A program made the position numbers and the translations under genes. A DNA stretch of 64,000 nucleotides from positions 1-64,000 of the forward strand of contig NZ_JAHLEM010000017.1 in NCBI RefSeq assembly GCF_018883605.1, read 5' to 3'. Every line of letters begins with the position of its first letter. Within the stretch, counting starts at the first letter, position 1. Below are positions 1 to 64,000 of this stretch, one piece after another. The notes beneath the pieces are model-generated. The model saw only the letters and a program-made list of their open reading frames with translations, was not told the origin of the DNA and did no database searches. The stretch comes from Streptomyces niphimycinicus. GTDB lineage: Bacteria > Actinomycetota > Actinomycetes > Streptomycetales > Streptomycetaceae.

Positions 1-270
1 CTCGTCGAACGCTCCACCCGCTACGTCCTGCTGCTGCACCTGCCGAACGGCCGGGGCACCGAGCTGGTCCGCGACACCCTGGTCGAGACAGTCCAGACGC
101 TGCCGGCCCACCTGAAGCGGTCCCTGACCTGGGACCAGGGCAGCGAAATGGGACGCCACCGCGAGTTCACCGTCGCGACCGACGTCCCGGTCTACTTCTG
201 TGACCCAGCCAGCCCCTGGCAGCGCGGCTCGAACGAGAACACGAACGGACTGCTGCGCCAGTACTTCCCA
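1..270 (+). pseudogene. IS30-family transposase, 5' part (interrupted)
   Basis: Reading frame 1 enters from the left edge and encodes the catalytic core of an IS30-family transposase. It includes a TWDQGSEM stretch, where the second catalytic Asp is expected, and a GSNENTNGLLRQYF stretch that carries the terminal Glu. The frame stops matching the family after codon 268-270 (Y-F-P). The rest of the protein resumes at about 1703, beyond an inserted IS110 element. The gene start lies outside the window, and the split gene should be inactive unless the insertion excises precisely. Confidence 0.8.
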
Positions 271-1702
271 ACTTGTATTGGGGGCAGCGGTGTTTGTGAT
301 CGGGTTGGCCGCCCGTAACGTGCCGCAGGACGCCGGGCAGGCTGACTCGAGTACTTCCTGCCGCCCGCGAGGGCTGGCTCTCTTTGGGTGTGTCGACCTG
401 CCCGGTGACCGTTCGCGGCTTGACTCAACAGAGGCATGAGCATCGGCCACCCCACGTTTCTCGAAGTCGGGATGTCAGCTGCGGATCCACCGACCCGACG
501 TGCGAGAAAAGGGGACCGCCGATGATGCTGATCGGCATAGATCCACACAAGTCGACTCATACGGCCACGGCCGTCGATCCCGAGACCAACCGTGATCACG
601 CATCGATCCGCATCGACGTGACGCTCCAGGACTACCAGCGCCTGCTGGACTGGGCCCGACAGTGGCCCGAGCGGCGATGGGCCGTCGAGAACGCCAGGGG
701 CCTGGGACACCACCTGACGTCATGGCTGCTCGCCCGGGACGAGCAGGTCGTTGATGTCGCACCGAGCGCCACCGCCCGCGTCCGCCAGCTTTCGCGCGGC
801 GCAGGCCGCAAGAACGACCGCATCGATGCCGCCGCGGCAGCGTGCGTCGCTGCTCTCCAAGGCGATGCACGACCGGTGAAGCCCGAAGGTTCAACGGATG
901 CGCTGGCGCTGCTGGACGAACGGCGCAGCAATCTTGCGCAGAGCAGGGTCCGCGCGGTGAACCAGCTCCATGCGCTGCTGCGGGCACTCCTGCCCGGCGG
1001 GGCGCCGCGCGATCTGTCCGCGGCCAAAGCCGAACAGCTGCTGGACACGGTGGTCCCCGCGGGTTCGGCCGAGCTCACCCGCCACACCCTCGCCGCTGAC
1101 CTGATCGCCGAGATCCGGACCTGGGACGTGAAGCTGAAGGACAACACCAAAGCCATGGCCGCGCTGGTCGCAGAGTCCGAAAGCCGGCTGACTGACACTC
1201 CTGGCATCGGAGCCGTGACCGCCGCCCGCCTCCTGGGCCGGACCGGGAACCCCACCCGCTTCGCGACTGCCAGCGCCTTCGCCCAGTACGCCGGCACGGC
1301 TCCCATCGAGATCGCCAGCGCCGGCCGGGCACGCCATCGCCTATCCAGGCGCGGCGACCGCCAGCTCAACGCGGCACTTCACACCGTCGCCATCACGCAG
1401 ATCCGCATGCCGGGCACCAGGGGCCACACCTACTACCAGGCCAAACTCGCAGAAGGAAAGACACCCAGGGAAGCACAACGTTGCCTGAAACGTCGCCTCG
1501 CTGATCACGTCTGGCGCACGATGATCGGCGACGAACGCCGACGCACCAGGACGACGGGCCCAGGAGGACAACCGGGGGCGACTACAGCATCCAGCGCGGC
1601 CGACCCAACCCCGACAGCCGACTCTTCGGACAAGTCACTTCCCGGACCCGCCGAACCCGAGCCTACGCGACCGCACCAGGCCGCTTGACAAACACAGAGG
1701 CA
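271..1702 (+). mobile_element. IS110-family insertion sequence inside an IS30 transposase gene
   Basis: The outer limits are set by where the IS30 reading frame breaks (after 270) and resumes (1703-1705). The insert of about 1.43 kb contains one transposase gene (522-1688) with about 250 bp of non-coding sequence upstream. That layout suits IS110 elements, which carry long non-coding ends and lack conventional terminal inverted repeats. A run of C residues is shared by both junctions, so the exact ends are uncertain by 2-3 bases. Confidence 0.7.
522..1688 (+). CDS. IS110-family transposase (DEDD type)
   Basis: A 388-residue transposase. The N-terminal half has the RuvC-like DEDD domain, starting [19 protein letters not shown] with the first catalytic Asp. 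The C-terminal half has the Transposase_20 domain, with a [14 protein letters not shown] helix-hairpin-helix-like stretch and [12 protein letters not shown] chose ATG 522 because the purine-rich AAAAGGGGA sits just upstream and the family domain begins at once; the frame is open further upstream (from 384) but that extension has no family features. The gene looks intact. The enzyme would cut and rejoin element ends, in IS110 relatives guided by an element-encoded RNA. It interrupts an IS30 transposase gene, so it arrived second. Confidence 0.9.
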
Positions 1703-1837
1703 CCCAAGGGCACCGACCTGTCCGTCCACAGCCGCGAGCACCTCGACGCCGTCGCCGCCGAGCTCAACGGCCGCCCACGCAAAACGCTCGGCTGGGAAAC
1801 CCCAGCCGAGCGCCTGCATAAACTGCTCGCGGCCTGA
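1703..1837 (+). pseudogene. IS30-family transposase, 3' part
   Basis: From about 1703 the frame resumes as P-K-G-T-D-L-S-V-H and runs through [11 protein letters not shown] to a TGA at 1835-1837. This is the usual C-terminus of IS30 transposases. Together with 1-270 it rebuilds a continuous protein apart from a one- or two-base ambiguity at the IS110 junction. Confidence 0.8.
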
Positions 1838-1901
1838 TCAACACGACCACGTGTTGCAACGACCCCTAGAAAGCGCCCGTGCGGGCCCCGGGCCTGACCT
1901 G

Positions 1902-1955
1902 TGTTCCTTCAGCCGGGGTGGCGGGATTTGAACCCACGACCTCTTCCTCCCGAAC
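1902..1955 (+). repeat. tRNA-Pro 3'-half fragment, att-like copy 1
   Basis: 54 bases that match the 3' half and downstream flank of the tRNA-Pro gene at 22959-23010 with about two differences. The orientation is the same. It ends inside the anticodon-loop region, where the match is lost. This is the pattern left when an integrative element inserts into a tRNA 3' end. I read it as the far (left) end of the first island element. Confidence 0.75.
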
Positions 1956-2038
1956 TACGGGCCGGGCTGTCGCTGAGGTCTGCTGGGCTGGTCAGCGGGT
2001 CGGCTAGGGCTGGTGTCGGTGGGCTGCGGTCGCGGTGG

Positions 2039-2061
2039 TTGCTGTACTTCGCTGCTGTACA
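2039..2061 (+). repeat. paired GCTGTAC arm-type repeats, left
   Basis: TTGCTGTAC at 2039 and TGCTGTACA at 2053, 14 bp apart, about 80 bp inside att-like copy 1. The same pair with the same 14-bp spacing recurs at 4101-4123 just before att-like copy 2. Such matched pairs next to cores resemble the arm-binding sites of tyrosine recombinases (inference). Confidence 0.5.
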
Positions 2062-2257
2062 GCACTCGCTGACCACGGCCTTAGAAGTTCGTCACCCCTA
2101 TGCAGTGATCAGTCCGACGACACCTATCCCCAGCCCGCCCAGTGCGCGGAGGAGTCTCGCGATACGGGCTGTGCGCCCACCCGTTGCCGTCAACGACTGC
2201 CGTCAAGCCAGCCATCTGACGGCTTCGTGACCCGTCGGGGTCCACAGCACGATCCGA

Positions 2258-2404
2258 ATGGATCACCGGACACTCGTCTTTCAGGAGCGGGCGCTGCTGG
2301 CGGAAATCGCGGCTATGGCTGATCGTTTGCGTGTGGAGCTGGAGGACGTGCGCGCGGAGGTGACGGAGCTTAAGAGGTCATCCCGCGGTGAGGGAAGCAA
2401 GTGA
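2258..2404 (+). CDS. possible small coiled-coil ORF (48 aa)
   Basis: ATG 2258 to TGA 2404, starting MDHRTLVFQERALLAEIAAM and continuing with a heptad-like, strongly charged helix (LRVELEDVRAEVTELKRSS). The upstream GATCCGA is a poor ribosome site and I recognise no family. The amphipathic pattern is better than chance for high-GC DNA, but it could be a remnant of a larger gene. It occupies most of the otherwise gene-free stretch between the IS remnant (ends 1837) and the ricin lectin (2472). The rest of that stretch holds the att copy and arm repeats. Confidence 0.25.
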   Translation: MDHRTLVFQERALLAEIAAMADRLRVELEDVRAEVTELKRSSRGEGSK

Positions 2405-2471
2405 GCCACATGCGCTCCCGTCACCATCTCCTGGTAGCGGGGTGCATGTGACCGCACTGGGGAGTGTTGGC

Positions 2472-2978
2472 TTAGCCGAGTCGGAAGTGCTGGTTGGAGT
2501 ACTCCACACAGTCCCACTGGACCAGCGCGGCGTCGTTCTGGGTGCTCTGGCCGCTGACCGACAAGCACTTACCGCTGTGCCGAGCTTCGATGGAGAAGTA
2601 GCCGCTGTCCTTCTGGACGAGCCTCCATTCCTGGTTGGTGCCGTTCACGCAGTCCCACTGGACCACCGTGGCGCCGTTTTGGACACTCGCGCCGCTGACC
2701 GACAAACACTTGCCGCTGTTCACGGCACTGACCGTGTAGTAGCCAGCGCTGGTGGCCACCAGCTTCCACTGCTGGTTGGTGCCGTTCACACAGTCCCACT
2801 GGACCGCAGCAGCACCGTTTTGGGTGCTCGCACCCGCGACCGACACGCACTTCTGGCTGTTGCGGGCCACCAGTTCTGCGGTGAACGTGGCGGCGGAGGC
2901 GGTGGGGGCCTGCACCCCTGTGATCAGAGCCGCCGACACCACAGCGGTGACGGCTAAGGCCCAGCGAGGGAACTTCAT
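2472..2978 (-). CDS. secreted ricin-B-type (CBM13-like) lectin
   Basis: A 168-residue protein starting at ATG 2978, with GGAG 8 bases upstream. It begins MKFPRWALAVTAVVSAALI followed by APTASAA, a signal peptide. The mature part is a single beta-trefoil of three near-identical repeats. Each has K-C-x-S-V-x-G-x-S-x-Q-N, then V-Q-W-D-C and N-Q-x-W, the QxW signature of ricin-B lectins. The third repeat is more divergent (N-Q-H-F). No catalytic domain is attached, so it should be an extracellular sugar-binding protein. The frame is open upstream to 3215, but that part looks like coiled coil followed by low-complexity sequence and is probably not translated with it. It lies between the att copies of the first element, next to the truncated recombinase. 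The role is unknown. Confidence 0.85.
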   Translation of the reverse strand: MKFPRWALAVTAVVSAALITGVQAPTASAATFTAELVARNSQKCVSVAGASTQNGAAAVQWDCVNGTNQQWKLVATSAGYYTVSAVNSGKCLSVSGASVQNGATVVQWDCVNGTNQEWRLVQKDSGYFSIEARHSGKCLSVSGQSTQNDAALVQWDCVEYSNQHFRLG

Positions 2979-3128
2979 GGCGGCTCCAAGGAGTGGCATG
3001 GACTCGACGCCATCAGTGATATCGGAGACAACTGGACTCTCGGTCGACCGAGAGCTGTCCGCGATTACCGCTCTGTCTGGCCCGCCAGCGACGCTCGAAG
3101 CGGATGCGTGAGCCCGGCCGTGCACGAC

Positions 3129-3163
3129 GGCATGACGTAGAGAGGGGCGGTCTACGTCATGCC
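3129..3163. promoter_or_regulatory. 13-bp perfect inverted repeat
   Basis: GGCATGACGTAGA at 3129-3141 and its exact reverse complement at 3151-3163 surround a 9-base loop. It lies about 150 bp upstream of the lectin start and 155 bp upstream of the recombinase reading frame, in the otherwise gene-free 2979-3317 stretch. It has no T-run, so I favour an operator-like site over a terminator. Confidence 0.45.
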
Positions 3164-3317
3164 GCGACTTCAGTTCGGCAACTTCCTGCTTGAGGCTCTG
3201 GACCTCCGCGTTCAAGGTGCGGAGCTGGTCCCGGACCTCTAGGAGTGCTTCGCTGATGGTCCCGGTGGGTTCTGCGCTCGGGGTCAGTGCTGCCGCCAGA
3301 CCCTCTCGAAGCGTTCG

Positions 3318-4097
3318 GTGAACGATGCCCGTACCGTGTTGCGGAGCGCGCTGGGCAACGCGGTGGTCGAAGAGCTGATTTCGAAGAACGTGGCACAGAT
3401 GATCAAGGTCCAGCGGGCGCGGCGGAAGCGGCCGGATCCGTGGTCGGTGGAGGAAGCCTGCTCATTCTTGGAGAACGCCCGGGCGATGCGGGACTACCTC
3501 TATGGGGCGTACGTCCTGGTCCTGGTGCTCGGCCTCCGCAAGGGGGAGGTGCTGGGCCTCACCTGGTCGGACGTGAACCTTGACGCGGGCGAGCTGCGCA
3601 TTCAGCACCAGCTCCAGCGCGTACGGCGGCGGCTGCTCCACTCGGACACCGCCAAGACCGAGGCTTCTGAGGCGGTGCTTCCGCTGCCGGATATCTGCCT
3701 GGCGGCTCTCCGCCGCCGGCAGCAGGATCAGGCATCCGCGAAGACCGCGGCGGGGGAGTCGTGGACCGCTTCGGATTTCGTCTTCACCACCCGCTTCGGT
3801 ACGCCCATTGAGCCGAGGAACTTCAACCGGGAGTTCAACCGACGCTGCGACCGGGCCGGGGTGCGGACGATCCGGGTGCATGACACACGTCACACCTGCG
3901 CGTCGCTGCTCGCCGCGATGGACGTGCACCCCCGGATCGCGATGCAGATCCTCCGGCACTCGGAGATCGCGGTGACGATGGAGGTCTACACCCACGTTCC
4001 GTCCGACGGGACCCGCCGGGCGCTGCGCAAGCTGGGTAAGGCGCTGGACCGCGCCAGCAAGCGGAAGCCGAAGAAGGGCGATCGGCAAGAGCCGTAG
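3318..4097 (+). CDS. tyrosine recombinase (integrase), N-terminally truncated
   Basis: The C-terminal catalytic domain of a phage/ICE-type integrase, 259 residues from GTG 3318. Visible catalytic residues are the Arg in GLRKGEVLGL, HDTRHTCASLL (H-x-x-R), LRHSEIAVTM and the Tyr nucleophile in MEVYTHV. Family-like sequence continues upstream without a start codon (C-C-R-Q-T-L-S-K-R-S-V from about 3287) and then disappears. The arm-binding and most of the core-binding domain (about 120 residues of a usual 380-400) are therefore missing. GTG 3318 is only the first available start. The protein probably cannot catalyse integration alone. It is followed at once by arm-like repeats, a strong hairpin and att-like copy 2, the usual int-attP order. 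Confidence 0.8.
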   Translation: MNDARTVLRSALGNAVVEELISKNVAQMIKVQRARRKRPDPWSVEEACSFLENARAMRDYLYGAYVLVLVLGLRKGEVLGLTWSDVNLDAGELRIQHQLQRVRRRLLHSDTAKTEASEAVLPLPDICLAALRRRQQDQASAKTAAGESWTASDFVFTTRFGTPIEPRNFNREFNRRCDRAGVRTIRVHDTRHTCASLLAAMDVHPRIAMQILRHSEIAVTMEVYTHVPSDGTRRALRKLGKALDRASKRKPKKGDRQEP

Positions 4098-4100
4098 AGG

Positions 4101-4123
4101 TTGCTGTACTCCGGTGCTGTACA
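4101..4123 (+). repeat. paired GCTGTAC arm-type repeats, right
   Basis: TTGCTGTAC at 4101 and TGCTGTACA at 4115, with the same sequence and 14-bp spacing as the pair at 2039-2061. It begins three bases after the recombinase stop codon and ends 47 bp before att-like copy 2. Confidence 0.5.
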
Positions 4124-4127
4124 ACGC

Positions 4128-4163
4128 AGAGGGCCACCTACCAAAACTGGTAAGTGGCCCTCT
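4128..4163 (+). terminator. strong hairpin after the recombinase
   Basis: AGAGGGCCAC and GTGGCCCTCT form a 10-bp perfect outer stem. TACCA and TGGTA continue it after one mismatch, with loop AAAC. It lies 31 bp past the recombinase stop, directly before att-like copy 2. It probably ends recombinase transcription and insulates the att site. Confidence 0.65.
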
Positions 4164-4170
4164 GACCTGT

Positions 4171-4216
4171 GTCGGGGTGGCGGGATTTGAACTCACGACC
4201 TCTTCGTCCCGAACGA
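4171..4216 (+). repeat. tRNA-Pro 3'-half fragment, att-like copy 2
   Basis: 46 bases identical to tRNA-Pro positions 22968-23013 except one C-to-T change. The match stops right after the anticodon-stem region. It has the same orientation as the tRNA gene copy. It marks the junction between the small recombinase-bearing element and the larger defence block. Confidence 0.8.
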
Positions 4217-4318
4217 GGTCCGGGCGCCGATCGGGTCTGCATGGATGACGTTTGTGCTGGTCAGAGGATTGGCTCTGACGGGTGTGCCGTGGTGTCGCGG
4301 GGCCTCCGGGAGCGGGTC

Positions 4319-4337
4319 GGCTCCCAGATGGCTCCCA
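4319..4337 (+). repeat. paired GGCTCCCA arm-type repeats, left
   Basis: Two GGCTCCCA octamers starting at 4319 and 4330 (11-bp spacing), about 100 bp inside att-like copy 2. A pair with identical spacing and orientation lies at 22878-22896, just inside the intact tRNA-Pro gene. This suggests that 4.2-23 kb was one element (inference). Confidence 0.5.
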
Positions 4338-4343
4338 GGCACC

Positions 4344-5693
4344 TCAGGTCAGCACGCGCATGGCGAGCACGGACCCGTCAGAGTCCACCGACACGGGACC
4401 TTGCCACTTGCCGTCCCACCTGTCGACGGGCCAACTGGCTCGTCGGGCATGGACCTCACGGCGGTACTGCTCCACTTGGCCAGCTTCAAGGTGGCGGAAG
4501 AGGTCCTCCGCGACCCCGGAGAACGCCTCCACACGTGTTCTGTTCAAGCGGAAGACGTGGTCTGTGCCGACGAACCGGATACCTAGGAGCCTCTGTCGTG
4601 CGTCCTGGACACTGCCTGTGGCCGCGTGAGCGAAGCCGGTGAAGTGACGCACCCCTTGCCTCTTGGTCAGGTACTGGACGGTTGCCTCGCCGTCGCCGGC
4701 GAAGGCGGTCAGCCCAGCGGCGGCTGTGCGGGCGAGGACGTGCCGGAACCACTCGTAGCGTTCTGGCGTGACATGGAAGCCAGGCTCAGGTTGAGGTTGC
4801 CTGCCTCCCTCGGCCAGCGGCTGGATCCCCGGATAGAAGTTCTCGTCCTCGATGAAGTGGTCCAGATTCCTGTCGGCGGAGCCTGCAGAGCTGCTTAACC
4901 AGCCGCCCTTTCCATCGAAATGCAGGGCGTGGACAGTGAGAGGACCCTCCACGGGCAGCTCGGTACTGAATACCAGGCTCGGCGTCTCGTTCCATGATCC
5001 GATGTGCACCGCCTCTACGTGTGCTGAGGCAGATGCGAGCTGATCGTACGAGGCCGCGGCGTTGCTGTGGTTGCCCTTGGACTCGATCGTGAAGACCCGT
5101 GACGGCTCTCCAGGCTTCCAGACCTCGGCGAAGAACCTCGGACGATACCGGTAGCCCGATCGAGGTCCCTTGTCTCTGCTGGTCAGGGCCCAGCCCGCCC
5201 GTAGGGCCGTATCGGCCGGGACGATTGAAACGACGTGACGCGGATAGCGGCGGCTCAGGACCTGCTTGGCGAGGGCCAGAGAAAAGCCGATCCCGAGTTC
5301 CCCTGACTGGAGTGCCTTGTAATAGTCGGCCGTTTCGCGGCCCTCGGCCGAGAGCTTCATGTAGGTGTCCGAGCCACCGGTCAGGGCTTGGCTGTATTTC
5401 AGGCTTCCCCAGTGCTCGGCGAGTCCGCGACCTGCACCTCGCCGAGCGAGAGCGATTGCCCGACCGAGCGTGTGAAGCACATCCCAGGGGGCCAGACGGA
5501 GGGAACCGACTTCCACCGCGGGTATGACCTGGAGCTTCGGCTTGCGTCGCAGAGCGTCGAGTTCCTTCTCCTTCCTCTTCTCGTCATCCTCGGCGCCTGC
5601 CGCGTCCACACTGCCGACCAGTGCCATGGTTGAGTGGGTTGCGACGTTCGATGGCTGCGAAAGCTCCGTCAGTACATCTGCTGCGGGCTTCAA
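4344..5693 (-). CDS. unrecognised 449-aa protein, possible PD-(D/E)xK nuclease; third gene of helicase operon
   Basis: I do not recognise the family. The start is TTG 5693, chosen for the excellent AAGGGGGAAG ribosome site 4 bases upstream. The N-terminal 50 residues are acidic and lysine-rich (DDEKRKEKELDALRRK). Around residues 188-208 a strand-like FFAEVW is followed by VFTIESKGNHS. The spacing of that E-x-K behind a hydrophobic strand resembles the core of PD-(D/E)xK nucleases, but I cannot confirm the fold. A positively charged C-terminal helix and a W-rich tail (WPVDRWDGKWQGP) follow. It lies 67 bp downstream of the HEPN-like gene on the same strand, so it is very probably co-transcribed with the helicase. 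No membrane segment or signal peptide is visible. Confidence 0.75.
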   Translation of the reverse strand: MKPAADVLTELSQPSNVATHSTMALVGSVDAAGAEDDEKRKEKELDALRRKPKLQVIPAVEVGSLRLAPWDVLHTLGRAIALARRGAGRGLAEHWGSLKYSQALTGGSDTYMKLSAEGRETADYYKALQSGELGIGFSLALAKQVLSRRYPRHVVSIVPADTALRAGWALTSRDKGPRSGYRYRPRFFAEVWKPGEPSRVFTIESKGNHSNAAASYDQLASASAHVEAVHIGSWNETPSLVFSTELPVEGPLTVHALHFDGKGGWLSSSAGSADRNLDHFIEDENFYPGIQPLAEGGRQPQPEPGFHVTPERYEWFRHVLARTAAAGLTAFAGDGEATVQYLTKRQGVRHFTGFAHAATGSVQDARQRLLGIRFVGTDHVFRLNRTRVEAFSGVAEDLFRHLEAGQVEQYRREVHARRASWPVDRWDGKWQGPVSVDSDGSVLAMRVLT

Positions 5694-5760
5694 CTTGCTT
5701 CCCCCTTACGAATCGCACGAGTGGTACAGGTCGACGCGGTGCTTTAGCGGGATTGTGTTC

Positions 5761-6591
5761 TTAGGTCTGGGAGTCAGCGAGGTCGTTCAGGACCGCATTG
5801 ACTACTGGCCAGCACATGTCCAGCGTGTCGCGGTCCGGAGTATGGGCTTGGCGTATTTCTGCGCGCGGGTGGACGAAGTTGCGGTATTTGCGAAGCTCGT
5901 GGCAAAACCGCTGGACGTCGGCACCGATCCAGCCGGCGTCATGACAGGTTTTGATCAAGGTGTCGAGGTTCACGTTGTCCGGGGAGGTCCTGCCGAGCAG
6001 CGACGCGTTGCGCTCCTGGACCACGTGGACCAGGACGCCTTCGAGGAGGCTGCCGAGCATGATGATGGCGGCCACGTGAGCGCCGTTCGCGTAGCAGGTG
6101 CGCGCCTCGTCCAGTCGGTGCTGAAGGAGGTCGGCCATCTTCCGATCTCCGATGAGGTCGGTCATGGCTGCTTTGAGCTCGACGGGGCCTTGGCTGCCTG
6201 GGTGGGCGAGAGACGGATCGCAGGCGACGATGCGGGGGCGGCCGCCGGGGTTCTCCAGACGTGCCCCCTCGTGGACGAGGAAGGCGTTGACGGCAGAGAT
6301 GACAGCCGGAAGCTGGTTGGGTTCGTCGAAGTATTCTCGTGGGTCGGCGAGCCGGAGCAGTACCTTTTCCAGCTCAGTGGGCTCCTCTCGGCGCTCGGTC
6401 AGCCGGGCAAGCGTCCACTCCCTGCGATACCCACCGTCGTATTCCGGCACCTGCTGCCAGCCGGCATGTTCCAGGAATCGCGCGATCTCGAACCCCTTGC
6501 GGTAGTAGAGGTGCTCATCGCCGCAGATGACGCGGGCCAACTCCTCCAGGGTGTTGGCGTCCAAAATGCCGAGTGGGGACTGCAGGGTCAT
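5761..6591 (-). CDS. HEPN-like protein, middle gene of helicase operon
   Basis: 276 residues from ATG 6591. The start overlaps the helicase stop in an ATGA arrangement, so the two are translationally coupled. A longer open frame (to 6735) lies wholly inside the helicase gene and is not needed. The first 100 residues are mixed helical with aromatic-rich YYRKGFEIARFLEHAGW and YDGGYRREW. The C-terminal half is helical and ends with LRKYRNFVHPR at about 230-240. An R-N-x-x-H followed by Pro near the end of a helical bundle is typical of HEPN-type domains, many of which are RNases in toxin-antitoxin or phage-defence systems. Spacing differs from the strict R-x4-6-H unless an earlier Arg is used. 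It could instead be a structural HEPN/DUF4145-type protein. Confidence 0.75.
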   Translation of the reverse strand: MTLQSPLGILDANTLEELARVICGDEHLYYRKGFEIARFLEHAGWQQVPEYDGGYRREWTLARLTERREEPTELEKVLLRLADPREYFDEPNQLPAVISAVNAFLVHEGARLENPGGRPRIVACDPSLAHPGSQGPVELKAAMTDLIGDRKMADLLQHRLDEARTCYANGAHVAAIIMLGSLLEGVLVHVVQERNASLLGRTSPDNVNLDTLIKTCHDAGWIGADVQRFCHELRKYRNFVHPRAEIRQAHTPDRDTLDMCWPVVNAVLNDLADSQT

Positions 6592-9500
6592 ACCGGTCCT
6601 TTCGTCCTGTCGTCTTCGGTGTCGTCGTCTGCCATGCCGAGGGCAGCGAGCGGATCGGTCGTGTCCGGGCCATCGGGGGATTCCGTTGGGTCCTCGGCCA
6701 GTTCCTCGTTGGCGGAGAGGTCGAGCGGGGTCCACTGCATGCGGGCGGATGCGGAGTTCGAGTGCGACGCGCCGTCGGTGCCGCCGAACGTTGCTGGACG
6801 GATGCCCAGTCGGTTCAGCTCATCCCACAGCCCATCCAGTGCTTCGTCAGGGTCGAATCGGAACTCGCTCTCGCGGACACGCCAGAAGGTCCAGCCCACC
6901 CTCTGGAGTTCGCGCTCACGCCGCTGGTCATGCTGGATCTGTTCGGGCGTCGAGTGATACCGGTCGCCGTCGCACTCCACGGCCAGGCGCCCGCGTGCGC
7001 CTACGACGACGAGGTCAATGCGTTTGTTCCCCGCGGGGTACTGCGGGATGACGTGATATCCGCGATCCTTCAGACGCAGGTATACGTGCTGCTCGAAGAG
7101 TGATTCGAACGGCTTCTGCGGGACGTCACTCGATACTTCCCCGATGTCGTCGGCCTCTGCCAGCGCGGCAGGGGGGTTTTCCATGTAGGCAAGGAGGTTG
7201 AGACGCAGGTCTTCCTTCTTGAGGCGGCCCGGCGGAACCGAGTAGAAGAGTCGCATCTGGTCCTGGGCTCGGGAGGCAGCGACGTTGTACGCCTGCCGTT
7301 CGCTGCGTGCGCCCCCCGCGATGCGCGGCGGGTCGGCGGCGACCATCGACAGCAGGATGACGTGCCGCTCGTCTCCCTGGAACGACGCGGGGTTCCCCAC
7401 ACGGATCTGGTGGCGCTCACGCAGCGGAGCCGGAATACGTTCGTTGATCAGATGTTCCAGGAGTTTGACCTGGCCGACCGGTCCTTGGAGGGTGATGACC
7501 CCCATGGTCTTGTCCCGGTAGGCGGGATCCTCCACGAGCTGGGCCAGGCAGTCGACGATTGCCTCGGCTTCCTTCGGATTGCGGAGTCGGCTGTCGCGTC
7601 CCTGGGTGACGGCTCCCTCGACGAAGTGCGTCACGAGGGGATCGAGGCGCTCACCGCCGTACTGGCGCAGCGGCTGTAGCTTGTTGTTGTAGAAGGTCTG
7701 GGAGGACCAGCCGATGATCTCGGGCATGCACCGGAAGTGTTCCTCCAGCCGGATCACCTTCGGGAAGAAGGTGGACAACAGCTCGTAGAGGTTGGTGGCT
7801 GGGGTGTAGAGCTGGCGCAGCATGGGCGGCATGTCCGGCAGATGGGAGATGAGCCGGTCCTGGATGGCCTGCAGACGGCCCATGCCGCTGACCGGGGGTG
7901 CGCACTGCTTGTCGTCCCCGACGACAATCACACGGGGAGCGAGCCACAGCAGGAACAGCGCGTCCATGCCTGCCTGACTGGCTTCGTCCACGATGACCAC
8001 GTCGAATGCGTCTCGCTTGGGCAGCACCGTCTCGGCGACCTGCGAGATGGGCATGACCCATGCAGGTACCGCTCCTTGCGCCACCCTCATGGAGTCGTTG
8101 GCCGCGGAACGGAAGCGGCCTGCATTGCGGCCTTTGCCCTTACCGTACGAGGCCATGTGGTTGCGGTACGCCTGGAGTGCGGAACGCTGCTCCTGCGTCA
8201 TGCGCTGCAGACAGTGCAGTCGCCCCCAGGTGGCGGCGAGCTCACCTGTCAGACTCTCCAGATTCCTTTCGCACTGAGCTAGTTCGCCTTCAAGCTGACG
8301 CTCGCGTCCCGGTGTGCGCTGGCGACGCACGAACGCGGAGGCCCGTGCCCAGGCCCACGCCTCGGCCAGTGAACCGAGCCGCACCTCCCATGCGGGATCG
8401 CCGGGGTCCTCCGTCAGCCGGTCGGCGAGTAAGGGGTGCGCCCTGCGCACGCTGTCCAGAAGTACGCCGCACCGGCGTCGGCGGTGCTCACGCTGATGAG
8501 CCTCCCGCAATGCCTCGAGTTCCTTGGCGTAGCGGTCGATGTCCTGCTCCCGGACGGCCTGGGCAGCCGCCAGCGCTTCGGCCGCGGGATGGGAACTCTC
8601 CACCGGCGCGCGGAGTTGCTCCTCCCATGCCGCCAGCCGAGCCGTGGCCTCGTCCGCCGCCCGCCGACCGGAGAGAGCAGTCAGCGCGCTGGTGAAGTCT
8701 TGCCACGCGGACCGAGAGGTGAGAGCGATGTGCAGGCCGTGGCGTACGAGCAGTTCATCGATGCGTTCGCGTACGGCTCCAAACGCATTGATGTGCTCCA
8801 GGCGCGCGTATGACTCGCTCAGGGAAGCCAGACGGAGGTCCACCGGCCCTTCGGCTATTGGGACTCCCGCCTGTGCCCATCGCTCCGCGAGCGTGGCAAC
8901 CACCGAGTGAGCGCGCAGGTGGACGAGGACAGTGTCGAGATCCTCCAACGTTTGCGGAGGATGACCGTTCACGGTGCACGCGTCGAGGATCTCCTGAGCG
9001 GCCTTCTGTACCTTCGGGGCACGGAAGCTGCCGCGGACACGCAACTTGCCACCGGAGGCGAGATGATCGCGCAGCGCAGAGCCTGTCGTGAGCATCGCAT
9101 CGGCCCGCTCGGCGGAGAGCTGCTCGGGCACGATGACACGGTTCATCTCCTGCTCGTCCACCTGCTGGGAGACGGCAGCGAGCTCACCGGCGAGCCCGGA
9201 AACGCGACGCCACAGGGTGAGGTTGTCGCGGGAGAGCTGGTCTGTAAGGGCCTTGGTGGTCCACTTGTCGGCGTCCCACTGCCTGGCCGACGGTGGCAGA
9301 CCCAGGTGGTGCAGAGTCGTCCGGCATTCACCTGCGAGCATGGTCAGCTCATCAGTTACGGAAGCGTCGAGTCGGGCAAGGTCGTCGCGGATGGCAGCCG
9401 CTTCGCGAGACAGGCCGTCATCGGCGACGCGGCCGACTGCGAGGGCCTCGGCCAGCTCCTCGGGGGAGGGGAGGGTGTCCGGATTCGGCAGAGTGCCACC

Positions 9501-11234
9501 CGCACGTGGCTCAGCCGCGCCGTCGCGTAGCAGGCTCAACAGCTCCGCCGCCTGTGCGGGGGACAGCGGGGGAACGGAGGAGTCCGGCCCATCTGGAATC
9601 AGGCCGATCCAGGAATGACGCTCGGCGTGGTCTCGGACGCGCTGCACGATGGCCGCGAGGACACCGCCATATCCGGGGGCGATCTCCCGGTGCTGGCGGA
9701 CCTCCGCTTCTCGTAGCGCGATGACCTGCTCAGTGAGCGTGGCGATCCTCCCCCGCACCTCTTCCCGGCGTGCGGAAAGCCGACGGATATCGTCCCTCAG
9801 CTGCTCGGGGTCACTGGTGGCGACCTGATCGGTCAAAGCGTTGATCGTGCGTTCCCGTTCGTCCGCCCCGTCCTGCCGCGCGGAGCTGAGAAGGAGGACG
9901 CACAGGTCCCGCACTGCGGGCGGAAGCTTGTCTCGCAGGACCGTCAGGGCTTGGTCGCGGGCGCTGGTCACCAGGACCCTCTGCCCCTGGGCGAGCAGCG
10001 CGGAGACCAGGTTGGCGATGGTGTGTGTTTTGCCGGTACCGGGCGGACCCTGCACCACCACGCCCGTGTCGTGCTCCAGCCGCCGCAGCACACTCCGCTG
10101 CCGCTCGTTGGTCTTTCCCGGGAAGAGCGGGTCGTCTCCGAACAGGGGCGGGATGTCGTGACCGTCCCAGTTCGTGCGCTCCTCAGGATTCAGAGGTAGT
10201 ACGAGTTGTGCGAGCCCCAGCGGCGCGTGCGCCTCGGAGGCCACGCTGTCCGCGATTCGGTCGTAGAAGCTCAGCAGGGCGTTGCGGTCCCGTGGGCGCA
10301 ACACCAGGGCCGGGGCGTAGGTGAGCCGTGTGCCTACCTCCGGCTCGCGCGGCGGCTGCCACTCGGCGCTGAACGCCACCGGACGCTGCAGTACCCGCTC
10401 CTGCCACTGGGCCAACTGCTCCAGGGCTTCCGAGCCGAGCAGGTGGAGCGACTGGGCCGCGATCTCCTCCGCGAGCGCGGCCGAGCGCTCGGGAGCCCAG
10501 CCATCGTCGGTATCGAGGAACGCCTGGTCCTCCAGCCGTACTGCTCCGCCGGCCACGAGCCGGACCGTGACCCGGGCGGTCTTGCGGTCCACCGAGGTCT
10601 CTACCCGGTGAGTGAGCAGATGACGGTGGACGGTGTCGCCGCGCGGATCCCCCAACGTCAAGAGGCCGGTCGCCAGGACGAGTTCAAGCTGGTCATCCTG
10701 CTGTGTCAGCTTCTGGTGCCAGTGATAGACCTGTTCGTACAGCTCCCGAAGCGCTCGCTCTGCACGCTCCCGCTCCGCCCAGCGACGCCAGCGATCGAGC
10801 CATGGGCCGTAGGCCCGGAGCACTTCGGCCGCGTCTTCTCGGCGGACAGTGTGGTCCTCCGCCTCCTCCCACCACTGACGGCCGTCCGCGGCCCGCACCA
10901 GCTCTCGCCCTGGTCCCTCGACCGCGAGTGGCGGATCACCACTATCCGCATCCTGGCAATCCTCCGCGGCCACCCATCCATCGAGCATGTCGGGTAGGGG
11001 TGGCGGTGCTGTTTGCGGCACATGGTCGAGTGCGAGCAGCAGACCACCCTCGTCCTGGTCAGACGGGCGGCGTACGGAGGCAGGCAAGTTGGCCAGCCAC
11101 AGACGCTCCCGCGATCGTCGGTCGTCGCGCAGGCGGTTGTGGCTGCTTTGCACGACCTCTTTGAGGAAGCTGATCAGACCTGTGGTCTGCCCAATGACGT
11201 CAGAGTCGCTCGCAGCACGTCGCGGCACCTTCAC
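6588..11234 (-). CDS. SF1 DNA2-like helicase with C-terminal Vsr/DUF559-type nuclease domain
   Basis: About 1548 residues. GTG 11234 is chosen because GAGGGGAG lies 5 bases upstream; a TTG 20 codons earlier has no such site. A long N-terminal region precedes Walker A (GPPGTGKTHT, about residue 395). A wide, partly coiled insertion of some 650 residues separates it from Walker B (VVIVDEASQ, about 1080) and VIVVGDDKQCAPP. Helicase motifs V/VI follow (FQGDERHVILLS; AYNVAASRAQDQM). Residues 1390-1500 form a Vsr-fold endonuclease-like domain: IDLVVVGARGRLAVECDGDRYH then RELQRVGWTFWRVRESEF, with D-x-V and E-C-D in the catalytic strand. Helicase-nuclease fusions of this kind are common in phage-defence loci. 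It is first in a three-gene operon and overlaps the HEPN-like gene by 4 bases. Confidence 0.85.
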   Translation of the reverse strand: MKVPRRAASDSDVIGQTTGLISFLKEVVQSSHNRLRDDRRSRERLWLANLPASVRRPSDQDEGGLLLALDHVPQTAPPPLPDMLDGWVAAEDCQDADSGDPPLAVEGPGRELVRAADGRQWWEEAEDHTVRREDAAEVLRAYGPWLDRWRRWAERERAERALRELYEQVYHWHQKLTQQDDQLELVLATGLLTLGDPRGDTVHRHLLTHRVETSVDRKTARVTVRLVAGGAVRLEDQAFLDTDDGWAPERSAALAEEIAAQSLHLLGSEALEQLAQWQERVLQRPVAFSAEWQPPREPEVGTRLTYAPALVLRPRDRNALLSFYDRIADSVASEAHAPLGLAQLVLPLNPEERTNWDGHDIPPLFGDDPLFPGKTNERQRSVLRRLEHDTGVVVQGPPGTGKTHTIANLVSALLAQGQRVLVTSARDQALTVLRDKLPPAVRDLCVLLLSSARQDGADERERTINALTDQVATSDPEQLRDDIRRLSARREEVRGRIATLTEQVIALREAEVRQHREIAPGYGGVLAAIVQRVRDHAERHSWIGLIPDGPDSSVPPLSPAQAAELLSLLRDGAAEPRAGGTLPNPDTLPSPEELAEALAVGRVADDGLSREAAAIRDDLARLDASVTDELTMLAGECRTTLHHLGLPPSARQWDADKWTTKALTDQLSRDNLTLWRRVSGLAGELAAVSQQVDEQEMNRVIVPEQLSAERADAMLTTGSALRDHLASGGKLRVRGSFRAPKVQKAAQEILDACTVNGHPPQTLEDLDTVLVHLRAHSVVATLAERWAQAGVPIAEGPVDLRLASLSESYARLEHINAFGAVRERIDELLVRHGLHIALTSRSAWQDFTSALTALSGRRAADEATARLAAWEEQLRAPVESSHPAAEALAAAQAVREQDIDRYAKELEALREAHQREHRRRRCGVLLDSVRRAHPLLADRLTEDPGDPAWEVRLGSLAEAWAWARASAFVRRQRTPGRERQLEGELAQCERNLESLTGELAATWGRLHCLQRMTQEQRSALQAYRNHMASYGKGKGRNAGRFRSAANDSMRVAQGAVPAWVMPISQVAETVLPKRDAFDVVIVDEASQAGMDALFLLWLAPRVIVVGDDKQCAPPVSGMGRLQAIQDRLISHLPDMPPMLRQLYTPATNLYELLSTFFPKVIRLEEHFRCMPEIIGWSSQTFYNNKLQPLRQYGGERLDPLVTHFVEGAVTQGRDSRLRNPKEAEAIVDCLAQLVEDPAYRDKTMGVITLQGPVGQVKLLEHLINERIPAPLRERHQIRVGNPASFQGDERHVILLSMVAADPPRIAGGARSERQAYNVAASRAQDQMRLFYSVPPGRLKKEDLRLNLLAYMENPPAALAEADDIGEVSSDVPQKPFESLFEQHVYLRLKDRGYHVIPQYPAGNKRIDLVVVGARGRLAVECDGDRYHSTPEQIQHDQRRERELQRVGWTFWRVRESEFRFDPDEALDGLWDELNRLGIRPATFGGTDGASHSNSASARMQWTPLDLSANEELAEDPTESPDGPDTTDPLAALGMADDDTEDDRTKGPV

Positions 11235-11740
11235 CCGTCTCCCCTCGGCTGGTGGCGAACTTTTCAGAATGGAGTGCGAGACAGGGTGGGACAATGCATT
11301 TCAGGAGAATGGCGTGATCTATGCGCTGTGCAGGCCGGATCGGCGTGGTGGCACGAGGTAGATCTCCCGCCAGCGCTCACGCAGTGGTCGGAGAGAGCCA
11401 CACCGCAAGATGGCTGGTAGCGGGATTTGACCCCACGACGTTTTCATCCCGCATGAGGTTCGGGCGTGATCGACACTGACCTGCTGTTATTTTGCCTGGT
11501 TAGACGGTCTGGTTGCGGTGGTCTGGGGAGAGGGCGTGCGTCTAGCGATCACGAAGTCCGCTGCATCTCCATCTCTCCGGCAGCGTCATGCCGCGGCCGC
11601 TCGTCCATACCGTCCTGTGCCTCGCCCAGTGCTGTGATCCGTGGCTACGCGGCGCCTGCTGTCGGTGGCGGCAGCCGCAGTGCTCACCGTGAAAACTCGT
11701 GGAATCACGTGCTCGGTCGTGCCAGGCTGGGCGGCGTCGA
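11235..11740. other. intergenic region upstream of the helicase operon
   Basis: About 500 bp without a convincing gene between the helicase start and tRNA-Trp. It must hold the operon's promoter, for which I see no clear consensus. It also contains the degenerate tRNA-Pro fragment at 11416-11456. Base composition is somewhat lower in GC than its surroundings. Confidence 0.6.
11416..11456 (+). repeat. degenerate tRNA-Pro 3'-half fragment, att-like copy 3
   Basis: 41 bases matching the tRNA-Pro 3' half with about 7 mismatches (34/41). The following bases GAGGTTCGGGCG also resemble those after copy 2 (GAGGTCCGGGCG). It has the same orientation as the other copies. I read it as an older, decayed attachment scar separating the helicase cassette from the Wadjet cassette. 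Confidence 0.55.
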
Positions 11741-11816
11741 AGGGGTGTAGCTCAGAGGCCAGAGCGCCGGTCTCCAAAACCGGATGTCGCAGGTTCGACT
11801 CCTGTCACCCCTGCCA
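11741..11816 (+). tRNA. tRNA-Trp (CCA anticodon), island-borne
   Basis: A full cloverleaf can be drawn. Acceptor AGGGGTG pairs with CACCCCT, and the D stem is GCTC/GAGC. The anticodon stem CCGGT/ACCGG carries loop CTCCAAA (anticodon CCA), and the T arm is CAGG-TTCGACT-CCTG. The 3' CCA is encoded. Streptomyces already have an essential tRNA-Trp elsewhere (near secE/nusG). This one differs from the chromosomal gene as I remember it in the acceptor and D/variable regions, so it is probably an extra copy. It ends 3 bp before the stop of the converging 648-aa gene. Confidence 0.88.
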
Positions 11817-11819
11817 TCG

Positions 11820-13766
11820 CTACTTGTGCGGGGGCGTGGGCCAGGGTGTTCCGTTCGCGGCAGCGTCGAGGAGGTCGCCGAGGCGGAGCCATGCCGTGGG
11901 CCCCGCATAGCTGGCCGGGCTTGTAGCAAACCGTTGCCATGCTTCGGCGTTGTCGCTAAGGGCGGTGCGCACGACCGAGGTGACCGCTGGGTGCGCTGCC
12001 TGGCCGCGGGGGCCTCTGGCTTTGAGGGCGGTCCAGGCGGGCAAGGCGCGGGTCAGGTCGGCGTCGGTGGTGGGCAGGCTCAGCACGGCGCTCACCCACG
12101 CCTCTCGGAGGTTCGGGCCACCGCCCAGGCGTCGGCGGAGGTTCTGAGTGAGGTCCCGCAGTGCGCCCTGCGGGTCTGAGTGGCGGTTCAGCACGGCGGC
12201 GAAGGACACGTCGCGGCGGTAGACACGGGACGCGAAGGACAGCAGGGCCTTTTCCACGAGGGCGTCGTTGCCTTGGTGCCGTCGCACGTAGTCATCGAGG
12301 ACAGCGTCCGGGGCGCCCGCGAGGTCGCGTACAGTGACCTGGTCCGGCTTGCCGAGGGACGCGGTGCGCGCCGGGCCAGGGTCCGGGAGCGGTTCGGCGG
12401 TCATCCGCTCGATGGTGTCGAGGAGTTCACGCGCCTGCTGGACGTCCGAGTCCAGTCCGTACCTGCCGTAGTCCCGGCGCCCGGCCAGCGCTCGTTTTGC
12501 CTCCCGACAGATCAGGCGAGCCCTCTCCTTCACCTCCGGGGTCACCACTGGCAGGTGCTGCAGCAGGTCGCGCACCCAGCGCAGATCCTTCGCCGAGCGA
12601 ACCGGGGCCTTTGGGTCGGATTCCCACAGCATCAGAGCCACGGCCGCATGTTCGGCGAACTTCTGGGCCAGGGAAGCCAACTGGTCTTCTGAAGCTCGCC
12701 AAGAGTGAGGGCGCCCGTACTGCTGTGCCTGGTCGGGGTTGAGGATGTAACGCCACGTGCCGTCTGCCGCAAGTTCGGCGTGGGATATGGCAGCCCGGCA
12801 GCCGTAACGCAGGCCGTACTTGTCATCCGACAGGAGTTGGTCGATGCCCTTGCGCTGCTGGGGGCGGACCTCCGCCAGGTCACTCGCGAAGCGCTCCCTT
12901 ACCTCTTGTTCCGTTGCCCCGTCCCGGCGCATGCGGCACATCCGGGTGATGAGTACGGAGTGCGGGAAGGACGCGAGGTCGTCCTGGGCGATTTCCTCAA
13001 GGAGTCCTGGCTCAACGTCCCAGGGGATGCTGCCCAGCAGATGTTCTCGGACGACGTGTCCGGCATCGTTGTCGTCCGACCAGTCGACGAGTAGCCGGTG
13101 GTGTTCGGTATGCGTGGCCACCACCTGCTTCCACATGGTGCGCCAGGCCCGCTCGGCGGCTTTCCACCTCTCCAGCCACGTCGACGTGTCCTCCTCGCCC
13201 CTCTCATCGGGAACAGGGAAGGATGGCAGCAGATCGACAGCCGCAGTGATGACGCTGCTGTGCAGTCGATGCTGTCGCAGTACCAGTTGGGCATCCGTCG
13301 GAATGCCGAGCAGGTCCACCGTCATGGCTTGCTGGCCGGGCCCCCGCTCGCGCAGCGCCTCGGCGATGGCGTCAGCCAGGATGCCGCTCGCCTGCGCCGA
13401 ACCGAGGCGGCCGAGCTGGACGGCGGTGCAGCGCCTCAGCGACTCGTTCCGCAACTGCGGTGTGCAGGAGGAGCGCGAGAGAGCCATCAGTGCCAGATCC
13501 ATGGACGGTGCGTATAGCGGATCTGACTTCGGCGGCTTCCGGACCAGGTCGCTGTCGACGGCGGCCTCCAGCAGCCACAATGGAGCAGAGTCGCCGTAAG
13601 GGCCGCGTAACAGCGCTTCCAACAACTCCCGTCGCTCCAGCCCCTCCTCCATCGACCGAGCCTGCTCGGCGGCCATCCGCGAGGGCGGGTCATCTGCGGC
13701 GCTGTCCACGACGAGCGCGCACAGGAAGTTCAAGGGAAGACTGGGGGTGGCTCCACCGCTGTCCAT
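11820..13766 (-). CDS. unrecognised 648-aa helical protein
   Basis: I recognise no family. Start ATG 13766 (MDSGGATPSLPLNF) is chosen because CGGAG lies 5 bases upstream. The frame stays open to 13976 but that extension looks non-coding (S/R-rich, unstructured). The protein appears soluble and largely alpha-helical, with repeated leucine-rich helix pairs suggesting a HEAT/ARM-like scaffold. No Walker motif, nuclease signature, signal peptide or membrane segment is visible. Two lysine/arginine-rich stretches (CREAKRALAGRRDYGR at about 475; LTQNLRRRLGGG at about 570) could contact nucleic acid. Its stop codon is 3 bp from the 3' end of the converging tRNA-Trp gene. It sits between the helicase operon and the Wadjet operon, so a defence role is likely but unproven. 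Confidence 0.7.
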   Translation of the reverse strand: MDSGGATPSLPLNFLCALVVDSAADDPPSRMAAEQARSMEEGLERRELLEALLRGPYGDSAPLWLLEAAVDSDLVRKPPKSDPLYAPSMDLALMALSRSSCTPQLRNESLRRCTAVQLGRLGSAQASGILADAIAEALRERGPGQQAMTVDLLGIPTDAQLVLRQHRLHSSVITAAVDLLPSFPVPDERGEEDTSTWLERWKAAERAWRTMWKQVVATHTEHHRLLVDWSDDNDAGHVVREHLLGSIPWDVEPGLLEEIAQDDLASFPHSVLITRMCRMRRDGATEQEVRERFASDLAEVRPQQRKGIDQLLSDDKYGLRYGCRAAISHAELAADGTWRYILNPDQAQQYGRPHSWRASEDQLASLAQKFAEHAAVALMLWESDPKAPVRSAKDLRWVRDLLQHLPVVTPEVKERARLICREAKRALAGRRDYGRYGLDSDVQQARELLDTIERMTAEPLPDPGPARTASLGKPDQVTVRDLAGAPDAVLDDYVRRHQGNDALVEKALLSFASRVYRRDVSFAAVLNRHSDPQGALRDLTQNLRRRLGGGPNLREAWVSAVLSLPTTDADLTRALPAWTALKARGPRGQAAHPAVTSVVRTALSDNAEAWQRFATSPASYAGPTAWLRLGDLLDAAANGTPWPTPPHK

Positions 13767-14188
13767 GAGGCTCCGATTCGTGTTGGGGGACTTGCTTGAG
13801 CGTTCGTCCGAGTCCCTGTGTGGGCGGCTCACCGATTCCTGATTGAGCCGAGGGCCACTCCCGCCCTTCGGGGTGCAGAGCGTCCACCCATGGTGCCGTA
13901 GGACACTGACAACAACGTCGTTTACGGTCGATGCCAGCCGTATCGGGATCACTGCCCTGAATGCGCCCGCTGACACGCCTGCCGATGCGAGTTCCGATTG
14001 CCCGGCGAGCTGGTGGGGAGCTGGCGCCTCCTTGCCGGCTGCGGGACCTTAAGCCCGGGGCGGAACGGGAGCCGTTTGGGAGCTGGCCTGTCTAGTTCGG
14101 CGACTCTGCGAGAGATGCCTGTAATCCCGGCTACCCGCGCCAGCGCAACGCGCCGCGCCGGGTCAGGCGGCGATCGGGGCCTGCATTC
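13767..14188. other. intergenic region between the 648-aa gene and the Wadjet operon
   Basis: About 420 bp without a gene I can support. It lies downstream of the Wadjet operon and upstream of the 648-aa gene, so it must hold the latter's promoter. The only notable element is the inverted arm-like repeat at 14067-14083. Confidence 0.55.
14067..14083 (-). repeat. inverted copy of the GGCTCCCA doublet
   Basis: 17 bases that are the exact reverse complement of 22879-22895 (the arm-like doublet beside tRNA-Pro). The two copies lie in opposite orientation on either side of the Wadjet operon. It could be an inverted attachment arm left from an earlier rearrangement. Confidence 0.45.
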
Positions 14189-15451
14189 TCAGCTCAGGTC
14201 CGTCACCAGAAGGTCGAGGGTTGCTTCCTCGTGAAGGGCGATGCCCAGCCCGGTCATGGCAGGCGCCAGACCCGGATCCCAGCTCGCGGCGACGGGCTCG
14301 CCGGCGAGTGGAAGCTGGGGAACGCCCTGGGCCTGGGTTCTGGCGGCAAGCTGCTCGTAGTCCTCGGCGCTCAGCCGCCACGGGCGTGCGTCATAGCGGC
14401 GGATGATCCGGTTGGCCAATGCGATCCCAGGCCAGTCGAAGTCACCGTGATAGGCGAAGTGACAACCGCTGGCAGCCAGAGCATCCAGGAGGGTGAGAAC
14501 CGCCGTCGCGGCACTGCCGGACGTGCAGACGAGTGGCTGAGAGCAGGCCGCGTCAGCGGCGGCTTCCACGACGCGTGGGTTTTCACAGATGCGGACCATG
14601 GTGCCGGATGGCAACGTCAGGTGCAGGACATGCAAGTCACGCAAGGTGAGGTGGGTCTCCGCGTGATGCAGCGCTCTCTCGCGCAGCGCCCGTTCTCGCC
14701 AGCCATCACCGAGTGGCCGTAGACCGTAGGCGAGCACGGTACTGGAGACTTCGTCCGGAGTGACGGCCGCCAGTCGCCAGAGCGCGCGCCGTCCAGCCGC
14801 GTTATCGGGGAGTTCGGAGTCATGGGCGAGAGCGATGCCGCGTTGGACGAGTCGGGCAAGCCAGGTCCCGTCGTCCAGACCATGGGCCGACCCGGTCACT
14901 TCGGCGGCAAGCTCTCCCCGGCCGCGTATGCCTGACCTGCCAGGCCCCAGAAGCAGCGCCAGTACCTGCACGGCTTGCTGGAGGGTTCGGACCGCGGCCT
15001 CCGGTGTGATTCCTCTGGGTATCCCCACGCGTCGGAGGCCGTCGTACCACTGGCGAGCCCACGCCTCCGTCTTCAAGGGAGACGCCTCCAGCGAATCGGT
15101 GACTGAGGACCACACCATCTCGCGCCGAGCGACGGCGCCCGCCCGGATGGCCTGCCGGTCGGTGAGCGGTGGCCCAATCGCCTGGAGGGTCTCGACCAGC
15201 CCGAGTCCTGCGGCTGAGGCACGCAGGCGTGAATCCAACGCGTCGAGTCGTATCGTCACCGTGTCGCTGGTGAAAGCCTTACCCAAGAGCTGGGACAGGG
15301 CTGTTCTCTCCTGAGCGTCGATCTTGTTGATTCTCAGTGAACCAGTGGCTTGCAGACCGTTGCTCTCCAGACGCTTACGGACCGCTTCCCACAGACGGTC
15401 CAGGCCGGGCCGGGTGAGCCAGTCCCGCGTTTCGGTCGGCAGCGTGCTCAT
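14189..15451 (-). CDS. jetD: Wadjet JetD-like protein (DUF2399/TIGR02679, Toprim-type nuclease)
   Basis: 420 residues from ATG 15451, which overlaps the SMC stop as ATGA. The C-terminal half has the conserved DUF2399 block: ICENPRVVEAA, then PLVCTSGSAATAVLTLL, then FAYHGDFDWPGIALANRII. The acidic ENP and the H-G-D-F-D segment are the presumed Toprim metal-binding residues. In characterised Wadjet systems JetD is the nuclease that cuts closed circular plasmids once the JetABC SMC complex has extruded them. The TIGR02677/2678/2680/2679 set corresponds, as I recall, to Wadjet type III. It is the last gene of the operon. Length is normal for the family and all key residues seem present. Confidence 0.88.
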   Translation of the reverse strand: MSTLPTETRDWLTRPGLDRLWEAVRKRLESNGLQATGSLRINKIDAQERTALSQLLGKAFTSDTVTIRLDALDSRLRASAAGLGLVETLQAIGPPLTDRQAIRAGAVARREMVWSSVTDSLEASPLKTEAWARQWYDGLRRVGIPRGITPEAAVRTLQQAVQVLALLLGPGRSGIRGRGELAAEVTGSAHGLDDGTWLARLVQRGIALAHDSELPDNAAGRRALWRLAAVTPDEVSSTVLAYGLRPLGDGWRERALRERALHHAETHLTLRDLHVLHLTLPSGTMVRICENPRVVEAAADAACSQPLVCTSGSAATAVLTLLDALAASGCHFAYHGDFDWPGIALANRIIRRYDARPWRLSAEDYEQLAARTQAQGVPQLPLAGEPVAASWDPGLAPAMTGLGIALHEEATLDLLVTDLS

Positions 15452-18400
15452 ACGGACACCAGGCGCCGATGGCTGCCGTTCCAGGTGTAGTGCAGCGTGG
15501 CTACGCCGCGTACGTGCGGATCGCGCAGGCACTCGTAGATGTGCAGGGAAGGGACCTCGGGCCAGTTGCCCATGAGCCGTTCGCTGGTGAGGACGAAGTC
15601 GAGATCGAGATCGACGAGGAGCCGCCCCAGACGTCCATGGGTGGGCTCGTCGACCTTGGCGAAGGCATCGTCGAGAAGGATCAGGCGTGGTGCGTTCGGC
15701 GCCGCTTCGCCGAGGGTGGTGAAGTGCGCGGCGGCCGCGGCGAACAGTACGAGGTAGGAGAGCACGCGCTGCTCGCCCTGGCTGAGCCCGGTGCGGCCGG
15801 TGAGCCTGCGCTTGCGGTTCGGGGCGGCGTCCTCGACGACGAAGGTGTGGAAGCGGAACCAGTCCCGGTAGTCCAGGGCGGTGCGCAGGTGGGCGGCATA
15901 GCCGGCTGAGGGGTCGGCCCTGCGCGCGTCTTCGATACGGCGTTGCAGCACCTCACGGAGTTGCTCGGTCTGCTCGCGCGTCCGCAGTCCGGAGGGGCTG
16001 CGGAGGAGCTCGACGGCGGCTCGTACATCGGCGTCGACGTCTTCGTCCAGCTTCCACTGCAGCTCAACGCCGAGACCGTGTGACGTACGAACCGTCTTCA
16101 GCGTGCTGTTGAGAGCAGCGACCAGATTGGCGGCGGTGATGACCTGCGCCGACAGATGGTCACCGAGTTCGCCGGCGAGGAAGCGCTGAAAGACTTCGCG
16201 TTCACGCTCGGTGAGTCGGCCCCGGGCCTCGGCGGCCTGCTCGGCGATGCGTTCGCCGATCTGGGCGACATCCTGGGGTCCGTGGTCGTCGAGCAGTCGG
16301 CAGACCTTGATCCCGTCCAGCTCTTCGAGTTGCGCGTCGTAGCCGCCCGCGAGTTGGTCACGAAGTTCGGTGTGCCGGTTGAGCAGCGCACTGTCCGACA
16401 CGTCGTGCTTCGGCTGGTCAAGACCACCCTTCACGGCTTCAGCGAGGTCACGCAGCGCTCGTATGCGACTCCGGATATCGGCCAAGGGCTCGTCCCCGTG
16501 CCGCTCCGGCAACTCCGAACGGTCCAAGCCCGCGCCGCTCAGCACTTCCGGCCGGGACAGTGCCTTGCGCAGCGCGTTCCCGGCCGTGATCACCGCGGTC
16601 TCCTGCGTGCGCAGCTCCACGCGGCGGCTTTCTTCCTTCTCCTCGGCGCGGACCCTCTCATCGTGGAGCTCTCCCAGCGCCCTCTGCGCCTCTGGTACGG
16701 AGCGAACCGCAGACGCGATGCGCCCCTTCGTCTCCGCCTCACGCGCCAGGATCTCGTCCTCGGCGCTCCCGACGGCCTCTTCGAGCGTACGGAGGGCCTG
16801 ACGAGCGGGCCGCAGCTCATCGAGACGAAGTTGGTAGTCCTGCTCGGCTTCCAGGCGGTCATCACAAGCCCGGCCATAGCCCTCGTGCTCCGCCACGCTG
16901 CTGCTCAGGTCTCGGACCGTGCTCTGGATTGCCCTCTGCACGTGCTTGATGCCGCCTTGCAAGCCAGCCAGTGCCGTCCGTACTCGTGACAGGGCATCAG
17001 GGTCGGTCGGGAGATCATTGGCTGTCGCGGTAGCCTCGGCTTCGGCACGGTCGGCTACAGCCGTGCTGCGGATCTCTTCGGCCTCGCGCGTGGCGCTGAC
17101 CACCTTCCCGGCAAGGACTTGTACGACGGTCTCGGCGTCCTTGATCTGGGACCACGCGTGGGCCAAATGCCGTGCCTGTGGGAACACCCGCATCCCCGAA
17201 GCCAGGCCACGTCGCCACGCGTCGATCTCTGCCAGACCGTGGTGCTCGATGGTGAGCCGCTGCTCCACCTCGGCCAACGCCTGCTCCAGCTCTGCCAGCT
17301 TCCGGCGCCGGGTCTCGGCACGAACGGCAGCACCGACGTATTCCGCCTCGTCCTTCATGTGCCGGCCGCGGAGAGCGCCGAGGCGCCAACTGCCGTCGTA
17401 GTACACGGCACTGGCCGCCGTGGTCTCCTCGGACGACGAGAGCGCGATGGTGCGCAGGATGCGCTCCACCTGTTCGATGGTGACGACACTCTCGGGATAT
17501 GAGACGGCACGCAGTGCGTTGCCCAGCGTTGCACCGTTCCCCGCTGACTGCCCGGGCACGAACAGGGTGTCGCGCGTAAGCGGATCGAGAACGACGCCGT
17601 CCGCGGTGACCCAGGAGTCCAGGATGCCGCTCGCTTCCAAGGCCGCTTCCAAGCCCGCTCGCTCGGCTGAGGCCAGTCCATCGGCGAAGTCCACCAGGCG
17701 GAAGAACGGCTCCCCTGTGCCGGGTGCTCGTTCTGTTCCACGGTGGTACGGGACGGGAGGCTCCGGGTCCGTGCGTCGTTCCCATTCCTCTTGCAGCCCG
17801 ACAAGCCGATCGCGCTCCTCAGAGAGGAGGCTCACCCTCAGCGCAAGAGCGTCCCGCCGCTCGGCCAGAACCTCGCCGTAAGGATCCAGCACGGCGTGAG
17901 CGACCTGCTGCGCCTCCACGTCGATCCCCGCGTGCAGAACTTGTTCGGCGAATGACGCGTCCGATGACGTCTCAAGCTCGACCGTGCCCCGGAGAGGCGT
18001 CAGCGAAGGGCACTCCGGTCCGATGGCGAGGGACATCCGCGATGCCCACTCGGCAACCTCCTGGGCGTACGCACCACTCTCTTCGACAGCATTCGCACGG
18101 TGATTCGTGAGTTGGCTGGCCGCTTCCTCGGCTTCGCCCTCAAGCCGCTCCCGTTTGGTATCCGCAGCGGCCGCGGCTGCCTGGGATGCGCGGGCTTTGG
18201 CGGCGAGGCCGTCCACTTCCTGCACCATCCGCAGCCGATGCTTCACCACCGACTGCGAACCTTCCAACTGCCCATGCCATGCGTCCAACGTGGCCCGGGT
18301 GGAGGTCACATCAGGAACGGTCACGCTGCGATGCCGTACGATCTGTGGTTCTTCGGCAGGGCTGAGGACCTCCACCTCGGTCGGCCCGCCCAGACTCGTG

Positions 18401-19680
18401 TGGTGCAGGGGGACCGCTTCGCCGAGGTGCCCCGACGGCAGCCCTGCCTTCTCCGCCGTGGTCAACAGCTCCCGGTGCTCTGCCGCGAGCTCGCCGATCC
18501 GGTTCCCGAGGCGCTGGGTCCCTTCGGCCAACCGGTCCGCCGCGTACTCCTCAGCACGATGTGCGCTGAGCACGGAGGCAAAGGACGTCTCGGCGGCAGT
18601 ACCCAAGGCAGCCACAGTGTTGCGCCGTTCGGACAGCTCGGCCAGGCTGCGGTACTTGTCACTCGCCTGAAGAGCTTCGAGCTCCGTCTGCGCCCTTTCC
18701 CGCTCCCGTCGTAGATCCCGTAGTCGGGTATTGGCCTCTGCTTCCCGGATCCTCAGATCGTTCGTCGCCTTGGCGGCGTCGCCCGCTTTCCGGCGCTGCT
18801 GAGCAAGCGCATCCAGCTCCTTGCTGACTCCGTCGGACACCCGGCGGAGGACACCGGCCAGGTAGCCGCGGTAACTGGTGAGGAAGGTGCGAAGCGCCGT
18901 GTCGGTTCGTTCCAGCCGACCGAGCTCATCGCGTACGGCATCCAGATCATGGAGGTTACGCGCTACCTTCTCCACGACCTCTTCCTCCAGCCCCGGCAGG
19001 GTCTCGCTGAGCAGAGATACGAGCCCACCGGACTCGATGCGGTCGCCGACGGTGGGACGGCGCAGCCGGTGGAGGAGCTGAGTCAGGTTGCGATAACGAG
19101 TGGTGTCGGTGATACCGAAGAGCTCACGGGCCACGCGGGACCGGTGCTGGACGGCCCTCTCCGTCACATTGTCCGGGCCGATTTTCTCCTTGAGCTTCTC
19201 GACCGGCAGGGGTTTCCCTTCCTCGACGAGGTGGAGATCCTCCCCGATACGGAGCGGCGTGACGAAGAAGGCCGGGATTGCCTTCTTGGTCGACTTCGAT
19301 GCCCGAATCGCTGCACCGAGAGTGAGGTACCGGTCGCCTCCGTCGACCGTTGTCATACGGAACTCGACCCAGAGGTACCCCAGGCGATTCGTCTGCTCGA
19401 AGCCGTCCAGCATCAGCCAGACGAGCGTGGTCCGACCGGTACCGGTGGCGTCCAGGGCCCGGGAATCGCCGTCCAGCAGATACGGCAGCAGCATCTCCAG
19501 CGCCTTGGACTTGCCCGCGCCGTTCTTGCCGCGCAGAAGCAGCCGCCCGTCACCGAACGAGAATTCTTGCTCGTCGTACTGCCAGACGTTGCGAATCCCC
19601 GCTCGGTGCAACCGGAAACGGTGAGACGAGGAAGGTACGGAACGCTGCAGGGGGATGGGTGCGCTCGTATCAGAGCTCAT
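15448..19680 (-). CDS. jetC: Wadjet JetC-like SMC ATPase (TIGR02680)
   Basis: 1410 residues from ATG 19680, which overlaps the upstream stop by ATGA. Walker A (RGKNGAGKSKAL) lies at about residue 50, followed by a long alternating coiled coil. The C-terminal head has an ABC signature-like LSQGEQRVLSYL and Walker B PRLILLDDAFAKVD. The coiled-coil arms are interrupted near the middle by a hinge-like globular stretch (FRLVDFADGLASAERAGLEAAL to VLDPLTRDTLFV), which also looks family-typical. This is the motor that would extrude plasmid DNA. It is intact in length and motifs, which argues the system is functional. The operon order (DUF2397, DUF2398, SMC, DUF2399) is the standard one. Confidence 0.92.
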   Translation of the reverse strand: MSSDTSAPIPLQRSVPSSSHRFRLHRAGIRNVWQYDEQEFSFGDGRLLLRGKNGAGKSKALEMLLPYLLDGDSRALDATGTGRTTLVWLMLDGFEQTNRLGYLWVEFRMTTVDGGDRYLTLGAAIRASKSTKKAIPAFFVTPLRIGEDLHLVEEGKPLPVEKLKEKIGPDNVTERAVQHRSRVARELFGITDTTRYRNLTQLLHRLRRPTVGDRIESGGLVSLLSETLPGLEEEVVEKVARNLHDLDAVRDELGRLERTDTALRTFLTSYRGYLAGVLRRVSDGVSKELDALAQQRRKAGDAAKATNDLRIREAEANTRLRDLRRERERAQTELEALQASDKYRSLAELSERRNTVAALGTAAETSFASVLSAHRAEEYAADRLAEGTQRLGNRIGELAAEHRELLTTAEKAGLPSGHLGEAVPLHHTSLGGPTEVEVLSPAEEPQIVRHRSVTVPDVTSTRATLDAWHGQLEGSQSVVKHRLRMVQEVDGLAAKARASQAAAAAADTKRERLEGEAEEAASQLTNHRANAVEESGAYAQEVAEWASRMSLAIGPECPSLTPLRGTVELETSSDASFAEQVLHAGIDVEAQQVAHAVLDPYGEVLAERRDALALRVSLLSEERDRLVGLQEEWERRTDPEPPVPYHRGTERAPGTGEPFFRLVDFADGLASAERAGLEAALEASGILDSWVTADGVVLDPLTRDTLFVPGQSAGNGATLGNALRAVSYPESVVTIEQVERILRTIALSSSEETTAASAVYYDGSWRLGALRGRHMKDEAEYVGAAVRAETRRRKLAELEQALAEVEQRLTIEHHGLAEIDAWRRGLASGMRVFPQARHLAHAWSQIKDAETVVQVLAGKVVSATREAEEIRSTAVADRAEAEATATANDLPTDPDALSRVRTALAGLQGGIKHVQRAIQSTVRDLSSSVAEHEGYGRACDDRLEAEQDYQLRLDELRPARQALRTLEEAVGSAEDEILAREAETKGRIASAVRSVPEAQRALGELHDERVRAEEKEESRRVELRTQETAVITAGNALRKALSRPEVLSGAGLDRSELPERHGDEPLADIRSRIRALRDLAEAVKGGLDQPKHDVSDSALLNRHTELRDQLAGGYDAQLEELDGIKVCRLLDDHGPQDVAQIGERIAEQAAEARGRLTEREREVFQRFLAGELGDHLSAQVITAANLVAALNSTLKTVRTSHGLGVELQWKLDEDVDADVRAAVELLRSPSGLRTREQTEQLREVLQRRIEDARRADPSAGYAAHLRTALDYRDWFRFHTFVVEDAAPNRKRRLTGRTGLSQGEQRVLSYLVLFAAAAAHFTTLGEAAPNAPRLILLDDAFAKVDEPTHGRLGRLLVDLDLDFVLTSERLMGNWPEVPSLHIYECLRDPHVRGVATLHYTWNGSHRRLVSV

Positions 19681-21002
19681 AGCGGCAGCTCCTGCTGTAC
19701 GTCGGTCTCGGGGCGTCCCCGGGCAGCTTTGCGAACGGTGACCTGAGTGGCGTAACGGGCGGCAGCGGCGAGAAGAACCAGGCCGGTTTCCTCCTCGCGC
19801 GTCCCTGTGACGTCCGTGACAGAACGATCTTCTGGGACCCTTTCGTCGTATCCCTCGGGCAAGCCCTGTCCCTGAGAGCGGAGTCGGCTGACGCGGGCCA
19901 CGAGCCGCATGCGCGACAGCAAGTCCAGTACGGCGTCGCGCAGGGCGGTCTGGTCCTCCAGGTATCCGCGCTGCCAGTTGCTCCGCCGTCCGTACTCCTC
20001 GACGAGTTCAGCCAGCAGCTCGTCCACCATCCCGTCGGGAACGGCGACACCGATCACCAATCGGCCCCCCGTCGCCGGATGTCCCGGACTGTCGGGCCGC
20101 AGGCGCTCCACCAACTGCTCCAGCAAGAGCAGCGCGGCCTGCGCGACGGTTCCGGTGCCGGGGAGGTGCACATCGGTCACTTCCTCCTCGGCGTCGACCA
20201 GCACCACCCCCTCAGCCCGGATCTCGGCCTCCAGACCCAGAAGTTCGGAGAACGCCTGGGCTTCCCTGCGCTGCCGGGTACGCAGCCAGTCACGCTCGGC
20301 GTCCGTCAGATCGTCGAGGTACACGGCCGGCGTCTCCACCAGCATTCGGCGGACGTACGTGCGAGGACCGCCGAAGCCGGGGTCCGCTGCTCTCCGTACC
20401 AGGTCAGTACCGTCCCGGCTTTGCGCGAGGGGACCGGCGACGACAGCGCGGGCGATCTCTCGGTCGATAGTGATCAGCGCTTCGCCGCCGTCCTCCTGAG
20501 TGACCGCGTTGACGCTGCCTTCGGTTTGGATGAGCACGCCCCAGTCGACCAACTGGCGCAGCGCTGCGGCCAGAGTCCGCTTCTCCGCCGCCCGGCCCGT
20601 GCCCTCCAGCTCAACGCCGGCGTCGGCTGCCGCGGCTTTGATGTCGGCGACCAATCGTGACAGCAGCAGTTGCTCCGGAGCTGTCACCAGGACCGACAGA
20701 GCCAAGGCCAAGCAGGCGTAGGTGCGTGGGGTGAAGGGCGTGCCGGTGGAACGCTCCAGCCGGTGTCCCGCGCCGGCGCCCAACCCAGCTTTGAACAGCC
20801 GAGCATAGGAGGTGTCGACGAGGAGCTGGTAGCCGAGGACCTGCTGGAATCGCTTCGCCAGCCAGTCGGCATGCCTGCGGATCAGTGGAAACAGATCGGA
20901 GTGTGGCCCGGCCGCTGTCACCAGCGGGTGAACGAGCAGCAGTCTGGCGGCACTTCGGCGCTCGGCTGCAAGGGCGACATCATGGGCTGAGGGAAGGGTC
21001 AC
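19677..21002 (-). CDS. jetB: Wadjet JetB-like protein (DUF2398/TIGR02678)
   Basis: 441 residues from GTG 21002, which overlaps the upstream stop as GTGA. The start S-A-A-R-L-L-L-V-H-P-L-V and the middle FKAGLG plus RTYACLALALSVL are characteristic of DUF2398 proteins. A YVRRMLVETPAVYLDDLTDAERDWL segment, typical of the family, follows. In Wadjet complexes this is a kleisin-interacting winged-helix (KITE-like) subunit joining the kleisin-like JetA to the SMC heads. No catalytic motif is expected and none is seen. It is co-transcribed and translationally coupled on both sides. Confidence 0.88.
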   Translation of the reverse strand: MTLPSAHDVALAAERRSAARLLLVHPLVTAAGPHSDLFPLIRRHADWLAKRFQQVLGYQLLVDTSYARLFKAGLGAGAGHRLERSTGTPFTPRTYACLALALSVLVTAPEQLLLSRLVADIKAAAADAGVELEGTGRAAEKRTLAAALRQLVDWGVLIQTEGSVNAVTQEDGGEALITIDREIARAVVAGPLAQSRDGTDLVRRAADPGFGGPRTYVRRMLVETPAVYLDDLTDAERDWLRTRQRREAQAFSELLGLEAEIRAEGVVLVDAEEEVTDVHLPGTGTVAQAALLLLEQLVERLRPDSPGHPATGGRLVIGVAVPDGMVDELLAELVEEYGRRSNWQRGYLEDQTALRDAVLDLLSRMRLVARVSRLRSQGQGLPEGYDERVPEDRSVTDVTGTREEETGLVLLAAAARYATQVTVRKAARGRPETDVQQELPL

Positions 21003-22627
21003 GACACGCTCACCCCGGCCTCTTGGCCTTCCTTGGCAGTGGAGCTCTCGACGCTCAGCTCCAGATCGTCCAGGAGAAGCTCGCCGTCGACCGAGTGCAG
21101 CACCGTGTCCGCACCGGCTATGCGTCGCACCGTGAGACGGATCCCAAGTTCAGCATCCTCGCTCTGCGCCGCGTCCAGGGCGAAGCTGCCGCCGACCTGG
21201 TCCGTTCCAGGGCCCTGGTTCCGCCGCAACTGAGCGTTGCCCAATGCCGTTGCCAGGAGTTCGAGTAACAAGGCAAGGGCGGCAGAGGTGAGCCGGACCT
21301 GAGCGAAGCGCCCGGAAGCACTGCGCAGCTCCTCTGAGGCAGCTCGTCTGGCCGCGGCTCGGTCGCGTGCGGCCTGCTGGAGCCGTCGCTTTTGCTGGGA
21401 ATGGTCCTCCACGGCCGATGCCCGGCCCCGCTGGGCTCGGTTGCCCCGCTCGCGGAGTGCTACCGGAACCTCCACCACGGGCCCGGTCCACCAGCTCGTG
21501 TATGCGGGCACCGCCTCGTCCGTGGCCGGTGGCACGCCCAGATGCCGGGCGCTGTACAGACCGAACGCGGCGACCGCGATGTCATGCGCTTCGCCAGGGG
21601 CTGCTTCGTCGAACCACCGGGCGAGGCGCAACAGGTCCTTGCGCCGTGACATCTCGCCGGAAGCCGAACGGAGCATCCGCTTGGCATTGGCGAGCAGCGA
21701 CTGTAGCGCGCGCAGCGTGGCATCACGCAGTTGATCGACCTGACTGCCTTGTCCGTCGGCGTCGGAGAACCAGCCGCGCAACGCCTCCCAATCGGCCATC
21801 TCGCGGCCCCGGCTGCGCTGCACTCGAATCCCCGCTTCTCCCTCCAGCCCGGCCTTGGCTCCGCCAAGGCCACGTGAGTGCGCGTCGAGCCGATCGAGGA
21901 GATCAGGTAGCTGAGGCCAAAGACTGCTGAGAACCGCGGCGATGCGGGGCGCGCGAAAGGACACATCCTCGGTAATCGCCTCGACGTAATCGAGGAGCAG
22001 TTCCTTGAAGCCGTGATACTCGGCGCTGTCCAGGTCGTAGCGGGCGAGCACTTGGCCCAGATAGGCGTAGAAGTCCCTGACAGAGTCCGCGAACTCGGTG
22101 AACTGGACGAAGATGGTGCTTACCCGCTCCAGCGCGTCCTGTGCCTCCACCCCACCCGGCTCCTGGACGAGTCGGGTCAACTCCCGGAGCCCACGCTCGA
22201 CCAGCGCCAGCAACTCGCTGCTGACCTCGCGGGCGGCGTCCGCCCCCGCCAGCACCTCGTCCGCATCTCGCTGGATCCGTTCGCCCAGCTTCGACAACTG
22301 GTAGCGAGACCGGGCGCGCTGGTATTCAGTGATGCTCGATGCCTTCACCGTATGGCTGCTGCGCAACAGGTTGCCCCACCGCACCAGTTGTTCGAGCCGA
22401 ACGGCAAGCGTCTCGGCGTCGAGTCCCGATGCGGGCCCACCGGAATCAGTGAGTTTCGCCAACACGTCCGGCACCGCCATATCCGCCAGCAATGTCGCGC
22501 AGAACACCCGCATGATGGCGACATGCTCCAGCCGCTCCGGCGCGCTGAGATACGAATAGGCGGTCAGCCGTTGCCACGCTTCACCACGGTCGGGCTCTGC
22601 CGGGGGGACCTGTGCGGATTCCTCCAT
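20999..22627 (-). CDS. jetA: Wadjet JetA-like protein (DUF2397/TIGR02677)
   Basis: 542 residues from ATG 22627. The frame is open upstream through the promoter region and into the tRNA-Pro gene, but that part has no family features. The start MEESAQVPPAEP leads into TAYSYLSAPERLEHVAIMRVF, a typical DUF2397 beginning. Residues 150-260 have the helical FTEFADSVRDFYAYLGQVLARYDLD block seen in the family. The ribosome site before ATG 22627 is weak (GTAGCCTCGTAGTC), so a nearby GTG is possible. It should act as the kleisin-like subunit that bridges the SMC heads. As first gene of the operon it lies about 340 bp from the tRNA-Pro gene. Confidence 0.85.
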   Translation of the reverse strand: MEESAQVPPAEPDRGEAWQRLTAYSYLSAPERLEHVAIMRVFCATLLADMAVPDVLAKLTDSGGPASGLDAETLAVRLEQLVRWGNLLRSSHTVKASSITEYQRARSRYQLSKLGERIQRDADEVLAGADAAREVSSELLALVERGLRELTRLVQEPGGVEAQDALERVSTIFVQFTEFADSVRDFYAYLGQVLARYDLDSAEYHGFKELLLDYVEAITEDVSFRAPRIAAVLSSLWPQLPDLLDRLDAHSRGLGGAKAGLEGEAGIRVQRSRGREMADWEALRGWFSDADGQGSQVDQLRDATLRALQSLLANAKRMLRSASGEMSRRKDLLRLARWFDEAAPGEAHDIAVAAFGLYSARHLGVPPATDEAVPAYTSWWTGPVVEVPVALRERGNRAQRGRASAVEDHSQQKRRLQQAARDRAAARRAASEELRSASGRFAQVRLTSAALALLLELLATALGNAQLRRNQGPGTDQVGGSFALDAAQSEDAELGIRLTVRRIAGADTVLHSVDGELLLDDLELSVESSTAKEGQEAGVSVS

Positions 22628-22968
22628 GACTACGAGGCTACGCACCGGGACTGACAGCAAACCTCTGTCTTGCACTGCGGACCCGTACCGGTGCGGGCAT
22701 CCCAGTGCGCGTCGGCTCAGGCTGGTGCAGCACGCGGGGCGGCGTCGGGGGCTGCACCCTCGTACTGCCTGGACACGAGCCAGATGCTTGATCACGTGGA
22801 GCGTCTCGGTAGGTGTCCCGCCGGAGCACCGGACCGCTGCCTCGTGGGCGGCTCCTTGGGAGCCGGATTTCGGAGTCGGCTCCCAAACGGCTCCCAAGGG
22901 GCCCTGGAAACGAGTCAGGGACCCGACCCGCTTTCGCGGATCAGGCCCCTGACCTGGTGTTCCTTCAG
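22628..22968. other. region between tRNA-Pro and the Wadjet operon
   Basis: 340 bp without a gene. It must contain the Wadjet promoter (leftward) and the tRNA-Pro 3' flank. It holds the perfect palindrome GGCTCC-TTG-GGAGCC at 22850-22864 and the arm-like doublet at 22878-22896. These are the features expected of an integrated element's end. Confidence 0.6.
22878..22896 (+). repeat. paired GGCTCCCA arm-type repeats, right
   Basis: GGCTCCCA octamers starting at 22878 and 22889, 11 bp apart as in the pair at 4319-4337. They end about 70 bp before the tRNA-Pro 3' end. The flanking palindrome at 22850 adds another GGCTCC in each orientation. Confidence 0.5.
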
Positions 22969-23042
22969 TCGGGGTGGCGGGATTTGAACCCACGACCTCT
23001 TCGTCCCGAACGAAGCGCGCTGCCAAGCTGCGCTACACCCCG
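22969..23042 (-). tRNA. tRNA-Pro (CGG anticodon)
   Basis: Read on the minus strand, acceptor CGGGGTG pairs with CACCCCG and the discriminator is A. The D arm is GCGC-AGCTTGGCA-GCGC and the anticodon stem CTTCG/CGAAG carries loop TTCGGGA (anticodon CGG). The T arm is GTGGG-TTCAAAT-CCCGC. The CCA is not encoded. The intact gene marks the core-genome side of the island; its 3' half is what recurs at 1902, 4171 and 11416. Confidence 0.93.
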
Positions 23043-23147
23043 AAGCAACGAGCTCTACTTTAGCCGACCTGTGGCCAGAGACGAAATCCGGTTTTCGAGG
23101 TCTCGCAGGTCGGGGCGTTCCGGGCGGTTTTGGCGGGCGGGGTGAGG

Positions 23148-24086
23148 TCAGGGGGTCTGGGGGGTCAGGGTGAGGAGGGTGGCTTCCGGGGGGCAGGCGA
23201 AGCGGACCGGGGTGTAGCGGTTGGTGCCGCAGCCCGCGGAGACGTGGAGGTACGAGGTGTGGCCGCCGGCCTGGTGCTGGGAGAGGCCCTTGACCCGGCG
23301 GGTGTCGAGGTCGCAGTTGGTGACCAGGGCGCCGTAGAAGGGGATGCAGAGCTGGCCGCCGTGGGTGTGGCCGGCGAGGATCAGGGGGTAGCGGTCGGCC
23401 GTGAAGGCGTCGAGGACGCGCAGATACGGGGCGTGGACCACGGCGAGGGAGAGGTCGGCGCCCGTCTCGGGGCCGCCGGCCACCTCGGCGTAGCGGTCGC
23501 GCTTGATGTGGGGGTCGTCGAGGCCGGTGAGGGCGATCTCGATGTCCTCAAGCTTCAGTCGGCCGCGCGTGTTCGACAGCCCGACCCAGCCGGCCGCGTC
23601 GAAGGCGTCACGCAGCTCCGTCCACGGGTTGTGGATGGCGCCGACGACCGGGGGGTTGCCGTTCAGACCGTGCTTTCCGCTGGCCTTCTCCAAGATGTAG
23701 CGGGCGGGGTTGCGCGGCTTCGGGCCGTAGTAGTCGTTCGAGCCGAAGACGTAGGCGCCGGGGAACTCCATCAGTGGGCCCAGCGCGTCCAGGACCTCCG
23801 GCACGCCCTCCGGGTCCGAGAGGTTGTCGCCGGTGTTCACCACGAAGTCGGGGCGCAGCCCGGCGAGGGACTGGAGCCAGCGCTGCTTCTTGCGCTGTCC
23901 GCTGACCAGGTGGATGTCGGAGATCTGGAGGACGCGCAGGGGTCGCATCCCCTGCGGGAGCACCGGAACGGTGATCCGCCGGAGCCGGAAGGACCGGACT
24001 TCGAAGCCGGCGGCGTAGGCGAGGCCGGCCGCGCCGACCGCCGTGATTCCCAGGGGTACTCCGTATCGCGCGCGCATGCCGTCCAT
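23148..24086 (-). CDS. membrane-associated metallophosphoesterase
   Basis: 312 residues. An N-terminal hydrophobic segment (VPLGITAVGAAGLAYAAGF) anchors a calcineurin-like phosphoesterase domain. Metal-binding motifs are QISDIHL (D-x-H), NTGDNLSD (G-D-N), GSNDYYG (G-N-D/H type) and LAGHTHGGQLCIPF (G-H-x-H). It resembles YkuE/YaeI-type enzymes that act on phospholipid or UDP-sugar substrates, but the substrate cannot be read from sequence. ATG 24086 or 24077 could be the start. It is the first core gene beyond the tRNA-Pro and is divergent from the YqeY-like gene. Confidence 0.88.
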   Translation of the reverse strand: MDGMRARYGVPLGITAVGAAGLAYAAGFEVRSFRLRRITVPVLPQGMRPLRVLQISDIHLVSGQRKKQRWLQSLAGLRPDFVVNTGDNLSDPEGVPEVLDALGPLMEFPGAYVFGSNDYYGPKPRNPARYILEKASGKHGLNGNPPVVGAIHNPWTELRDAFDAAGWVGLSNTRGRLKLEDIEIALTGLDDPHIKRDRYAEVAGGPETGADLSLAVVHAPYLRVLDAFTADRYPLILAGHTHGGQLCIPFYGALVTNCDLDTRRVKGLSQHQAGGHTSYLHVSAGCGTNRYTPVRFACPPEATLLTLTPQTP

Positions 24087-24154
24087 GGTCGCAGAACGCG
24101 GCCGGGGGAGAAATCTTCGGGTGATTCCCGGCCAGTGCTGGCAGACTCGACGCC

Positions 24155-24625
24155 ATGACCACCACGCTCAAGTCCAGGCTTCAGGCCGATCTCACCGCGG
24201 CGATCAGGGCGCGCGACGAGCTGCGTTCCTCGACTCTCCGGCTCACCATCAGCGCGATCACGAAGGAAGAGGTCGCGGGCGAGAGGGCCCGTGAGCTGTC
24301 CGACGCCGAGGTGGAGAAGATCGTCGCGCGGGAGTCCAAGAAGCGCCGCGAGGCGGCCGAGGCGTTCGAGAAGGGTGGACGCGCGGAGCAGGCCGAGCGG
24401 GAGCGGGCGGAGGGCGAGGTGCTCGCCGAGTATCTGCCGAAGCCTCTTACGGACGACGAGCTGAACGCCCTGGTGGCCGAGGCGGTGCGGGAGGCCGCGG
24501 CGGGCGGTGCGGAGGGGCAGCGGGCCATGGGCGTCGTGATGAAGATCGTGAACCCGAAGATCGCCGGGCGGGCGGAGGGCGGCCGGGTCGCCGCCGCGGT
24601 GAAGCGGCAGCTCGCGGGCGGGTAG
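24155..24625 (+). CDS. GatB/YqeY domain protein
   Basis: 156 residues from ATG 24155 (MTTTLKSRLQADLTAAIRARD). It has the typical YqeY pattern: RSSTLRLTISAITKEEV, a lysine/arginine-rich helix ESKKRREAAEAFEKGGR, then EVLAEYLPKPLTDDEL and the C-terminal GVVMKIVNPKIAGRAEG. The fold matches the tRNA-tail-binding domain of GatB, yet free-standing members have no firmly known function. It is complete in length and lies divergently 68 bp from the phosphoesterase. A strong bidirectional hairpin follows. Confidence 0.9.
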   Translation: MTTTLKSRLQADLTAAIRARDELRSSTLRLTISAITKEEVAGERARELSDAEVEKIVARESKKRREAAEAFEKGGRAEQAERERAEGEVLAEYLPKPLTDDELNALVAEAVREAAAGGAEGQRAMGVVMKIVNPKIAGRAEGGRVAAAVKRQLAGG

Positions 24626-24789
24626 CCGGCCGGCTGGGTAGCGGGCGGGTCGCTCGCTTTCGCTTGTCGAGCGTTCTTGCGTTGCGTTGTGGTTGCTCAC
24701 TCTGTGTCGTCAGACTGTCGTCATGGCAACCGTAAGGATCGCGGCGTCGCCATCCCGCCCACACACGAGTCGCCATCCCGCCCACACAC

Positions 24790-24823
24790 GAAGGGGGCCG
24801 GACATCTCTGTCCGGCCCCCTTC
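24790..24823. terminator. bidirectional terminator between yqeY-like and PBP genes
   Basis: A perfect 15-bp stem (GAAGGGGGCCGGACA and its complement) with loop TCTC. Two genes converge on it, so it can end both transcripts. Confidence 0.8.
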
Positions 24824-24845
24824 GGCGCTTCATCGCGAGGCTTCG

Positions 24846-27119
24846 CTACCGCGGCCAGTTCCAGCCGCCGCCGCCATTGCCGTTACCGCCATTACCGCTG
24901 TTGCCGCCATTCCCATTGCCGCCGCCGATCAGGTCCGGGGGCAGGGAGATGTCCGGCCACGGGTTGTCGCCGCCGCCGTTGCCACCGCCGTTTTTGCCAC
25001 GGCTCGGCTTGTGGTCGCGGTCGCCCCGCTTCTTGCCGTCGTGGGGCTTGCGCTGGTTCGGGTCGTTGACCGGGACCTTCACGAAGTTCGGCGCCGGCTT
25101 GCCGACCAGCGCGCCGCTCATCGCGTCCTTCCAGATCGGGCCGGGGGTGTCCGCGCCGTAGACCTTGTCGTGGGGGACGCCGCCGATGGTGATGTTCTCC
25201 ATCTTGACGCCCTTGGCGCCCGGGCCGCCGACCCACACCGCACCGGCCAGGTTCGGTGTGTAGCCGACGAACCACGCGGCCCTGCGCTCGTCCGTCGTGC
25301 CCGTCTTACCGGCGCTCGCACGGCTCGCGAGCCCGGCCTGCTTGCCGGTGCCGTCCTCGACGACCCCGCGCAGCAGCGTGTTGATGGTGTCCGCGGTCTT
25401 CGCCGACATCGCACGGGAGCACTTCGACTGCGGGACCTTGAGCTCCTTGCGGTCCGGGCCGGTGATCGACTCGATGAAGACCGGGGAGCAGTAGACGCCG
25501 CGGTTGGCGAAGGTCGCGTAGGCGTTGGCCATCGTCAGCGGCGAGAAGCCCTCGGAGCCGAGGGTGAGGGAGGGCACCTGGTTGTGCTCCTTGCCGTCGG
25601 CGCGCTTCACTCCCATCTTGTCGGCCATCTGCGTCACCGGGCAGACCCCGATGTCGCTGATCAACTGGACGAAGTAGGTGTTGACCGACTTGGCGGTCGC
25701 GTCCTTCATCCCGTACGGGCCGACCTCGTTCTCGTTCTCGTTCTCGACGGTCGCGCCCTCGTCGTTGGTCCAGGTGCCCTTGCAGGTGGTGACCGGGCTG
25801 GGGTAGGCCATCTTGTACGGCGAGGAGTAGCGCTGGTACGGCTTCTTGCCCTGCTCGATGGCGGCCGCCGCGGTGATCGGCTTGAACGTGGAGCCGACCT
25901 GGAAGCCGTAGTTCGAGCCGCCCATGGACTTGTCCGCGGACAGGTTGATCTGGGTCTCGTTCTCGCCGAAGCCGTACGGCCTGGACTGGCCCATCCCCAC
26001 CACCTTGCCGGTGCCCGGCTCGACGAGCGTCACGGCGGTGGCCACCGGGTCGGACTGGTAGACATGCTCCTTGATCGACTTCTGGACCGACTTCTGGGCC
26101 TTCGGGTCGAGCGTCGTACGGATCGTCAGACCGCCCTGGGTCCAGCGCTTGGCGCGCGCCTCCGCCGTCTTGCCGAAGGCCGGATCGTTGAGCAGGGTCT
26201 CGCGGACGTAGTCACAGAAGAACCCGGCGCCCTGGACGGCTGTGATGCAGCCACTCCTGGGCATGCTGACCTTCAGGCCGAGCGGCTTCTTCTGGGCCGC
26301 GGCGGCCTGCGCCGGAGTGATGTCCTTGACCTGGGCCATCCGCCGCAGAACGGTGTCGCGGCGCTCCTTGGCGGACTTCGGGGCGCTGACCGGGTCGTAG
26401 CGGCTGGGCGACTGGACGAGGCCGGCCAGCAGCGCCGCCTGTTCCAGCTTCAGGTCCTTGGCGGGCTTGCTGAAGTAGCGCTGCGCCGCGGCCTCGATGC
26501 CGTACGCCTGCTGCCCGAAGAAGGTGATGTTCAGGTAGTTCTCGAGGATCCGCTTCTTGCCCAGTTCCTTCTCGACCTTGATCGCGTACTTCAGTTCCTT
26601 GATCTTGCGGCCTATGGACTGCCGGGTGGCCTGGGCGACCTTCTCCTTGTCGTCGCCCGCCTCCTCGACGAACACGTTCTTCACATACTGCTGGGTCAGC
26701 GTGGAGGCGCCCTGGGAGACCCCGCCGCCCTGCGCGTTGGTGTTGACCGCGCGCAGCACGCCCTTGAGGTCGACCGCCCCGTGCTCATAGAAGCGGGCGT
26801 CCTCGATCGCGACGATCGCCTGCCGCATATACGGGGAGATGTCGTTCAGCTTCACGATCGTCCGGTCGCGGGAGTAGACCTTCGCGATCTCCCCGCCCTC
26901 GGCGTCCAGGATCGTCGTCCGCTGGCTGAGCGGCGGTGTCTTGAGATTGGCCGGAATTCCGTCGAACTCCTCGACGGTTCCCTTGGCCGCGAGGCCGAGC
27001 GCCCCGACGGCGGGAAGCGCGAGCCCGGCCATCACGGCACCGGCGAGCGCGCTGACGCCGAGGAACTTGGCGGCCTGTTGAGCGGAGGACAGTCCGCCAC
27101 TCGAGCGCGTGTTTCCCAT
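24846..27119 (-). CDS. class A penicillin-binding protein (transglycosylase/transpeptidase)
   Basis: About 757 residues. Start at ATG 27119 (MGNTRSSGGLSS) matches the usual Streptomyces N-terminus, though no good ribosome site precedes it and the frame is open to 27224. A single membrane anchor (residues 18-45) is followed by the GT51 glycosyltransferase domain with EDARFYEHGAVD, GASTLTQQYVKN and QRYFSKPAKDL. The transpeptidase domain has GSTFKP (S-x-x-K), SVN and AGKTGTTDE (K-T-G). The tail is very rich in Gly and Asn (GGGNGNGGNSGNGGNG). It polymerises and cross-links peptidoglycan at the cell surface. It is divergent from wblA. Confidence 0.93.
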   Translation of the reverse strand: MGNTRSSGGLSSAQQAAKFLGVSALAGAVMAGLALPAVGALGLAAKGTVEEFDGIPANLKTPPLSQRTTILDAEGGEIAKVYSRDRTIVKLNDISPYMRQAIVAIEDARFYEHGAVDLKGVLRAVNTNAQGGGVSQGASTLTQQYVKNVFVEEAGDDKEKVAQATRQSIGRKIKELKYAIKVEKELGKKRILENYLNITFFGQQAYGIEAAAQRYFSKPAKDLKLEQAALLAGLVQSPSRYDPVSAPKSAKERRDTVLRRMAQVKDITPAQAAAAQKKPLGLKVSMPRSGCITAVQGAGFFCDYVRETLLNDPAFGKTAEARAKRWTQGGLTIRTTLDPKAQKSVQKSIKEHVYQSDPVATAVTLVEPGTGKVVGMGQSRPYGFGENETQINLSADKSMGGSNYGFQVGSTFKPITAAAAIEQGKKPYQRYSSPYKMAYPSPVTTCKGTWTNDEGATVENENENEVGPYGMKDATAKSVNTYFVQLISDIGVCPVTQMADKMGVKRADGKEHNQVPSLTLGSEGFSPLTMANAYATFANRGVYCSPVFIESITGPDRKELKVPQSKCSRAMSAKTADTINTLLRGVVEDGTGKQAGLASRASAGKTGTTDERRAAWFVGYTPNLAGAVWVGGPGAKGVKMENITIGGVPHDKVYGADTPGPIWKDAMSGALVGKPAPNFVKVPVNDPNQRKPHDGKKRGDRDHKPSRGKNGGGNGGGDNPWPDISLPPDLIGGGNGNGGNSGNGGNGNGGGGWNWPR

Positions 27120-27220
27120 AGGAGGCAGCCTACGTCTCGAATCGCCGGACAGGGGACCGGGTGTTCGCATACGCTGTTTCACGCCAGTCACAGGCGAGTG
27201 GCTGAGCCACACCTCCACCC

Positions 27221-27236
27221 TCACTCAAGTGAGTGA
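27221..27236. promoter_or_regulatory. 16-bp palindrome between PBP gene and wblA
   Basis: TCACTCA-AG-TGAGTGA, a 7-bp perfect inverted repeat with 2-bp spacer. It lies about 100 bp before the PBP start and 270 bp before wblA. A second, weaker inverted repeat (ATTTGC...GCAAAT) lies at 27302-27323. The remainder of the 385-bp gap is the AT-richer promoter region of wblA. Confidence 0.4.
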
Positions 27237-27504
27237 TGAGAGCTGCCCGGATTGCGGCTCCTGTCCCGAGCTGCCCGTTATTCGACGGGTGAACTGCCCG
27301 TATTTGCACTAGTAATCGCAAATGTCGTCAGCTCACTCCGTTGGGTGATCTGCCGCGTACCCATAGTCCGTTCGGACCATCCAAGATTGGGCCCGCAGGG
27401 GGTGTTGCGCCTTGTCTCGCTTCCGTAACGTCCTCAACTGGCGACGGTGAATATGCCGTTTGTCGCCGTGGGGGAGCTCCGATTCGGGAGAGGACGGCGC
27501 CAGC

Positions 27505-27840
27505 ATGGGCTGGGTAACCGACTGGAGTGCGCAGGCCGCCTGCCGCACTACTGATCCAGATGAACTGTTCGTCCAGGGCGCGGCACAGAACAGGGCCAAA
27601 GCGGTCTGCACCGGATGCCCGGTGCGCACCGAGTGCCTTGCGGATGCCTTGGACAACCGCGTGGAGTTCGGCGTGTGGGGAGGGATGACCGAGCGCGAGC
27701 GGCGAGCACTGCTGCGCCGCCGGCCGACGGTGACCTCCTGGCGCAGGCTCCTGGAGACCGCGCGCGTCGAGTACGAGCGCAGCGCGGGGATTCTGCCCTT
27801 CGACGACGAGGACTACGAGCGCTTCGCCGCGGTCGGATAG
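27505..27840 (+). CDS. wblA: WhiB-like regulator WblA
   Basis: 111 residues from ATG 27505. The protein has the four Fe-S-binding cysteines of Wbl proteins (C13, then C35-x2-C38-x5-C44), the G-V-W-G-G turn, and a basic C-terminal segment (ERERRALLRRR) for DNA binding. The sequence is nearly the same as S. coelicolor WblA as I remember it. WblA is a pleiotropic regulator needed for aerial hyphae to proceed to sporulation and a repressor of antibiotic production. A frame open to 27460 would add 15 residues without support. It is followed by an unusually long gap before the converging ATPase gene. Confidence 0.96.
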   Translation: MGWVTDWSAQAACRTTDPDELFVQGAAQNRAKAVCTGCPVRTECLADALDNRVEFGVWGGMTERERRALLRRRPTVTSWRRLLETARVEYERSAGILPFDDEDYERFAAVG

Positions 27841-28407
27841 GCCGCGGTCGGATATCGGACGGCGATGCGCCGGCGGTCGGCTGACGGCCTGCCGGTGTGA
27901 GCGTCTCGCCTCACCATCACCTCACCCACCTCTCGTCATCGGCACGAGTAGGGGTGCGAGTACGGCGCGCCTCGTCAGGGGCGGGTACGGGTACGCGCAC
28001 GCCTCCGAGCACGACCGCGGCCAGGGCCGCGGTCGGCCGTGGGGGCGCGAGTGCGTGCGACACGGGTGGCGTGACGTGGGCTAACGGGTCGGTGCGGGCC
28101 GGGGGTTGGCCTGCGGCTGGGCTGTCGCCACTTGCGCCGCCGGTGACTTTGGCCTGCCGTGTGCCGTGTGCCGCCCGTGTGCTGTGCGTGCGCCGTGTGC
28201 CATGCGCCATACGCCGCTTGCTTGGGTGCGCGCCGTGTCCGTCAAGGCCCCGCTACGCGCGCTCGCGCGACTGCTCACCTTGGCTTGCCTCGGTGCGTCT
28301 GCATGCTTCGGCACGCCTCCGCTGTCCGTTATGGCTGTCCGTTATGCCTGCTGTCTGTCGTGCGTCTCCTTCGTGCGCGCGCGGCCGACCGCCGCACGGG
28401 CACCGAC
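27841..28407. other. gene-free stretch after wblA
   Basis: 567 bp with no supported gene. It has a low-complexity run of CCGTGTGCCGTGTGCC-type repeats around 28155-28215. Two convergent genes end at its edges (wblA left, ATPase right), so it may just hold their transcript ends, but I see no clean terminator hairpin. Confidence 0.5.
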
Positions 28408-29796
28408 TCAGCCCGCGCGTTTGGTCCGTTCCACTGGGACCGCGAGGCGATCACCGATCGCTCGCAGCCCTGCCAAGTCGTGTACGTCGCCAGGGAGTGC
28501 GGCCACTTGGGCCACCGGAACCTCGGGGTGGAGGGCCGTGAAGCGGTCGTGTGTGCGCTGCTCGCGTCCGAGCACCTGCATACGCTCCGCGTGCAGCCGA
28601 AGCAGGCCCGCGGCGAGCCGCTCCGCCGACGTGGGGGAGACGTCGGGGTCCGCTGCCGAGGGGTTCCGCGCTTGAGCATTCCCTGAGGAGTGATCGACAA
28701 ATCCGTCGTCGGCAAGATTTTCTGCCCCGGCATCGTTCTTGGCCGGATCGCTTCCCTCCGCCACGTTCGCGAGCGCATCGTCCGGGTCAGCCGGGGCAGC
28801 CGCATCGTCCGGGTCAGCCGGATCGGCCGGATCGGCCGGATCCGCGGGGTCGCCCGTCAGGGTAAGGATCTCCGCGGCGGCCAACGCCCGTTCCGCCGAG
28901 AGCTGTTCGGCCCCGCTGCCGTGCACCCGGTTCAGCACCAGCCCGGCCAGCGGCATCCGGTCCGCGGCCAGGCGTTCGACGAAGTACGCGGCCTCCCGCA
29001 GGGCGTCCCGCTCGGGCGCGGCCACGACGAGGAAGGCCGTACCGGGAGCCTGGAGTAGCCGGTAAGTGGCCTCCGCGCGAGTACGGAATCCGCCGAACAT
29101 GGTGTCCATCGCGGCAGCAAACGTCTGAACGTCGCGCATGAGCTGCCCGCCGAGCACCTTGCTGACCGTGCCCGTCATCATCGACACGCCCACGTTCAGG
29201 AACTTCATCCCGGCCTTCCCGCCCACCTTCGCCGGCGCCATCAGCACCTTGATGAACTTCCCGTCCAGGAAGGAGCCGAGACGTTTCGGCGCGTCCAGGA
29301 AGTCCAGCGCCGACCGGCTGGGCGGGGTGTCGACGATGATCAGGTCCCATTCGTCGCGGGCCCGGAGCTGGCCGAGCTTCTCCATGGCCATGTACTCCTG
29401 CGTACCCGCGAAACCGGCCGAGAGCGACTGGTAGAAGGGGTTCGCGAGGATGGCCCGGGCGCGCTCGGGGTCGGCGTGCGCCTCGACGAACTCGTCGAAC
29501 GTCCGCTTCATGTCCAGCATCATGGCGTGCAGTTCGCCGCCGTTCCCGTCGCCGATGCCGTCCACCCGGCGCGGGATGTTGTCGAGCGCGTCGATGCCCA
29601 TGGACTGGGCGAGCCGGCGGGCCGGGTCGATGGTGAGGACGACGACCTTACGGCCGCGCTCGGCGGCCCGTACGCCCAGGGCGGCGGCGGTGGTGGTCTT
29701 GCCGACGCCGCCGGAGCCGCAGCACACCACGATGCGGGTCTGCGGATCGTCCAGCAGGACGTCGATGTCCAGCCGGGGTGCCACGTCCATGCTCAT
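28408..29796 (-). CDS. ArsA/GET3-like anion-transporting ATPase, second of pair
   Basis: 462 residues from ATG 29796, with GCAGGAGG 5 bases upstream. The longer open frame to 30462 lies inside the neighbouring gene. Deviant Walker A GSGGVGKTTTAAALG is at about residue 30 and LIIVDTPPSRSALDFLD is the switch/Walker B region. A hydrophilic insert near residue 340 repeats D-P-A six-fold (DPADPADPADP...DDAAAPADPDD) and seems specific to this strain. It forms an operon with the ATPase upstream (53 bp gap). Such paired ATPases next to wblA are conserved in actinomycetes, but their client is unknown. It probably acts as a heterodimer in the cytosol. Confidence 0.88.
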   Translation of the reverse strand: MSMDVAPRLDIDVLLDDPQTRIVVCCGSGGVGKTTTAAALGVRAAERGRKVVVLTIDPARRLAQSMGIDALDNIPRRVDGIGDGNGGELHAMMLDMKRTFDEFVEAHADPERARAILANPFYQSLSAGFAGTQEYMAMEKLGQLRARDEWDLIIVDTPPSRSALDFLDAPKRLGSFLDGKFIKVLMAPAKVGGKAGMKFLNVGVSMMTGTVSKVLGGQLMRDVQTFAAAMDTMFGGFRTRAEATYRLLQAPGTAFLVVAAPERDALREAAYFVERLAADRMPLAGLVLNRVHGSGAEQLSAERALAAAEILTLTGDPADPADPADPADPDDAAAPADPDDALANVAEGSDPAKNDAGAENLADDGFVDHSSGNAQARNPSAADPDVSPTSAERLAAGLLRLHAERMQVLGREQRTHDRFTALHPEVPVAQVAALPGDVHDLAGLRAIGDRLAVPVERTKRAG

Positions 29797-29849
29797 GCCG
29801 CCTCCTGCGTACGACTCGTTGTCCGTGGCGCCCTTACGGCGGGCGCCGC

Positions 29850-30827
29850 TCACGCCGGCCACTGCTTGCGCAGATCCGCCGCGAGCCGGTAGAGCCCCGC
29901 CAGGTCGATGCCGTCCGTAAGCAGCTCCAACTCGTGCAGCGGCAGCCCCAGGCCGGTCAGCTCGGCGCGCTGCGCCCGCTCCAGCGCCACCCGCTCGGCA
30001 TGCTCGCGCGCCTGCTCCAGCAGCGGGTCGACCAGCCGCTCGGCCATGCCGCCGCGGCGCGCACCGCCCAGGCCCGCCTGGGAGAGCGCCTTGGCGACGG
30101 CCGTGCGCCGCCCGTTGGCGACGGCCTCGACGGCCTCGTGGTCGAGGACCGCGGGCCGCACCATGTTGATGATGACCCCGCCCGTCGGGAGGCCGTCGGC
30201 GCGCAGCTCGGAGATGCCGTCCGCGGTCTCCTGGACCGGCATCTCCTCCAGCAGGGTCACCATGTGGACCGCCGTCTGGGGCGACTTCAGGACCCGCATC
30301 ACGGCCTGTGCCTGGTTGTGTATCGGGCCGGTCCGGGCCAGCCCCGCCACCTCGTCGTTGACGTTCAGAAAACGGGTGATGCGGCCGGTGGGCGGCGCGT
30401 CCATGACCACCGAGTCGTAGACGAAGCGGCCGTCCTTGCCCTTGCGGCGCACCGCCTCGCACGCCTTGCCGGTCAGCAGGACGTCCCGCAGCCCCGGGGC
30501 GATGGTGGTCGCGAAGTCGATCGCGCCGAGCTTCTTCAGGGCGCGTCCGGCCGAGCCCAGCTTGTAGAACATATGGAGGTAGTCCAGAAGTGCGAACTCC
30601 GGGTCGATCGCCAGAGCGTGCACCTCCCCGCCGCCCGGCGCGGTGGCGATCTTCCGCTCCTCGTAGGGCAGCGGCTCCGTTTCGAAGAGTTGCGCGATGC
30701 CCTGACGGCCTTCGACCTCGACCAGCAGGGTGCGCCTGCCCTCGGCCGCGAGGGCCAGCGCGAGTGCGGCGGCGACCGTGGTCTTGCCGGTTCCGCCCTT
30801 ACCGCTGACGACATGGAGCCTGCTCAC
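29850..30827 (-). CDS. ArsA/GET3-like anion-transporting ATPase, first of pair
   Basis: 325 residues from GTG 30827. Deviant Walker A VSGKGGTGKTTVAAALALA starts at residue 7. DSVVMDAPPTGRITRFL is the switch II-like segment and a helical middle (PQTAVHMVTLLEEMPVQE) follows. In S. coelicolor its counterpart is one of two adjacent ArsA-like ATPases upstream of wblA. No arsenic-resistance genes are nearby, so an arsenite role is unlikely. It is the leading gene of a two-gene leftward operon, divergent from the DUF4177 gene. Confidence 0.88.
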   Translation of the reverse strand: MSRLHVVSGKGGTGKTTVAAALALALAAEGRRTLLVEVEGRQGIAQLFETEPLPYEERKIATAPGGGEVHALAIDPEFALLDYLHMFYKLGSAGRALKKLGAIDFATTIAPGLRDVLLTGKACEAVRRKGKDGRFVYDSVVMDAPPTGRITRFLNVNDEVAGLARTGPIHNQAQAVMRVLKSPQTAVHMVTLLEEMPVQETADGISELRADGLPTGGVIINMVRPAVLDHEAVEAVANGRRTAVAKALSQAGLGGARRGGMAERLVDPLLEQAREHAERVALERAQRAELTGLGLPLHELELLTDGIDLAGLYRLAADLRKQWPA

Positions 30828-30899
30828 ACTGGGGAGCCTAACCAGTCGCCCCTCGCCCTACGCACCAGGGCCCGGCGGAGAGGCATTACAGTCGCCCCC

Positions 30900-31055
30900 A
30901 TGACCAAGTGGGAATATGCGACCGTACCGCTGCTGGTACACGCCACGAAGCAGATTCTGGACACCTGGGGCGAGGACGGCTGGGAGCTGGTCCAGGTGGT
31001 CCCCGGGCCCAACCCTGAGCAGTTGGTGGCCTACCTGAAGCGGGAGAAGGGCTGA
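30900..31055 (+). CDS. small DUF4177-type protein
   Basis: 51 residues from ATG 30900 (MTKWEYATVPLLVHATKQIL), ending with QLVAYLKREKG. This is a short cytosolic protein conserved in Streptomyces with an unknown role. Its TGA overlaps the ATG of the RidA gene by one base (TGATG), so both are probably co-translated. No membrane segment or known catalytic residue is present. Confidence 0.85.
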   Translation: MTKWEYATVPLLVHATKQILDTWGEDGWELVQVVPGPNPEQLVAYLKREKG

Positions 31056-31525
31056 TGGCGGGCGGCATCGTCGAGGGCAGGCTCGCCGGGCTCGGACTGA
31101 AGCTGCCCGAGGTCGCGGCGCCCCTGGCCTCCTATGTGCCCGCGCTGCGCACCGGTTCGTACATCTACACCTCGGGCCAGTTGCCGCTGGTCGAGGGGAA
31201 GCTGGGCGTGACCGGCAAGGTCGGCGCGGAGGTGACCCCGGAGGAGGCCAAGGAGCTGGCGCGCACCTGTGCGCTGAACGCGCTGGCCGCCGTGAAGTCG
31301 GTCGTCGGTGACCTCGACCGCGTCGTGCGTGTCGTGAAGGTCGTCGGTTTCGTCGCCTCGGCATCGGACTTCACCGGCCAGCCGGCTGTCGTCAACGGTG
31401 CGAGCGAGCTGCTGGGCGAGGCCCTGGGCGACGCGGGCGTGCACGCGCGCAGCGCGGTGGGCGTGGCGGTGCTGCCGCTGGACGCGCCGGTCGAGGTCGA
31501 GATCCAGGTCGAGGTCGCCGACTAG
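31055..31525 (+). CDS. RidA-family enamine/imine deaminase
   Basis: 156 residues. It shows the RidA fold signature: SYIYTSGQLPLVEGKLGVTG at the N-terminus, then DLDRVVRVVKVVGFVAS and HARSAVGVAVLPLDAPVEVE at the C-terminus. The last contains the Arg that binds the substrate carboxylate in RidA. It would hydrolyse reactive enamine/imine intermediates from amino acid metabolism. The start overlaps the DUF4177 stop. Confidence 0.88.
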   Translation: MAGGIVEGRLAGLGLKLPEVAAPLASYVPALRTGSYIYTSGQLPLVEGKLGVTGKVGAEVTPEEAKELARTCALNALAAVKSVVGDLDRVVRVVKVVGFVASASDFTGQPAVVNGASELLGEALGDAGVHARSAVGVAVLPLDAPVEVEIQVEVAD

Positions 31526-31685
31526 CGAGCGTCGCGGTGGCGGACCGGGGAGCCTGGCCCGTGGGCGGGCCGGGCCGGTGGGCCGGTGGGCGCGTACCGG
31601 TGTGACCGCCGGTACGCGGGCCGGCCCCGGCGTGGCGCCGCCGGTGCCACTCGAACATCAGCCCGTAAGCGCATAGCATCCGGCC

Positions 31686-32771
31686 ATGTCCACTACGAAT
31701 GGCCAGTGGTATCCACCCGAGTGGCCAGAGCGGATCCGCCTCTTGTCGGCGGGCGAGCTCACGCCGGTGACACCGCGCCGGGCCGCCACCGTGCTGCTGC
31801 TGCGGGACGGACCGGACGGAACGGACGGGCAGGACACACCACAGGACGCACAGGACGCCCGGAACGACCGGAACGCCCGGGGCGGGGCCGGGGAGCACTC
31901 ACCGGACGGGCCCGACGCACCGGAGAGGCTCGACACGGCGCCGGAGCCCGCGGCGGTCCCGGAAGGCTCTGAAACGCCCCCAGAGGGCCCGCGGAACACG
32001 GCGGGAGGGGCCGACGGGCTCGCCGTCTACATGCTGCGCAGACGCGCCTCCATGGCCTTCGCCGGAGGCGCGTACGCCTATCCGGGCGGTTCCGTGGACC
32101 CGCGCGACGAGCGGATGGTCACCTGGGCCGGTCCCTCGCGGGCGCAGTGGGCGCGGCGGCTGGGCCTGGATCCGAGCGAGGCGACGCAGGCTCAGGCCAT
32201 CGTGTGCGCGGCGGTCCGCGAGACCTTCGAGGAGGCGGGGGTCCTGCTCGCGGGCCCGACACCGCACACCGTGGTCGCGGACACGACGGGAGACGACTGG
32301 GAGGCGGACCGCGCGGCGCTGGTCGCCCGGGATCTGTCGTTCGCGGAGTTCCTGGACCGCCGGGGGCTTGTGCTCCGCTCGGATCTGCTGGGCTGCTGGG
32401 CGCGCTGGATCACCCCGGAGTTCGAACCGCGCCGCTATGACACCTGGTTCTTCGTGGCTGCGCTGCCGCGGGGGCAGCGCACCCGTAACGCCTCCACGGA
32501 GGCGGACCGGACCGTCTGGATCCGCCCGGGCGACGCGGCCGACGGCTACGACCGGGGTGAGCTGCTGATGATGCCGCCCACGATCGCGACGCTGCGCCAG
32601 CTCGCGGCCCATGGCGCGGTCGCCGACGCACTGGCCGCGGCGGCGGACCGGGATCTGACGCCGGTCCTGGCCCAGGCGCGGGTGGAAAACGGGGAACTGG
32701 TGTTGAGCTGGCCGGGTCATGATGAGTTCACCAAGCACATCCCGGGAGCCACGGGGGGACCCTCCGCATGA
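31686..32771 (+). CDS. NUDIX hydrolase with interrupted Nudix box (NUDT19-like)
   Basis: 361 residues from ATG 31686. The N-terminus is followed by a long disordered insert rich in D, G and P (residues 42-112, DGPDGTDGQD...). The Nudix box is split: GGAYAYPGGSVDPRDE supplies the first half. AAVRETFEEAGV, with the REUxEExGU core, comes about 37 residues later. Insertion inside the box is a feature of NUDT19/RP2-type CoA diphosphatases as I recall, so a CoA or acyl-CoA substrate is plausible (inference). It overlaps the metallo-beta-lactamase gene by 4 bases (ATGA), indicating an operon. Confidence 0.85.
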   Translation: MSTTNGQWYPPEWPERIRLLSAGELTPVTPRRAATVLLLRDGPDGTDGQDTPQDAQDARNDRNARGGAGEHSPDGPDAPERLDTAPEPAAVPEGSETPPEGPRNTAGGADGLAVYMLRRRASMAFAGGAYAYPGGSVDPRDERMVTWAGPSRAQWARRLGLDPSEATQAQAIVCAAVRETFEEAGVLLAGPTPHTVVADTTGDDWEADRAALVARDLSFAEFLDRRGLVLRSDLLGCWARWITPEFEPRRYDTWFFVAALPRGQRTRNASTEADRTVWIRPGDAADGYDRGELLMMPPTIATLRQLAAHGAVADALAAAADRDLTPVLAQARVENGELVLSWPGHDEFTKHIPGATGGPSA

Positions 32772-33598
32772 CGTACGCATCCGCTCTGCCCGGCCAGCCG
32801 CGTGGGGGCACCATCGGTGGCCCGGCCACCGACCGGGCCGTCTGCGTCCTGGCCCCGAACGCCTCACCCATGACGCTGGACGGCACCAACACCTGGATCG
32901 TCGCCGAGCCCGACTCCGACCTCGCCGTCGTCATCGACCCCGGGCCGCTCGACGACGCCCACCTCAAGGACGTCATCGCGACAGCGGAGCGGGCGGGCAG
33001 ACGGGTCGCGCTGACCCTGCTCACCCATGGCCACCCGGACCACGCGGAGGGCGCGGCGCGCTTCGCCGAGCTGACGCGGACGTCCGTAAGGGCCCTGGAT
33101 CCCGCGCTGCGGCTCGGGGACGAGGGGCTGGGGCTCGGGGACGTCATAACCACCGGCGGTCTGGAGCTACGGGTGGTGCCCACGCCCGGCCACACCGCCG
33201 ACTCGCTGTCCTTCCACCTTCCGGCCGATGGTGCGGTCCTTACGGGCGACACGGTGCTCGGGCGGGGCACGACCGTCGTCGCGCATCCGGACGGGCGGCT
33301 CGGCGACTATCTGGACTCGCTGCGGCGGCTGCGCTCGCTGACGGTGGACGACGGGGTGGACACCGTCCTGCCGGGCCACGGGCCGGTGCTGAACGATGCC
33401 CGGGGCGTCGTGGAGTACTACCTCGCGCATCGCGCCAACCGGCTCGCGCAGGTGGAGACGGCCGTCGAGGACGGGCACCGGACGCCCTCGGAGGTCGTGG
33501 CGCATGTGTACGCGGACGTGGACCGTTCCCTGTGGCCGGCGGCGGAGCTGTCGGTACGGGCCCAGCTCGACTATCTGCGCGAGCACGGGCTGATCTGA
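32768..33598 (+). CDS. MBL-fold metallo-hydrolase (LACTB2-like)
   Basis: 276 residues from ATG 32768. Metal-binding motif THGHPDHAEG (H-x-H-x-D-H) follows the FAEL-preceding strand. Further ligands are in PTPGHTADS, LTGDTVLGR and VLPGHGPVL. The C-terminal winged-helix-like AHVYADVDRSLWPAAE resembles LACTB2-type hydrolases. The product could be a thioesterase or endoribonuclease; sequence alone does not decide. It is co-transcribed with the split-box NUDIX gene. Both face a strong hairpin shared with crp. Confidence 0.88.
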   Translation: MTYASALPGQPRGGTIGGPATDRAVCVLAPNASPMTLDGTNTWIVAEPDSDLAVVIDPGPLDDAHLKDVIATAERAGRRVALTLLTHGHPDHAEGAARFAELTRTSVRALDPALRLGDEGLGLGDVITTGGLELRVVPTPGHTADSLSFHLPADGAVLTGDTVLGRGTTVVAHPDGRLGDYLDSLRRLRSLTVDDGVDTVLPGHGPVLNDARGVVEYYLAHRANRLAQVETAVEDGHRTPSEVVAHVYADVDRSLWPAAELSVRAQLDYLREHGLI

Positions 33599-33693
33599 GG
33601 CCGGTCTTACTGGAGCTTGTGGGCTGTGGGCTGTGGGTCCCCACTCTGGCCCCATAGCCTGTGGTCCCCTGTGGGCCGCCCGCTCATAAGCGC

Positions 33694-33731
33694 CGTAAGG
33701 GCCTCGCCGGAATCCCGGCGAGGCCCTTACG
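33694..33731. terminator. bidirectional terminator between MBL gene and crp
   Basis: A perfect 17-bp stem (CGTAAGGGCCTCGCCGG and its complement) with loop AATC. It lies between the convergent MBL-hydrolase and crp genes and so serves both. Confidence 0.85.
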
Positions 33732-33776
33732 TTCCGTTTTCGCGTAATCCGTTTCGTCCGGCGGTTCCGTCCGGCG

Positions 33777-34451
33777 TCAGCGGGAGCGCTTGGCCAGCCG
33801 CTCGACGTCCAGCAGGATCACCGCGCGGGCCTCCAGCCGCAGCCAGCCGCGGCCCGCGAAGTCGGCGAGCGCCTTGTTGACGGTCTCGCGGGAGGCGCCG
33901 ACCAACTGGGCCAGCTCCTCCTGGGTCAGGTCGTGGACGACGTGGATGCCCTCCTCCGACTGCACGCCGAAGCGGCGCGACAGGTCCAGCAGGGCCCTGG
34001 CGACCCGACCGGGAACGTCGGAGAAGACCAGGTCGGACATCTGGTCGTTGGTCTTGCGCAGGCGCCGGGCGACCGCGCGCAGCAGCGCGGAGGCGACCTC
34101 GGGCCGGGCGTTCAGCCACGGCTGTAGATCGCCGTGGCCGAGGCCGAGCAGCTTGACCTCGGTAAGGGCGGTGGCGGTGGCGGTACGCGGGCCGGGGTCG
34201 AACAGCGACAGTTCGCCGATCAGCTCGCCGGGGCCGAGCACGGCGAGCATGTTCTCGCGGCCGTCGGGAGAGGTGCGGTGGAGCTTCACCTTGCCCTCGG
34301 TGACCACGTACAGGCGATCGCCGGGGTCCCCTTCGTGGAAGAGCGCGTCACCCCGCGCGAGGGTGACCTCTCCCATGGAGGCGCGCAGCTCAGCGGCCTG
34401 CTCGTCATCGAGCGCCGCGAAGAGCGGGGCGCGCCGCAGAACGTCGTCCAC
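33777..34451 (-). CDS. crp: Crp/Fnr-family cAMP receptor protein
   Basis: 224 residues from GTG 34451, chosen for AAGGAGA 6 bases upstream; the length then equals S. coelicolor Crp. The cyclic-nucleotide domain has GELIGELSLFDPGPRTATA, the phosphate-binding cassette. The DNA-binding domain has the helix-turn-helix LTQEELAQLVGASRETVNKAL. Crp in Streptomyces controls spore germination and secondary metabolism. A palindromic Crp-like site lies 62 bp upstream of the start (34513-34528), consistent with autoregulation. It is divergent from nth. Confidence 0.95.
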   Translation of the reverse strand: MDDVLRRAPLFAALDDEQAAELRASMGEVTLARGDALFHEGDPGDRLYVVTEGKVKLHRTSPDGRENMLAVLGPGELIGELSLFDPGPRTATATALTEVKLLGLGHGDLQPWLNARPEVASALLRAVARRLRKTNDQMSDLVFSDVPGRVARALLDLSRRFGVQSEEGIHVVHDLTQEELAQLVGASRETVNKALADFAGRGWLRLEARAVILLDVERLAKRSR

Positions 34452-34512
34452 GAGTCTCTCCTTGTCGACATGCACAGGGGACCGACGTCCCCATGATGCC
34501 GGACGGTAAAAC

Positions 34513-34528
34513 AGTGCGATCAATCACA
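34513..34528. promoter_or_regulatory. putative Crp-binding site
   Basis: AGTGCGATCAATCACA fits the TGTGA-N6-TCACA consensus with one perfect and one 3/5 half. It lies between divergent crp and nth, 62 bp upstream of crp. Confidence 0.5.
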
Positions 34529-34630
34529 AGTTTGACGCACTGGCCTCCCGAGCTGTGCGGCAGGGGTCCGATTGGGGACCTCTTCGCGGTGGCCGGGGCG
34601 GATGTCAGTGGGTGGGCTTAGGCTGGCCGG

Positions 34631-35545
34631 GTGTCCAATACGCCGGTGAGAGCACAGGGCAAGGGGGCCGGACGGGTGACCGCACCTCGTAATTCCGCTG
34701 TGGGCGAACAAGAATCCGTTGAGTCGACAGAAGCCGCGAAGCCGCATAAATCGGTCAAGGGCTCGAAGGGCACCCGCCCCGAGTCCCGGCTCGCCCTCGT
34801 CCGCCGTGCCCGGCGCATCAACCGAGAGCTCGCCGAGGTGTATCCGTACGCCCATCCCGAGCTGGACTTCGAGAGCCCCTTTCAGTTGCTGGTGGCCACG
34901 GTCCTGTCCGCCCAGACCACCGATCTGCGGGTCAACCAGACCACTCCCGCGCTCTTCGCCGCCTATCCGGCGCCCGAGGACATGGCAGCGGCCGACCCGG
35001 AGGCCCTGGAGCAGTTGATCCGGCCGACCGGCTTCTTCCGCGCCAAGGCCAAATCGCTGCTGGGCCTGTCCGCCGCCCTCCGCGACCGCTTCGACGGCGA
35101 GGTCCCGGGCCGGCTCGAGGATCTGGTCACCCTGCCCGGTGTCGGCCGTAAGACGGCCAATGTGGTGCTCGGCAATGCCTTCGGAGTGCCGGGCCTGACC
35201 GTGGACACCCACTTCGGGCGGCTGGTGCGGCGCTGGAAGTGGACCGCCCAGGAGGACCCCGAGAAGGTCGAGGCGGAGATCGCCGCGCTCTTCCCCAAGA
35301 GCGAGTGGACGATGCTCTCGCACCGCATCATCTTCCATGGCCGCCGCGTCTGCCACGCCCGCAAGCCCGCGTGCGGCGCCTGCCCGATCGCCCCGCTCTG
35401 CCCGGCGTACGGGGAGGGCGAGACCGACCCGGACAAGGCGAAGAAGCTGCTGAAGTACGAGCTGGGCGGCCAGCCGGGCCAGCGCCTGCGCCCGCCGTCC
35501 GACTACCCCGGCCGTCCCGCCGCCCCCCTGGGAGCCGCCGAGTGA
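34631..35545 (+). CDS. nth: endonuclease III
   Basis: 304 residues from GTG 34631. The helix-hairpin-helix [17 protein letters not shown] contains the catalytic Lys and VDTHFGRL contains the catalytic Asp. The iron-sulphur loop C-x6-C-x2-C-x5-C reads [17 protein letters not shown]. It is a base-excision-repair glycosylase/AP lyase acting on oxidised pyrimidines. An N-terminal extension of about 60 charged residues precedes the domain. The stop overlaps the next start by GTGA, so it is coupled to the NUDIX gene. Confidence 0.93.
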
Positions 35546-36228
35546 CGAGCACGTACGGCGGGGATGTGGAGGTCAGCGCCCATGGGCTGCCCGAGTGGCT
35601 GCTGCCGGTGGCGCGGCTGGCCGAGACGATCGAGCCGCGCCAGCTCAGCCGGTTCCTGCCGCCCCCGCAGGGCGGCGGCCGCCCCTCCGCCGTGCTGGTG
35701 CTCTTCGGCGAGGGCGCCGACGGCCCCGAGCTGCTTCTCATGGAGCGCTCCGGCTCGCTGCGCTCACACGCCGGCCAGCCCTCCTTCCCCGGCGGCGCCC
35801 TCGACCCGGAGGACGGGGATCCGGACGAGGAGGGCCCGCTGCGCGCGGCGCTGCGCGAGGCCGAGGAGGAGACCGGGCTCGACCCCTCGGGGGTGCAGGT
35901 CTTCGCCGTGCTTCCGAGGCTCTACATTCCGGTGAGCGGTTTCGTCGTCACGCCGGTGCTCGGCTGGTGGCGCCGGCCCAGCCCGGTCGGGGCCGTGGAC
36001 CCGGCCGAGACCGCCCGGGTCTTCACGGTTCCCGTGGCGGATCTCACGGACCCGGCGAACCGGGCCACGACCGTCCACCCCAGCGGCCACCGGGGGCCCG
36101 CCTTCCTGGTGGGATCCGCTCTGGTCTGGGGCTTCACCGCCGGAGTGATCGATCGCATCCTGCATTTCGCGGGGTGGGAGCGACCGTGGGACCGCGCCAA
36201 GCACGTCTCACTCGACTGGCGCGCGTGA
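35542..36228 (+). CDS. CoA pyrophosphatase-type NUDIX hydrolase
   Basis: 228 residues from GTG 35542, overlapping the nth stop (GTGA). [25 protein letters not shown] is the UPF0035 signature of NUDT7/8-type CoA diphosphatases. It is followed by an intact Nudix box ending [14 protein letters not shown]. It would cleave CoA or its oxidised forms to phosphopantetheine and ADP. It lies in the nth operon and is followed 12 bp later by the membrane protease gene. Confidence 0.9.
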
Positions 36229-36240
36229 GACGGTGTTCCG

Positions 36241-37440
36241 GTGAATGTGCTGGACATCCTGCTGCTGCTCGCCGCCGTATGGTTCGCGGTCGTCGGCTAC
36301 CGCCAGGGCTTCGTCGTCGGTGTGCTGTCGGTGACGGGGTTCATCGGGGGTGGGCTGATCGCGGTCTATCTGCTGCCGCTCATATGGGACGGCACAACCG
36401 ACAAGACATCCCCCGGCACGGTGGGTGCCGTGGTGGCGATCGTCCTGGTGATCGTGTGTGCCTCGGTCGGCCAGGCCGCCACCACTCATCTGGGAAACAA
36501 GCTGCGGCGGTACATCACCTGGTCACCGGCGCGCGCCCTGGACGCGACCGGCGGCGCGCTGGTGAACGTCCTGGCGATGCTGCTGGTGGCCTGGCTGATC
36601 GGCTCCCTGGTGGCCCAGACCTCGCTCCCCACCCTGGGCAGGGAGGTCCGTGACTCCAAGGTGCTGCTCGGGGTCTCCCGCGTCGTTCCGGACGAGGCGA
36701 ACACATGGTTCACCGACTTCTCGTCCGTGCTCGCGCAGAACGGCTTCCCGCAGGTCTTCTCGCCCTTCGCCAACGAGCCGATCACCTCGGTGCCGCAGCC
36801 CGATCCCGCGCTCGCCCAGTCCCCGGTGGCCACGCGGGCGCAGGAGAGCATCGTCAAGGTCGTCGGCACCGCCCCGAGCTGCGGCAAGGTCCTCGAGGGC
36901 AGCGGCTTCGTCTTCGCGCCGAACCGGGTCATGACCAACGCCCATGTCGTCGGCGGCGTCAGCGACCCGACCGTACAGATAGGCGGCGAGGGCCGGCTGT
37001 ACGACGCCAAGGTCGTGCTCTACGACTGGAAGCGCGATATCGCGGTCCTCGATGTGCCCTCGCTTCAGGCCCCGGCGCTCCAGTTCGCCCAGGACGGCGC
37101 GCGCTCCGGTGATGGCGCGATCGTCGCCGGCTTCCCGGAGAACGGCGCCTTCGATGTGCGCGCCGCCCGGGTCCGCGGCCGTATCGAGGCCAACGGCCCC
37201 GACATCTACCGCCGCTCCACCGTGCACCGCGATGTGTACTCGCTGTACGCGACCGTGCGGCAGGGCAACTCCGGCGGTCCGCTGCTCACCCCGCAGGGGC
37301 GAGTGTACGGCGTGGTCTTCGCCAAGTCCCTCGACGATGCGAACACCGGGTACGCGCTGACGGCGGACGAGGTGCGCCAGGACATCGAGAAGGGGCGTAC
37401 GGCCGACCAGCCGGTGGACAGCCAGGGGTGTGCCCTCTAG
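36241..37440 (+). CDS. MarP-like membrane serine protease
   Basis: 399 residues from GTG 36241. Four hydrophobic segments at the N-terminus form a CvpA/colicin V-like membrane domain (VLDILLLLAAVWFAVVGYRQ...). The C-terminal half is trypsin-like: His in TNAHVVGG, Asp in RDIAVLDV and Ser in GNSGGPL. Two cysteines (APSCGK and the terminal QGCAL) could form a disulphide as in M. tuberculosis MarP. Homologues act in acid and oxidative stress resistance and cell-wall processing. It lies at the end of the nth/NUDIX gene group. A MITE-like repeat begins at the base after its stop codon. Confidence 0.92.
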   Translation: MNVLDILLLLAAVWFAVVGYRQGFVVGVLSVTGFIGGGLIAVYLLPLIWDGTTDKTSPGTVGAVVAIVLVIVCASVGQAATTHLGNKLRRYITWSPARALDATGGALVNVLAMLLVAWLIGSLVAQTSLPTLGREVRDSKVLLGVSRVVPDEANTWFTDFSSVLAQNGFPQVFSPFANEPITSVPQPDPALAQSPVATRAQESIVKVVGTAPSCGKVLEGSGFVFAPNRVMTNAHVVGGVSDPTVQIGGEGRLYDAKVVLYDWKRDIAVLDVPSLQAPALQFAQDGARSGDGAIVAGFPENGAFDVRAARVRGRIEANGPDIYRRSTVHRDVYSLYATVRQGNSGGPLLTPQGRVYGVVFAKSLDDANTGYALTADEVRQDIEKGRTADQPVDSQGCAL

Positions 37441-37675
37441 CCCTGTCCGGCGGATCTTCGCGGGCCCGCGACGCCTGGCACGGCGCCCCAGCTACCGCTG
37501 GGAGGTGCCCCCGGCTGCGTTGTCGGGATCGTCCGAGTACGACCCGGTACGAGGACGACCCTCCGCCTTGCGATGCTCCCCCAGCTACCGCTGGGAGGTG
37601 CCCCCTGCACCAGGCGCCGCGGGCCCCGCGGCGGCAGCCGCTGATGTCACAGGCGCGAAGATCCACCGGACAGGG
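37441..37675. repeat. MITE-like element with 22-bp terminal inverted repeats
   Basis: CCCTGTCCGGCGGATCTTCG at 37441 recurs inverted at 37654-37675 (21 of 22 bases pair). Inside are two direct copies of a short palindromic unit, CCCCAGCTACCGCTGGGAGG at 37487 and 37579, each extended by TGCCCC. I recall very similar repeats scattered between genes in other Streptomyces. It carries no reading frame. It starts directly after the protease stop codon and may serve as its terminator. Confidence 0.65.
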
Positions 37676-38186
37676 CCCAGCGCGGTGGCCGAGGGAAATG
37701 CCCTCCGGAGCGGATGCGCCCGGCGGAGTGCGGCCCTCCAGAGCGGAGAGTCTCCCAAGCGGGGTGATGCCGGTGATGCCGAGCGTGCTACCAGGGGTTT
37801 CCGGTGTCGCCGGGCCCCCGGGCCGCGCCGGAGGTACTGCTAGCGGCTGCGTGGATGGCGCAACCGCGCCGAGACCCACCGGGCCCGGCGGCGGATGATG
37901 CGGGGAATCCCGAGGTTCGGGTCATGGCCTTGGGTAGGCCCGGAGCCGCCCCGCTCGGAAACACTCAGCGCGGCATTGGCAGGAGCGGCGGCCTGGGGGC
38001 CGCGGCCGTTTGGTGCGTCACGGTAGTCGTGAGTCCAGCCCATACCTCGGTGTCTGCCCCTGACCCAAGGTCCGTAATCGCCGGTGGCTGCGGCAATTGG
38101 CCTATGCTCCAGGCAATTGGCTGTTCGAAAAACAGATGTTCGTCTGATCGTCGTGACCCGGTCGGAATGCGTACGGCCGACGCCGC
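37676..38186. other. gene-free stretch before the epoxide-hydrolase-like gene
   Basis: About 510 bp with no supported gene between the MITE-like repeat and the stop of the leftward hydrolase gene. It contains a direct repeat GGCAATTGGC at 38092 and 38112 (20 bp apart). I see no terminator or RNA gene. Confidence 0.5.
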
Positions 38187-39113
38187 TCAGCGGTCGGGTT
38201 CGGGGTCCTTCAGCCAGTTGATCAGCTCGGCGGTGAAGGCATGGGGGTCCTCCTCATGCGGGAAGTGGCCGAGCCCGTCGAAGAGCCGCCAGCGGTAGGG
38301 GGCCTCGACATACTCCCCGGAGCCCGCCGCGCTGCGGGTGCGCATCACCGGGTCGAGTGACCCGTGCAGATGCAGGGTCGGGATCTGCACCGGCCGCTTC
38401 ATTCGCCGGTTGAACTGGAAACCGTCCGGCCGTGCCAGCGACCGCACCATCCAGCGGTACGGCTCGATCGAGCAGTGCGCGGTCGAGGGGATGCACATCG
38501 CCCGCCGGTAGACCTCCACGGCCTCGTCCTCGGGCAGTCGCGGCCCGGACCACTCCCGGAGAAGCCGTCCCACGGCCGCGGCGCCGTCCGCGACCAGGTG
38601 GCGCTCGGGCAGCCAGGGCCGCTGGAAGCCCCACACATGGGAGCTGGCCGCGCTCTGCTTGACGTCCGCCAGCATCGCCGAGCGCCAGCGGCGGGGGTGC
38701 GGCATCGAGGCCACCGCGAGCCGCCGCACCAGCTTCGGCCGCATCACCGCGGCCGTCCACGCCAGGTATCCGCCCAGGTCATGGCCGACGAGCGCGGCGT
38801 CCGGCTCACCCAGCGAGCGGATCACACCGGTGATGTCGAGGGCGAGGTTGGCCGGGTCGTAGCCCCGGGGCGTACGGTCGCTGCCGCCCACCCCGCGCAG
38901 ATCCATCGCGACCGCGCGGTAGCCGGCGTCGGCGAGCGCGGGCAACTGGTGCCGCCAGGCCCACCAGAACTGCGGAAAGCCGTGCAGCAGCAGCACCAGC
39001 GGGCCGTCACCCAGCTCGGCGATGTGGAAGCGCGCGCCGTTGGCCGCGACATCCCGGTGGGTCCAGGGGCCGTCGAGCCGTACGACCGACGCGGAGCTAT
39101 CAGGGACGGTCAT
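38187..39113 (-). CDS. alpha/beta hydrolase (epoxide-hydrolase-like)
   Basis: 308 residues from ATG 39113, overlapping the upstream stop by ATGA. LLLHGFPQFWWAWRHQLPAL carries the H-G-F-P oxyanion motif. LVGHDLGGYLAW (Asp nucleophile in G-H-D-L-G-G) and a C-terminal DGLGHFPHEEDP (His) follow. The Asp nucleophile and HGFP point to epoxide hydrolase or haloalkane dehalogenase relatives, not to serine esterases. The substrate is unknown. It is co-transcribed with the holin-like gene. Confidence 0.88.
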   Translation of the reverse strand: MTVPDSSASVVRLDGPWTHRDVAANGARFHIAELGDGPLVLLLHGFPQFWWAWRHQLPALADAGYRAVAMDLRGVGGSDRTPRGYDPANLALDITGVIRSLGEPDAALVGHDLGGYLAWTAAVMRPKLVRRLAVASMPHPRRWRSAMLADVKQSAASSHVWGFQRPWLPERHLVADGAAAVGRLLREWSGPRLPEDEAVEVYRRAMCIPSTAHCSIEPYRWMVRSLARPDGFQFNRRMKRPVQIPTLHLHGSLDPVMRTRSAAGSGEYVEAPYRWRLFDGLGHFPHEEDPHAFTAELINWLKDPEPDR

Positions 39114-39571
39114 GCCGACGAGCGTGTCATATCCCGCACCGAGCGTCCGCCATTGCTCTCGGCACGCGGATGCGGCTTGACGCTCCCCAGTACGGCGGCG
39201 CTCTCCTTGGACGAGGCGATCGACCGCTTCGGCGCCTTGACCTTCTTGAACTTCAGCAGCGCCAGCAGCCCCAGGATCCCGGCGAACAGCCAGTAGATAC
39301 CGCCCACGATCAGGAAGCACCAGGCGAGGCCGAGGCCGGTCCAGGCGCGCATGCCGTAGGCGAGGGCGAAGCTCAGCACCGGCAGCGAGAACAGCAGCAG
39401 CACCCCGGCCGCCATTCCCGCGCCGCTGCCGACCGCGGCCTTCTTGGCCCCCACCCGGAGCTCGGCCTTGGCCAGCGCGATCTCGTCGTGCATCAGCGCC
39501 GACAGCTCGGTGGTCGCCGTCGCCACCAGCTCGCCGAGGCTGCGGTTGCCGCCGTCGTCGGCTGCGCTCAT
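39110..39571 (-). CDS. phage holin-like membrane protein (DUF1469 type)
   Basis: 153 residues from ATG 39571, with GAGGGAG six bases upstream; ATG 39577 abuts that site too closely. A helical region SLGELVATATTELSALMHDEIALAKAEL precedes two hydrophobic segments (AAGVLLLFSLPVLSFALAYGMRAW and AWCFLIVGGIYWLFAGILGLLAL). A basic C-terminus (KFKKVKAPKRS) follows. It matches the actinobacterial phage-holin family (DUF1469), which is chromosomal and not prophage-linked. It is coupled by ATGA to the hydrolase gene. Confidence 0.85.
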   Translation of the reverse strand: MSAADDGGNRSLGELVATATTELSALMHDEIALAKAELRVGAKKAAVGSGAGMAAGVLLLFSLPVLSFALAYGMRAWTGLGLAWCFLIVGGIYWLFAGILGLLALLKFKKVKAPKRSIASSKESAAVLGSVKPHPRAESNGGRSVRDMTRSSA

Positions 39572-39701
39572 CGCCATCTCCCTCTGCTCTTGTGCGTCTT
39601 CGCTCGTGCTGCGCCGTCCGCGCTTGGTACATCGTTGCTTGGTACGTCGTCTGTGCTTGCTACGTCTTCTGCGCATTTCTGCGGGTGTCAAGCCTCTCAG
39701 A

Positions 39702-41093
39702 TCATGCCGGACCATCGTCGCCGGAGTCGTTCGCGGCGGCCACTTCGGCAAGCCGCCGGTGCTCGGCGGCCTTTGCCTCGTGAATGGCGGCCATCCGCAG
39801 GTGGTAGTCGGGACTGTCCAGCTCATAGACGTCCGGGATGCCGTCCATGTCCTCGTCCCGCTCCTCCTCCTGACACAGCCGCTGGTATGTGGTGTTGCGC
39901 AGCTTGAGGAGGATGCCGGCGAACAGGGCGGCGCTCAGCGAACCGATGAGGACCGCCGCCTTGACCTCCCCGGCGAGCGTGGGATCGGCGGGGAAGGCGA
40001 GTTCGCCGATGAGGAGGGAGACGGTGAAGCCGATTCCGGCGAGGATGGCCACGGCGAAGACATCGGCCCAGGCCAGATCCTCGTTCAGCTCGGCTCTGGT
40101 GAAGCGGGCGGCGCACCAGGAGCCGCCGAAGACGCCGACGGCCTTGCCCACGACGAGGCCGAGGACGACGCCGAGGGTCTCCGGGCGGGTGAAGACATCT
40201 GCCACGGCGCCGCCGGAGAGCGGTACCCCGGCCGCGAACAGGGCGAACAGCGGCACCGCCACACCCGCCGACACAGGGCGCAGCCGGTGCTCGACGCGCT
40301 CGGCGGGGGAGCGCTCCTCGCCCTCCCGTACGGTGCAGCGCAGCATCAGGCCCATCGCGACACCGGCGATGGTGGCATGCACACCGCTGGCATGCATCAG
40401 CGCCCAGACCACCAAGGCGAGCGGGAGATGGATCCAGGCCGTCCGGACGCCCTTGCGGTGCAGCAGCCAGACGAGGACGAGCGCGGCGGCGGACAGGCCC
40501 AGGGCGATGAAGTTGATGTGCTGGGTGAAGAAGATCGCGATGATCAGGATGGCGCCGAGGTCGTCGACGACCGCGAGGGTGAGCAGGAAGGCGCGCAGCG
40601 CGGCGGGCAGGGCGGTGCCGAGCACGGCGAGGACGGCGAGCGCGAAGGCGATATCGGTGGCGGTCGGCACGGCCCAGCCCTTGAGGTCGCCGTTGCCGCT
40701 CGCGCTGACGGCGACATAGACGAGCGCGGGTATGGCCATGCCGCAGACGGCGGCGATCACGGGCAGCGCGGCCGCCTTGGGGTCGCTCAGCTCGCCCGCG
40801 ACCAGTTCGCGCTTCAGCTCGATACCGGCGACGAAGAAGAAGATCGTGAGCAGGCCGTCGGTGGCCCAGGAGGCGACCGAGAGGTGCAGATGCAGCGCCT
40901 GGGGGCCGAAGGAGAAGTCCTTGATGTCGCCGTAGAGGCCGTTGAGCGGAGTGTTGGCGAGGATCAGCGCCACGATGGCGGCCACGAGGAGGATCACACC
41001 GCCGACGGTCTCGGTGCGCAGTGCGTCGACGACGAACGTCCGCTCGGGCAGCGACAGGCGTCCGAGGAACTTGCGGCTGGTGGGCGCGGCCAC
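39702..41093 (-). CDS. nhaA: Na+/H+ antiporter NhaA
   Basis: 463 residues from GTG 41093, chosen because AGGAGG lies 6 bases upstream. Twelve hydrophobic segments are visible. The paired Asp of the ion-binding site is in LAVVDDLGAILIIAIFF and the pore region TATDIAFALAVLAVLG is well conserved. A charged C-terminal tail of about 60 residues (EEERDEDMDGIPDVYEL...) is longer than in E. coli. It exports Na+ in exchange for protons. The gene stands alone, with a hairpin separating it from acs. Confidence 0.93.
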   Translation of the reverse strand: MAAPTSRKFLGRLSLPERTFVVDALRTETVGGVILLVAAIVALILANTPLNGLYGDIKDFSFGPQALHLHLSVASWATDGLLTIFFFVAGIELKRELVAGELSDPKAAALPVIAAVCGMAIPALVYVAVSASGNGDLKGWAVPTATDIAFALAVLAVLGTALPAALRAFLLTLAVVDDLGAILIIAIFFTQHINFIALGLSAAALVLVWLLHRKGVRTAWIHLPLALVVWALMHASGVHATIAGVAMGLMLRCTVREGEERSPAERVEHRLRPVSAGVAVPLFALFAAGVPLSGGAVADVFTRPETLGVVLGLVVGKAVGVFGGSWCAARFTRAELNEDLAWADVFAVAILAGIGFTVSLLIGELAFPADPTLAGEVKAAVLIGSLSAALFAGILLKLRNTTYQRLCQEEERDEDMDGIPDVYELDSPDYHLRMAAIHEAKAAEHRRLAEVAAANDSGDDGPA

Positions 41094-41264
41094 AGGGGGC
41101 CTCCTGGGTGGTCGGCGGTGCGGATACACGTATGGCGTATGCCGACCAGACTTCCCGGCGCTCCCGCCCCCATCTTGTCGTAATTTTTACTGGACAGCCA
41201 CCTGCGGCAATCACGGCAAGGGGGCTCGGCGATCACAGCGAGGGGTGCCCCGGCAATCATGGCG

Positions 41265-41295
41265 AGGGGCGCCCCCGCTTGGCGGGAGCGCCCCT
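41265..41295 (-). terminator. terminator after acetyl-CoA synthetase gene
   Basis: A 14-bp stem (AGGGGCGCCCCCGC with one mismatch) and loop TTG. It lies 104 bp past the acs stop on the minus strand and within the 305-bp gap before nhaA. Confidence 0.7.
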
Positions 41296-41398
41296 CACTC
41301 ATGTGGTGCCTGTCGCTGATGTGCTGCCTGTGGCGGCCTGCGATGCCTGCGGCGACCTGCGATGTCTGTGGTGTGCCGCGACCCTGGGGTGGGTCGGA

Positions 41399-43360
<1,962 letters not shown>

Positions 43361-43474
43361 GACATCTCCCATTCCCAGGGTGTCCGTTGTGTCCCAGGCC
43401 ATAGCTCATCAGCCAACGGCACACCCTGACAAGGGCTGTCGCCGAAAATTGGTTTAGACCTGTCATGGTCTAGG

Positions 43475-44704
43475 TCACCGCCCCAGCTCCAGGGCCCCCT
43501 GGACGGGGTCCCCGCCCCGCTCCGCGACGCCGGAACGGCCGCTTCCAGACTGGGCGGGGGTCGCCGCTGCGAGACAGTCGGGCATCGGTACGCCATGGTC
43601 CGGACGGACGGGCAGGAATCTCCCCGAGCCTGTGTCCAGGACATACGCCTGCGCCTCCGCCACGTGGAAATACATTCCATGCAGCGCCAGCCCGCCCTCC
43701 GCCACCCGCCGTGCCACACAGGCGTGCTCCATCAGATGGTCGAGCTGCTGTCTCACATTGACCAGCGCCAGCCGCTCCACATCGTCGGCGATCGGTCGGC
43801 TCGACAGGGCGACCTCGCCGCGCCCCAATCGACCGATCCGCTCCATCCGCGCCAGCGCCGGTCTGCCGTGGCGCAGCCAGCGCTCAAGCGGCGAGTGCTC
43901 AAGCGGCGAGCGCTCAAGCGGTGTCGGGGCCCCGCCGGTGGATGTCCCGGCCCCGGGCTGGGACGGCGTTCGGGCCGGCGCCGATGAGCCGAGCAGCGCA
44001 CGCATCGCACCGCATCCGGAGTGCCCGCACACCGTGATGCTGCTGACCTTCAGCACCTCCACCGCATAGTCGATCGCCGCGCCCACCGAGTCGCAGGAGC
44101 CATCGGCGCCCGAGGGGGGCACCAGATTGCCGACATTGCGCACGGTGAACAGGTCGCCGGGGCCACTGGAGGTGATCATGCTGGTCACCAGGCGGGAGTC
44201 GGCGCAGGTGAGGAAGAGCTGGCTGGGCCGCTGCCCCTCCCGCGCCAGCCGGGCCAGCTCGTCGCGGACCAGCGGTGCCGTATGGCGCTGGAACGCGCTC
44301 ACCCCGCCGAGTAGCTGACCGCCCGCGTGCCCGTCGACAATCGCGGCCGCCGGGGCGGGACGGGTGCAGTGGTGATCACGCCAAGGTGTCCACGGTCGGC
44401 AGGTCCGGGCGCCGCCGGCTTCCGCGATCCGCCGAGCCGGCCGTCCATCGGCCGCCGCCGGTCCGGAGCTCGAGGGGCGGCGGAGCCCCGTGAGCAGAGC
44501 GACCGTGAGGAGGGTGACCGCGAGGACAGCGACAGCGACCATGAGCCCGGCTCCGGGCGAGGCGCCGCAGGCCCATGCGATGCCCAGTGAGGCCGGGGCG
44601 GCCAGGGAGAGAGGGATGGCGAACAGGAAGAGGGTGGCCGATGCGGAGAGATCTCCGTGTCTGTGGCGGGAGACCCGGTGGATCCGGTCCAAGAGCTTCA
44701 ACAT
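43475..44704 (-). CDS. beta-carbonic anhydrase with N-terminal SulP-like membrane remnant
   Basis: 409 residues from ATG 44704. The C-terminal half is a beta-carbonic anhydrase: FLTCADSRLV (Cys, Asp-Arg pair) and VCGHSGCGAM (His-x2-Cys) supply the zinc ligands and catalytic dyad. The first 75 residues have two hydrophobic segments starting GDLSASATLFLFAIPLSL, which resembles the first helices of SulP transporters. SulP-carbonic anhydrase fusions are common in bacteria, so this looks like a fusion that has lost most of the transporter. An in-frame 15-bp DNA repeat at 43881-43925 codes for PLERSPLEHSPLER in a variable loop. It would interconvert CO2 and bicarbonate near the membrane. Confidence 0.85.
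   Translation of the reverse strand: MLKLLDRIHRVSRHRHGDLSASATLFLFAIPLSLAAPASLGIAWACGASPGAGLMVAVAVLAVTLLTVALLTGLRRPSSSGPAAADGRPARRIAEAGGARTCRPWTPWRDHHCTRPAPAAAIVDGHAGGQLLGGVSAFQRHTAPLVRDELARLAREGQRPSQLFLTCADSRLVTSMITSSGPGDLFTVRNVGNLVPPSGADGSCDSVGAAIDYAVEVLKVSSITVCGHSGCGAMRALLGSSAPARTPSQPGAGTSTGGAPTPLERSPLEHSPLERWLRHGRPALARMERIGRLGRGEVALSSRPIADDVERLALVNVRQQLDHLMEHACVARRVAEGGLALHGMYFHVAEAQAYVLDTGSGRFLPVRPDHGVPMPDCLAAATPAQSGSGRSGVAERGGDPVQGALELGR
43881..43925 (-). repeat. 15-bp tandem repeat x3 in carbonic anhydrase gene
   Basis: Three copies of a GCTCAAGCGGCGAG-type unit in frame, encoding P-L-E-(R/H)-S. It lies in a Pro/Ser-rich insertion after the zinc-ligand motif. Copy number could vary between strains. 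Confidence 0.6.
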
Positions 44705-44981
44705 TCCCGTCTCCTCCGGGGCTTCGGTCGCGGATAGGGGCGCGGCCGTGGGTCACGGCGTACTGCGGTACTGAATCCCAAGCGTTGGTAAATGAATCGT
44801 AATGCTGAGTAAAGTCGCTGGGAAGCCTTTTGTGGGGAAGTGGGCCGCTATTCCATCTATAGAGTGAATAGTCATTTAAAATGCCTTGTCATCCTCTGTC
44901 TCTTCCTCGGTCCATGCGACGTTGGCTCCCATCCGGCCGGATCTCCTGGACACAGCACGACACGAGGGACGGGGTGGCGGT

Positions 44982-46400
44982 ATGAGAACCAGAAGAAACG
45001 TCACTGCACTGCTGGCCACGGTGGTGGCGCTCTCCATGCCGGTCGGCTGCTCCGGAGACTCCGCCCAGACCCATGTGCCGGGCGGCACCGCGGGCCCGCG
45101 CCATGACAGGGACGGTCCTCAGAGGGGTCCGGGTGGGCCGAACCACCCTGACAAGGCCCCGAAGGCACTACGGCTCATCGGCGATGGATCGACCTCCGAC
45201 ACCGGCCCCCAGCCCCATCAGCCGAAGGCCGAGCGGCTTGAACCGGGTGAGAGACCACCGCAGTTCGTCGTCTTCTCCTGGGACGGCGCCGGGCAGGACA
45301 AACAGAAGCTGTTCTCCCACTTCCGCGCGGTCGGCAGGAAGTACGGCGCGACGATGACGTACTTCCTCAGCGGTGTGTACCTGCTGCCCGCGGAGAAGCG
45401 GTACCTCTACGATCCGCCCAGACATCGGCGCGGCGCCTCGTCCATCGGCTTCAACGACGTCAAGGGCATCAAGGCCACGGTGGAGCAGCTCCGCGGCGCC
45501 TGGCTGGACGGCAATGAGATCGGCACCCACTTCAACGGCCACTTCTGCGGAGGCAAGCGCGGCGTCGGCACCTGGTCGGCGCGGCAGTGGACCAGCGAGA
45601 TCCAGCAGGCCGAGTCGTTCGGCGAGAACTGGAAGACCAACTCCGGCCTGGAGCACGAGAAACCGCTCCCCTTCGACTACGGCGAGGAGCTCATCGGCGG
45701 CCGTGCGCCCTGTCTGGAGGGGCAGCAGAAGCTGATCCGGGCAGTCGCGAAGCTGGGGTGGCGCTATGACGCGAGCTCCCCCGGCGGGTTGCAGATCTGG
45801 CCCCGCAAGATCCATGGCATCTGGGACTTCCCGCTCCAGCAGATCCCGGTACCCGGCCACTCGTTCGAGACGCTCTCCATGGGCTACAACTTCCTTGCCA
45901 ACAAGCCGCGTAAGAAGGAGGGCAAGCGGCCCAAGCGCTCCACCTGGGGCCGTCCGATGCGCGACGGCCTGCTCGCCGCCTTCGACCGGGCGTACGAGGG
46001 CAACCGGGCGCCGCTGTTCGTCGGCAACCACTTCGAGTCCTGGAACGGCGGAACGTATATGCGCGCCGTGGAGGACGTCATCAAGGAGGTCTGCCCGCGC
46101 AAGGGTGTGCGCTGCGTCTCCTTCAAGCAACTGGCCGACTGGCTGGACGCGCAGAGCCCCCGCGTCCTCGAGAAGCTGCGGGTCCTGGACGTCGGGAGGC
46201 GGCCGCCGGGCGGCTGGAAGAGCTACCTGGCCGCCGAACCGGGCGTATCCGGGAAGCAGGTTTCAGAGGGCAAGCACGTCTCCGAGGGTAAGCACATGGA
46301 TCAGCATGCGGGCGAGCGGAGGCGGACGTCCGACCGCGAATCCGCGCATGAACGGACGTCCGAGCACCACACGCATACGGCTAAGCGGGAGCGGGAGTAG
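44982..46400 (+). CDS. polysaccharide-deacetylase-like lipoprotein
   Basis: 472 residues from ATG 44982. A lipobox-type signal peptide (ALLATVVALSMPVGC) ends at Cys 23, so the protein is probably lipid-anchored outside the membrane. After a disordered linker, FVVFSWDGAGQDKQ resembles the first NodB motif with its metal Asp. GNEIGTHFNGHF gives the H-x3-H motif. The spacing and the W-R-Y-D-A-S-S late motif fit carbohydrate esterase 4-type folds, though the catalytic Asp pair is not perfect. The C-terminal 50 residues repeat VSEGKHVSEGKH and are charged. It converges on the CooC-like gene, with a 20-bp overlap. Confidence 0.8.
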   Translation: MRTRRNVTALLATVVALSMPVGCSGDSAQTHVPGGTAGPRHDRDGPQRGPGGPNHPDKAPKALRLIGDGSTSDTGPQPHQPKAERLEPGERPPQFVVFSWDGAGQDKQKLFSHFRAVGRKYGATMTYFLSGVYLLPAEKRYLYDPPRHRRGASSIGFNDVKGIKATVEQLRGAWLDGNEIGTHFNGHFCGGKRGVGTWSARQWTSEIQQAESFGENWKTNSGLEHEKPLPFDYGEELIGGRAPCLEGQQKLIRAVAKLGWRYDASSPGGLQIWPRKIHGIWDFPLQQIPVPGHSFETLSMGYNFLANKPRKKEGKRPKRSTWGRPMRDGLLAAFDRAYEGNRAPLFVGNHFESWNGGTYMRAVEDVIKEVCPRKGVRCVSFKQLADWLDAQSPRVLEKLRVLDVGRRPPGGWKSYLAAEPGVSGKQVSEGKHVSEGKHMDQHAGERRRTSDRESAHERTSEHHTHTAKRERE

Positions 46401-47385
46401 CCGCCGAGCCCTCCTCCGGCGCGAACTCCCGCAACGCGAAGGCGGGGTCGACCTGGGCGGCCAGATCGGCACCCGTCTTCGCGTTCCCCCAGCTCTGCGC
46501 GTTCTTCAGGTGGAAGTGCACCATCTGGCGGGTGTACCGCTGCCAGTCGCGCCGCTCGTACGAGGCGTCCACCGCGTCTCGAAGAGTCCGCAGCGCGTCG
46601 CGGTTCGCATCCTCGAGCTCCCCGAATCGGGGCGCACGGCCCTTCTCCATCGCCCGGACCCAGTCGGAGTGGCCGAACGCGACCAGGAGGTCATCGCCCA
46701 CCTCCGCACGGAGGAAGTCCAGGTCGTCCGGGCCCTGCACCTTGTTGCCGACCACCCGGAGCGCCACATCGAAGTCGCGGGCGTACTCCTTGTACTGGCG
46801 GTAGACGGAGACGCCCTTACGTGTGGGCTCGGCCACCAGGAACGTCATGTCGAAGCGGGTGAAGAGGCCGGAGGCGAAGGAGTCGCTGCCCGCCGTCATA
46901 TCGACGACGATGAACTCGCCTGGCCCGTCGACGAGATGGTTCAGGCACAGCTCGATCGCGCCGACCTTGGAGTGGTAGCAGGCGACGCCGAGATCGGATT
47001 CGGTGAAGGGGCCGGTCGCCATCAGCCGCACCGCCCCGTCGTCGAGCCGCAGGGTGCGGGCGCATGCCTGGTAGACGGGGTTGTCCTCGCCGATCCGCAG
47101 CAGCCGTGACCCCTCGCCCGGCGGGGTGGTCTTGATCATGGTCTCGGCGGAGGCGATCCGGGGGTTCGTGCCGCGCAAGTAGTCCTTGATCAGCGGGAGA
47201 TGGGCGCCCATGGCGGGCAGTGCGTCGGCCTCCGCCTCATCGAGTCCGAGCGCCACGCCCAGATGCTGGTTGATATCGGCGTCGACGGCGACGACAGGGG
47301 CGTGGGCGGTGGCGAGATGGCGGATGAACAGCGAGGACAGCGTGGTCTTGCCGCTTCCACCCTTGCCTACGAAAGCGATCTTCAT
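46381..47385 (-). CDS. CooC/MinD-like P-loop ATPase
   Basis: 334 residues from ATG 47385; a GTG two codons earlier is possible. KIAFVGKGGSGKTTLSSLFIRHLA is the deviant Walker A of the CooC group, followed by VVAVDADINQHLGVALG and FIVVDMTAGSDSFASG. Relatives insert metal ions or act in cell division, but the target is unknown here. The stop region overlaps the converging deacetylase gene by 20 bp, so the two transcripts are antisense at their ends. Confidence 0.85.
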   Translation of the reverse strand: MKIAFVGKGGSGKTTLSSLFIRHLATAHAPVVAVDADINQHLGVALGLDEAEADALPAMGAHLPLIKDYLRGTNPRIASAETMIKTTPPGEGSRLLRIGEDNPVYQACARTLRLDDGAVRLMATGPFTESDLGVACYHSKVGAIELCLNHLVDGPGEFIVVDMTAGSDSFASGLFTRFDMTFLVAEPTRKGVSVYRQYKEYARDFDVALRVVGNKVQGPDDLDFLRAEVGDDLLVAFGHSDWVRAMEKGRAPRFGELEDANRDALRTLRDAVDASYERRDWQRYTRQMVHFHLKNAQSWGNAKTGADLAAQVDPAFALREFAPEEGSAATPAPA

Positions 47386-47487
47386 GTTCACCTAGCGTAG
47401 GTGAGTGATCGCGGACCATGCGGGATTTACGTGAAGAACACCACTCCAACGAGGGGTGCCGGGTGTGGTGTGCGTAGTGTCGTACTC

Positions 47488-48315
47488 ATGAGTACGTCAG
47501 CAGATCCGCTCGCCGCCCTGGCCGCGCTGCCCGGTGTGGCCGAGTCCGTGAACGCCGTACGGAACGCTGTGGACCGGGTCTACGGACACCGGGTGATGCG
47601 CCGCCGGAGCAATGAGGTCACCTCCGAGGCGGCGTTGCGCGGGGCGCGGGGCTCCGCCGCGCTGGCCGGTGCGGACTGGGCGCTGGAAGAGGTGCGCCGC
47701 CGCACCGACTTCGGGGCCGAGGGCGAGCCGCGCACGGTGGGCGCGGCGCTGCGGCTGACCGCCGAGGCGGGGCAGTTGCTGAGCATCTGGCGTCAGTCGC
47801 CGCTGCGCGTTCTGGCCCGGCTGCATCTGGTCGCGGCGGGCGGGGCGGAGGGCGACGAGGGGGTCGGACGCCCCCGGCAGTCGGGTGAGCCGGTGGACGA
47901 GCCGCTGATCGGATCCGATCTGCCGCTGCCGGACGCGGCGGAGGTGGCGGGGCGGCTCGATGGGCTGGCCCGGCTGCTGCTTGCGGGCAGCGAGGCTCCG
48001 GCGCTGGTGACGGCGGCGGTGGTGCATGGCGAACTGCTCGCCCTGCGGCCCTTTGTCTCCCGCAATGGTCTGGTGGCGCGCGCGGCCGAACGGATCGTGC
48101 TGGTCGGCAGCGGTCTCGATCCGAAGTCGATCTGCCCGGCCGAGGTGGGGTACGCGGAGCTGGGTGTGGCGCCGTATATGGCAGCGCTGGAGGGCTATGC
48201 GTCCGGAACGCCGGAGGGTATCGCGGTGTGGATCGCACACTGCGGACGGGCGGTTGAGCTCGGAGTGCGGGAGTCCACGGCGGTCTGCGAGGCCCTGCAA
48301 CGCGGGGCGGCCTGA
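47488..48315 (+). CDS. Fic-like protein with degenerate catalytic motif
   Basis: 275 residues from ATG 47488. An N-terminal helical region (RRRSNEVTSEAALRGARGSAALAGADW) resembles the segment before Fic domains. LLALRPFVSRNGLVARAAERIVL aligns with the Fic core H-P-F-x-x-G-N-G-R-x-x-R, but the catalytic His is replaced by Arg and the G and R positions also differ. It should therefore not transfer AMP. It could be an allosteric or binding version of the fold. Conserved in Streptomyces next to the CooC-like ATPase and often labelled oxidoreductase, which the sequence does not support. A hairpin terminator follows. Confidence 0.75.
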   Translation: MSTSADPLAALAALPGVAESVNAVRNAVDRVYGHRVMRRRSNEVTSEAALRGARGSAALAGADWALEEVRRRTDFGAEGEPRTVGAALRLTAEAGQLLSIWRQSPLRVLARLHLVAAGGAEGDEGVGRPRQSGEPVDEPLIGSDLPLPDAAEVAGRLDGLARLLLAGSEAPALVTAAVVHGELLALRPFVSRNGLVARAAERIVLVGSGLDPKSICPAEVGYAELGVAPYMAALEGYASGTPEGIAVWIAHCGRAVELGVRESTAVCEALQRGAA

Positions 48316-48330
48316 CGCCTGACGAGAGTT

Positions 48331-48356
48331 GCGGCGGTACCCGAGGGCACCGCCGC
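48331..48356 (+). terminator. terminator after Fic-like gene
   Basis: GCGGCGGT and ACCGCCGC give an 8-bp stem. An inner CCC/GGG pair can extend it to 11 bp with one mismatch. It starts 16 bp after the stop codon. Confidence 0.65.
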
Positions 48357-48613
48357 TGGCACAGCTACCGGGTTACCATGCGTGCAATCTCATTCGCCCA
48401 TCAGGTCGGGAACTTATGCCCGTCACCTGGTGCGGCTGGCCCGTAATCGACGGGTCGACGTCGCGTGGGTGCTCAGCATCTGTGCTCGGTCCGTGGGGCC
48501 TTGGCGTCTGAGGGTTTCCTCCCGGATACCCCTGGTCTCGCGGGCCGTCGATTCCTTTGTACTCCTGCGAGAGGCCAAGCGGAACCCCTCACCGCAGATC
48601 TTTGCTATTACCC

Positions 48614-49450
48614 CTAAACGCGGGCATAAAGGGCGCGACGCCGATTGGTGTACCACACCAGCCCGGCGGTGGCGGCGGCCGCGCCGACGGCCGCCGCCAC
48701 GGCGAGCACCGGGCGCGGTGGCATGGAGAGTGAGGGCCTGCGCTGCTTCAGCCGGACCGGGCGGTTGAAGGAGAGCACCGGCCAGCCGCGGGCCGCGGCC
48801 TCGCGCCGCAGCGCCCGGTCCGGGTTGACGGCGAAGGGGTGGCCGACCGACTCCAGCATCGGGAGATCGGTCGCCGAATCGCTGTAGGCGTAACAGCGTG
48901 ACAAGTCGTAGCCTTCCGACTCCGCCAACTCGGCGATCGCCTCCGCCTTGGTCGGGCCATAGGCGTAGTACTCCACCTCTCCGGTGAAGGCTCCGTCCTC
49001 GACGACCATGCGGGTGGCCACCACGCGGTCCGCGCCCAGCAGCTCGCCGATCGGCTCGACCACCTCCGCCCCGGAGGTGCTGACGATCACCACATCGCGG
49101 CCGGCGATGTGGTGCTCCTCGATGAGCGAGGCGGCCTCGTCGTAGATGATGGGGTCGATCAGATCGTGCAAGGTCTCGGCGACGATCTCCTTCACCTGTT
49201 GGACATTCCATCCGCGGCACAACGCCGAGAGGTACGCCCGCATCCGCTCCATCTGGTCGTGATCGGCGCCGCCGGCGAGGAAGACGAACTGCGCATAGGC
49301 AGTACGCAGTACAGCGCGGCGGTTGATCAGACCACCCTGGTAGAAGGACTTGCTGAAGGTGAACGCGCTTGACTTCGCAATGACCGTCTTGTCCAGGTCA
49401 AAGAAGGCGGCTGTCCGGGGCAAGGAGTGGTTTTCCACGACGCCGAGCAT
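48614..49450 (-). CDS. HAD-superfamily (subfamily IB) phosphatase with C-terminal membrane helix
   Basis: 278 residues from ATG 49450 (MLGVVENHSLPRTAAFFDLD); the open frame continues to 49525. The first motif FDLDKTVIA has the nucleophilic Asp; VIVSTSGAEVVEP is motif II and CYAYSDSATDLPMLESVG is motif IV. One hydrophobic helix near the C-terminus (PVLAVAAAVGAAAATAGLVWY) and a basic end could tether it. S. coelicolor's counterpart was described as morphological-differentiation-associated, as I recall. A phosphoserine- or phospholipid-type substrate is possible. It is divergent from ssd. Confidence 0.88.
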   Translation of the reverse strand: MLGVVENHSLPRTAAFFDLDKTVIAKSSAFTFSKSFYQGGLINRRAVLRTAYAQFVFLAGGADHDQMERMRAYLSALCRGWNVQQVKEIVAETLHDLIDPIIYDEAASLIEEHHIAGRDVVIVSTSGAEVVEPIGELLGADRVVATRMVVEDGAFTGEVEYYAYGPTKAEAIAELAESEGYDLSRCYAYSDSATDLPMLESVGHPFAVNPDRALRREAAARGWPVLSFNRPVRLKQRRPSLSMPPRPVLAVAAAVGAAAATAGLVWYTNRRRALYARV

Positions 49451-49481
49451 AGGGCCCACCATTCGGCGTAAGCTCAGGCGC

Positions 49482-49547
49482 GTGGGTTTGCCTGAGAAGG
49501 CTCTCGGGTACACCATGGAAGTCACGGATCGTTCGCGACCGTGCTAA
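49482..49547 (+). CDS. possible 21-aa peptide upstream of ssd
   Basis: GTG 49482 to TAA 49547, reading MGLPEKALGYTMEVTDRSRP plus Cys. It has an in-frame stop, a short spacing from the HAD start (32 bp, divergent) and is followed by two consecutive GC-rich hairpins. No known family. It could be a leader peptide or chance. Confidence 0.25.
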   Translation: MGLPEKALGYTMEVTDRSRPC

Positions 49548-49584
49548 CCCGGCCCGACTCCTCCCCCCCCGAGTCGGCCGTGGG

Positions 49585-49619
49585 GACGACCCCCGCTCTC
49601 CCCCCCGGCGGGGGTCGTC
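49585..49619 (+). terminator. GC-rich hairpin in the HAD-ssd gap
   Basis: GACGACCCCCGC and its complement form a 12-bp stem with an 11-base loop. A second smaller hairpin (CCGACTC...GAGTCGG) lies at 49554-49577. They stand in the 452-bp gap between divergent genes, so they may end a short transcript or mark a leader. Confidence 0.45.
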
Positions 49620-49781
49620 GCATGTCCGGACGCATTTTCGGCGTTCTCACGAGATCTTGCTCCCCTCCCTCGGGCCCGCGTGGCCCGCCTCTCCATAGCC
49701 TGAGCGGTAACCGTACGTAATCGCTAGGCTGCTCTCCGGAAGTCACTGCTTTAGGTGACTGGGATATTCACAAGTGATGAG

Positions 49782-49790
49782 TTGTCCACA
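49782..49790 (+). promoter_or_regulatory. DnaA-box sequence TTGTCCACA upstream of ssd
   Basis: An exact match to the Streptomyces DnaA box consensus as I remember it. It lies about 110 bp upstream of the ssd start. A single 9-mer occurs by chance roughly every 260 kb per strand if bases were even, so two near one locus deserve note. Confidence 0.35.
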
Positions 49791-49902
49791 GTTTTGGACC
49801 AAGATCCCCAAGATTTTCTGGATCGCAGCACGGTGATTCTCCGCGGTGCTCGCACTCGCTGTTCGCGGGAGTGAGAGCGCGTAACGGATATGGGAGGGGA
49901 TC

Positions 49903-51012
49903 GTGACTGCATCCATCACACCGGAACGCCCTTCGGCGGCCGAAGGACAACGGGGCAGACCGCTCATCGTCACCGAGGACGAGGAGCTTCTCGACGATCT
50001 GCTGCGGCTGTGCGCGGCGGCCGGGGCCGAACCGGAAGTGGCCCATGGCGCGCTCACTCGCCGGGGCAGTTGGGAGGCCGCACCGCTGATTCTGGTCGGC
50101 GACGACTCGGCCGCCCGGCTGTGCGACCGGGCCCGCAGAGAAGGGGTGTTGCTCATCGGGCGGGATCTGGACGACCACGGCATCTGGCGGCGGGCGGTGG
50201 CGCTCGGCGCGGACAACGTGGCGTTCCTGCCCGATGCCGAGACCTGGCTGGTGGACCGGATCGCCGATGTCGCCGAGGGCGTGGGCCGGCAGGCCCTGAC
50301 CATCGGGGTCATCGGCGGCCGCGGCGGCGCGGGAGCCTCCACCCTCGCCTGCGCCCTGGCGGTCACCGCGGCCCGCTCCGGCCGGCGCACCATGCTGATC
50401 GACGGCGATCCGCTGGGCGGCGGGCTCGATGTGCTGCTCGGCGGCGAGGGCGCGCAGGGGCTGAGATGGCCCGCCTTCGCCGAGTCGCGGGGCCGGGTCG
50501 CCGGAAGCGCTCTGGAGGAGTCGCTGCCCGAGCTGCACTCGCTGCGGGTGCTGAGCTGGGACCGCGGCGATTCGGTCGTCATCCCGCCCTCCGCGATGCG
50601 GGCGGTGCTGGCCGCGGCCAGGCGGCGCGGCGGGGTCGTGGTGGTGGATCTGCCGCGCCGCGTCGACGATGCGGCGGCCGAGGCCCTGGCCCAGATCGAC
50701 CTCGGGCTGCTGGTCGTCCCGGCGGAGCTGCGCGCGGTCGCGGCCGCCCACCGGGTGGCGTCCACGGTGGGCATGGTGCTGCGGGACCTGCGCGCGGTGG
50801 TGCGGGGCCCGTGCGGGCCGGAGCTCGGCGACGAGGAGATCGCGGGGCTGCTCGGGCTGCCGCTGGCCGGTGAGCTGCCACCGGAGCCCGGTCTGGCGGA
50901 CGCCTTCGAGGGCGGGGAGCCCCCGGGCGGCAGCCCCCGCGGACCGCTCGGCCGGTTCTGCGCCGAGTTCTGGGCGCGTGCCCTCGCCGACGGGGGAGGT
51001 GTCACCGCATGA
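49903..51012 (+). CDS. ssd: septum-site-determining protein Ssd (CpaE/MinD-like)
   Basis: 369 residues from GTG 49903, with GGAGGGGA 8 bases upstream. An N-terminal receiver-like region precedes a ParA/MinD-type ATPase domain. The deviant Walker A reads GGRGGAGASTLACALA: the usual signature Lys and catalytic Lys of K-G-G-x-G-K-T are replaced (R, A). The rest of the fold is present: MLIDGDPLGGGLDVLLG and VVVVDLPRRVDD. Ssd influences septation in actinobacteria and, as in Caulobacter CpaE, heads a pilus operon. It is coupled to tadA by ATGA. Confidence 0.92.
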   Translation: MTASITPERPSAAEGQRGRPLIVTEDEELLDDLLRLCAAAGAEPEVAHGALTRRGSWEAAPLILVGDDSAARLCDRARREGVLLIGRDLDDHGIWRRAVALGADNVAFLPDAETWLVDRIADVAEGVGRQALTIGVIGGRGGAGASTLACALAVTAARSGRRTMLIDGDPLGGGLDVLLGGEGAQGLRWPAFAESRGRVAGSALEESLPELHSLRVLSWDRGDSVVIPPSAMRAVLAAARRRGGVVVVDLPRRVDDAAAEALAQIDLGLLVVPAELRAVAAAHRVASTVGMVLRDLRAVVRGPCGPELGDEEIAGLLGLPLAGELPPEPGLADAFEGGEPPGGSPRGPLGRFCAEFWARALADGGGVTA

Positions 51013-52175
51013 GCGTCGTATCGCCGGATCTGCTGGACGCGGTGCGGCTGCGGCTCGCCGGGAGCGGCGCGGAGCCCACGCCCGCCCGGGTGGCGGCGGC
51101 CCTGCGCGAGGAGGGGCGGCTGCTCGGCGACACCGAGGTGCTCGGGGTGGTGGAGGCGCTGCGCTCGGAGCTGGTCGGCACCGGGCCCCTGGAGCCACTG
51201 CTGGCCGCCCCCGATGTCACGGACGTTCTGGTCACCGCGCCCGACGAGGTGTGGATGGACCGGGGTTCGGGGCTGGAGCGCACGGCCGTCACCTTCGTGG
51301 ACGCGGCCGCCGTGCGCAGGCTCGCGCAGCGGCTCGCCGCCGTGGCCGGACGGCGGCTGGACGACGCCCGGCCGTGGGTGGACGCCCGGCTGCCGGATGG
51401 GACCCGGCTGCATGCGGTGCTCCCCCCGGTCGCGGTCGGCTCGACCTGCCTGTCGCTGCGAGTGGTGCGCCCACGGGCGTTCTCCCTCGCGGAGCTGGAG
51501 GCGGCCGGGACGGTTCCGCCGGGCGGCGCGCACCTGCTGCGGGTCATGCTGGACGCCCGGCTGTCCTACCTGATCAGCGGCGGCACCGGCTCGGGCAAGA
51601 CGACGTTGCTGAGCACCCTGCTGGGGCTGGTCGGCCCGCAGGAGCGGATCGTCCTCGCCGAGGACTCGGCCGAGCTGCGGCCCGACCACCCGCATGTGGT
51701 CCGGCTGGAGACCCGCCCTGCCAACCAGGAGGGCCGGGGCCAGGTCACCCTGCGGGATCTGGTGCGGCAGGCGCTGCGGATGCGCCCCGACCGGCTGGTG
51801 GTCGGGGAGGTGAGAGGCGCCGAGGTCACCGATCTGCTGGGGGCGTTGAACACCGGCCATGAGGGCGGTTGCGGCACCGTCCATGCCAATACGGCGGCCG
51901 ACGTACCCGCGCGGCTGGAGGCGCTCGGTTCGACCGCGGGTCTGGACCGGGCCGCGCTGCACAGCCAGTTGGCGGCGGCGCTGTCGGTCCTGGTCCATCT
52001 GGTGCGGGACCGCGGCGGGCGGCGCAGGATCGCCGAGCTGCATGTGCTGGACCGGGACCGGGCGGGCTTCGTCACGACCGTCCCCGCGGCCCTCTGGAGC
52101 CCGGAGGGCTTCGAACGGGCGGCGGGCTGGCAGCGGCTCGAGCGGCTGTGCGCACGGGGCGGAGGCGCGGCATGA
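51009..52175 (+). CDS. TadA/CpaF-type secretion ATPase
   Basis: 388 residues from ATG 51009. Walker [17 protein letters not shown], Walker [16 protein letters not shown] and the His box [15 protein letters not shown] are all intact. It drives assembly of a Tad-type (Flp) pilus. It overlaps both neighbours by 4 bases. The N-terminal 100 residues match CpaF. This is the energising gene of the operon ssd-tadA-tadB-tadC-pilin-like. Confidence 0.93.
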
Positions 52176-53098
52176 CGGGCGCGGGAGCGGACCAGGGCGC
52201 GCTGACGCTGTGCGCCGCGATGCTGTGCGCGGGGGCGGCCGTATGGCTGCTCGCCGGGCGGGACCGGGAGCTGCGCCGGGTAAGGCTGCTGTTCGCGGAC
52301 GGCGGACCCGTCGAGCCGGCGGGACCCGACCCGGTGCGGCGGCTGTCCGAGACGGCCGCCTGGCTACGGGAGCGCTGGCGGGTCGGTTACGGCGGGCGGA
52401 TGGGGCGTGAGTTGCTGTGTCTGCCGGTCGGATGTGTGATCGCGCTGCTGGGTGCGTCGGTTCTGCCGCTGCTCGGGGCGGTGGTGGCCACTCCGTTCGT
52501 CGGCCGGTGGCTGCGGTCCCGGCGGCGCGAGCGGGACCGCGTGCGGCGCGCCGCCGGGGTGATCGACCTCTGTGCCACCGTGGCGGGCGAGCTGCGGGCC
52601 GGGCGGCATCCCGGCGAGGCGCTGCTGGCGGTGGACCCGGGGCACCTGAGGGAGCGTTGGGGGCTGGTGACGGCCGCGGCGCGGTTCGGCGGTGAAGTGC
52701 CGGACGCGCTGCGGAGGGTGGCCCGGCTGCCGGGTGCCGAGGGGCTGACCGGGGTCGCGGCCTGCTGGCAGGTGGCGGTCGACGAGGGAGCGGGGCTGGC
52801 GGCGGGGCTCGACCGGGTGGCGGCGGCGCTGCGCGCCGAGCGGGACCAGCGGGACGGCCTGGACGCCAAGCTGGCGGGGGCCAAGGCCACCGCCGTCGCA
52901 CTGGCGGTGCTGCCCGTCGTCGGGCTGGTGCTGGGCGGTCTGCTGGGCTCCAATCCACTGCATGAGCTGCTGCACACCCCGGCCGGGCTGAGCTGCCTCC
53001 TGGTGGGCGGCCTGCTGGAGTGGGCGGGCCTGGTGTGGACCGGCCGGATGGTGCGGGCGGCGCGTGAGCCGGGGCGGCCGGTGGCCGATGAGCGCTGA
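52172..53098 (+). CDS. TadB-like type II secretion system F protein
   Basis: 308 residues from ATG 52172, overlapping tadA by ATGA. Hydrophobic segments at the N-terminus, residues 90-115, and C-terminal pair ([36 protein letters not shown]) surround a helical cytosolic domain with [17 protein letters not shown], a GspF-type motif. It is the inner-membrane platform partner of TadC. Confidence 0.88.
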
Positions 53099-53906
53099 AG
53101 TTGTCCACAGCCTGGGGATTTCGCTGTCCGTCTTGGCGGCGGTCCTGTGCACGGCGATGGCGATGGTCGAGGCCCATCGGGAGCGAGGCGCACGACGACG
53201 GTTGGCGGCGTTGCTTCCGGGCGCGAAGGACCGGCGGCCGAGGCGGGCCCGGGCGTGGCGGCGCCGGCGCGCCGGAGCCACTGGGGGCGCGCTGCCCTTC
53301 TGGGCCGCGCCGTGCGGCGCTGTGACGATCGCCGTCGTCCTCGTCGGAGGGCCGCCGGGGTGGGTGCTGGGGCTCGCTGTGGCCTGCGTCCTCTGGCGGT
53401 GGCAGCGGCACCGCCAGAGGACGGCCGGGCGCTCCGGTCGTGACCGGCACATCGAGGCCCTCGCCGCGCGCCAGATCCCGCTGGCCGCCGATCTGCTGAC
53501 CGCCTGCCTCGCGGCTGGAGCGGGCCCGCGGAAAGCGGCGGAGGCGGTGGGAGGTTCGCTAGGTGGCCCGGTTGGCGAGCGGCTTGCCCAGACCGCGGCG
53601 GAGCTGCGGCTGGGAGGCGAACCCGCCCACGCCTGGGGGCGTATCGGGGCTCTGCCCGGAGCGCAGGGGCTGGCGCGTGCCCTGGAACGCGCCGGGACAA
53701 CGGGCGCTCCGGCGGTGGAGCCGGTGTCCCGGCTGGCGGCCGAATACCGGGCCGAGCAGGGGCGGGCGGCGATGAAACGGGCCGACCGCACCGGCGTGCT
53801 GGTCAACGCACCGCTCGCGGGCTGCTTCCTCCCCGCGTTCCTGCTGGTCGGCCTGGCCCCGGTGATGATCGGGCTGGCCCGCGGCCTGATGGGCCACGGC
53901 CCCTGA
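53088..53906 (+). CDS. TadC-like type II secretion system F protein
   Basis: 272 residues from ATG 53088, overlapping the tadB end by 11 bp in another frame. A first hydrophobic helix (SVLAAVLCTAMAMVEA), a middle pair (PFWAAPCGAVTIAVVLVG; VLGLAVACVLWRW) and a C-terminal one (PLAGCFLPAFLLVGLAPVM) surround a domain with AADLLTACLAAGAGPRKAAEAV. The basic loop after residue 30 is R-rich. A DnaA-box sequence lies inside the first codons. Confidence 0.86.
   Translation: MSAEVVHSLGISLSVLAAVLCTAMAMVEAHRERGARRRLAALLPGAKDRRPRRARAWRRRRAGATGGALPFWAAPCGAVTIAVVLVGGPPGWVLGLAVACVLWRWQRHRQRTAGRSGRDRHIEALAARQIPLAADLLTACLAAGAGPRKAAEAVGGSLGGPVGERLAQTAAELRLGGEPAHAWGRIGALPGAQGLARALERAGTTGAPAVEPVSRLAAEYRAEQGRAAMKRADRTGVLVNAPLAGCFLPAFLLVGLAPVMIGLARGLMGHGP
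53101..53109 (+). promoter_or_regulatory. DnaA-box sequence TTGTCCACA in tadC
   Basis: A second exact copy of the same 9-mer, within the first codons of tadC (coding for V-H-S). It may be a coincidence of codon choice. Confidence 0.25.
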
Positions 53907-53924
53907 ACCCCGGCCAGACCACCA

Positions 53925-53969
53925 ACCACACCAGCAACAACCACACCAGCAACAACCACACCAGAACCA
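53925..53969 (+). repeat. 15-bp tandem repeat x3 after tadC
   Basis: Three copies of AACCACACCAGCAAC (the last with two changes). It lies in the 155-bp gap before the pilin-like gene, which is locally C/A-rich and low in G. No hairpin. Confidence 0.75.
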
Positions 53970-54061
53970 ATGACACCGCACGAGCGACAGCGGCACGACA
54001 ACAGCACGACGAACGACGAACCGCGGTCAGTGACACCGCGGGCAGGGCAAGGGGGACCGAC

Positions 54062-54259
54062 ATGGTGAAGCAGTGGTGGGTGCGGCGGTACGCGGCGGCG
54101 CGTGCGAAGGCCGAGGCGGGCATGGCCACCGCCGAGTACGCAATGGGAACGATCGCGGCATGCGGTTTCGCCGCGGTGCTCTACAAGGTGGTGACCAGCG
54201 GGACCGTCAGTGGCGCGCTTCAGTCGGTCATCGGACGGGCGCTCGATGCGCAGTTCTGA
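54062..54259 (+). CDS. Flp-pilin-like DUF4244 protein
   Basis: 65 residues from ATG 54062, just after a GGGGGACCGAC purine-rich stretch. A basic leader (VKQWWVRRYAAARAKAEA) precedes G-M-A-T-A-E-Y, which has the prepilin-peptidase pattern (Gly then Glu at +5). One hydrophobic helix (MGTIAACGFAAVLYKVV) follows. It is the likely major Tad pilin. Its 3' end overlaps the start of the TadE gene. Confidence 0.88.
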   Translation: MVKQWWVRRYAAARAKAEAGMATAEYAMGTIAACGFAAVLYKVVTSGTVSGALQSVIGRALDAQF

Positions 54260-54875
54260 GGCGCCGGGGACGGCGAATCGGACGGGCTCCCGCGCAAGGA
54301 GCGGCGCGCGGGGCGTCCCAAGGGTCCGGGGCCTCACAAGGCTCTGGGGCGTCCCAAGGGCCCAGGGCGCCCCGAGGAGCCCGACCGTCCCAAGGACCCT
54401 GGGCGTCCCAAGGACCCCGGGCCTCGCAAGGGCCCACGGCGTCCCGGGGGCCCGAGGCGTCTTAGGACCCCGAGGCGTCCTAAGGACCCAGCGCGCGGGG
54501 CGGGACAGCGGCTTCGTCACGGCGGAGACGGCCGTCGCGCTGCCGGTGCTGGCGCTGTTCGCCCTGATGCTGATCTGGGGGCTGATGGCCGCTGCCGCGC
54601 AGCTTCAGTGCGTGGACGCGGCCAGGGCCGGGGCGAGGGCGGCGGCGCGTTCGGAGCCGAAGGCGGACGCGATGGCCGCCGCCCGCTCGGCCGCACCCGA
54701 TGGAGCGCGGGTCGAGCTGTGGCGGGACGGAGACCTGGTGCGGGTGCGGGTCCGGACCCATGCCGCCGGTCCCGGTCCGCTGGCGGTGAATCTGCGCGGC
54801 GAGGCGGCCGCGCTCGCCGAGGACACGGTGGGCGCGGTGGACGCGGGTGGTGCGGCTCGGGAGGCGGTCCCGTGA
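54246..54875 (+). CDS. TadE-like protein with N-terminal hexapeptide repeats
   Basis: 209 residues from ATG 54246, which overlaps the preceding gene's end (stop 54257-54259). Residues 23-82 are ten copies of a G-(V/L)-x-(R)-x-x hexapeptide, encoded by an 18-bp DNA repeat. After the repeats come R-D-S-G-F-V-T-A-E, a prepilin-like cleavage motif, and the membrane helix TAVALPVLALFALMLIWGLM. No ATG, GTG or TTG lies between the repeats and the helix, so a start there is excluded and the repeats must be translated. TadE genes in related species, as I recall, start close to the G-F-V-T-A-E motif. It is a minor pilin-like subunit, if translated. Confidence 0.8.
   Translation: MRSSEAPGTANRTGSRARSGARGVPRVRGLTRLWGVPRAQGAPRSPTVPRTLGVPRTPGLARAHGVPGARGVLGPRGVLRTQRAGRDSGFVTAETAVALPVLALFALMLIWGLMAAAAQLQCVDAARAGARAAARSEPKADAMAAARSAAPDGARVELWRDGDLVRVRVRTHAAGPGPLAVNLRGEAAALAEDTVGAVDAGGAAREAVP
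54312..54491 (+). repeat. 18-bp tandem repeat x10 in the TadE gene
   Basis: Ten head-to-tail units of the GGCGTCCCAAGGACCCCG type, exactly in frame with the TadE gene. Copies 3, 5, 6 and 10 are closest to consensus and copy 4 is the most divergent. Copy number is likely unstable. Confidence 0.9.
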
Positions 54876-55249
54876 GAAGGGCGGACGACCGGGGGTCGGC
54901 CACGGTCTGGGTGGCGCTGGCCGCGACGGCCCTGTGCGCGGTGTTCGCGGTCGTACTGGCGGCCGGGCAGGCCATGGTGGCGCGCCATCGGGCGGGCGGA
55001 GCCGCCGACCTGGCGGCGCTCGCGGCGGCTGACCACGGCCTGGAGGGGGCTCGTACGGCTTGCGGTCTCGCCCGGCGGGTGGCCTCCGCCCAGGGGGCGC
55101 GCGTGGCGCGATGCACCCTGAGCGGCGAGATCGCGGACCTTACGGCGGAGGTGCGCACCGGCCCGTTCACGCTCCGGGCCAGGGCGCGGGCGGGGCCAGC
55201 GGGCACCCCCGTCACCGGACCGGCGTCGGCGCCGGGCGGCGGGGATCGC
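54872..55249 (+). CDS. Rv3654c-like TadE/G-type protein, stop codon not found
   Basis: GTG 54872 overlaps the TadE stop (GTGA). The first 115 residues have the family pattern: DDRGSATVWVALAATALCAVFAVVLAAGQ (membrane helix), HRAGGAADLAALAAADHGLEGA, then CTLSGEIADLTAEVRTGPF. Related proteins end soon after this point, but here the frame has no stop until 57583, on the strand opposite the helicase gene. The end given is where the opposing helicase stop codon begins, so it is an arbitrary limit. Either the protein has a very long C-terminus or the stop has been lost. Confidence 0.6.
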
Positions 55250-57706
55250 TCACTCGGCGGTCGACGGCTGCTCCGGGGCCCCGGCGAGCAGGGTCGTCAG
55301 CAGGCGGATGGCGGCCTTCTTGTCCAGCGGGTCATTGCCGTTGCCGCACTTGGGCGACTGGATGCAGGACGGGCATCCCGCGTCGCACTCGCAGGCGGCG
55401 ATCGCCTTGCGGGTGGCCGCCAGCCAGCGGGCGGCCGTGTGGAAGGCGCGCTCGGCGAAGCCCGCGCCACCCGGATGCCCGTCGTACACGAAGACGGTCG
55501 GCAGCAGCGTGTCGGCGTGCAGCGGGACGGACACCCCGCCGATGTCCCAGCGGTCACAGGTGGCGAAGAGCGGCAGGATGCCGATCGAGGCGTGCTCGGC
55601 GGCGTGCAGGGCGCCGCCGAGGGCCTGGGGGTGCACCCGGGCCTCCTCGAGCTGGTCGTCGGTGACCGTCCACCACACGGCCCGGGTGCGCAGGGTGCGC
55701 GGCGGAAGGTCGAGCTTGGACTCGCCGAGGACCTCACCGGTGATCAGCTTGCGGCGCAGAAAGGAGACCACCTGGTTGGTGACCTCGACCGAGCCGAAGC
55801 ACAGCCGCGCGTCCCCCCAGGGGATCTCGGTGGTGGTCTCCAGGATGGAGATCGCCGTGGTGTCGCGGGCCGTGGTCGAGTAGGGCGGAGCGGCCTCCTC
55901 CACCAGGGCGACCGAGTCGTCGAGGTCGAGCTGCCGGACGAGATAGCTCCGGCCCTGATGCAGGTGGACGGCGCCCTCGTGGACGGTGGTGTGGGCCGCC
56001 GCGGCGTCCACGGTGCCCAGCAGCCGCCCGGTCGCCGCCTCCACGACCTGGACCGGGCTGCCGCCCGCTCCGCGGATGTCGGTGAGGTCCGCGGCGCGCT
56101 CACGGCGGGTCCAGTGCCAGGCGGTGGCCCGGCGCCGCAGCAGCTTGCGCTGCTCCAGTTGCGGCATCAGTTCCTCGGTGGCGGGGCCGAAGAGCTCCAG
56201 GTCCGGCTCGGTGAGCGGAAGCTCGGCCGCGGCCGCGCACAGGTGCGGCGCGAGGACGTAGGGGTTGTCCGGGTCCAGGACGGTGGACTCCACCGGCTGC
56301 CGGAAGAGGGCGTCCGGATGGTGGACGAGATAGGTGTCCAGCGGGTCGTCCCGGGCGACCAGGATCGCCAGGGCCCCTTCGCCGGTGCGCCCGGCCCGCC
56401 CCGCCTGCTGCCACAGGGAGGCGCGGGTGCCGGGGTAGCCCGCCACGACCACGGCGTCCAGTCCGGCGATGTCCATCCCCAGCTCCAGGGCGGTGGTGGC
56501 GGCGAGCCCCAGCAGCTCACCGGAGTGCAGGGCCCTCTCCAGGGCGCGGCGCTCCTCGGGGAGATAGCCGCCGCGATAGGCGGCGATCCGGTCCGGCAGC
56601 GAGCGGTCCACTTCGGCGAGCCGTTCCTGGGCGATGAGCGCGATGAGCTCCGCGCCCCGCCGGGAGCGCACGAAGGTGACCGTACGGACGCCCTGGACGG
56701 CCAGGTCGGTGAGCAGGTCCGCGGACTCGGCCGTGGCCGTGCGGCGCACCGGGGCGCCCTGCTCGCCGTGGAGCTCGGTCAGCGGCGGCTCCCAGAGGGC
56801 GAAGACGACCTCGCCGCGGGGCGAGCCGTCCTCGGTGATCTCCACCACGGGCAGGCCGGTCAGCCGGCTCGCGGCGACCGCCGGATCGGAGGCGGTGGCC
56901 GAGGCGAGCAGGAACACGGGCGAGGAGCCGTAGCGGGCGCAGACGCGGCGCAGCCGGCGCAGCACCTGAGCCACATGGGAGCCGAAGACACCCCGGTAGG
57001 TGTGGCATTCGTCGATCACCACATAGCGCAGCGCGCGCAGGAAGGAGGACCATCTGGGGTGGCCGGGCAGGATGCCGCGGTGGAGCATGTCGGGGTTGGT
57101 GAGCACATAGTTCGCGTACTGGCGCACCCACTCGCGCTCCTCCACGGGCGTGTCGCCGTCGTAGACCGCCGCCCGGATGCCGGTGCCCAGCGGGGCGGTG
57201 AAGCCGGCCACCGCGCGGCGCTGGTCGGCTGCCAGCGCCTTGGTGGGGGAGAGGTACAGGGCGGTCGTGCCCCGCCCGTTGGGCTCCTCCGAGCCGTCCA
57301 GCAGGGTGCTGAGGACGGGGGCCAGATAGGCGAGGGACTTGCCGGAGGCGGTTCCGGTGGCCACGACCACGGATTCTCCGCGCAGCGCGTGTTCGGCCGT
57401 ACGCGCCTGGTGGGCCCACGGGCGCTCGATGCCGGCCGCGCGAATGGCGTTGATCACCTCCGGCCGGATCGCCGAGGGCCAGTCGGCATGGGTTCCCGGG
57501 CGCGGGGGCAAGTGCTCCGTATGAGTGATGCGCGCGCCCCGGCCCGCCCCGGTGCTCAGCCGACCGAGGACGGCCCGGGGTGAGGGGCGTATGCCCGCCT
57601 GCCGCGGGATTTGGTCGTGGGCCATCGACACCGAGTGTGTCACTGGTCTGACGGACAATGGTCTCAAGGCGTCGTGCACGCCTGCTGGTAAGTGATTGAA
57701 TGCCAT
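55250..57706 (-). CDS. DEAD/DEAH-box helicase with C-terminal DUF1998-type cysteine cluster
   Basis: 818 residues from ATG 57706 ([16 protein letters not shown]), or 57626 if shorter. The frame remains open further, through bldG. RecA core: [18 protein letters not shown] (Walker A), [20 protein letters not shown] (DEAH-like D-E-C-H), [14 protein letters not shown] and [11 protein letters not shown]. The C-terminal [20 protein letters not shown] is a four-cysteine cluster as in MrfA-type (DUF1998) repair helicases. The group works in DNA repair. Divergent from bldG, only 54 bp away, so its start lies near bldG's promoter. Confidence 0.9.
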
Positions 57707-57760
57707 CGCGGCTGCCGATCCATGGGGGGCGACCGCTCGATGCAAGGTGCTGGAGGATCC

Positions 57761-58102
57761 GTGGACCTGTCCCTGTCGACTCGGACCGTCGACGACCGCA
57801 CGGTCGTCGAGGTCGGTGGCGAGATTGATGTATACACCGCGCCCAAGCTGCGCGAGCAGCTGGTCGAGCTTGTCAACGACGGCAACTACCACCTGGTCGT
57901 CGACATGGAGGGCGTCGACTTTCTCGACTCCACCGGACTCGGCGTGCTCGTCGGCGGGCTCAAGCGAGTGCGGGCCCACGAGGGCTCGCTGCGCCTGGTT
58001 TGCAACCAGGAGCGCATTCTGAAGATCTTCCGCATCACCGGCCTGACCAAGGTGTTCCCGATTCACACCTCGGTCGAGGACGCTGTCGCGGCGACCGACT
58101 GA
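57761..58102 (+). CDS. bldG: anti-anti-sigma factor BldG
   Basis: 113 residues from GTG 57761, with GGAGGAT 4 bases upstream. It is an SpoIIAA/STAS-type protein. [16 protein letters not shown] includes Ser57, the phosphorylation site. BldG is needed for both aerial growth and antibiotic production. It is regulated by phosphorylation and partners with the downstream anti-sigma gene product. The sequence agrees with BldG in length and position. It is divergent from the helicase. Confidence 0.97.
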
Positions 58103-58194
58103 CAAGATCGCCGAAGGAAGACACAGAAGGGGGTTCCGGGCGGCGTACGCCCGGCCCTCCCGATAAGCACGCCCATACGCCCGAGGGGGATGGC

Positions 58195-58623
58195 ATGGCC
58201 ACCGTCGAACTCCGCTTCAGCGCGCTGCCTGAGCACGTCAGGACCGCTCGTCTTGTCGCGGCCGCCGTGGCGCGTCGGGCGGGGGTGGATGAGGCCGTGC
58301 TCGACGAAGTGCGGCTCGCGGTCGGCGAGGCTTGCACGCGTGCGGTCGGGCTCCACCTGAGCAATGGGGTGGAGGCACCGGTGCGGGTGACGCTGACCGA
58401 GGAGGAGAAGAAGTTCTCCATCGAGGTCGGTGATGAATCCCCGACCTCGGCGGCCCTGGTGTCCGGCTCCCATCCGGAGATGGACGACGAGGCCGAGGGC
58501 GAGGACGAGATGGGTCTCGCCGTCATCAGCGGGCTCGTCGACGATGTCGAGGTGACGAGCAGCGAGTCCGGTGGAGTGATCCGGATGAGCTGGCCGACGT
58601 CACCCCAGCCTCTGGTGTCCTAG
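58195..58623 (+). CDS. BldG-partner anti-sigma factor (RsbW/SpoIIAB-like)
   Basis: 142 residues from ATG 58195, with GAGGGGGA six bases upstream. It is a HATPase_c-type fold: VRLAVGEACTRAVGLHLSNG is the N-box region, with Arg in the usual position of the Asn that coordinates magnesium. DEMGLAVISGLVDDVEV is the G-box region. The Asn-to-Arg change suggests the enzyme does not hydrolyse or bind ATP normally; it may act as an anti-sigma factor only. Lies 92 bp downstream of bldG and is probably co-transcribed. Confidence 0.92.
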   Translation: MATVELRFSALPEHVRTARLVAAAVARRAGVDEAVLDEVRLAVGEACTRAVGLHLSNGVEAPVRVTLTEEEKKFSIEVGDESPTSAALVSGSHPEMDDEAEGEDEMGLAVISGLVDDVEVTSSESGGVIRMSWPTSPQPLVS

Positions 58624-59027
58624 CCCGCGCACCGCGCCGGGTCCTGCCCCGCTGGGGGTTCCCGGGTCCTGCCTCACCGCGCCGGGTCCTGCTCCCTTGG
58701 GGCCGCTAAGTGCTGCCCCGCCGTGCCGCGCTGAGTCCTGTTCGCGCACAGCCGCAGCAGGCCCTCTCCTGGGGCCGGGAGCGGGCCTCGCCCGTCCTGA
58801 TCGCCGAAGCCGGGTCCCTCTTGAGGGTCATCTGTCCGTCATCCCTCTCCCGACCCGCAGGACCCGTTGGAACCCACCGAACCGGCCGTTTCATGATCGC
58901 CGGTCCGGCTGTTGGCATGCTCGCGCCCGGTCGGCGGCATGGTCCCGGCGCACCTCTCGGCGCGCGCTTTTTCGATCTCTGGCTTAGGCTCTGAACAGCG
59001 CTTTTCTCGACGGCGTAAGACTGCCAC
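58624..59027. other. gene-free region between the anti-sigma gene and hppA
   Basis: 400 bp with several repeats of CGCCGGGTCCTG from 58638 to 58700 and no supported gene. GC content drops sharply toward 59000. Together with the iterons at 59028 it makes up the leader and promoter region of hppA. Confidence 0.5.
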
Positions 59028-59066
59028 TAGATCATCTATATAGATCATTTGTAGAGATCATTTTAC
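59028..59066 (+). promoter_or_regulatory. three 13-bp iterons upstream of hppA
   Basis: TAGATCATCTATA, TAGATCATTTGTA and GAGATCATTTTAC follow one another with no gap. They stand in an AT-rich island within otherwise GC-rich DNA, about 225-263 bp upstream of hppA. The regularity suggests a protein-binding array or a promoter region. Confidence 0.5.
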
Positions 59067-59290
59067 ATCCGTCAGTGAATTGTCGACCTTCCTTCTTCCG
59101 AAGGAATTCATACCGCCAAACCAATTGATCTTCGCTGGTGCGGGCGAATTCCCATTCCGGCGCCCTGTTTTGATCGTGTGACGCTCCCTACAATCCGTCC
59201 ACATCTCGAGCTCAGGACGCCTGAGCGCGGCGGCTCTTCTGCGGTCGCAGAACTGCTGCGCGCCCATGTGCCAAACGTCAAGGAGGACGA

Positions 59291-61729
59291 ATGGCGGGGC
59301 CTCTCACCCCTCATCAGCTTGACCTCACCCCAACCCTGGCCGCCGCAGAGCTGACCGACGACAACCGTGTGATCGTGCTGGTGATCGCCGCCGTCGCGAT
59401 CGCGGCGCTCGCGGTCGCGGTGGTGCTGGTACGACAAGTCCTCGCGGCGGGCGAGGGCACGGACAGTATGAAGAAGATCGCCGAGGCCGTTCAGGAAGGC
59501 GCCAATGCCTATCTGGCCCGGCAGTTGCGCACTCTCGGCGGATTCGCCGTGGTGGTGTTCTTCCTGCTCATGCTGTTGCCGGCGGACGACTGGTCGCAGC
59601 GCATCGGGCGTTCGGTGTTCTTTCTGATCGGTGCGGCATTCTCGGCCGCCACCGGCTATATCGGGATGTGGCTCGCGGTGCGCAGCAATGTGCGCGTCGC
59701 AGCCGCCGCCCGTGAGGCCACGCCCGAGCCCCCCACCACACCCGTCAATGGCGATTCGGCCGCTTCCGCACCCGGTAAGCCGAGCGTGGATCTCACGACC
59801 GTCTCGCACAAGGCGATGAAGATCGCTTTCCGTACCGGCGGTGTGGTGGGCATGTTCACCGTGGGCCTCGGACTGCTGGGCGCCTCCTGCGTGGTGCTGG
59901 TCTACGCGGCCGACGCACCCAAGGTGCTGGAGGGCTTCGGGCTCGGCGCCGCGCTGATCGCGATGTTCATGAGGGTCGGCGGTGGCATCTTCACCAAGGC
60001 CGCCGACGTCGGTGCCGACCTCGTCGGCAAGGTCGAGAAGGGCATCCCGGAGGACGACCCGCGCAACGCCGCCACCATCGCGGACAACGTTGGCGACAAC
60101 GTCGGCGACTGCGCGGGTATGGCCGCCGACCTCTTCGAGTCGTACGCCGTCACCCTGGTCGCCGCGCTGATCCTCGGCAAGGCGGCCTTCGGCGACTCCG
60201 GGCTGGCCTTCCCGCTGCTCGTTCCGGCCATCGGCGTGGTCACCGCCATGATCGGGATCTTCGCCGTGGCTCCGCGCCGCGCCGACCGCAGCGGAATGAG
60301 CGCCATCAACCGCGGCTTCTTCATCTCGGCCGTGATCTCGATGGCGCTGGTGGCGATCGCGGTCTTCACCTATCTGCCGTCCAGCTACGCGGATCTCGAC
60401 GGCGTCACCAGCCGCGAGATCCTCGGCCACAGCGGTGACCCGCGGGTCCTCGCGCTCGTCGCCGTCGCCATCGGCATCGTGCTGGCCGCGCTCATCCAGC
60501 AGCTCACGGGCTACTTCACCGAGACCACCCGGCGTCCCGTGCGGGATGTCGGCAAGACCTCGCTGACCGGCCCGGCCACGGTGGTGCTCTCCGGCATTTC
60601 GCTCGGTCTGGAGTCGGCCGTCTACTCGGCGGTGCTGATCGGGCTGAGTGTCTACGGCGCCTTCCTGCTCGGCGGCACCTCGATCATGCTGGCGCTGTTC
60701 GCCGTCGCGCTCGCCGGCACCGGCCTGCTCACCACGGTCGGTGTGATCGTCGCCATGGACACCTTCGGTCCGGTCTCGGACAACGCCCAGGGCATCGCCG
60801 AGATGTCCGGCGATGTCGAGGGCGCGGGCGCGCAGGTGCTCACCGACCTCGACGCGGTCGGCAACACCACCAAGGCGATCACCAAGGGCATCGCGATCGC
60901 GACGGCGGTGCTCGCCGCGGCCGCGCTCTTCGGCTCGTACCGCGACGCCATCGCGGAGGCCGTGAACCAAGTGCACACCTCGGTGGCCGGGGAGATGAAT
61001 CTGAACCTGGACATCTCGCAGCCCAACAACCTCGTGGGCCTCGTCCTCGGCGCCGCCGTCGTCTTCCTCTTCTCCGGGCTGGCGATCAACGCGGTGTCGC
61101 GGTCGGCCGGAGCGGTGGTCTTCGAGGTGCGGCGGCAGTTCCGCGAGAAGCCCGGGATCATGAACTACAGCGAGAAGCCCGAGTACGGCCGGGTCGTCGA
61201 CATCTGCACCAAGGACGCGCTGCGCGAGCTGGCCACACCGGGTCTGCTCGCGGTCCTTGCGCCGATCGCCGTCGGCTTCACCTTCGGGGTCGGCGCGCTC
61301 GGCTCGTTCCTGGCGGGCGCGATCGGCACCGGCACGCTGATGGCCGTCTTCCTCGCCAACTCCGGCGGTGCCTGGGACAACGCCAAGAAGCTGGTCGAGG
61401 ACGGTCATCACGGCGGTAAGGGGAGCGAGGCGCATGCCGCGACGGTGATCGGCGACACGGTCGGCGATCCCTTCAAGGACACCGCGGGCCCCGCGATCAA
61501 CCCGCTGCTGAAGGTGATGAACCTGGTGGCGCTGCTGATCGCGCCCGCGGTGGTGAAGTTCTCCTACGGGGACAACGCCAGCCCTGGGCTGCGTGCGGTC
61601 GTCGCCGGGCTCGCGGTCGTGATCATCGTGGCCGCGGTCTACGTCTCCAAGCGGCGCGGAATCGTCGTAGGTGACGAAGACAACTCCGGGCGCGTGGCGA
61701 AGTCAGCCGACGCGGCGGTGGTGTCCTAA
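59291..61729 (+). CDS. hppA: proton-pumping inorganic pyrophosphatase (K+-independent)
   Basis: 812 residues from ATG 59291, with AAGGAGGACGA immediately upstream. About 16 hydrophobic segments. The pyrophosphate-binding loop reads DVGADLVGKVEKGIPEDD and NAATIADNVGDNVGDCAG; a second acidic region reads GDTVGDPFKDTAGPAINP. Lys in GNTTKAITKG, instead of Ala, marks the K+-independent subtype. An extra loop of about 25 residues (TPEPPTTPVNGDSAASAPGK) is inserted near residue 145. It couples pyrophosphate hydrolysis to proton export across the membrane. Confidence 0.96.
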   Translation: MAGPLTPHQLDLTPTLAAAELTDDNRVIVLVIAAVAIAALAVAVVLVRQVLAAGEGTDSMKKIAEAVQEGANAYLARQLRTLGGFAVVVFFLLMLLPADDWSQRIGRSVFFLIGAAFSAATGYIGMWLAVRSNVRVAAAAREATPEPPTTPVNGDSAASAPGKPSVDLTTVSHKAMKIAFRTGGVVGMFTVGLGLLGASCVVLVYAADAPKVLEGFGLGAALIAMFMRVGGGIFTKAADVGADLVGKVEKGIPEDDPRNAATIADNVGDNVGDCAGMAADLFESYAVTLVAALILGKAAFGDSGLAFPLLVPAIGVVTAMIGIFAVAPRRADRSGMSAINRGFFISAVISMALVAIAVFTYLPSSYADLDGVTSREILGHSGDPRVLALVAVAIGIVLAALIQQLTGYFTETTRRPVRDVGKTSLTGPATVVLSGISLGLESAVYSAVLIGLSVYGAFLLGGTSIMLALFAVALAGTGLLTTVGVIVAMDTFGPVSDNAQGIAEMSGDVEGAGAQVLTDLDAVGNTTKAITKGIAIATAVLAAAALFGSYRDAIAEAVNQVHTSVAGEMNLNLDISQPNNLVGLVLGAAVVFLFSGLAINAVSRSAGAVVFEVRRQFREKPGIMNYSEKPEYGRVVDICTKDALRELATPGLLAVLAPIAVGFTFGVGALGSFLAGAIGTGTLMAVFLANSGGAWDNAKKLVEDGHHGGKGSEAHAATVIGDTVGDPFKDTAGPAINPLLKVMNLVALLIAPAVVKFSYGDNASPGLRAVVAGLAVVIIVAAVYVSKRRGIVVGDEDNSGRVAKSADAAVVS

Positions 61730-61742
61730 CCCCGGAAGGGAC

Positions 61743-61764
61743 CAGGGGCCCGGGAAAGCCCCTG
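61743..61764 (+). terminator. terminator after hppA
   Basis: CAGGGGC and GCCCCTG (7 bp) with an 8-base loop, starting 13 bp after the hppA stop. Confidence 0.55.
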
Positions 61765-61967
61765 CGACATGCGGGCGGGCGAGGTGCGACAGCACGTCGT
61801 CCGCCCGTGTCCCTGTCCGGGGCGTCCCGTCCGCTCGATGAGGCCATGTCCACAACGAGCGGGGTGCAAATAGCTCTAAAAGGATCCATACGGGGCGCTC
61901 GCCGGGTGGGCCTGGCCGGATGGACGTGTATGTTCCGGGGCCGAGAGCCATGGAAGGGACCAATCCG

Positions 61968-62543
61968 GTGAACAAGAAGCTTGTGGCTGCACTGTCCGGC
62001 GGTGCGGCACTCGTACTGGCGCTGACCGGCTGCGGGGGCGGCGACGATGGGGACAAGAAGGTCAACGATTGGGCCAAGTCGGTCTGTGACGAGGTGCAGC
62101 CTCAGCTCAAGAAGATCCAGGGCGCCAACACCGCGATCCAGGGTGCGGCCGACGAGCAGGATTCCAAGAAGCTTCAGCAGACGGACGCCAAGGCGTTCCA
62201 GGAGATCTCCGAGTCCTACGGGGCACTCGCCAAGGCCGTGAACAAGGCGGGCCCCCCGCCCGTCGACAACGGCGACAAGACCCAGCAGCAGGCGGTCAAG
62301 GAGCTCAACGCCACCTCGGGGGCGTACACGAAGCTGAAGACGTCCGTCGACAAGTTGGACACCTCGGACAAGTCCAAGTTCGCCCAGGGACTCAAGGGCG
62401 TCGCCGACGAGCTCGACAAGCTCAGCAAGTCGGGTGACCAGGCCCTACAGAAGCTCCAGGAAGGAAAGGTCGGCTCGGCGATGGCCAAGCAGCCCGGCTG
62501 CCAGAAGCCGAAGACGAGCGGCGGCGCCACGACGCAGTCCTGA
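61968..62543 (+). CDS. small lipoprotein with helical secreted domain
   Basis: 191 residues from GTG 61968, with GAAGGGA 8 bases upstream. The signal peptide KKLVAALSGGAALVLALTGC gives a lipobox Cys (residue 21). The rest is soluble and helical (VCDEVQPQLKKIQGANTAIQ; LKTSVDKLDTSDKSKFAQGL) with two Cys (V-C-D and P-G-C-Q) that could pair. Family unknown to me; similar small lipoproteins follow hppA in other Streptomyces. It probably sits on the outer face of the membrane. Confidence 0.85.
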   Translation: MNKKLVAALSGGAALVLALTGCGGGDDGDKKVNDWAKSVCDEVQPQLKKIQGANTAIQGAADEQDSKKLQQTDAKAFQEISESYGALAKAVNKAGPPPVDNGDKTQQQAVKELNATSGAYTKLKTSVDKLDTSDKSKFAQGLKGVADELDKLSKSGDQALQKLQEGKVGSAMAKQPGCQKPKTSGGATTQS

Positions 62544-62773
62544 CGGGCTGCCCAGGGCCGCACAGGACCGCCGCGAGCTGCCCTGGGGCCGCCGCCCGGG
62601 GCCGTACAGGGCCGCCCCGGGCTGTCCAGGGCCGCCCAGGTTCTGCCCCGGGGGGGCAACGCCGCCGCCTCGCGCCCCCCTTGTCGGCTCGTCAGCCAGG
62701 CCGACGCGGGCGATGTCGTCCCGATGCCGACCGGCGTCGCCCGCTGTCGGTCATTGCCCCGACAATGGGGGGC

Positions 62774-64000
62774 GTGAGTATGCACCAGCCTCCGTTCCGC
62801 CTCCCCGTCGCCGACCCCGAGCGCACCGCCCGCCTTCGTGAGGCGCTGTCGGCCGCCTCCTTCACCGCCGATGGTCTGCTGGATCTGCTCGGCTCGTCCG
62901 CCTACGCGGCCCTGGCGCGCGGCGAGACCGTCCCGGCGCTGCGCGCCACCCGGGGCGAGAGCGGCCCGCTGGAGACCCTGGTGCGGCTCTTTCTGTTGCA
63001 GCGCCCCGTGGCGTACGGGCGGGCGGCCGCGGCCCTGCCGGCCGAGGACTGCCTCGCCGACGGCTGGCTGGTGCGCGAGGGCGACGAGGTGCGCGCGAGT
63101 GTGGATGTGCGGCCTTACGGCGGTCCCGAGGGCCAGGACTGGTGGATCGTCTCCGACCTGGGCTGCGCGGTCGGCGGCGCCGGAGGGATCGGCGGCCCGG
63201 GCGGCGCGCGCGACCGGGAGGACCGCTCCCGGCTCGTCCTCGGGGTCGGCGGCGCGTCCACCACGCTCGCCGGTCTCACCGTGCCCGCGCCCGTGGGCCG
63301 GGTCCTCGACCTCGGCACCGGCTCCGGCATCCAGGCGCTGCACGCGGGCCGCCATGCCACCCGCGTCACCGCCACGGACCGCAATCCGCGCGCCCTGGCG
63401 ATCGCCCGGCTGACCCTCGCCCTGTCCGGGGCGCCGGAGCCGGAGCTGCGGGAGGGGTCGCTGTTCGAGCCGGTCGGGGACGAGACGTACGACCTGATCG
63501 TCTCCAACCCGCCCTTTGTGATCTCTCCCCGCTCCCCGGAGGGCAGCGAGCTGGTCTACCGGGAGGGCGGGATGTCCGGGGACGACCTGTGCCGCACCCT
63601 CGTCCAGCAGTCCGCCGCGCACCTCGCCGACGGCGGCTGGTGTCAGTTGCTGGCGAACTGGCAGCACATCGAGGGGGAGGACTGGCGCGAGCGGGTGGCC
63701 TCCTGGGTCCCGTCCGGCTGTGACGCGTGGATCGTGCAGCGCGAGGTGCAGGACGTCAGCCAGTACACCGAGCTGTGGCTGCGCGACGCCGGTGAGCATC
63801 TGGCCGGCCCCGAGGCGTACGCGGCGCGCTACGAGGCGTGGCTGGACGAGTTCGAGGCGCGGAAGACCACGGCGGTCGGCTTCGGCTGGATCACCCTGCG
63901 CAAGTCCGGCGCCGACCGGCCCTCGGTGACCGTGGAGGAGTGGCCCCATCCGGTCGAGCAGCCGCTGGGGGGCGAGGTCATGGCCCACTTCGACCGGCAG
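62774..64000 (+). CDS. SAM-dependent methyltransferase (HemK/RsmC-like), partial at window end
   Basis: From GTG 62774 (ATG 62780 is an alternative) to the window edge without a stop, so at least 409 residues. The N-terminal half is helical (R-T-A-R-L-R-E-A-L-S) with LETLVRLFLL. The catalytic domain begins with VLDLGTGSGIQAL (SAM motif I), then ATDRNPRALAIARLTLA and the N-P-P-F motif in IVSNPPFVIS. An N-P-P-F motif indicates methylation of an exocyclic or amide nitrogen, as in RsmC or HemK. It is probably followed by topA outside the window, if the order seen in S. coelicolor holds. Confidence 0.88.
   Translation, partial: MSMHQPPFRLPVADPERTARLREALSAASFTADGLLDLLGSSAYAALARGETVPALRATRGESGPLETLVRLFLLQRPVAYGRAAAALPAEDCLADGWLVREGDEVRASVDVRPYGGPEGQDWWIVSDLGCAVGGAGGIGGPGGARDREDRSRLVLGVGGASTTLAGLTVPAPVGRVLDLGTGSGIQALHAGRHATRVTATDRNPRALAIARLTLALSGAPEPELREGSLFEPVGDETYDLIVSNPPFVISPRSPEGSELVYREGGMSGDDLCRTLVQQSAAHLADGGWCQLLANWQHIEGEDWRERVASWVPSGCDAWIVQREVQDVSQYTELWLRDAGEHLAGPEAYAARYEAWLDEFEARKTTAVGFGWITLRKSGADRPSVTVEEWPHPVEQPLGGEVMAHFDRQ

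Follow-up and report, generated by a model that had tools for sequence, protein, structure and literature searches.

A conserved helicase-nuclease and HEPN gene pair with a modular partner gene in a Streptomyces tRNA-Pro island: a likely defence system

Introduction

Three genes of Streptomyces niphimycinicus that lie between tRNA-Pro fragments raise the question of whether they form one antiphage operon and, if so, which of them belong together in other genomes. Part of a previous report covers UPF1-like helicases combined with effectors of the HEPN or Vsr kind (PMC11090510). Furthermore, passages of an earlier survey describe giant SF1 helicase-Vsr-HEPN proteins as proposed DNA-cutting systems with a HEPN suicide RNase (Anantharaman 2013, PMC3710099). 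Here, we analysed a stretch of 64,000 nucleotides (contig NZ_JAHLEM010000017.1, referred to here as the window) and searched for its genes across the order.

Materials and methods

Genes were called with a codon-bias script trained on the genes of the window, and its start sites are approximate. Loci L010-L037 were gathered by similarity to the 449-aa protein (p449), so co-occurrence rates are based on genome searches instead. The p449, HEPN, and caspase-helicase searches covered apparently the same 391 genomes, judged by their handles; genome counts may be low because few candidates were scored per genome (4, 6 and 3). Outside the window's genome there were 43 p449 copies of near-full length; 40 of them were fetched, and G459 was added later. 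The 58-row p449 tree excludes duplicates (L069, L071, L072, L075, L037, and L154) and calls shorter than 400 aa (L031, L032, L033, L035, and L036); L034, missed by the gene caller, and L155-L160, fetched afterwards, are also absent. Truncated copies were left out of the 29 helicase and 30 HEPN rows used for motifs. A p449 copy was considered unlinked when the sequence fetched around it had no operon at a distance of 6.5 kb or less.

Results

Three genes fill a cassette in a tandem tRNA-Pro island

Our data indicate that all three leftward genes are genuine and intact and that purifying selection acts on them, with dN/dS values against a relative (L159) of 0.14 for the helicase, 0.075 for the HEPN gene, and 0.13 for p449. 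The ORFs agree with the preliminary description of three leftward ORFs, an ATGA overlap, and a 67-bp gap (Table 1). The trio occupies the space from one tRNA-Pro 3'-end repeat to another within a tandem island next to a Wadjet II operon, and no gene beyond the three was called between 4217 and 11410. The tRNA-Pro fragments said to flank the genes are real, since the window holds an intact tRNA-Pro as well as 3'-end copies; a 22-base tRNA-Pro core with three or fewer mismatches matched four times in the window against 0.00 expected. The Wadjet neighbour was likewise confirmed, as PADLOC places JetA2-D2 alongside, and the genes are thereby set in a defence island. The JetA start is probably closer to 22645 than the listed ORF extent. 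No promoter-like sites were found with a sigma-70 scan, which fits high-GC Streptomyces poorly, and the single terminator-like site is below the number in shuffled sequences.

Table 1. Features of the trio cassette and its surroundings in the window
Feature	Position	Strand	Remark
SF1 (UPF1/DNA2-like) helicase, 1548 aa	6588..11234	-	C-terminal MTES_1575/Vsr-type endonuclease (residues 1380-1473)
DUF4145 HEPN protein, 276 aa	5761..6591	-	4-base start overlap with helicase stop
p449, 449-aa modular partner gene	4344..5693	-	TTG start; 67 bp downstream of HEPN gene
Tyrosine (phage-type) integrase adjoining p449	3318..4097	+	Pfam Phage_integrase 1e-22
tRNA-Pro 3'-end repeat	4171..4216	+	98% identical; left boundary of trio cassette
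Degenerate tRNA-Pro 3'-end repeat	11411..11456	+	72% versus 4171 copy; right boundary of trio cassette
tRNA-Pro 3'-end repeat	1912..1957	+	3 mismatches in 46; outer boundary of integrase cassette
tRNA-Pro, intact	22968..23042	-	Anchors tandem island
Wadjet type II operon JetA2-JetB2-JetC2-JetD2	14189..23026	-	Neighbouring cassette; ORF extents

A helicase-nuclease and a HEPN protein with a short motif

The helicase matches the Pfam families AAA_11 (4e-14) and AAA_12 (9e-18), and its proposed C-terminal Vsr-type nuclease was upheld by matches to MTES_1575 REase (1e-30; 106.1 bits against a cut-off of 38.2) and DUF559 (3e-5), with the nuclease residues conserved. Indeed, GPPGTGK, QGD, and the nuclease residues (FE, PQ, D, VE-x-DG, H) are retained in at least 95% of the 29 helicase rows. 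PADLOC matches of the helicase are all partial (PDC-S37, 5e-51; MkoA, 5e-37; Hhe, 2.5e-25).

The HEPN assignment of the 276-aa protein also stood. Its match to Pfam DUF4145 (5e-5) reaches 23.7 bits against a cut-off of 23.1, and residues 149-275 of its model (pLDDT 62) align with HepT at Z scores up to 11.8 (rmsd 2.5 Å, 115 residues aligned). Structures titled HEPN, HepT, Csm6, or HepS occupy most of rows 1-29 in this comparison. HEPN RNases carry motifs in the range R-x4-6-H. We found YRN[FL]VH in 30/30 HEPN rows; the invariant motif R-N-[FL]-V-H is thus R-x3-H, and the upstream arginine that would give R-x6-H is not invariant. RNase activity is uncertain because the invariant R-x3-H is shorter than the RxxxxH given as typical of HEPN proteins in the part of the literature considered (PMC11090510).

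The helicase-HEPN pair is the conserved unit

HEPN matches are present in 25/391 genomes of the order, and a helicase gene adjoins the HEPN gene in 24 of these 25. One genome (G316) contains a HEPN fragment only, without a helicase, and the pair is broken in two others (G333 and G448). The pair also occurs on plasmids, including one of S. chartreusis on which Wadjet II adjoins it. Of 29 called pairs, 16 have a gene spacing of -4, and 27 have one between -14 and +1. The proposed co-occurrence of all three genes was found in other genomes, but not as an obligate trio, which is ruled out by the 17 of 25 HEPN genomes without a p449 match. The conserved unit is the helicase-HEPN pair, with p449 as a modular third gene.

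HEPN toxins are classic toxin-antitoxin effectors. The match of HepT structures to the HEPN model, the 4-base coupling of the two genes, and the tRNA repeats that bound the cassette would all suit a toxin-antitoxin pair stabilising the integrated cassette. We consider this highly improbable: a 1548-aa helicase-nuclease whose catalytic motifs are conserved would make an unlikely antitoxin, and the cassette holds no further called gene between its repeats. UPF1/DNA2-like helicases also have housekeeping roles, and UPF1, SMUBP-2, and DNA2 are among the PDB sequence relatives of the helicase, as might be expected if the pair served the host in RNA/DNA quality control or stress responses and not against invaders. 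The patchy distribution of the pair, its presence on plasmids, its broken copies, and its place next to Wadjet and an integrase in a tandem tRNA island make this reading very unlikely.

A tentative restriction endonuclease-like core in p449

We found no match for p449 in Pfam, NCBIfam, PADLOC, or PHROGs, and none for the protein in phages, plasmids, or viral contigs. Matches, fragments included, occur in 72/391 genomes of the order, mostly apart from the pair. The AF2 model (pTM 0.80) aligns with restriction endonuclease folds at Z scores all below 5 (PaqCI, 4.7, rmsd 4.3, 134 residues aligned; SPARDA, 3.8; EcoRV, 3.5), and the top Z score of 4.7 is also reached by an unrelated 'sex pheromone precursor' structure. 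A Foldseek search of the PDB returned no match at E<=0.001, and the best hit of a PDB profile search was a beta-lactamase (E 0.23). p449 likely has a restriction endonuclease-like core, with weak structural support. A relationship to the helicase's own Vsr-type domain was rejected (hhalign probability 0.7%, E 0.08).

The E-S-K motif, previously singled out in p449, is not a feature of the family and was dropped as a catalytic motif, since position 203 is E in only 2/58 rows. At the presumed PD-(D/E)XK sites of the 58 rows, the D and (D/E)xK residues were not found as such: position 185 is mostly Q, D, or H, while K205 is K in 49/58. Ten residues are invariant in 58/58 rows, and the invariant residues include E131, E189, H208, and Q217.

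p449 adjoins two different helicase operons and often stands alone

Eight genomes have both p449 and the pair; in seven of them, the two are no more than 2.6 kb apart, in several arrangements. p449 recurs beside a different operon, composed of EACC1 and a caspase-SF1 helicase. This caspase-helicase is present in 41/391 genomes and is adjacent to p449 in six of the 11 genomes with both, although p449 is broken or fragmentary in two of the six; one of 10 caspase-helicase rows (CASPHEL row L078) shows no caspase domain. Genome-level co-presence with p449 is mildly above chance for both HEPN (8 observed versus 4.6 expected, 25x72/391) and the caspase-helicase (11 versus 7.5), and the signal is adjacency.

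We asked whether this adjacency only marks an integration hot spot, with p449 not a functional partner but a resident gene of integrative elements next to which defence operons insert. No such operon is found in the fetched stretch of 34/58 p449 rows. In addition, the pair seems to be present at some copies and absent from other copies of one p449 locus: a divergent Mrr-type neighbour is common to L014/L070 and L019, and an integrase-like neighbour to L101 and L102. An integrase or integrase-like gene is next to p449 in the window (1e-22), in L019 (1e-5), and in L101/L102 (L101, 8e-4), with the L019 and L101/L102 matches below the Pfam cut-off. Of 11 large neighbours picked at solo p449 loci, four are defence-like (a DruE-like helicase, a methylase with a specificity domain, a caspase-WD40 protein, and an AAA_21/AAA_15 ATPase), and seven are otherwise or without assignment (an acyltransferase, a histidine kinase, an aconitase, an oxidoreductase, a transposase, DUF5954, and one without a match); the aconitase and the oxidoreductase are examples of ordinary genes close to solo copies. 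These seven are not visibly defence-related, which rejects the idea that solo p449 is always defence-linked. Nor is p449 generally tRNA-linked (intact tRNA within 1.5 kb in 4/63 loci). Against the hot-spot explanation, p449 follows two different helicase operons on the same strand at many loci, at distances of up to about 140 bp, and its ten invariant residues and dN/dS of 0.13 point to constraint. Furthermore, the linked operons are rare, yet they or a related helicase operon adjoin 10/40 fetched near-full-length copies from the genome survey. Together, we regard an integration hot spot as unlikely.

It is conceivable, although less likely than not, that p449 is a common and interchangeable non-canonical REase-fold partner of helicases in Streptomyces immunity, with an active or binding site formed by the invariant E131/E189/H208/Q217, that serves at least two unrelated UPF1-like defence operons (helicase-nuclease/HEPN and EACC1/caspase-helicase) and maybe acts on helicases in trans when solo. 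p449 may contribute little or nothing to the pair because it is absent from most pair genomes and is usually found without the pair.

Discussion

No PADLOC or NCBIfam model and no paper listed in our literature search covers the helicase-HEPN-p449 combination, in line with the earlier remark that this trio was not a familiar one. Hhe proteins are single chains that contain HEPN, helicase, and endonuclease domains. Alignment to Hhe covers the helicase and nuclease parts, the best stretch being C-terminal, but reaches 117.5 bits against an NCBIfam equivalog cut-off of 2000, and here the HEPN protein is encoded by a separate gene. These parts also align with ProA (178.4 bits), far under the equivalog cut-off of 1500. 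Mokosh systems couple a helicase with a PLD-type nuclease; MkoA matches the helicase part, and a PLD domain is absent among the best 25 of 34 Pfam matches. According to the passages on MTES_1575-type giants in PMC3710099, these proteins join an SF1 helicase, an MTES_1575 REase, and HEPN without modification genes, as found here. However, the giants are single chains with transglutaminase and wHTH domains and an Abi2/Swt1-type HEPN, whereas here we found two genes and a DUF4145 HEPN, with the extra domains absent (for the helicase, among the best 25 of 34 Pfam matches). In our reading, the pair divides over two genes what helicase-Vsr-HEPN proteins of the MTES_1575 and Hhe types carry in a single chain.

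The pair also resembles CoCoNuT types II and III, which, as outlined in part of PMC11090510, have a UPF1-like SF1 helicase that is either coupled to HEPN or carries a fused Vsr-like nuclease; a McrB-type GTPase gene is absent here (three cassette genes, no McrB among the Pfam matches listed). Hachiman, in the portion of PMC12278908 that describes a sensor helicase which keeps a separate effector nuclease in check, may be analogous in its working, but HamA and HamB are not among the PADLOC matches of the trio proteins. The EACC1-caspase system is partly described in Kaur 2020 (PMC7159879); in other genomes, we found p449 next to a caspase-SF1-helicase version of it. The window's genome has no caspase-helicase match, and the two helicases are alike in helicase-core stretches only (29% over 275 aa and 34% over 89 aa).

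The gene set is most likely an anti-phage or anti-plasmid system. In the model that we infer, from defence function and helicase-driven activation to RNase activity and the role of p449, the SF1 helicase would load on and translocate along invading or aberrant nucleic acid, and its Vsr-type nuclease would cut DNA. The translationally coupled HEPN protein would be a ribonuclease effector held silent by the helicase, and engagement of a target might release or activate it and thereby halt translation in the infected cell. p449 could be an optional REase-like subunit, probably non-canonical or inactive, that binds nucleic acid or regulates, able to join UPF1-like helicase operons of more than one kind. 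An immune module of this kind, with a helicase-nuclease as sensor and cutter, a helicase-controlled HEPN RNase, and p449 as an optional accessory, is in our judgement probable.

If so, a compact two-gene form of helicase-Vsr-HEPN immunity would be added in Streptomyces, and p449, an uncharacterised family with matches (fragments included) in about one-fifth of the sampled genomes of the order, would be a component swapped between defence systems that otherwise have only the helicase core in common. This would show that defence modules trade one common subunit and would offer a way to study how the UPF1-like helicases of immune systems detect foreign nucleic acid.

The helicase-HEPN pair is the conserved unit

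The preliminary description had read three leftward genes of the window, encoding an SF1 helicase with a C-terminal Vsr-type nuclease, a HEPN protein and a 449-aa protein (p449), as one unit, and ORF calls confirmed its coordinates for all three. In the window sequence an ATGA overlap joins the end of the helicase gene to the HEPN start, and 67 bp separate the HEPN stop from the TTG start of p449, which is preceded by a purine-rich stretch, GGGGGAAG. The HEPN-protein HMM matched 25 of 391 genomes of the order, and inspection of all 25 neighbourhoods placed a helicase gene next to HEPN in 24. G316 has just a HEPN fragment, the helicase of G333 is truncated and G448 carries both genes broken up; G236, G217 and G433 encode a more distant helicase relative, 27-29% identical over the C-terminal stretch. 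Of 29 called pairs, 27 have the two genes spaced by -14 to +1. A S. chartreusis plasmid carries the pair next to Wadjet II without p449, and HEPN matches lie on further Streptomyces plasmids. Our data indicate that the conserved unit is the helicase-HEPN pair, so that two genes of the proposed unit stand together but the third does not: p449 is a modular gene, adjoining the pair in 6 of 40 fetched p449 regions and another SF1 helicase operon in 4.

The helicase contains a long insert between its AAA_11 and AAA_12 halves and an MTES_1575 domain at its C-terminus (Pfam). Its best named relatives, PDC-S37, MkoA, Hhe and ProA, are all partial matches (PADLOC/NCBIfam), and it scores far under the cut-offs of both the Hhe and ProA equivalogs (NCBIfam). 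Both the helicase and the nuclease motifs are conserved in at least 95% of 29 aligned rows, so an active enzyme is expected.

The HEPN-like label is borne out by Pfam (DUF4145) and by structure: despite a pLDDT of 62 and pTM of 0.49, the C-terminal half of the AF2 model aligns to HEPN toxins with Z up to 11.8. Foldseek with this model gave no E below 0.5, but HEPN-type proteins occupy its nine leading rows. The motif YRN[FL]VH is invariant in 30/30 HEPN rows. A Prevotella conjugative element (L161) encodes a HEPN homologue that is full-length (25% over 303 aa); its gene overlaps a caspase (Peptidase_C14) gene (7031-7903 and 7846-9342); no helicase match was found beside it.

p449 recurs beside different helicase operons

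The p449 HMM matched 72 of 391 genomes of the order, many as fragments; in a sample of 296 genomes from the whole phylum it matched 2, the window's own among them. Relative to the pair, p449 lies downstream on the same strand in the window, L010-L013, L015-L017, L068 and L159, and upstream on the same strand in L014 and L070. It is convergent with the pair in L021, L101 and L158, and in L089 it sits 5' of the helicase in divergent orientation. A second operon comprises EACC1 (Pfam 9e-5, 22.8 bits, slightly below the cut-off of 23.6) and a caspase-SF1 helicase (Peptidase_C14 4e-18, AAA_12 5e-32). p449 follows this operon at a distance of 55-68 bp in eight loci, and in L023 it is divergent. In L026 (5599-11422) and relatives p449 is the third gene of this operon, and by eye the C-terminus of the L026-type helicase looks like a degenerate Vsr-type domain. 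A further three copies, L155-L157, are diverged: p449 is located 5' of the caspase-helicase, as an intact gene, a broken one or a fragment, and no EACC1 match was found there. The caspase-helicase occurs in 41 genomes, mostly without p449 beside it. At L078, p449 is 2.4 kb from a third helicase operon (PNP-type protein and SF1 helicase). A Mrr-type restriction endonuclease gene adjoins p449 in divergent orientation in L014 (1696-2301; assigned by Pfam) and in L019, L070 and L088 (assigned by clustering), whether or not the pair is present. A broken p449 lies 644 bp behind the Wadjet II JetD gene in L035 (8217-11184).

On a 58-row p449 tree, fitting the linkage labels takes 7 changes for the 14 pair-linked rows (well supported branches force 6 of these) and 3 for the 10 rows linked to other helicase operons; the three labels jointly change 9 times versus a shuffled mean of 21.6. 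Therefore, p449 linkage has been gained or lost repeatedly, yet is more clustered than chance. Divergence of pair and p449 is decoupled: against the window, HEPN and p449 are 91% and 74% identical in L011, and 70% and 72% in L010.

Q128, E131, P184, E189, G206, H208, Q217, D377, R381 and R386 are invariant in 58/58 p449 rows, and K205 is present in 49/58. An E-S-K motif suggested previously does not hold up, its E (E203) occurring in 2/58. By our reading, helices and strands in the AF2 model (pLDDT 70, pTM 0.80) follow the order of a restriction-endonuclease core, and enzymes of that fold are among the structural matches: PaqCI (Z 4.7), SPARDA (3.8), EcoRV (3.5), LHK-Exo (3.4) and MspI (3.0). 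All Z are below 5, with unrelated proteins among the top rows at 4.7 and 4.0, and we call p449 restriction-endonuclease-like with low confidence.

The trio occupies one cassette of a tandem tRNA-Pro island

As described previously, tRNA-Pro fragments flank the trio beside a Wadjet system, Wadjet II being in the next cassette.

Features of the trio and its island in the window
Feature	Position	Strand	Remark
IS110 transposase	522-1688		near outer tRNA-Pro repeat of integrase cassette
tRNA-Pro 3'-end copy	1912-1957
Cassette 3	1912-4171		tyrosine integrase, ricin-type lectin protein; ends in tRNA-Pro repeat
tRNA-Pro 3'-end copy	4171-4216		flanks trio
p449	4344-5693	-	449 aa
HEPN protein	5761-6591	-	276 aa
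Helicase	6588-11234	-	1548 aa
tRNA-Pro 3'-end copy	11411-11456		degenerate; flanks trio
tRNA-Trp	11741-11816		intact, inside island
718-aa protein	11820-13976		between Wadjet and trio
Intact tRNA-Pro	22968-23042	-	source of 3'-end copies

These copies split the region into tandem cassettes. Cassette 1 holds Wadjet II, the 718-aa protein and the tRNA-Trp; cassette 2 holds helicase, HEPN and p449, with no further gene called. The relative L159 has a similar degenerate repeat just before the helicase (10 mismatches in 46), and none was found at this threshold in most other loci checked. The 718-aa protein has no match in Pfam, NCBIfam, PADLOC or PHROGs and matched 5 of 100 genomes, among them the window's own; two of the five matches are in pieces. 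Of the tRNA-Trp matches in the window's draft genome, the island copy alone is full-length, the two others being partial (84% and 78%), so it may be a main tRNA-Trp copy carried on an island.

Proposed mechanism and relation to known systems

For MTES_1575 giant proteins, PMC3710099 proposes one arm that cuts DNA and a second, HEPN arm that acts by suicide, and CoCoNuT couples a helicase to an effector (PMC11090510). By analogy with these and with Hachiman (PMC12278908), we propose, beyond the anatomy, which alone is shown, that the helicase would sense a target, the Vsr-type domain would cleave DNA, HEPN RNase activity would be released and p449 would tune target engagement. Inactive restriction-endonuclease domains beside NTPases in immune systems are proposed to be nucleotide sensors (PMC12839542), one possible role for p449.

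Judged by title or start of abstract, no paper on the pair or p449 appeared among the matches listed from the openly licensed PMC literature, and neither was found in the excerpts of PMC9519451 and PMC10952713. The HEPN/Vsr/SF1-helicase combination is already known in one chain; its split into two genes and the shared p449 partner seem to be new.
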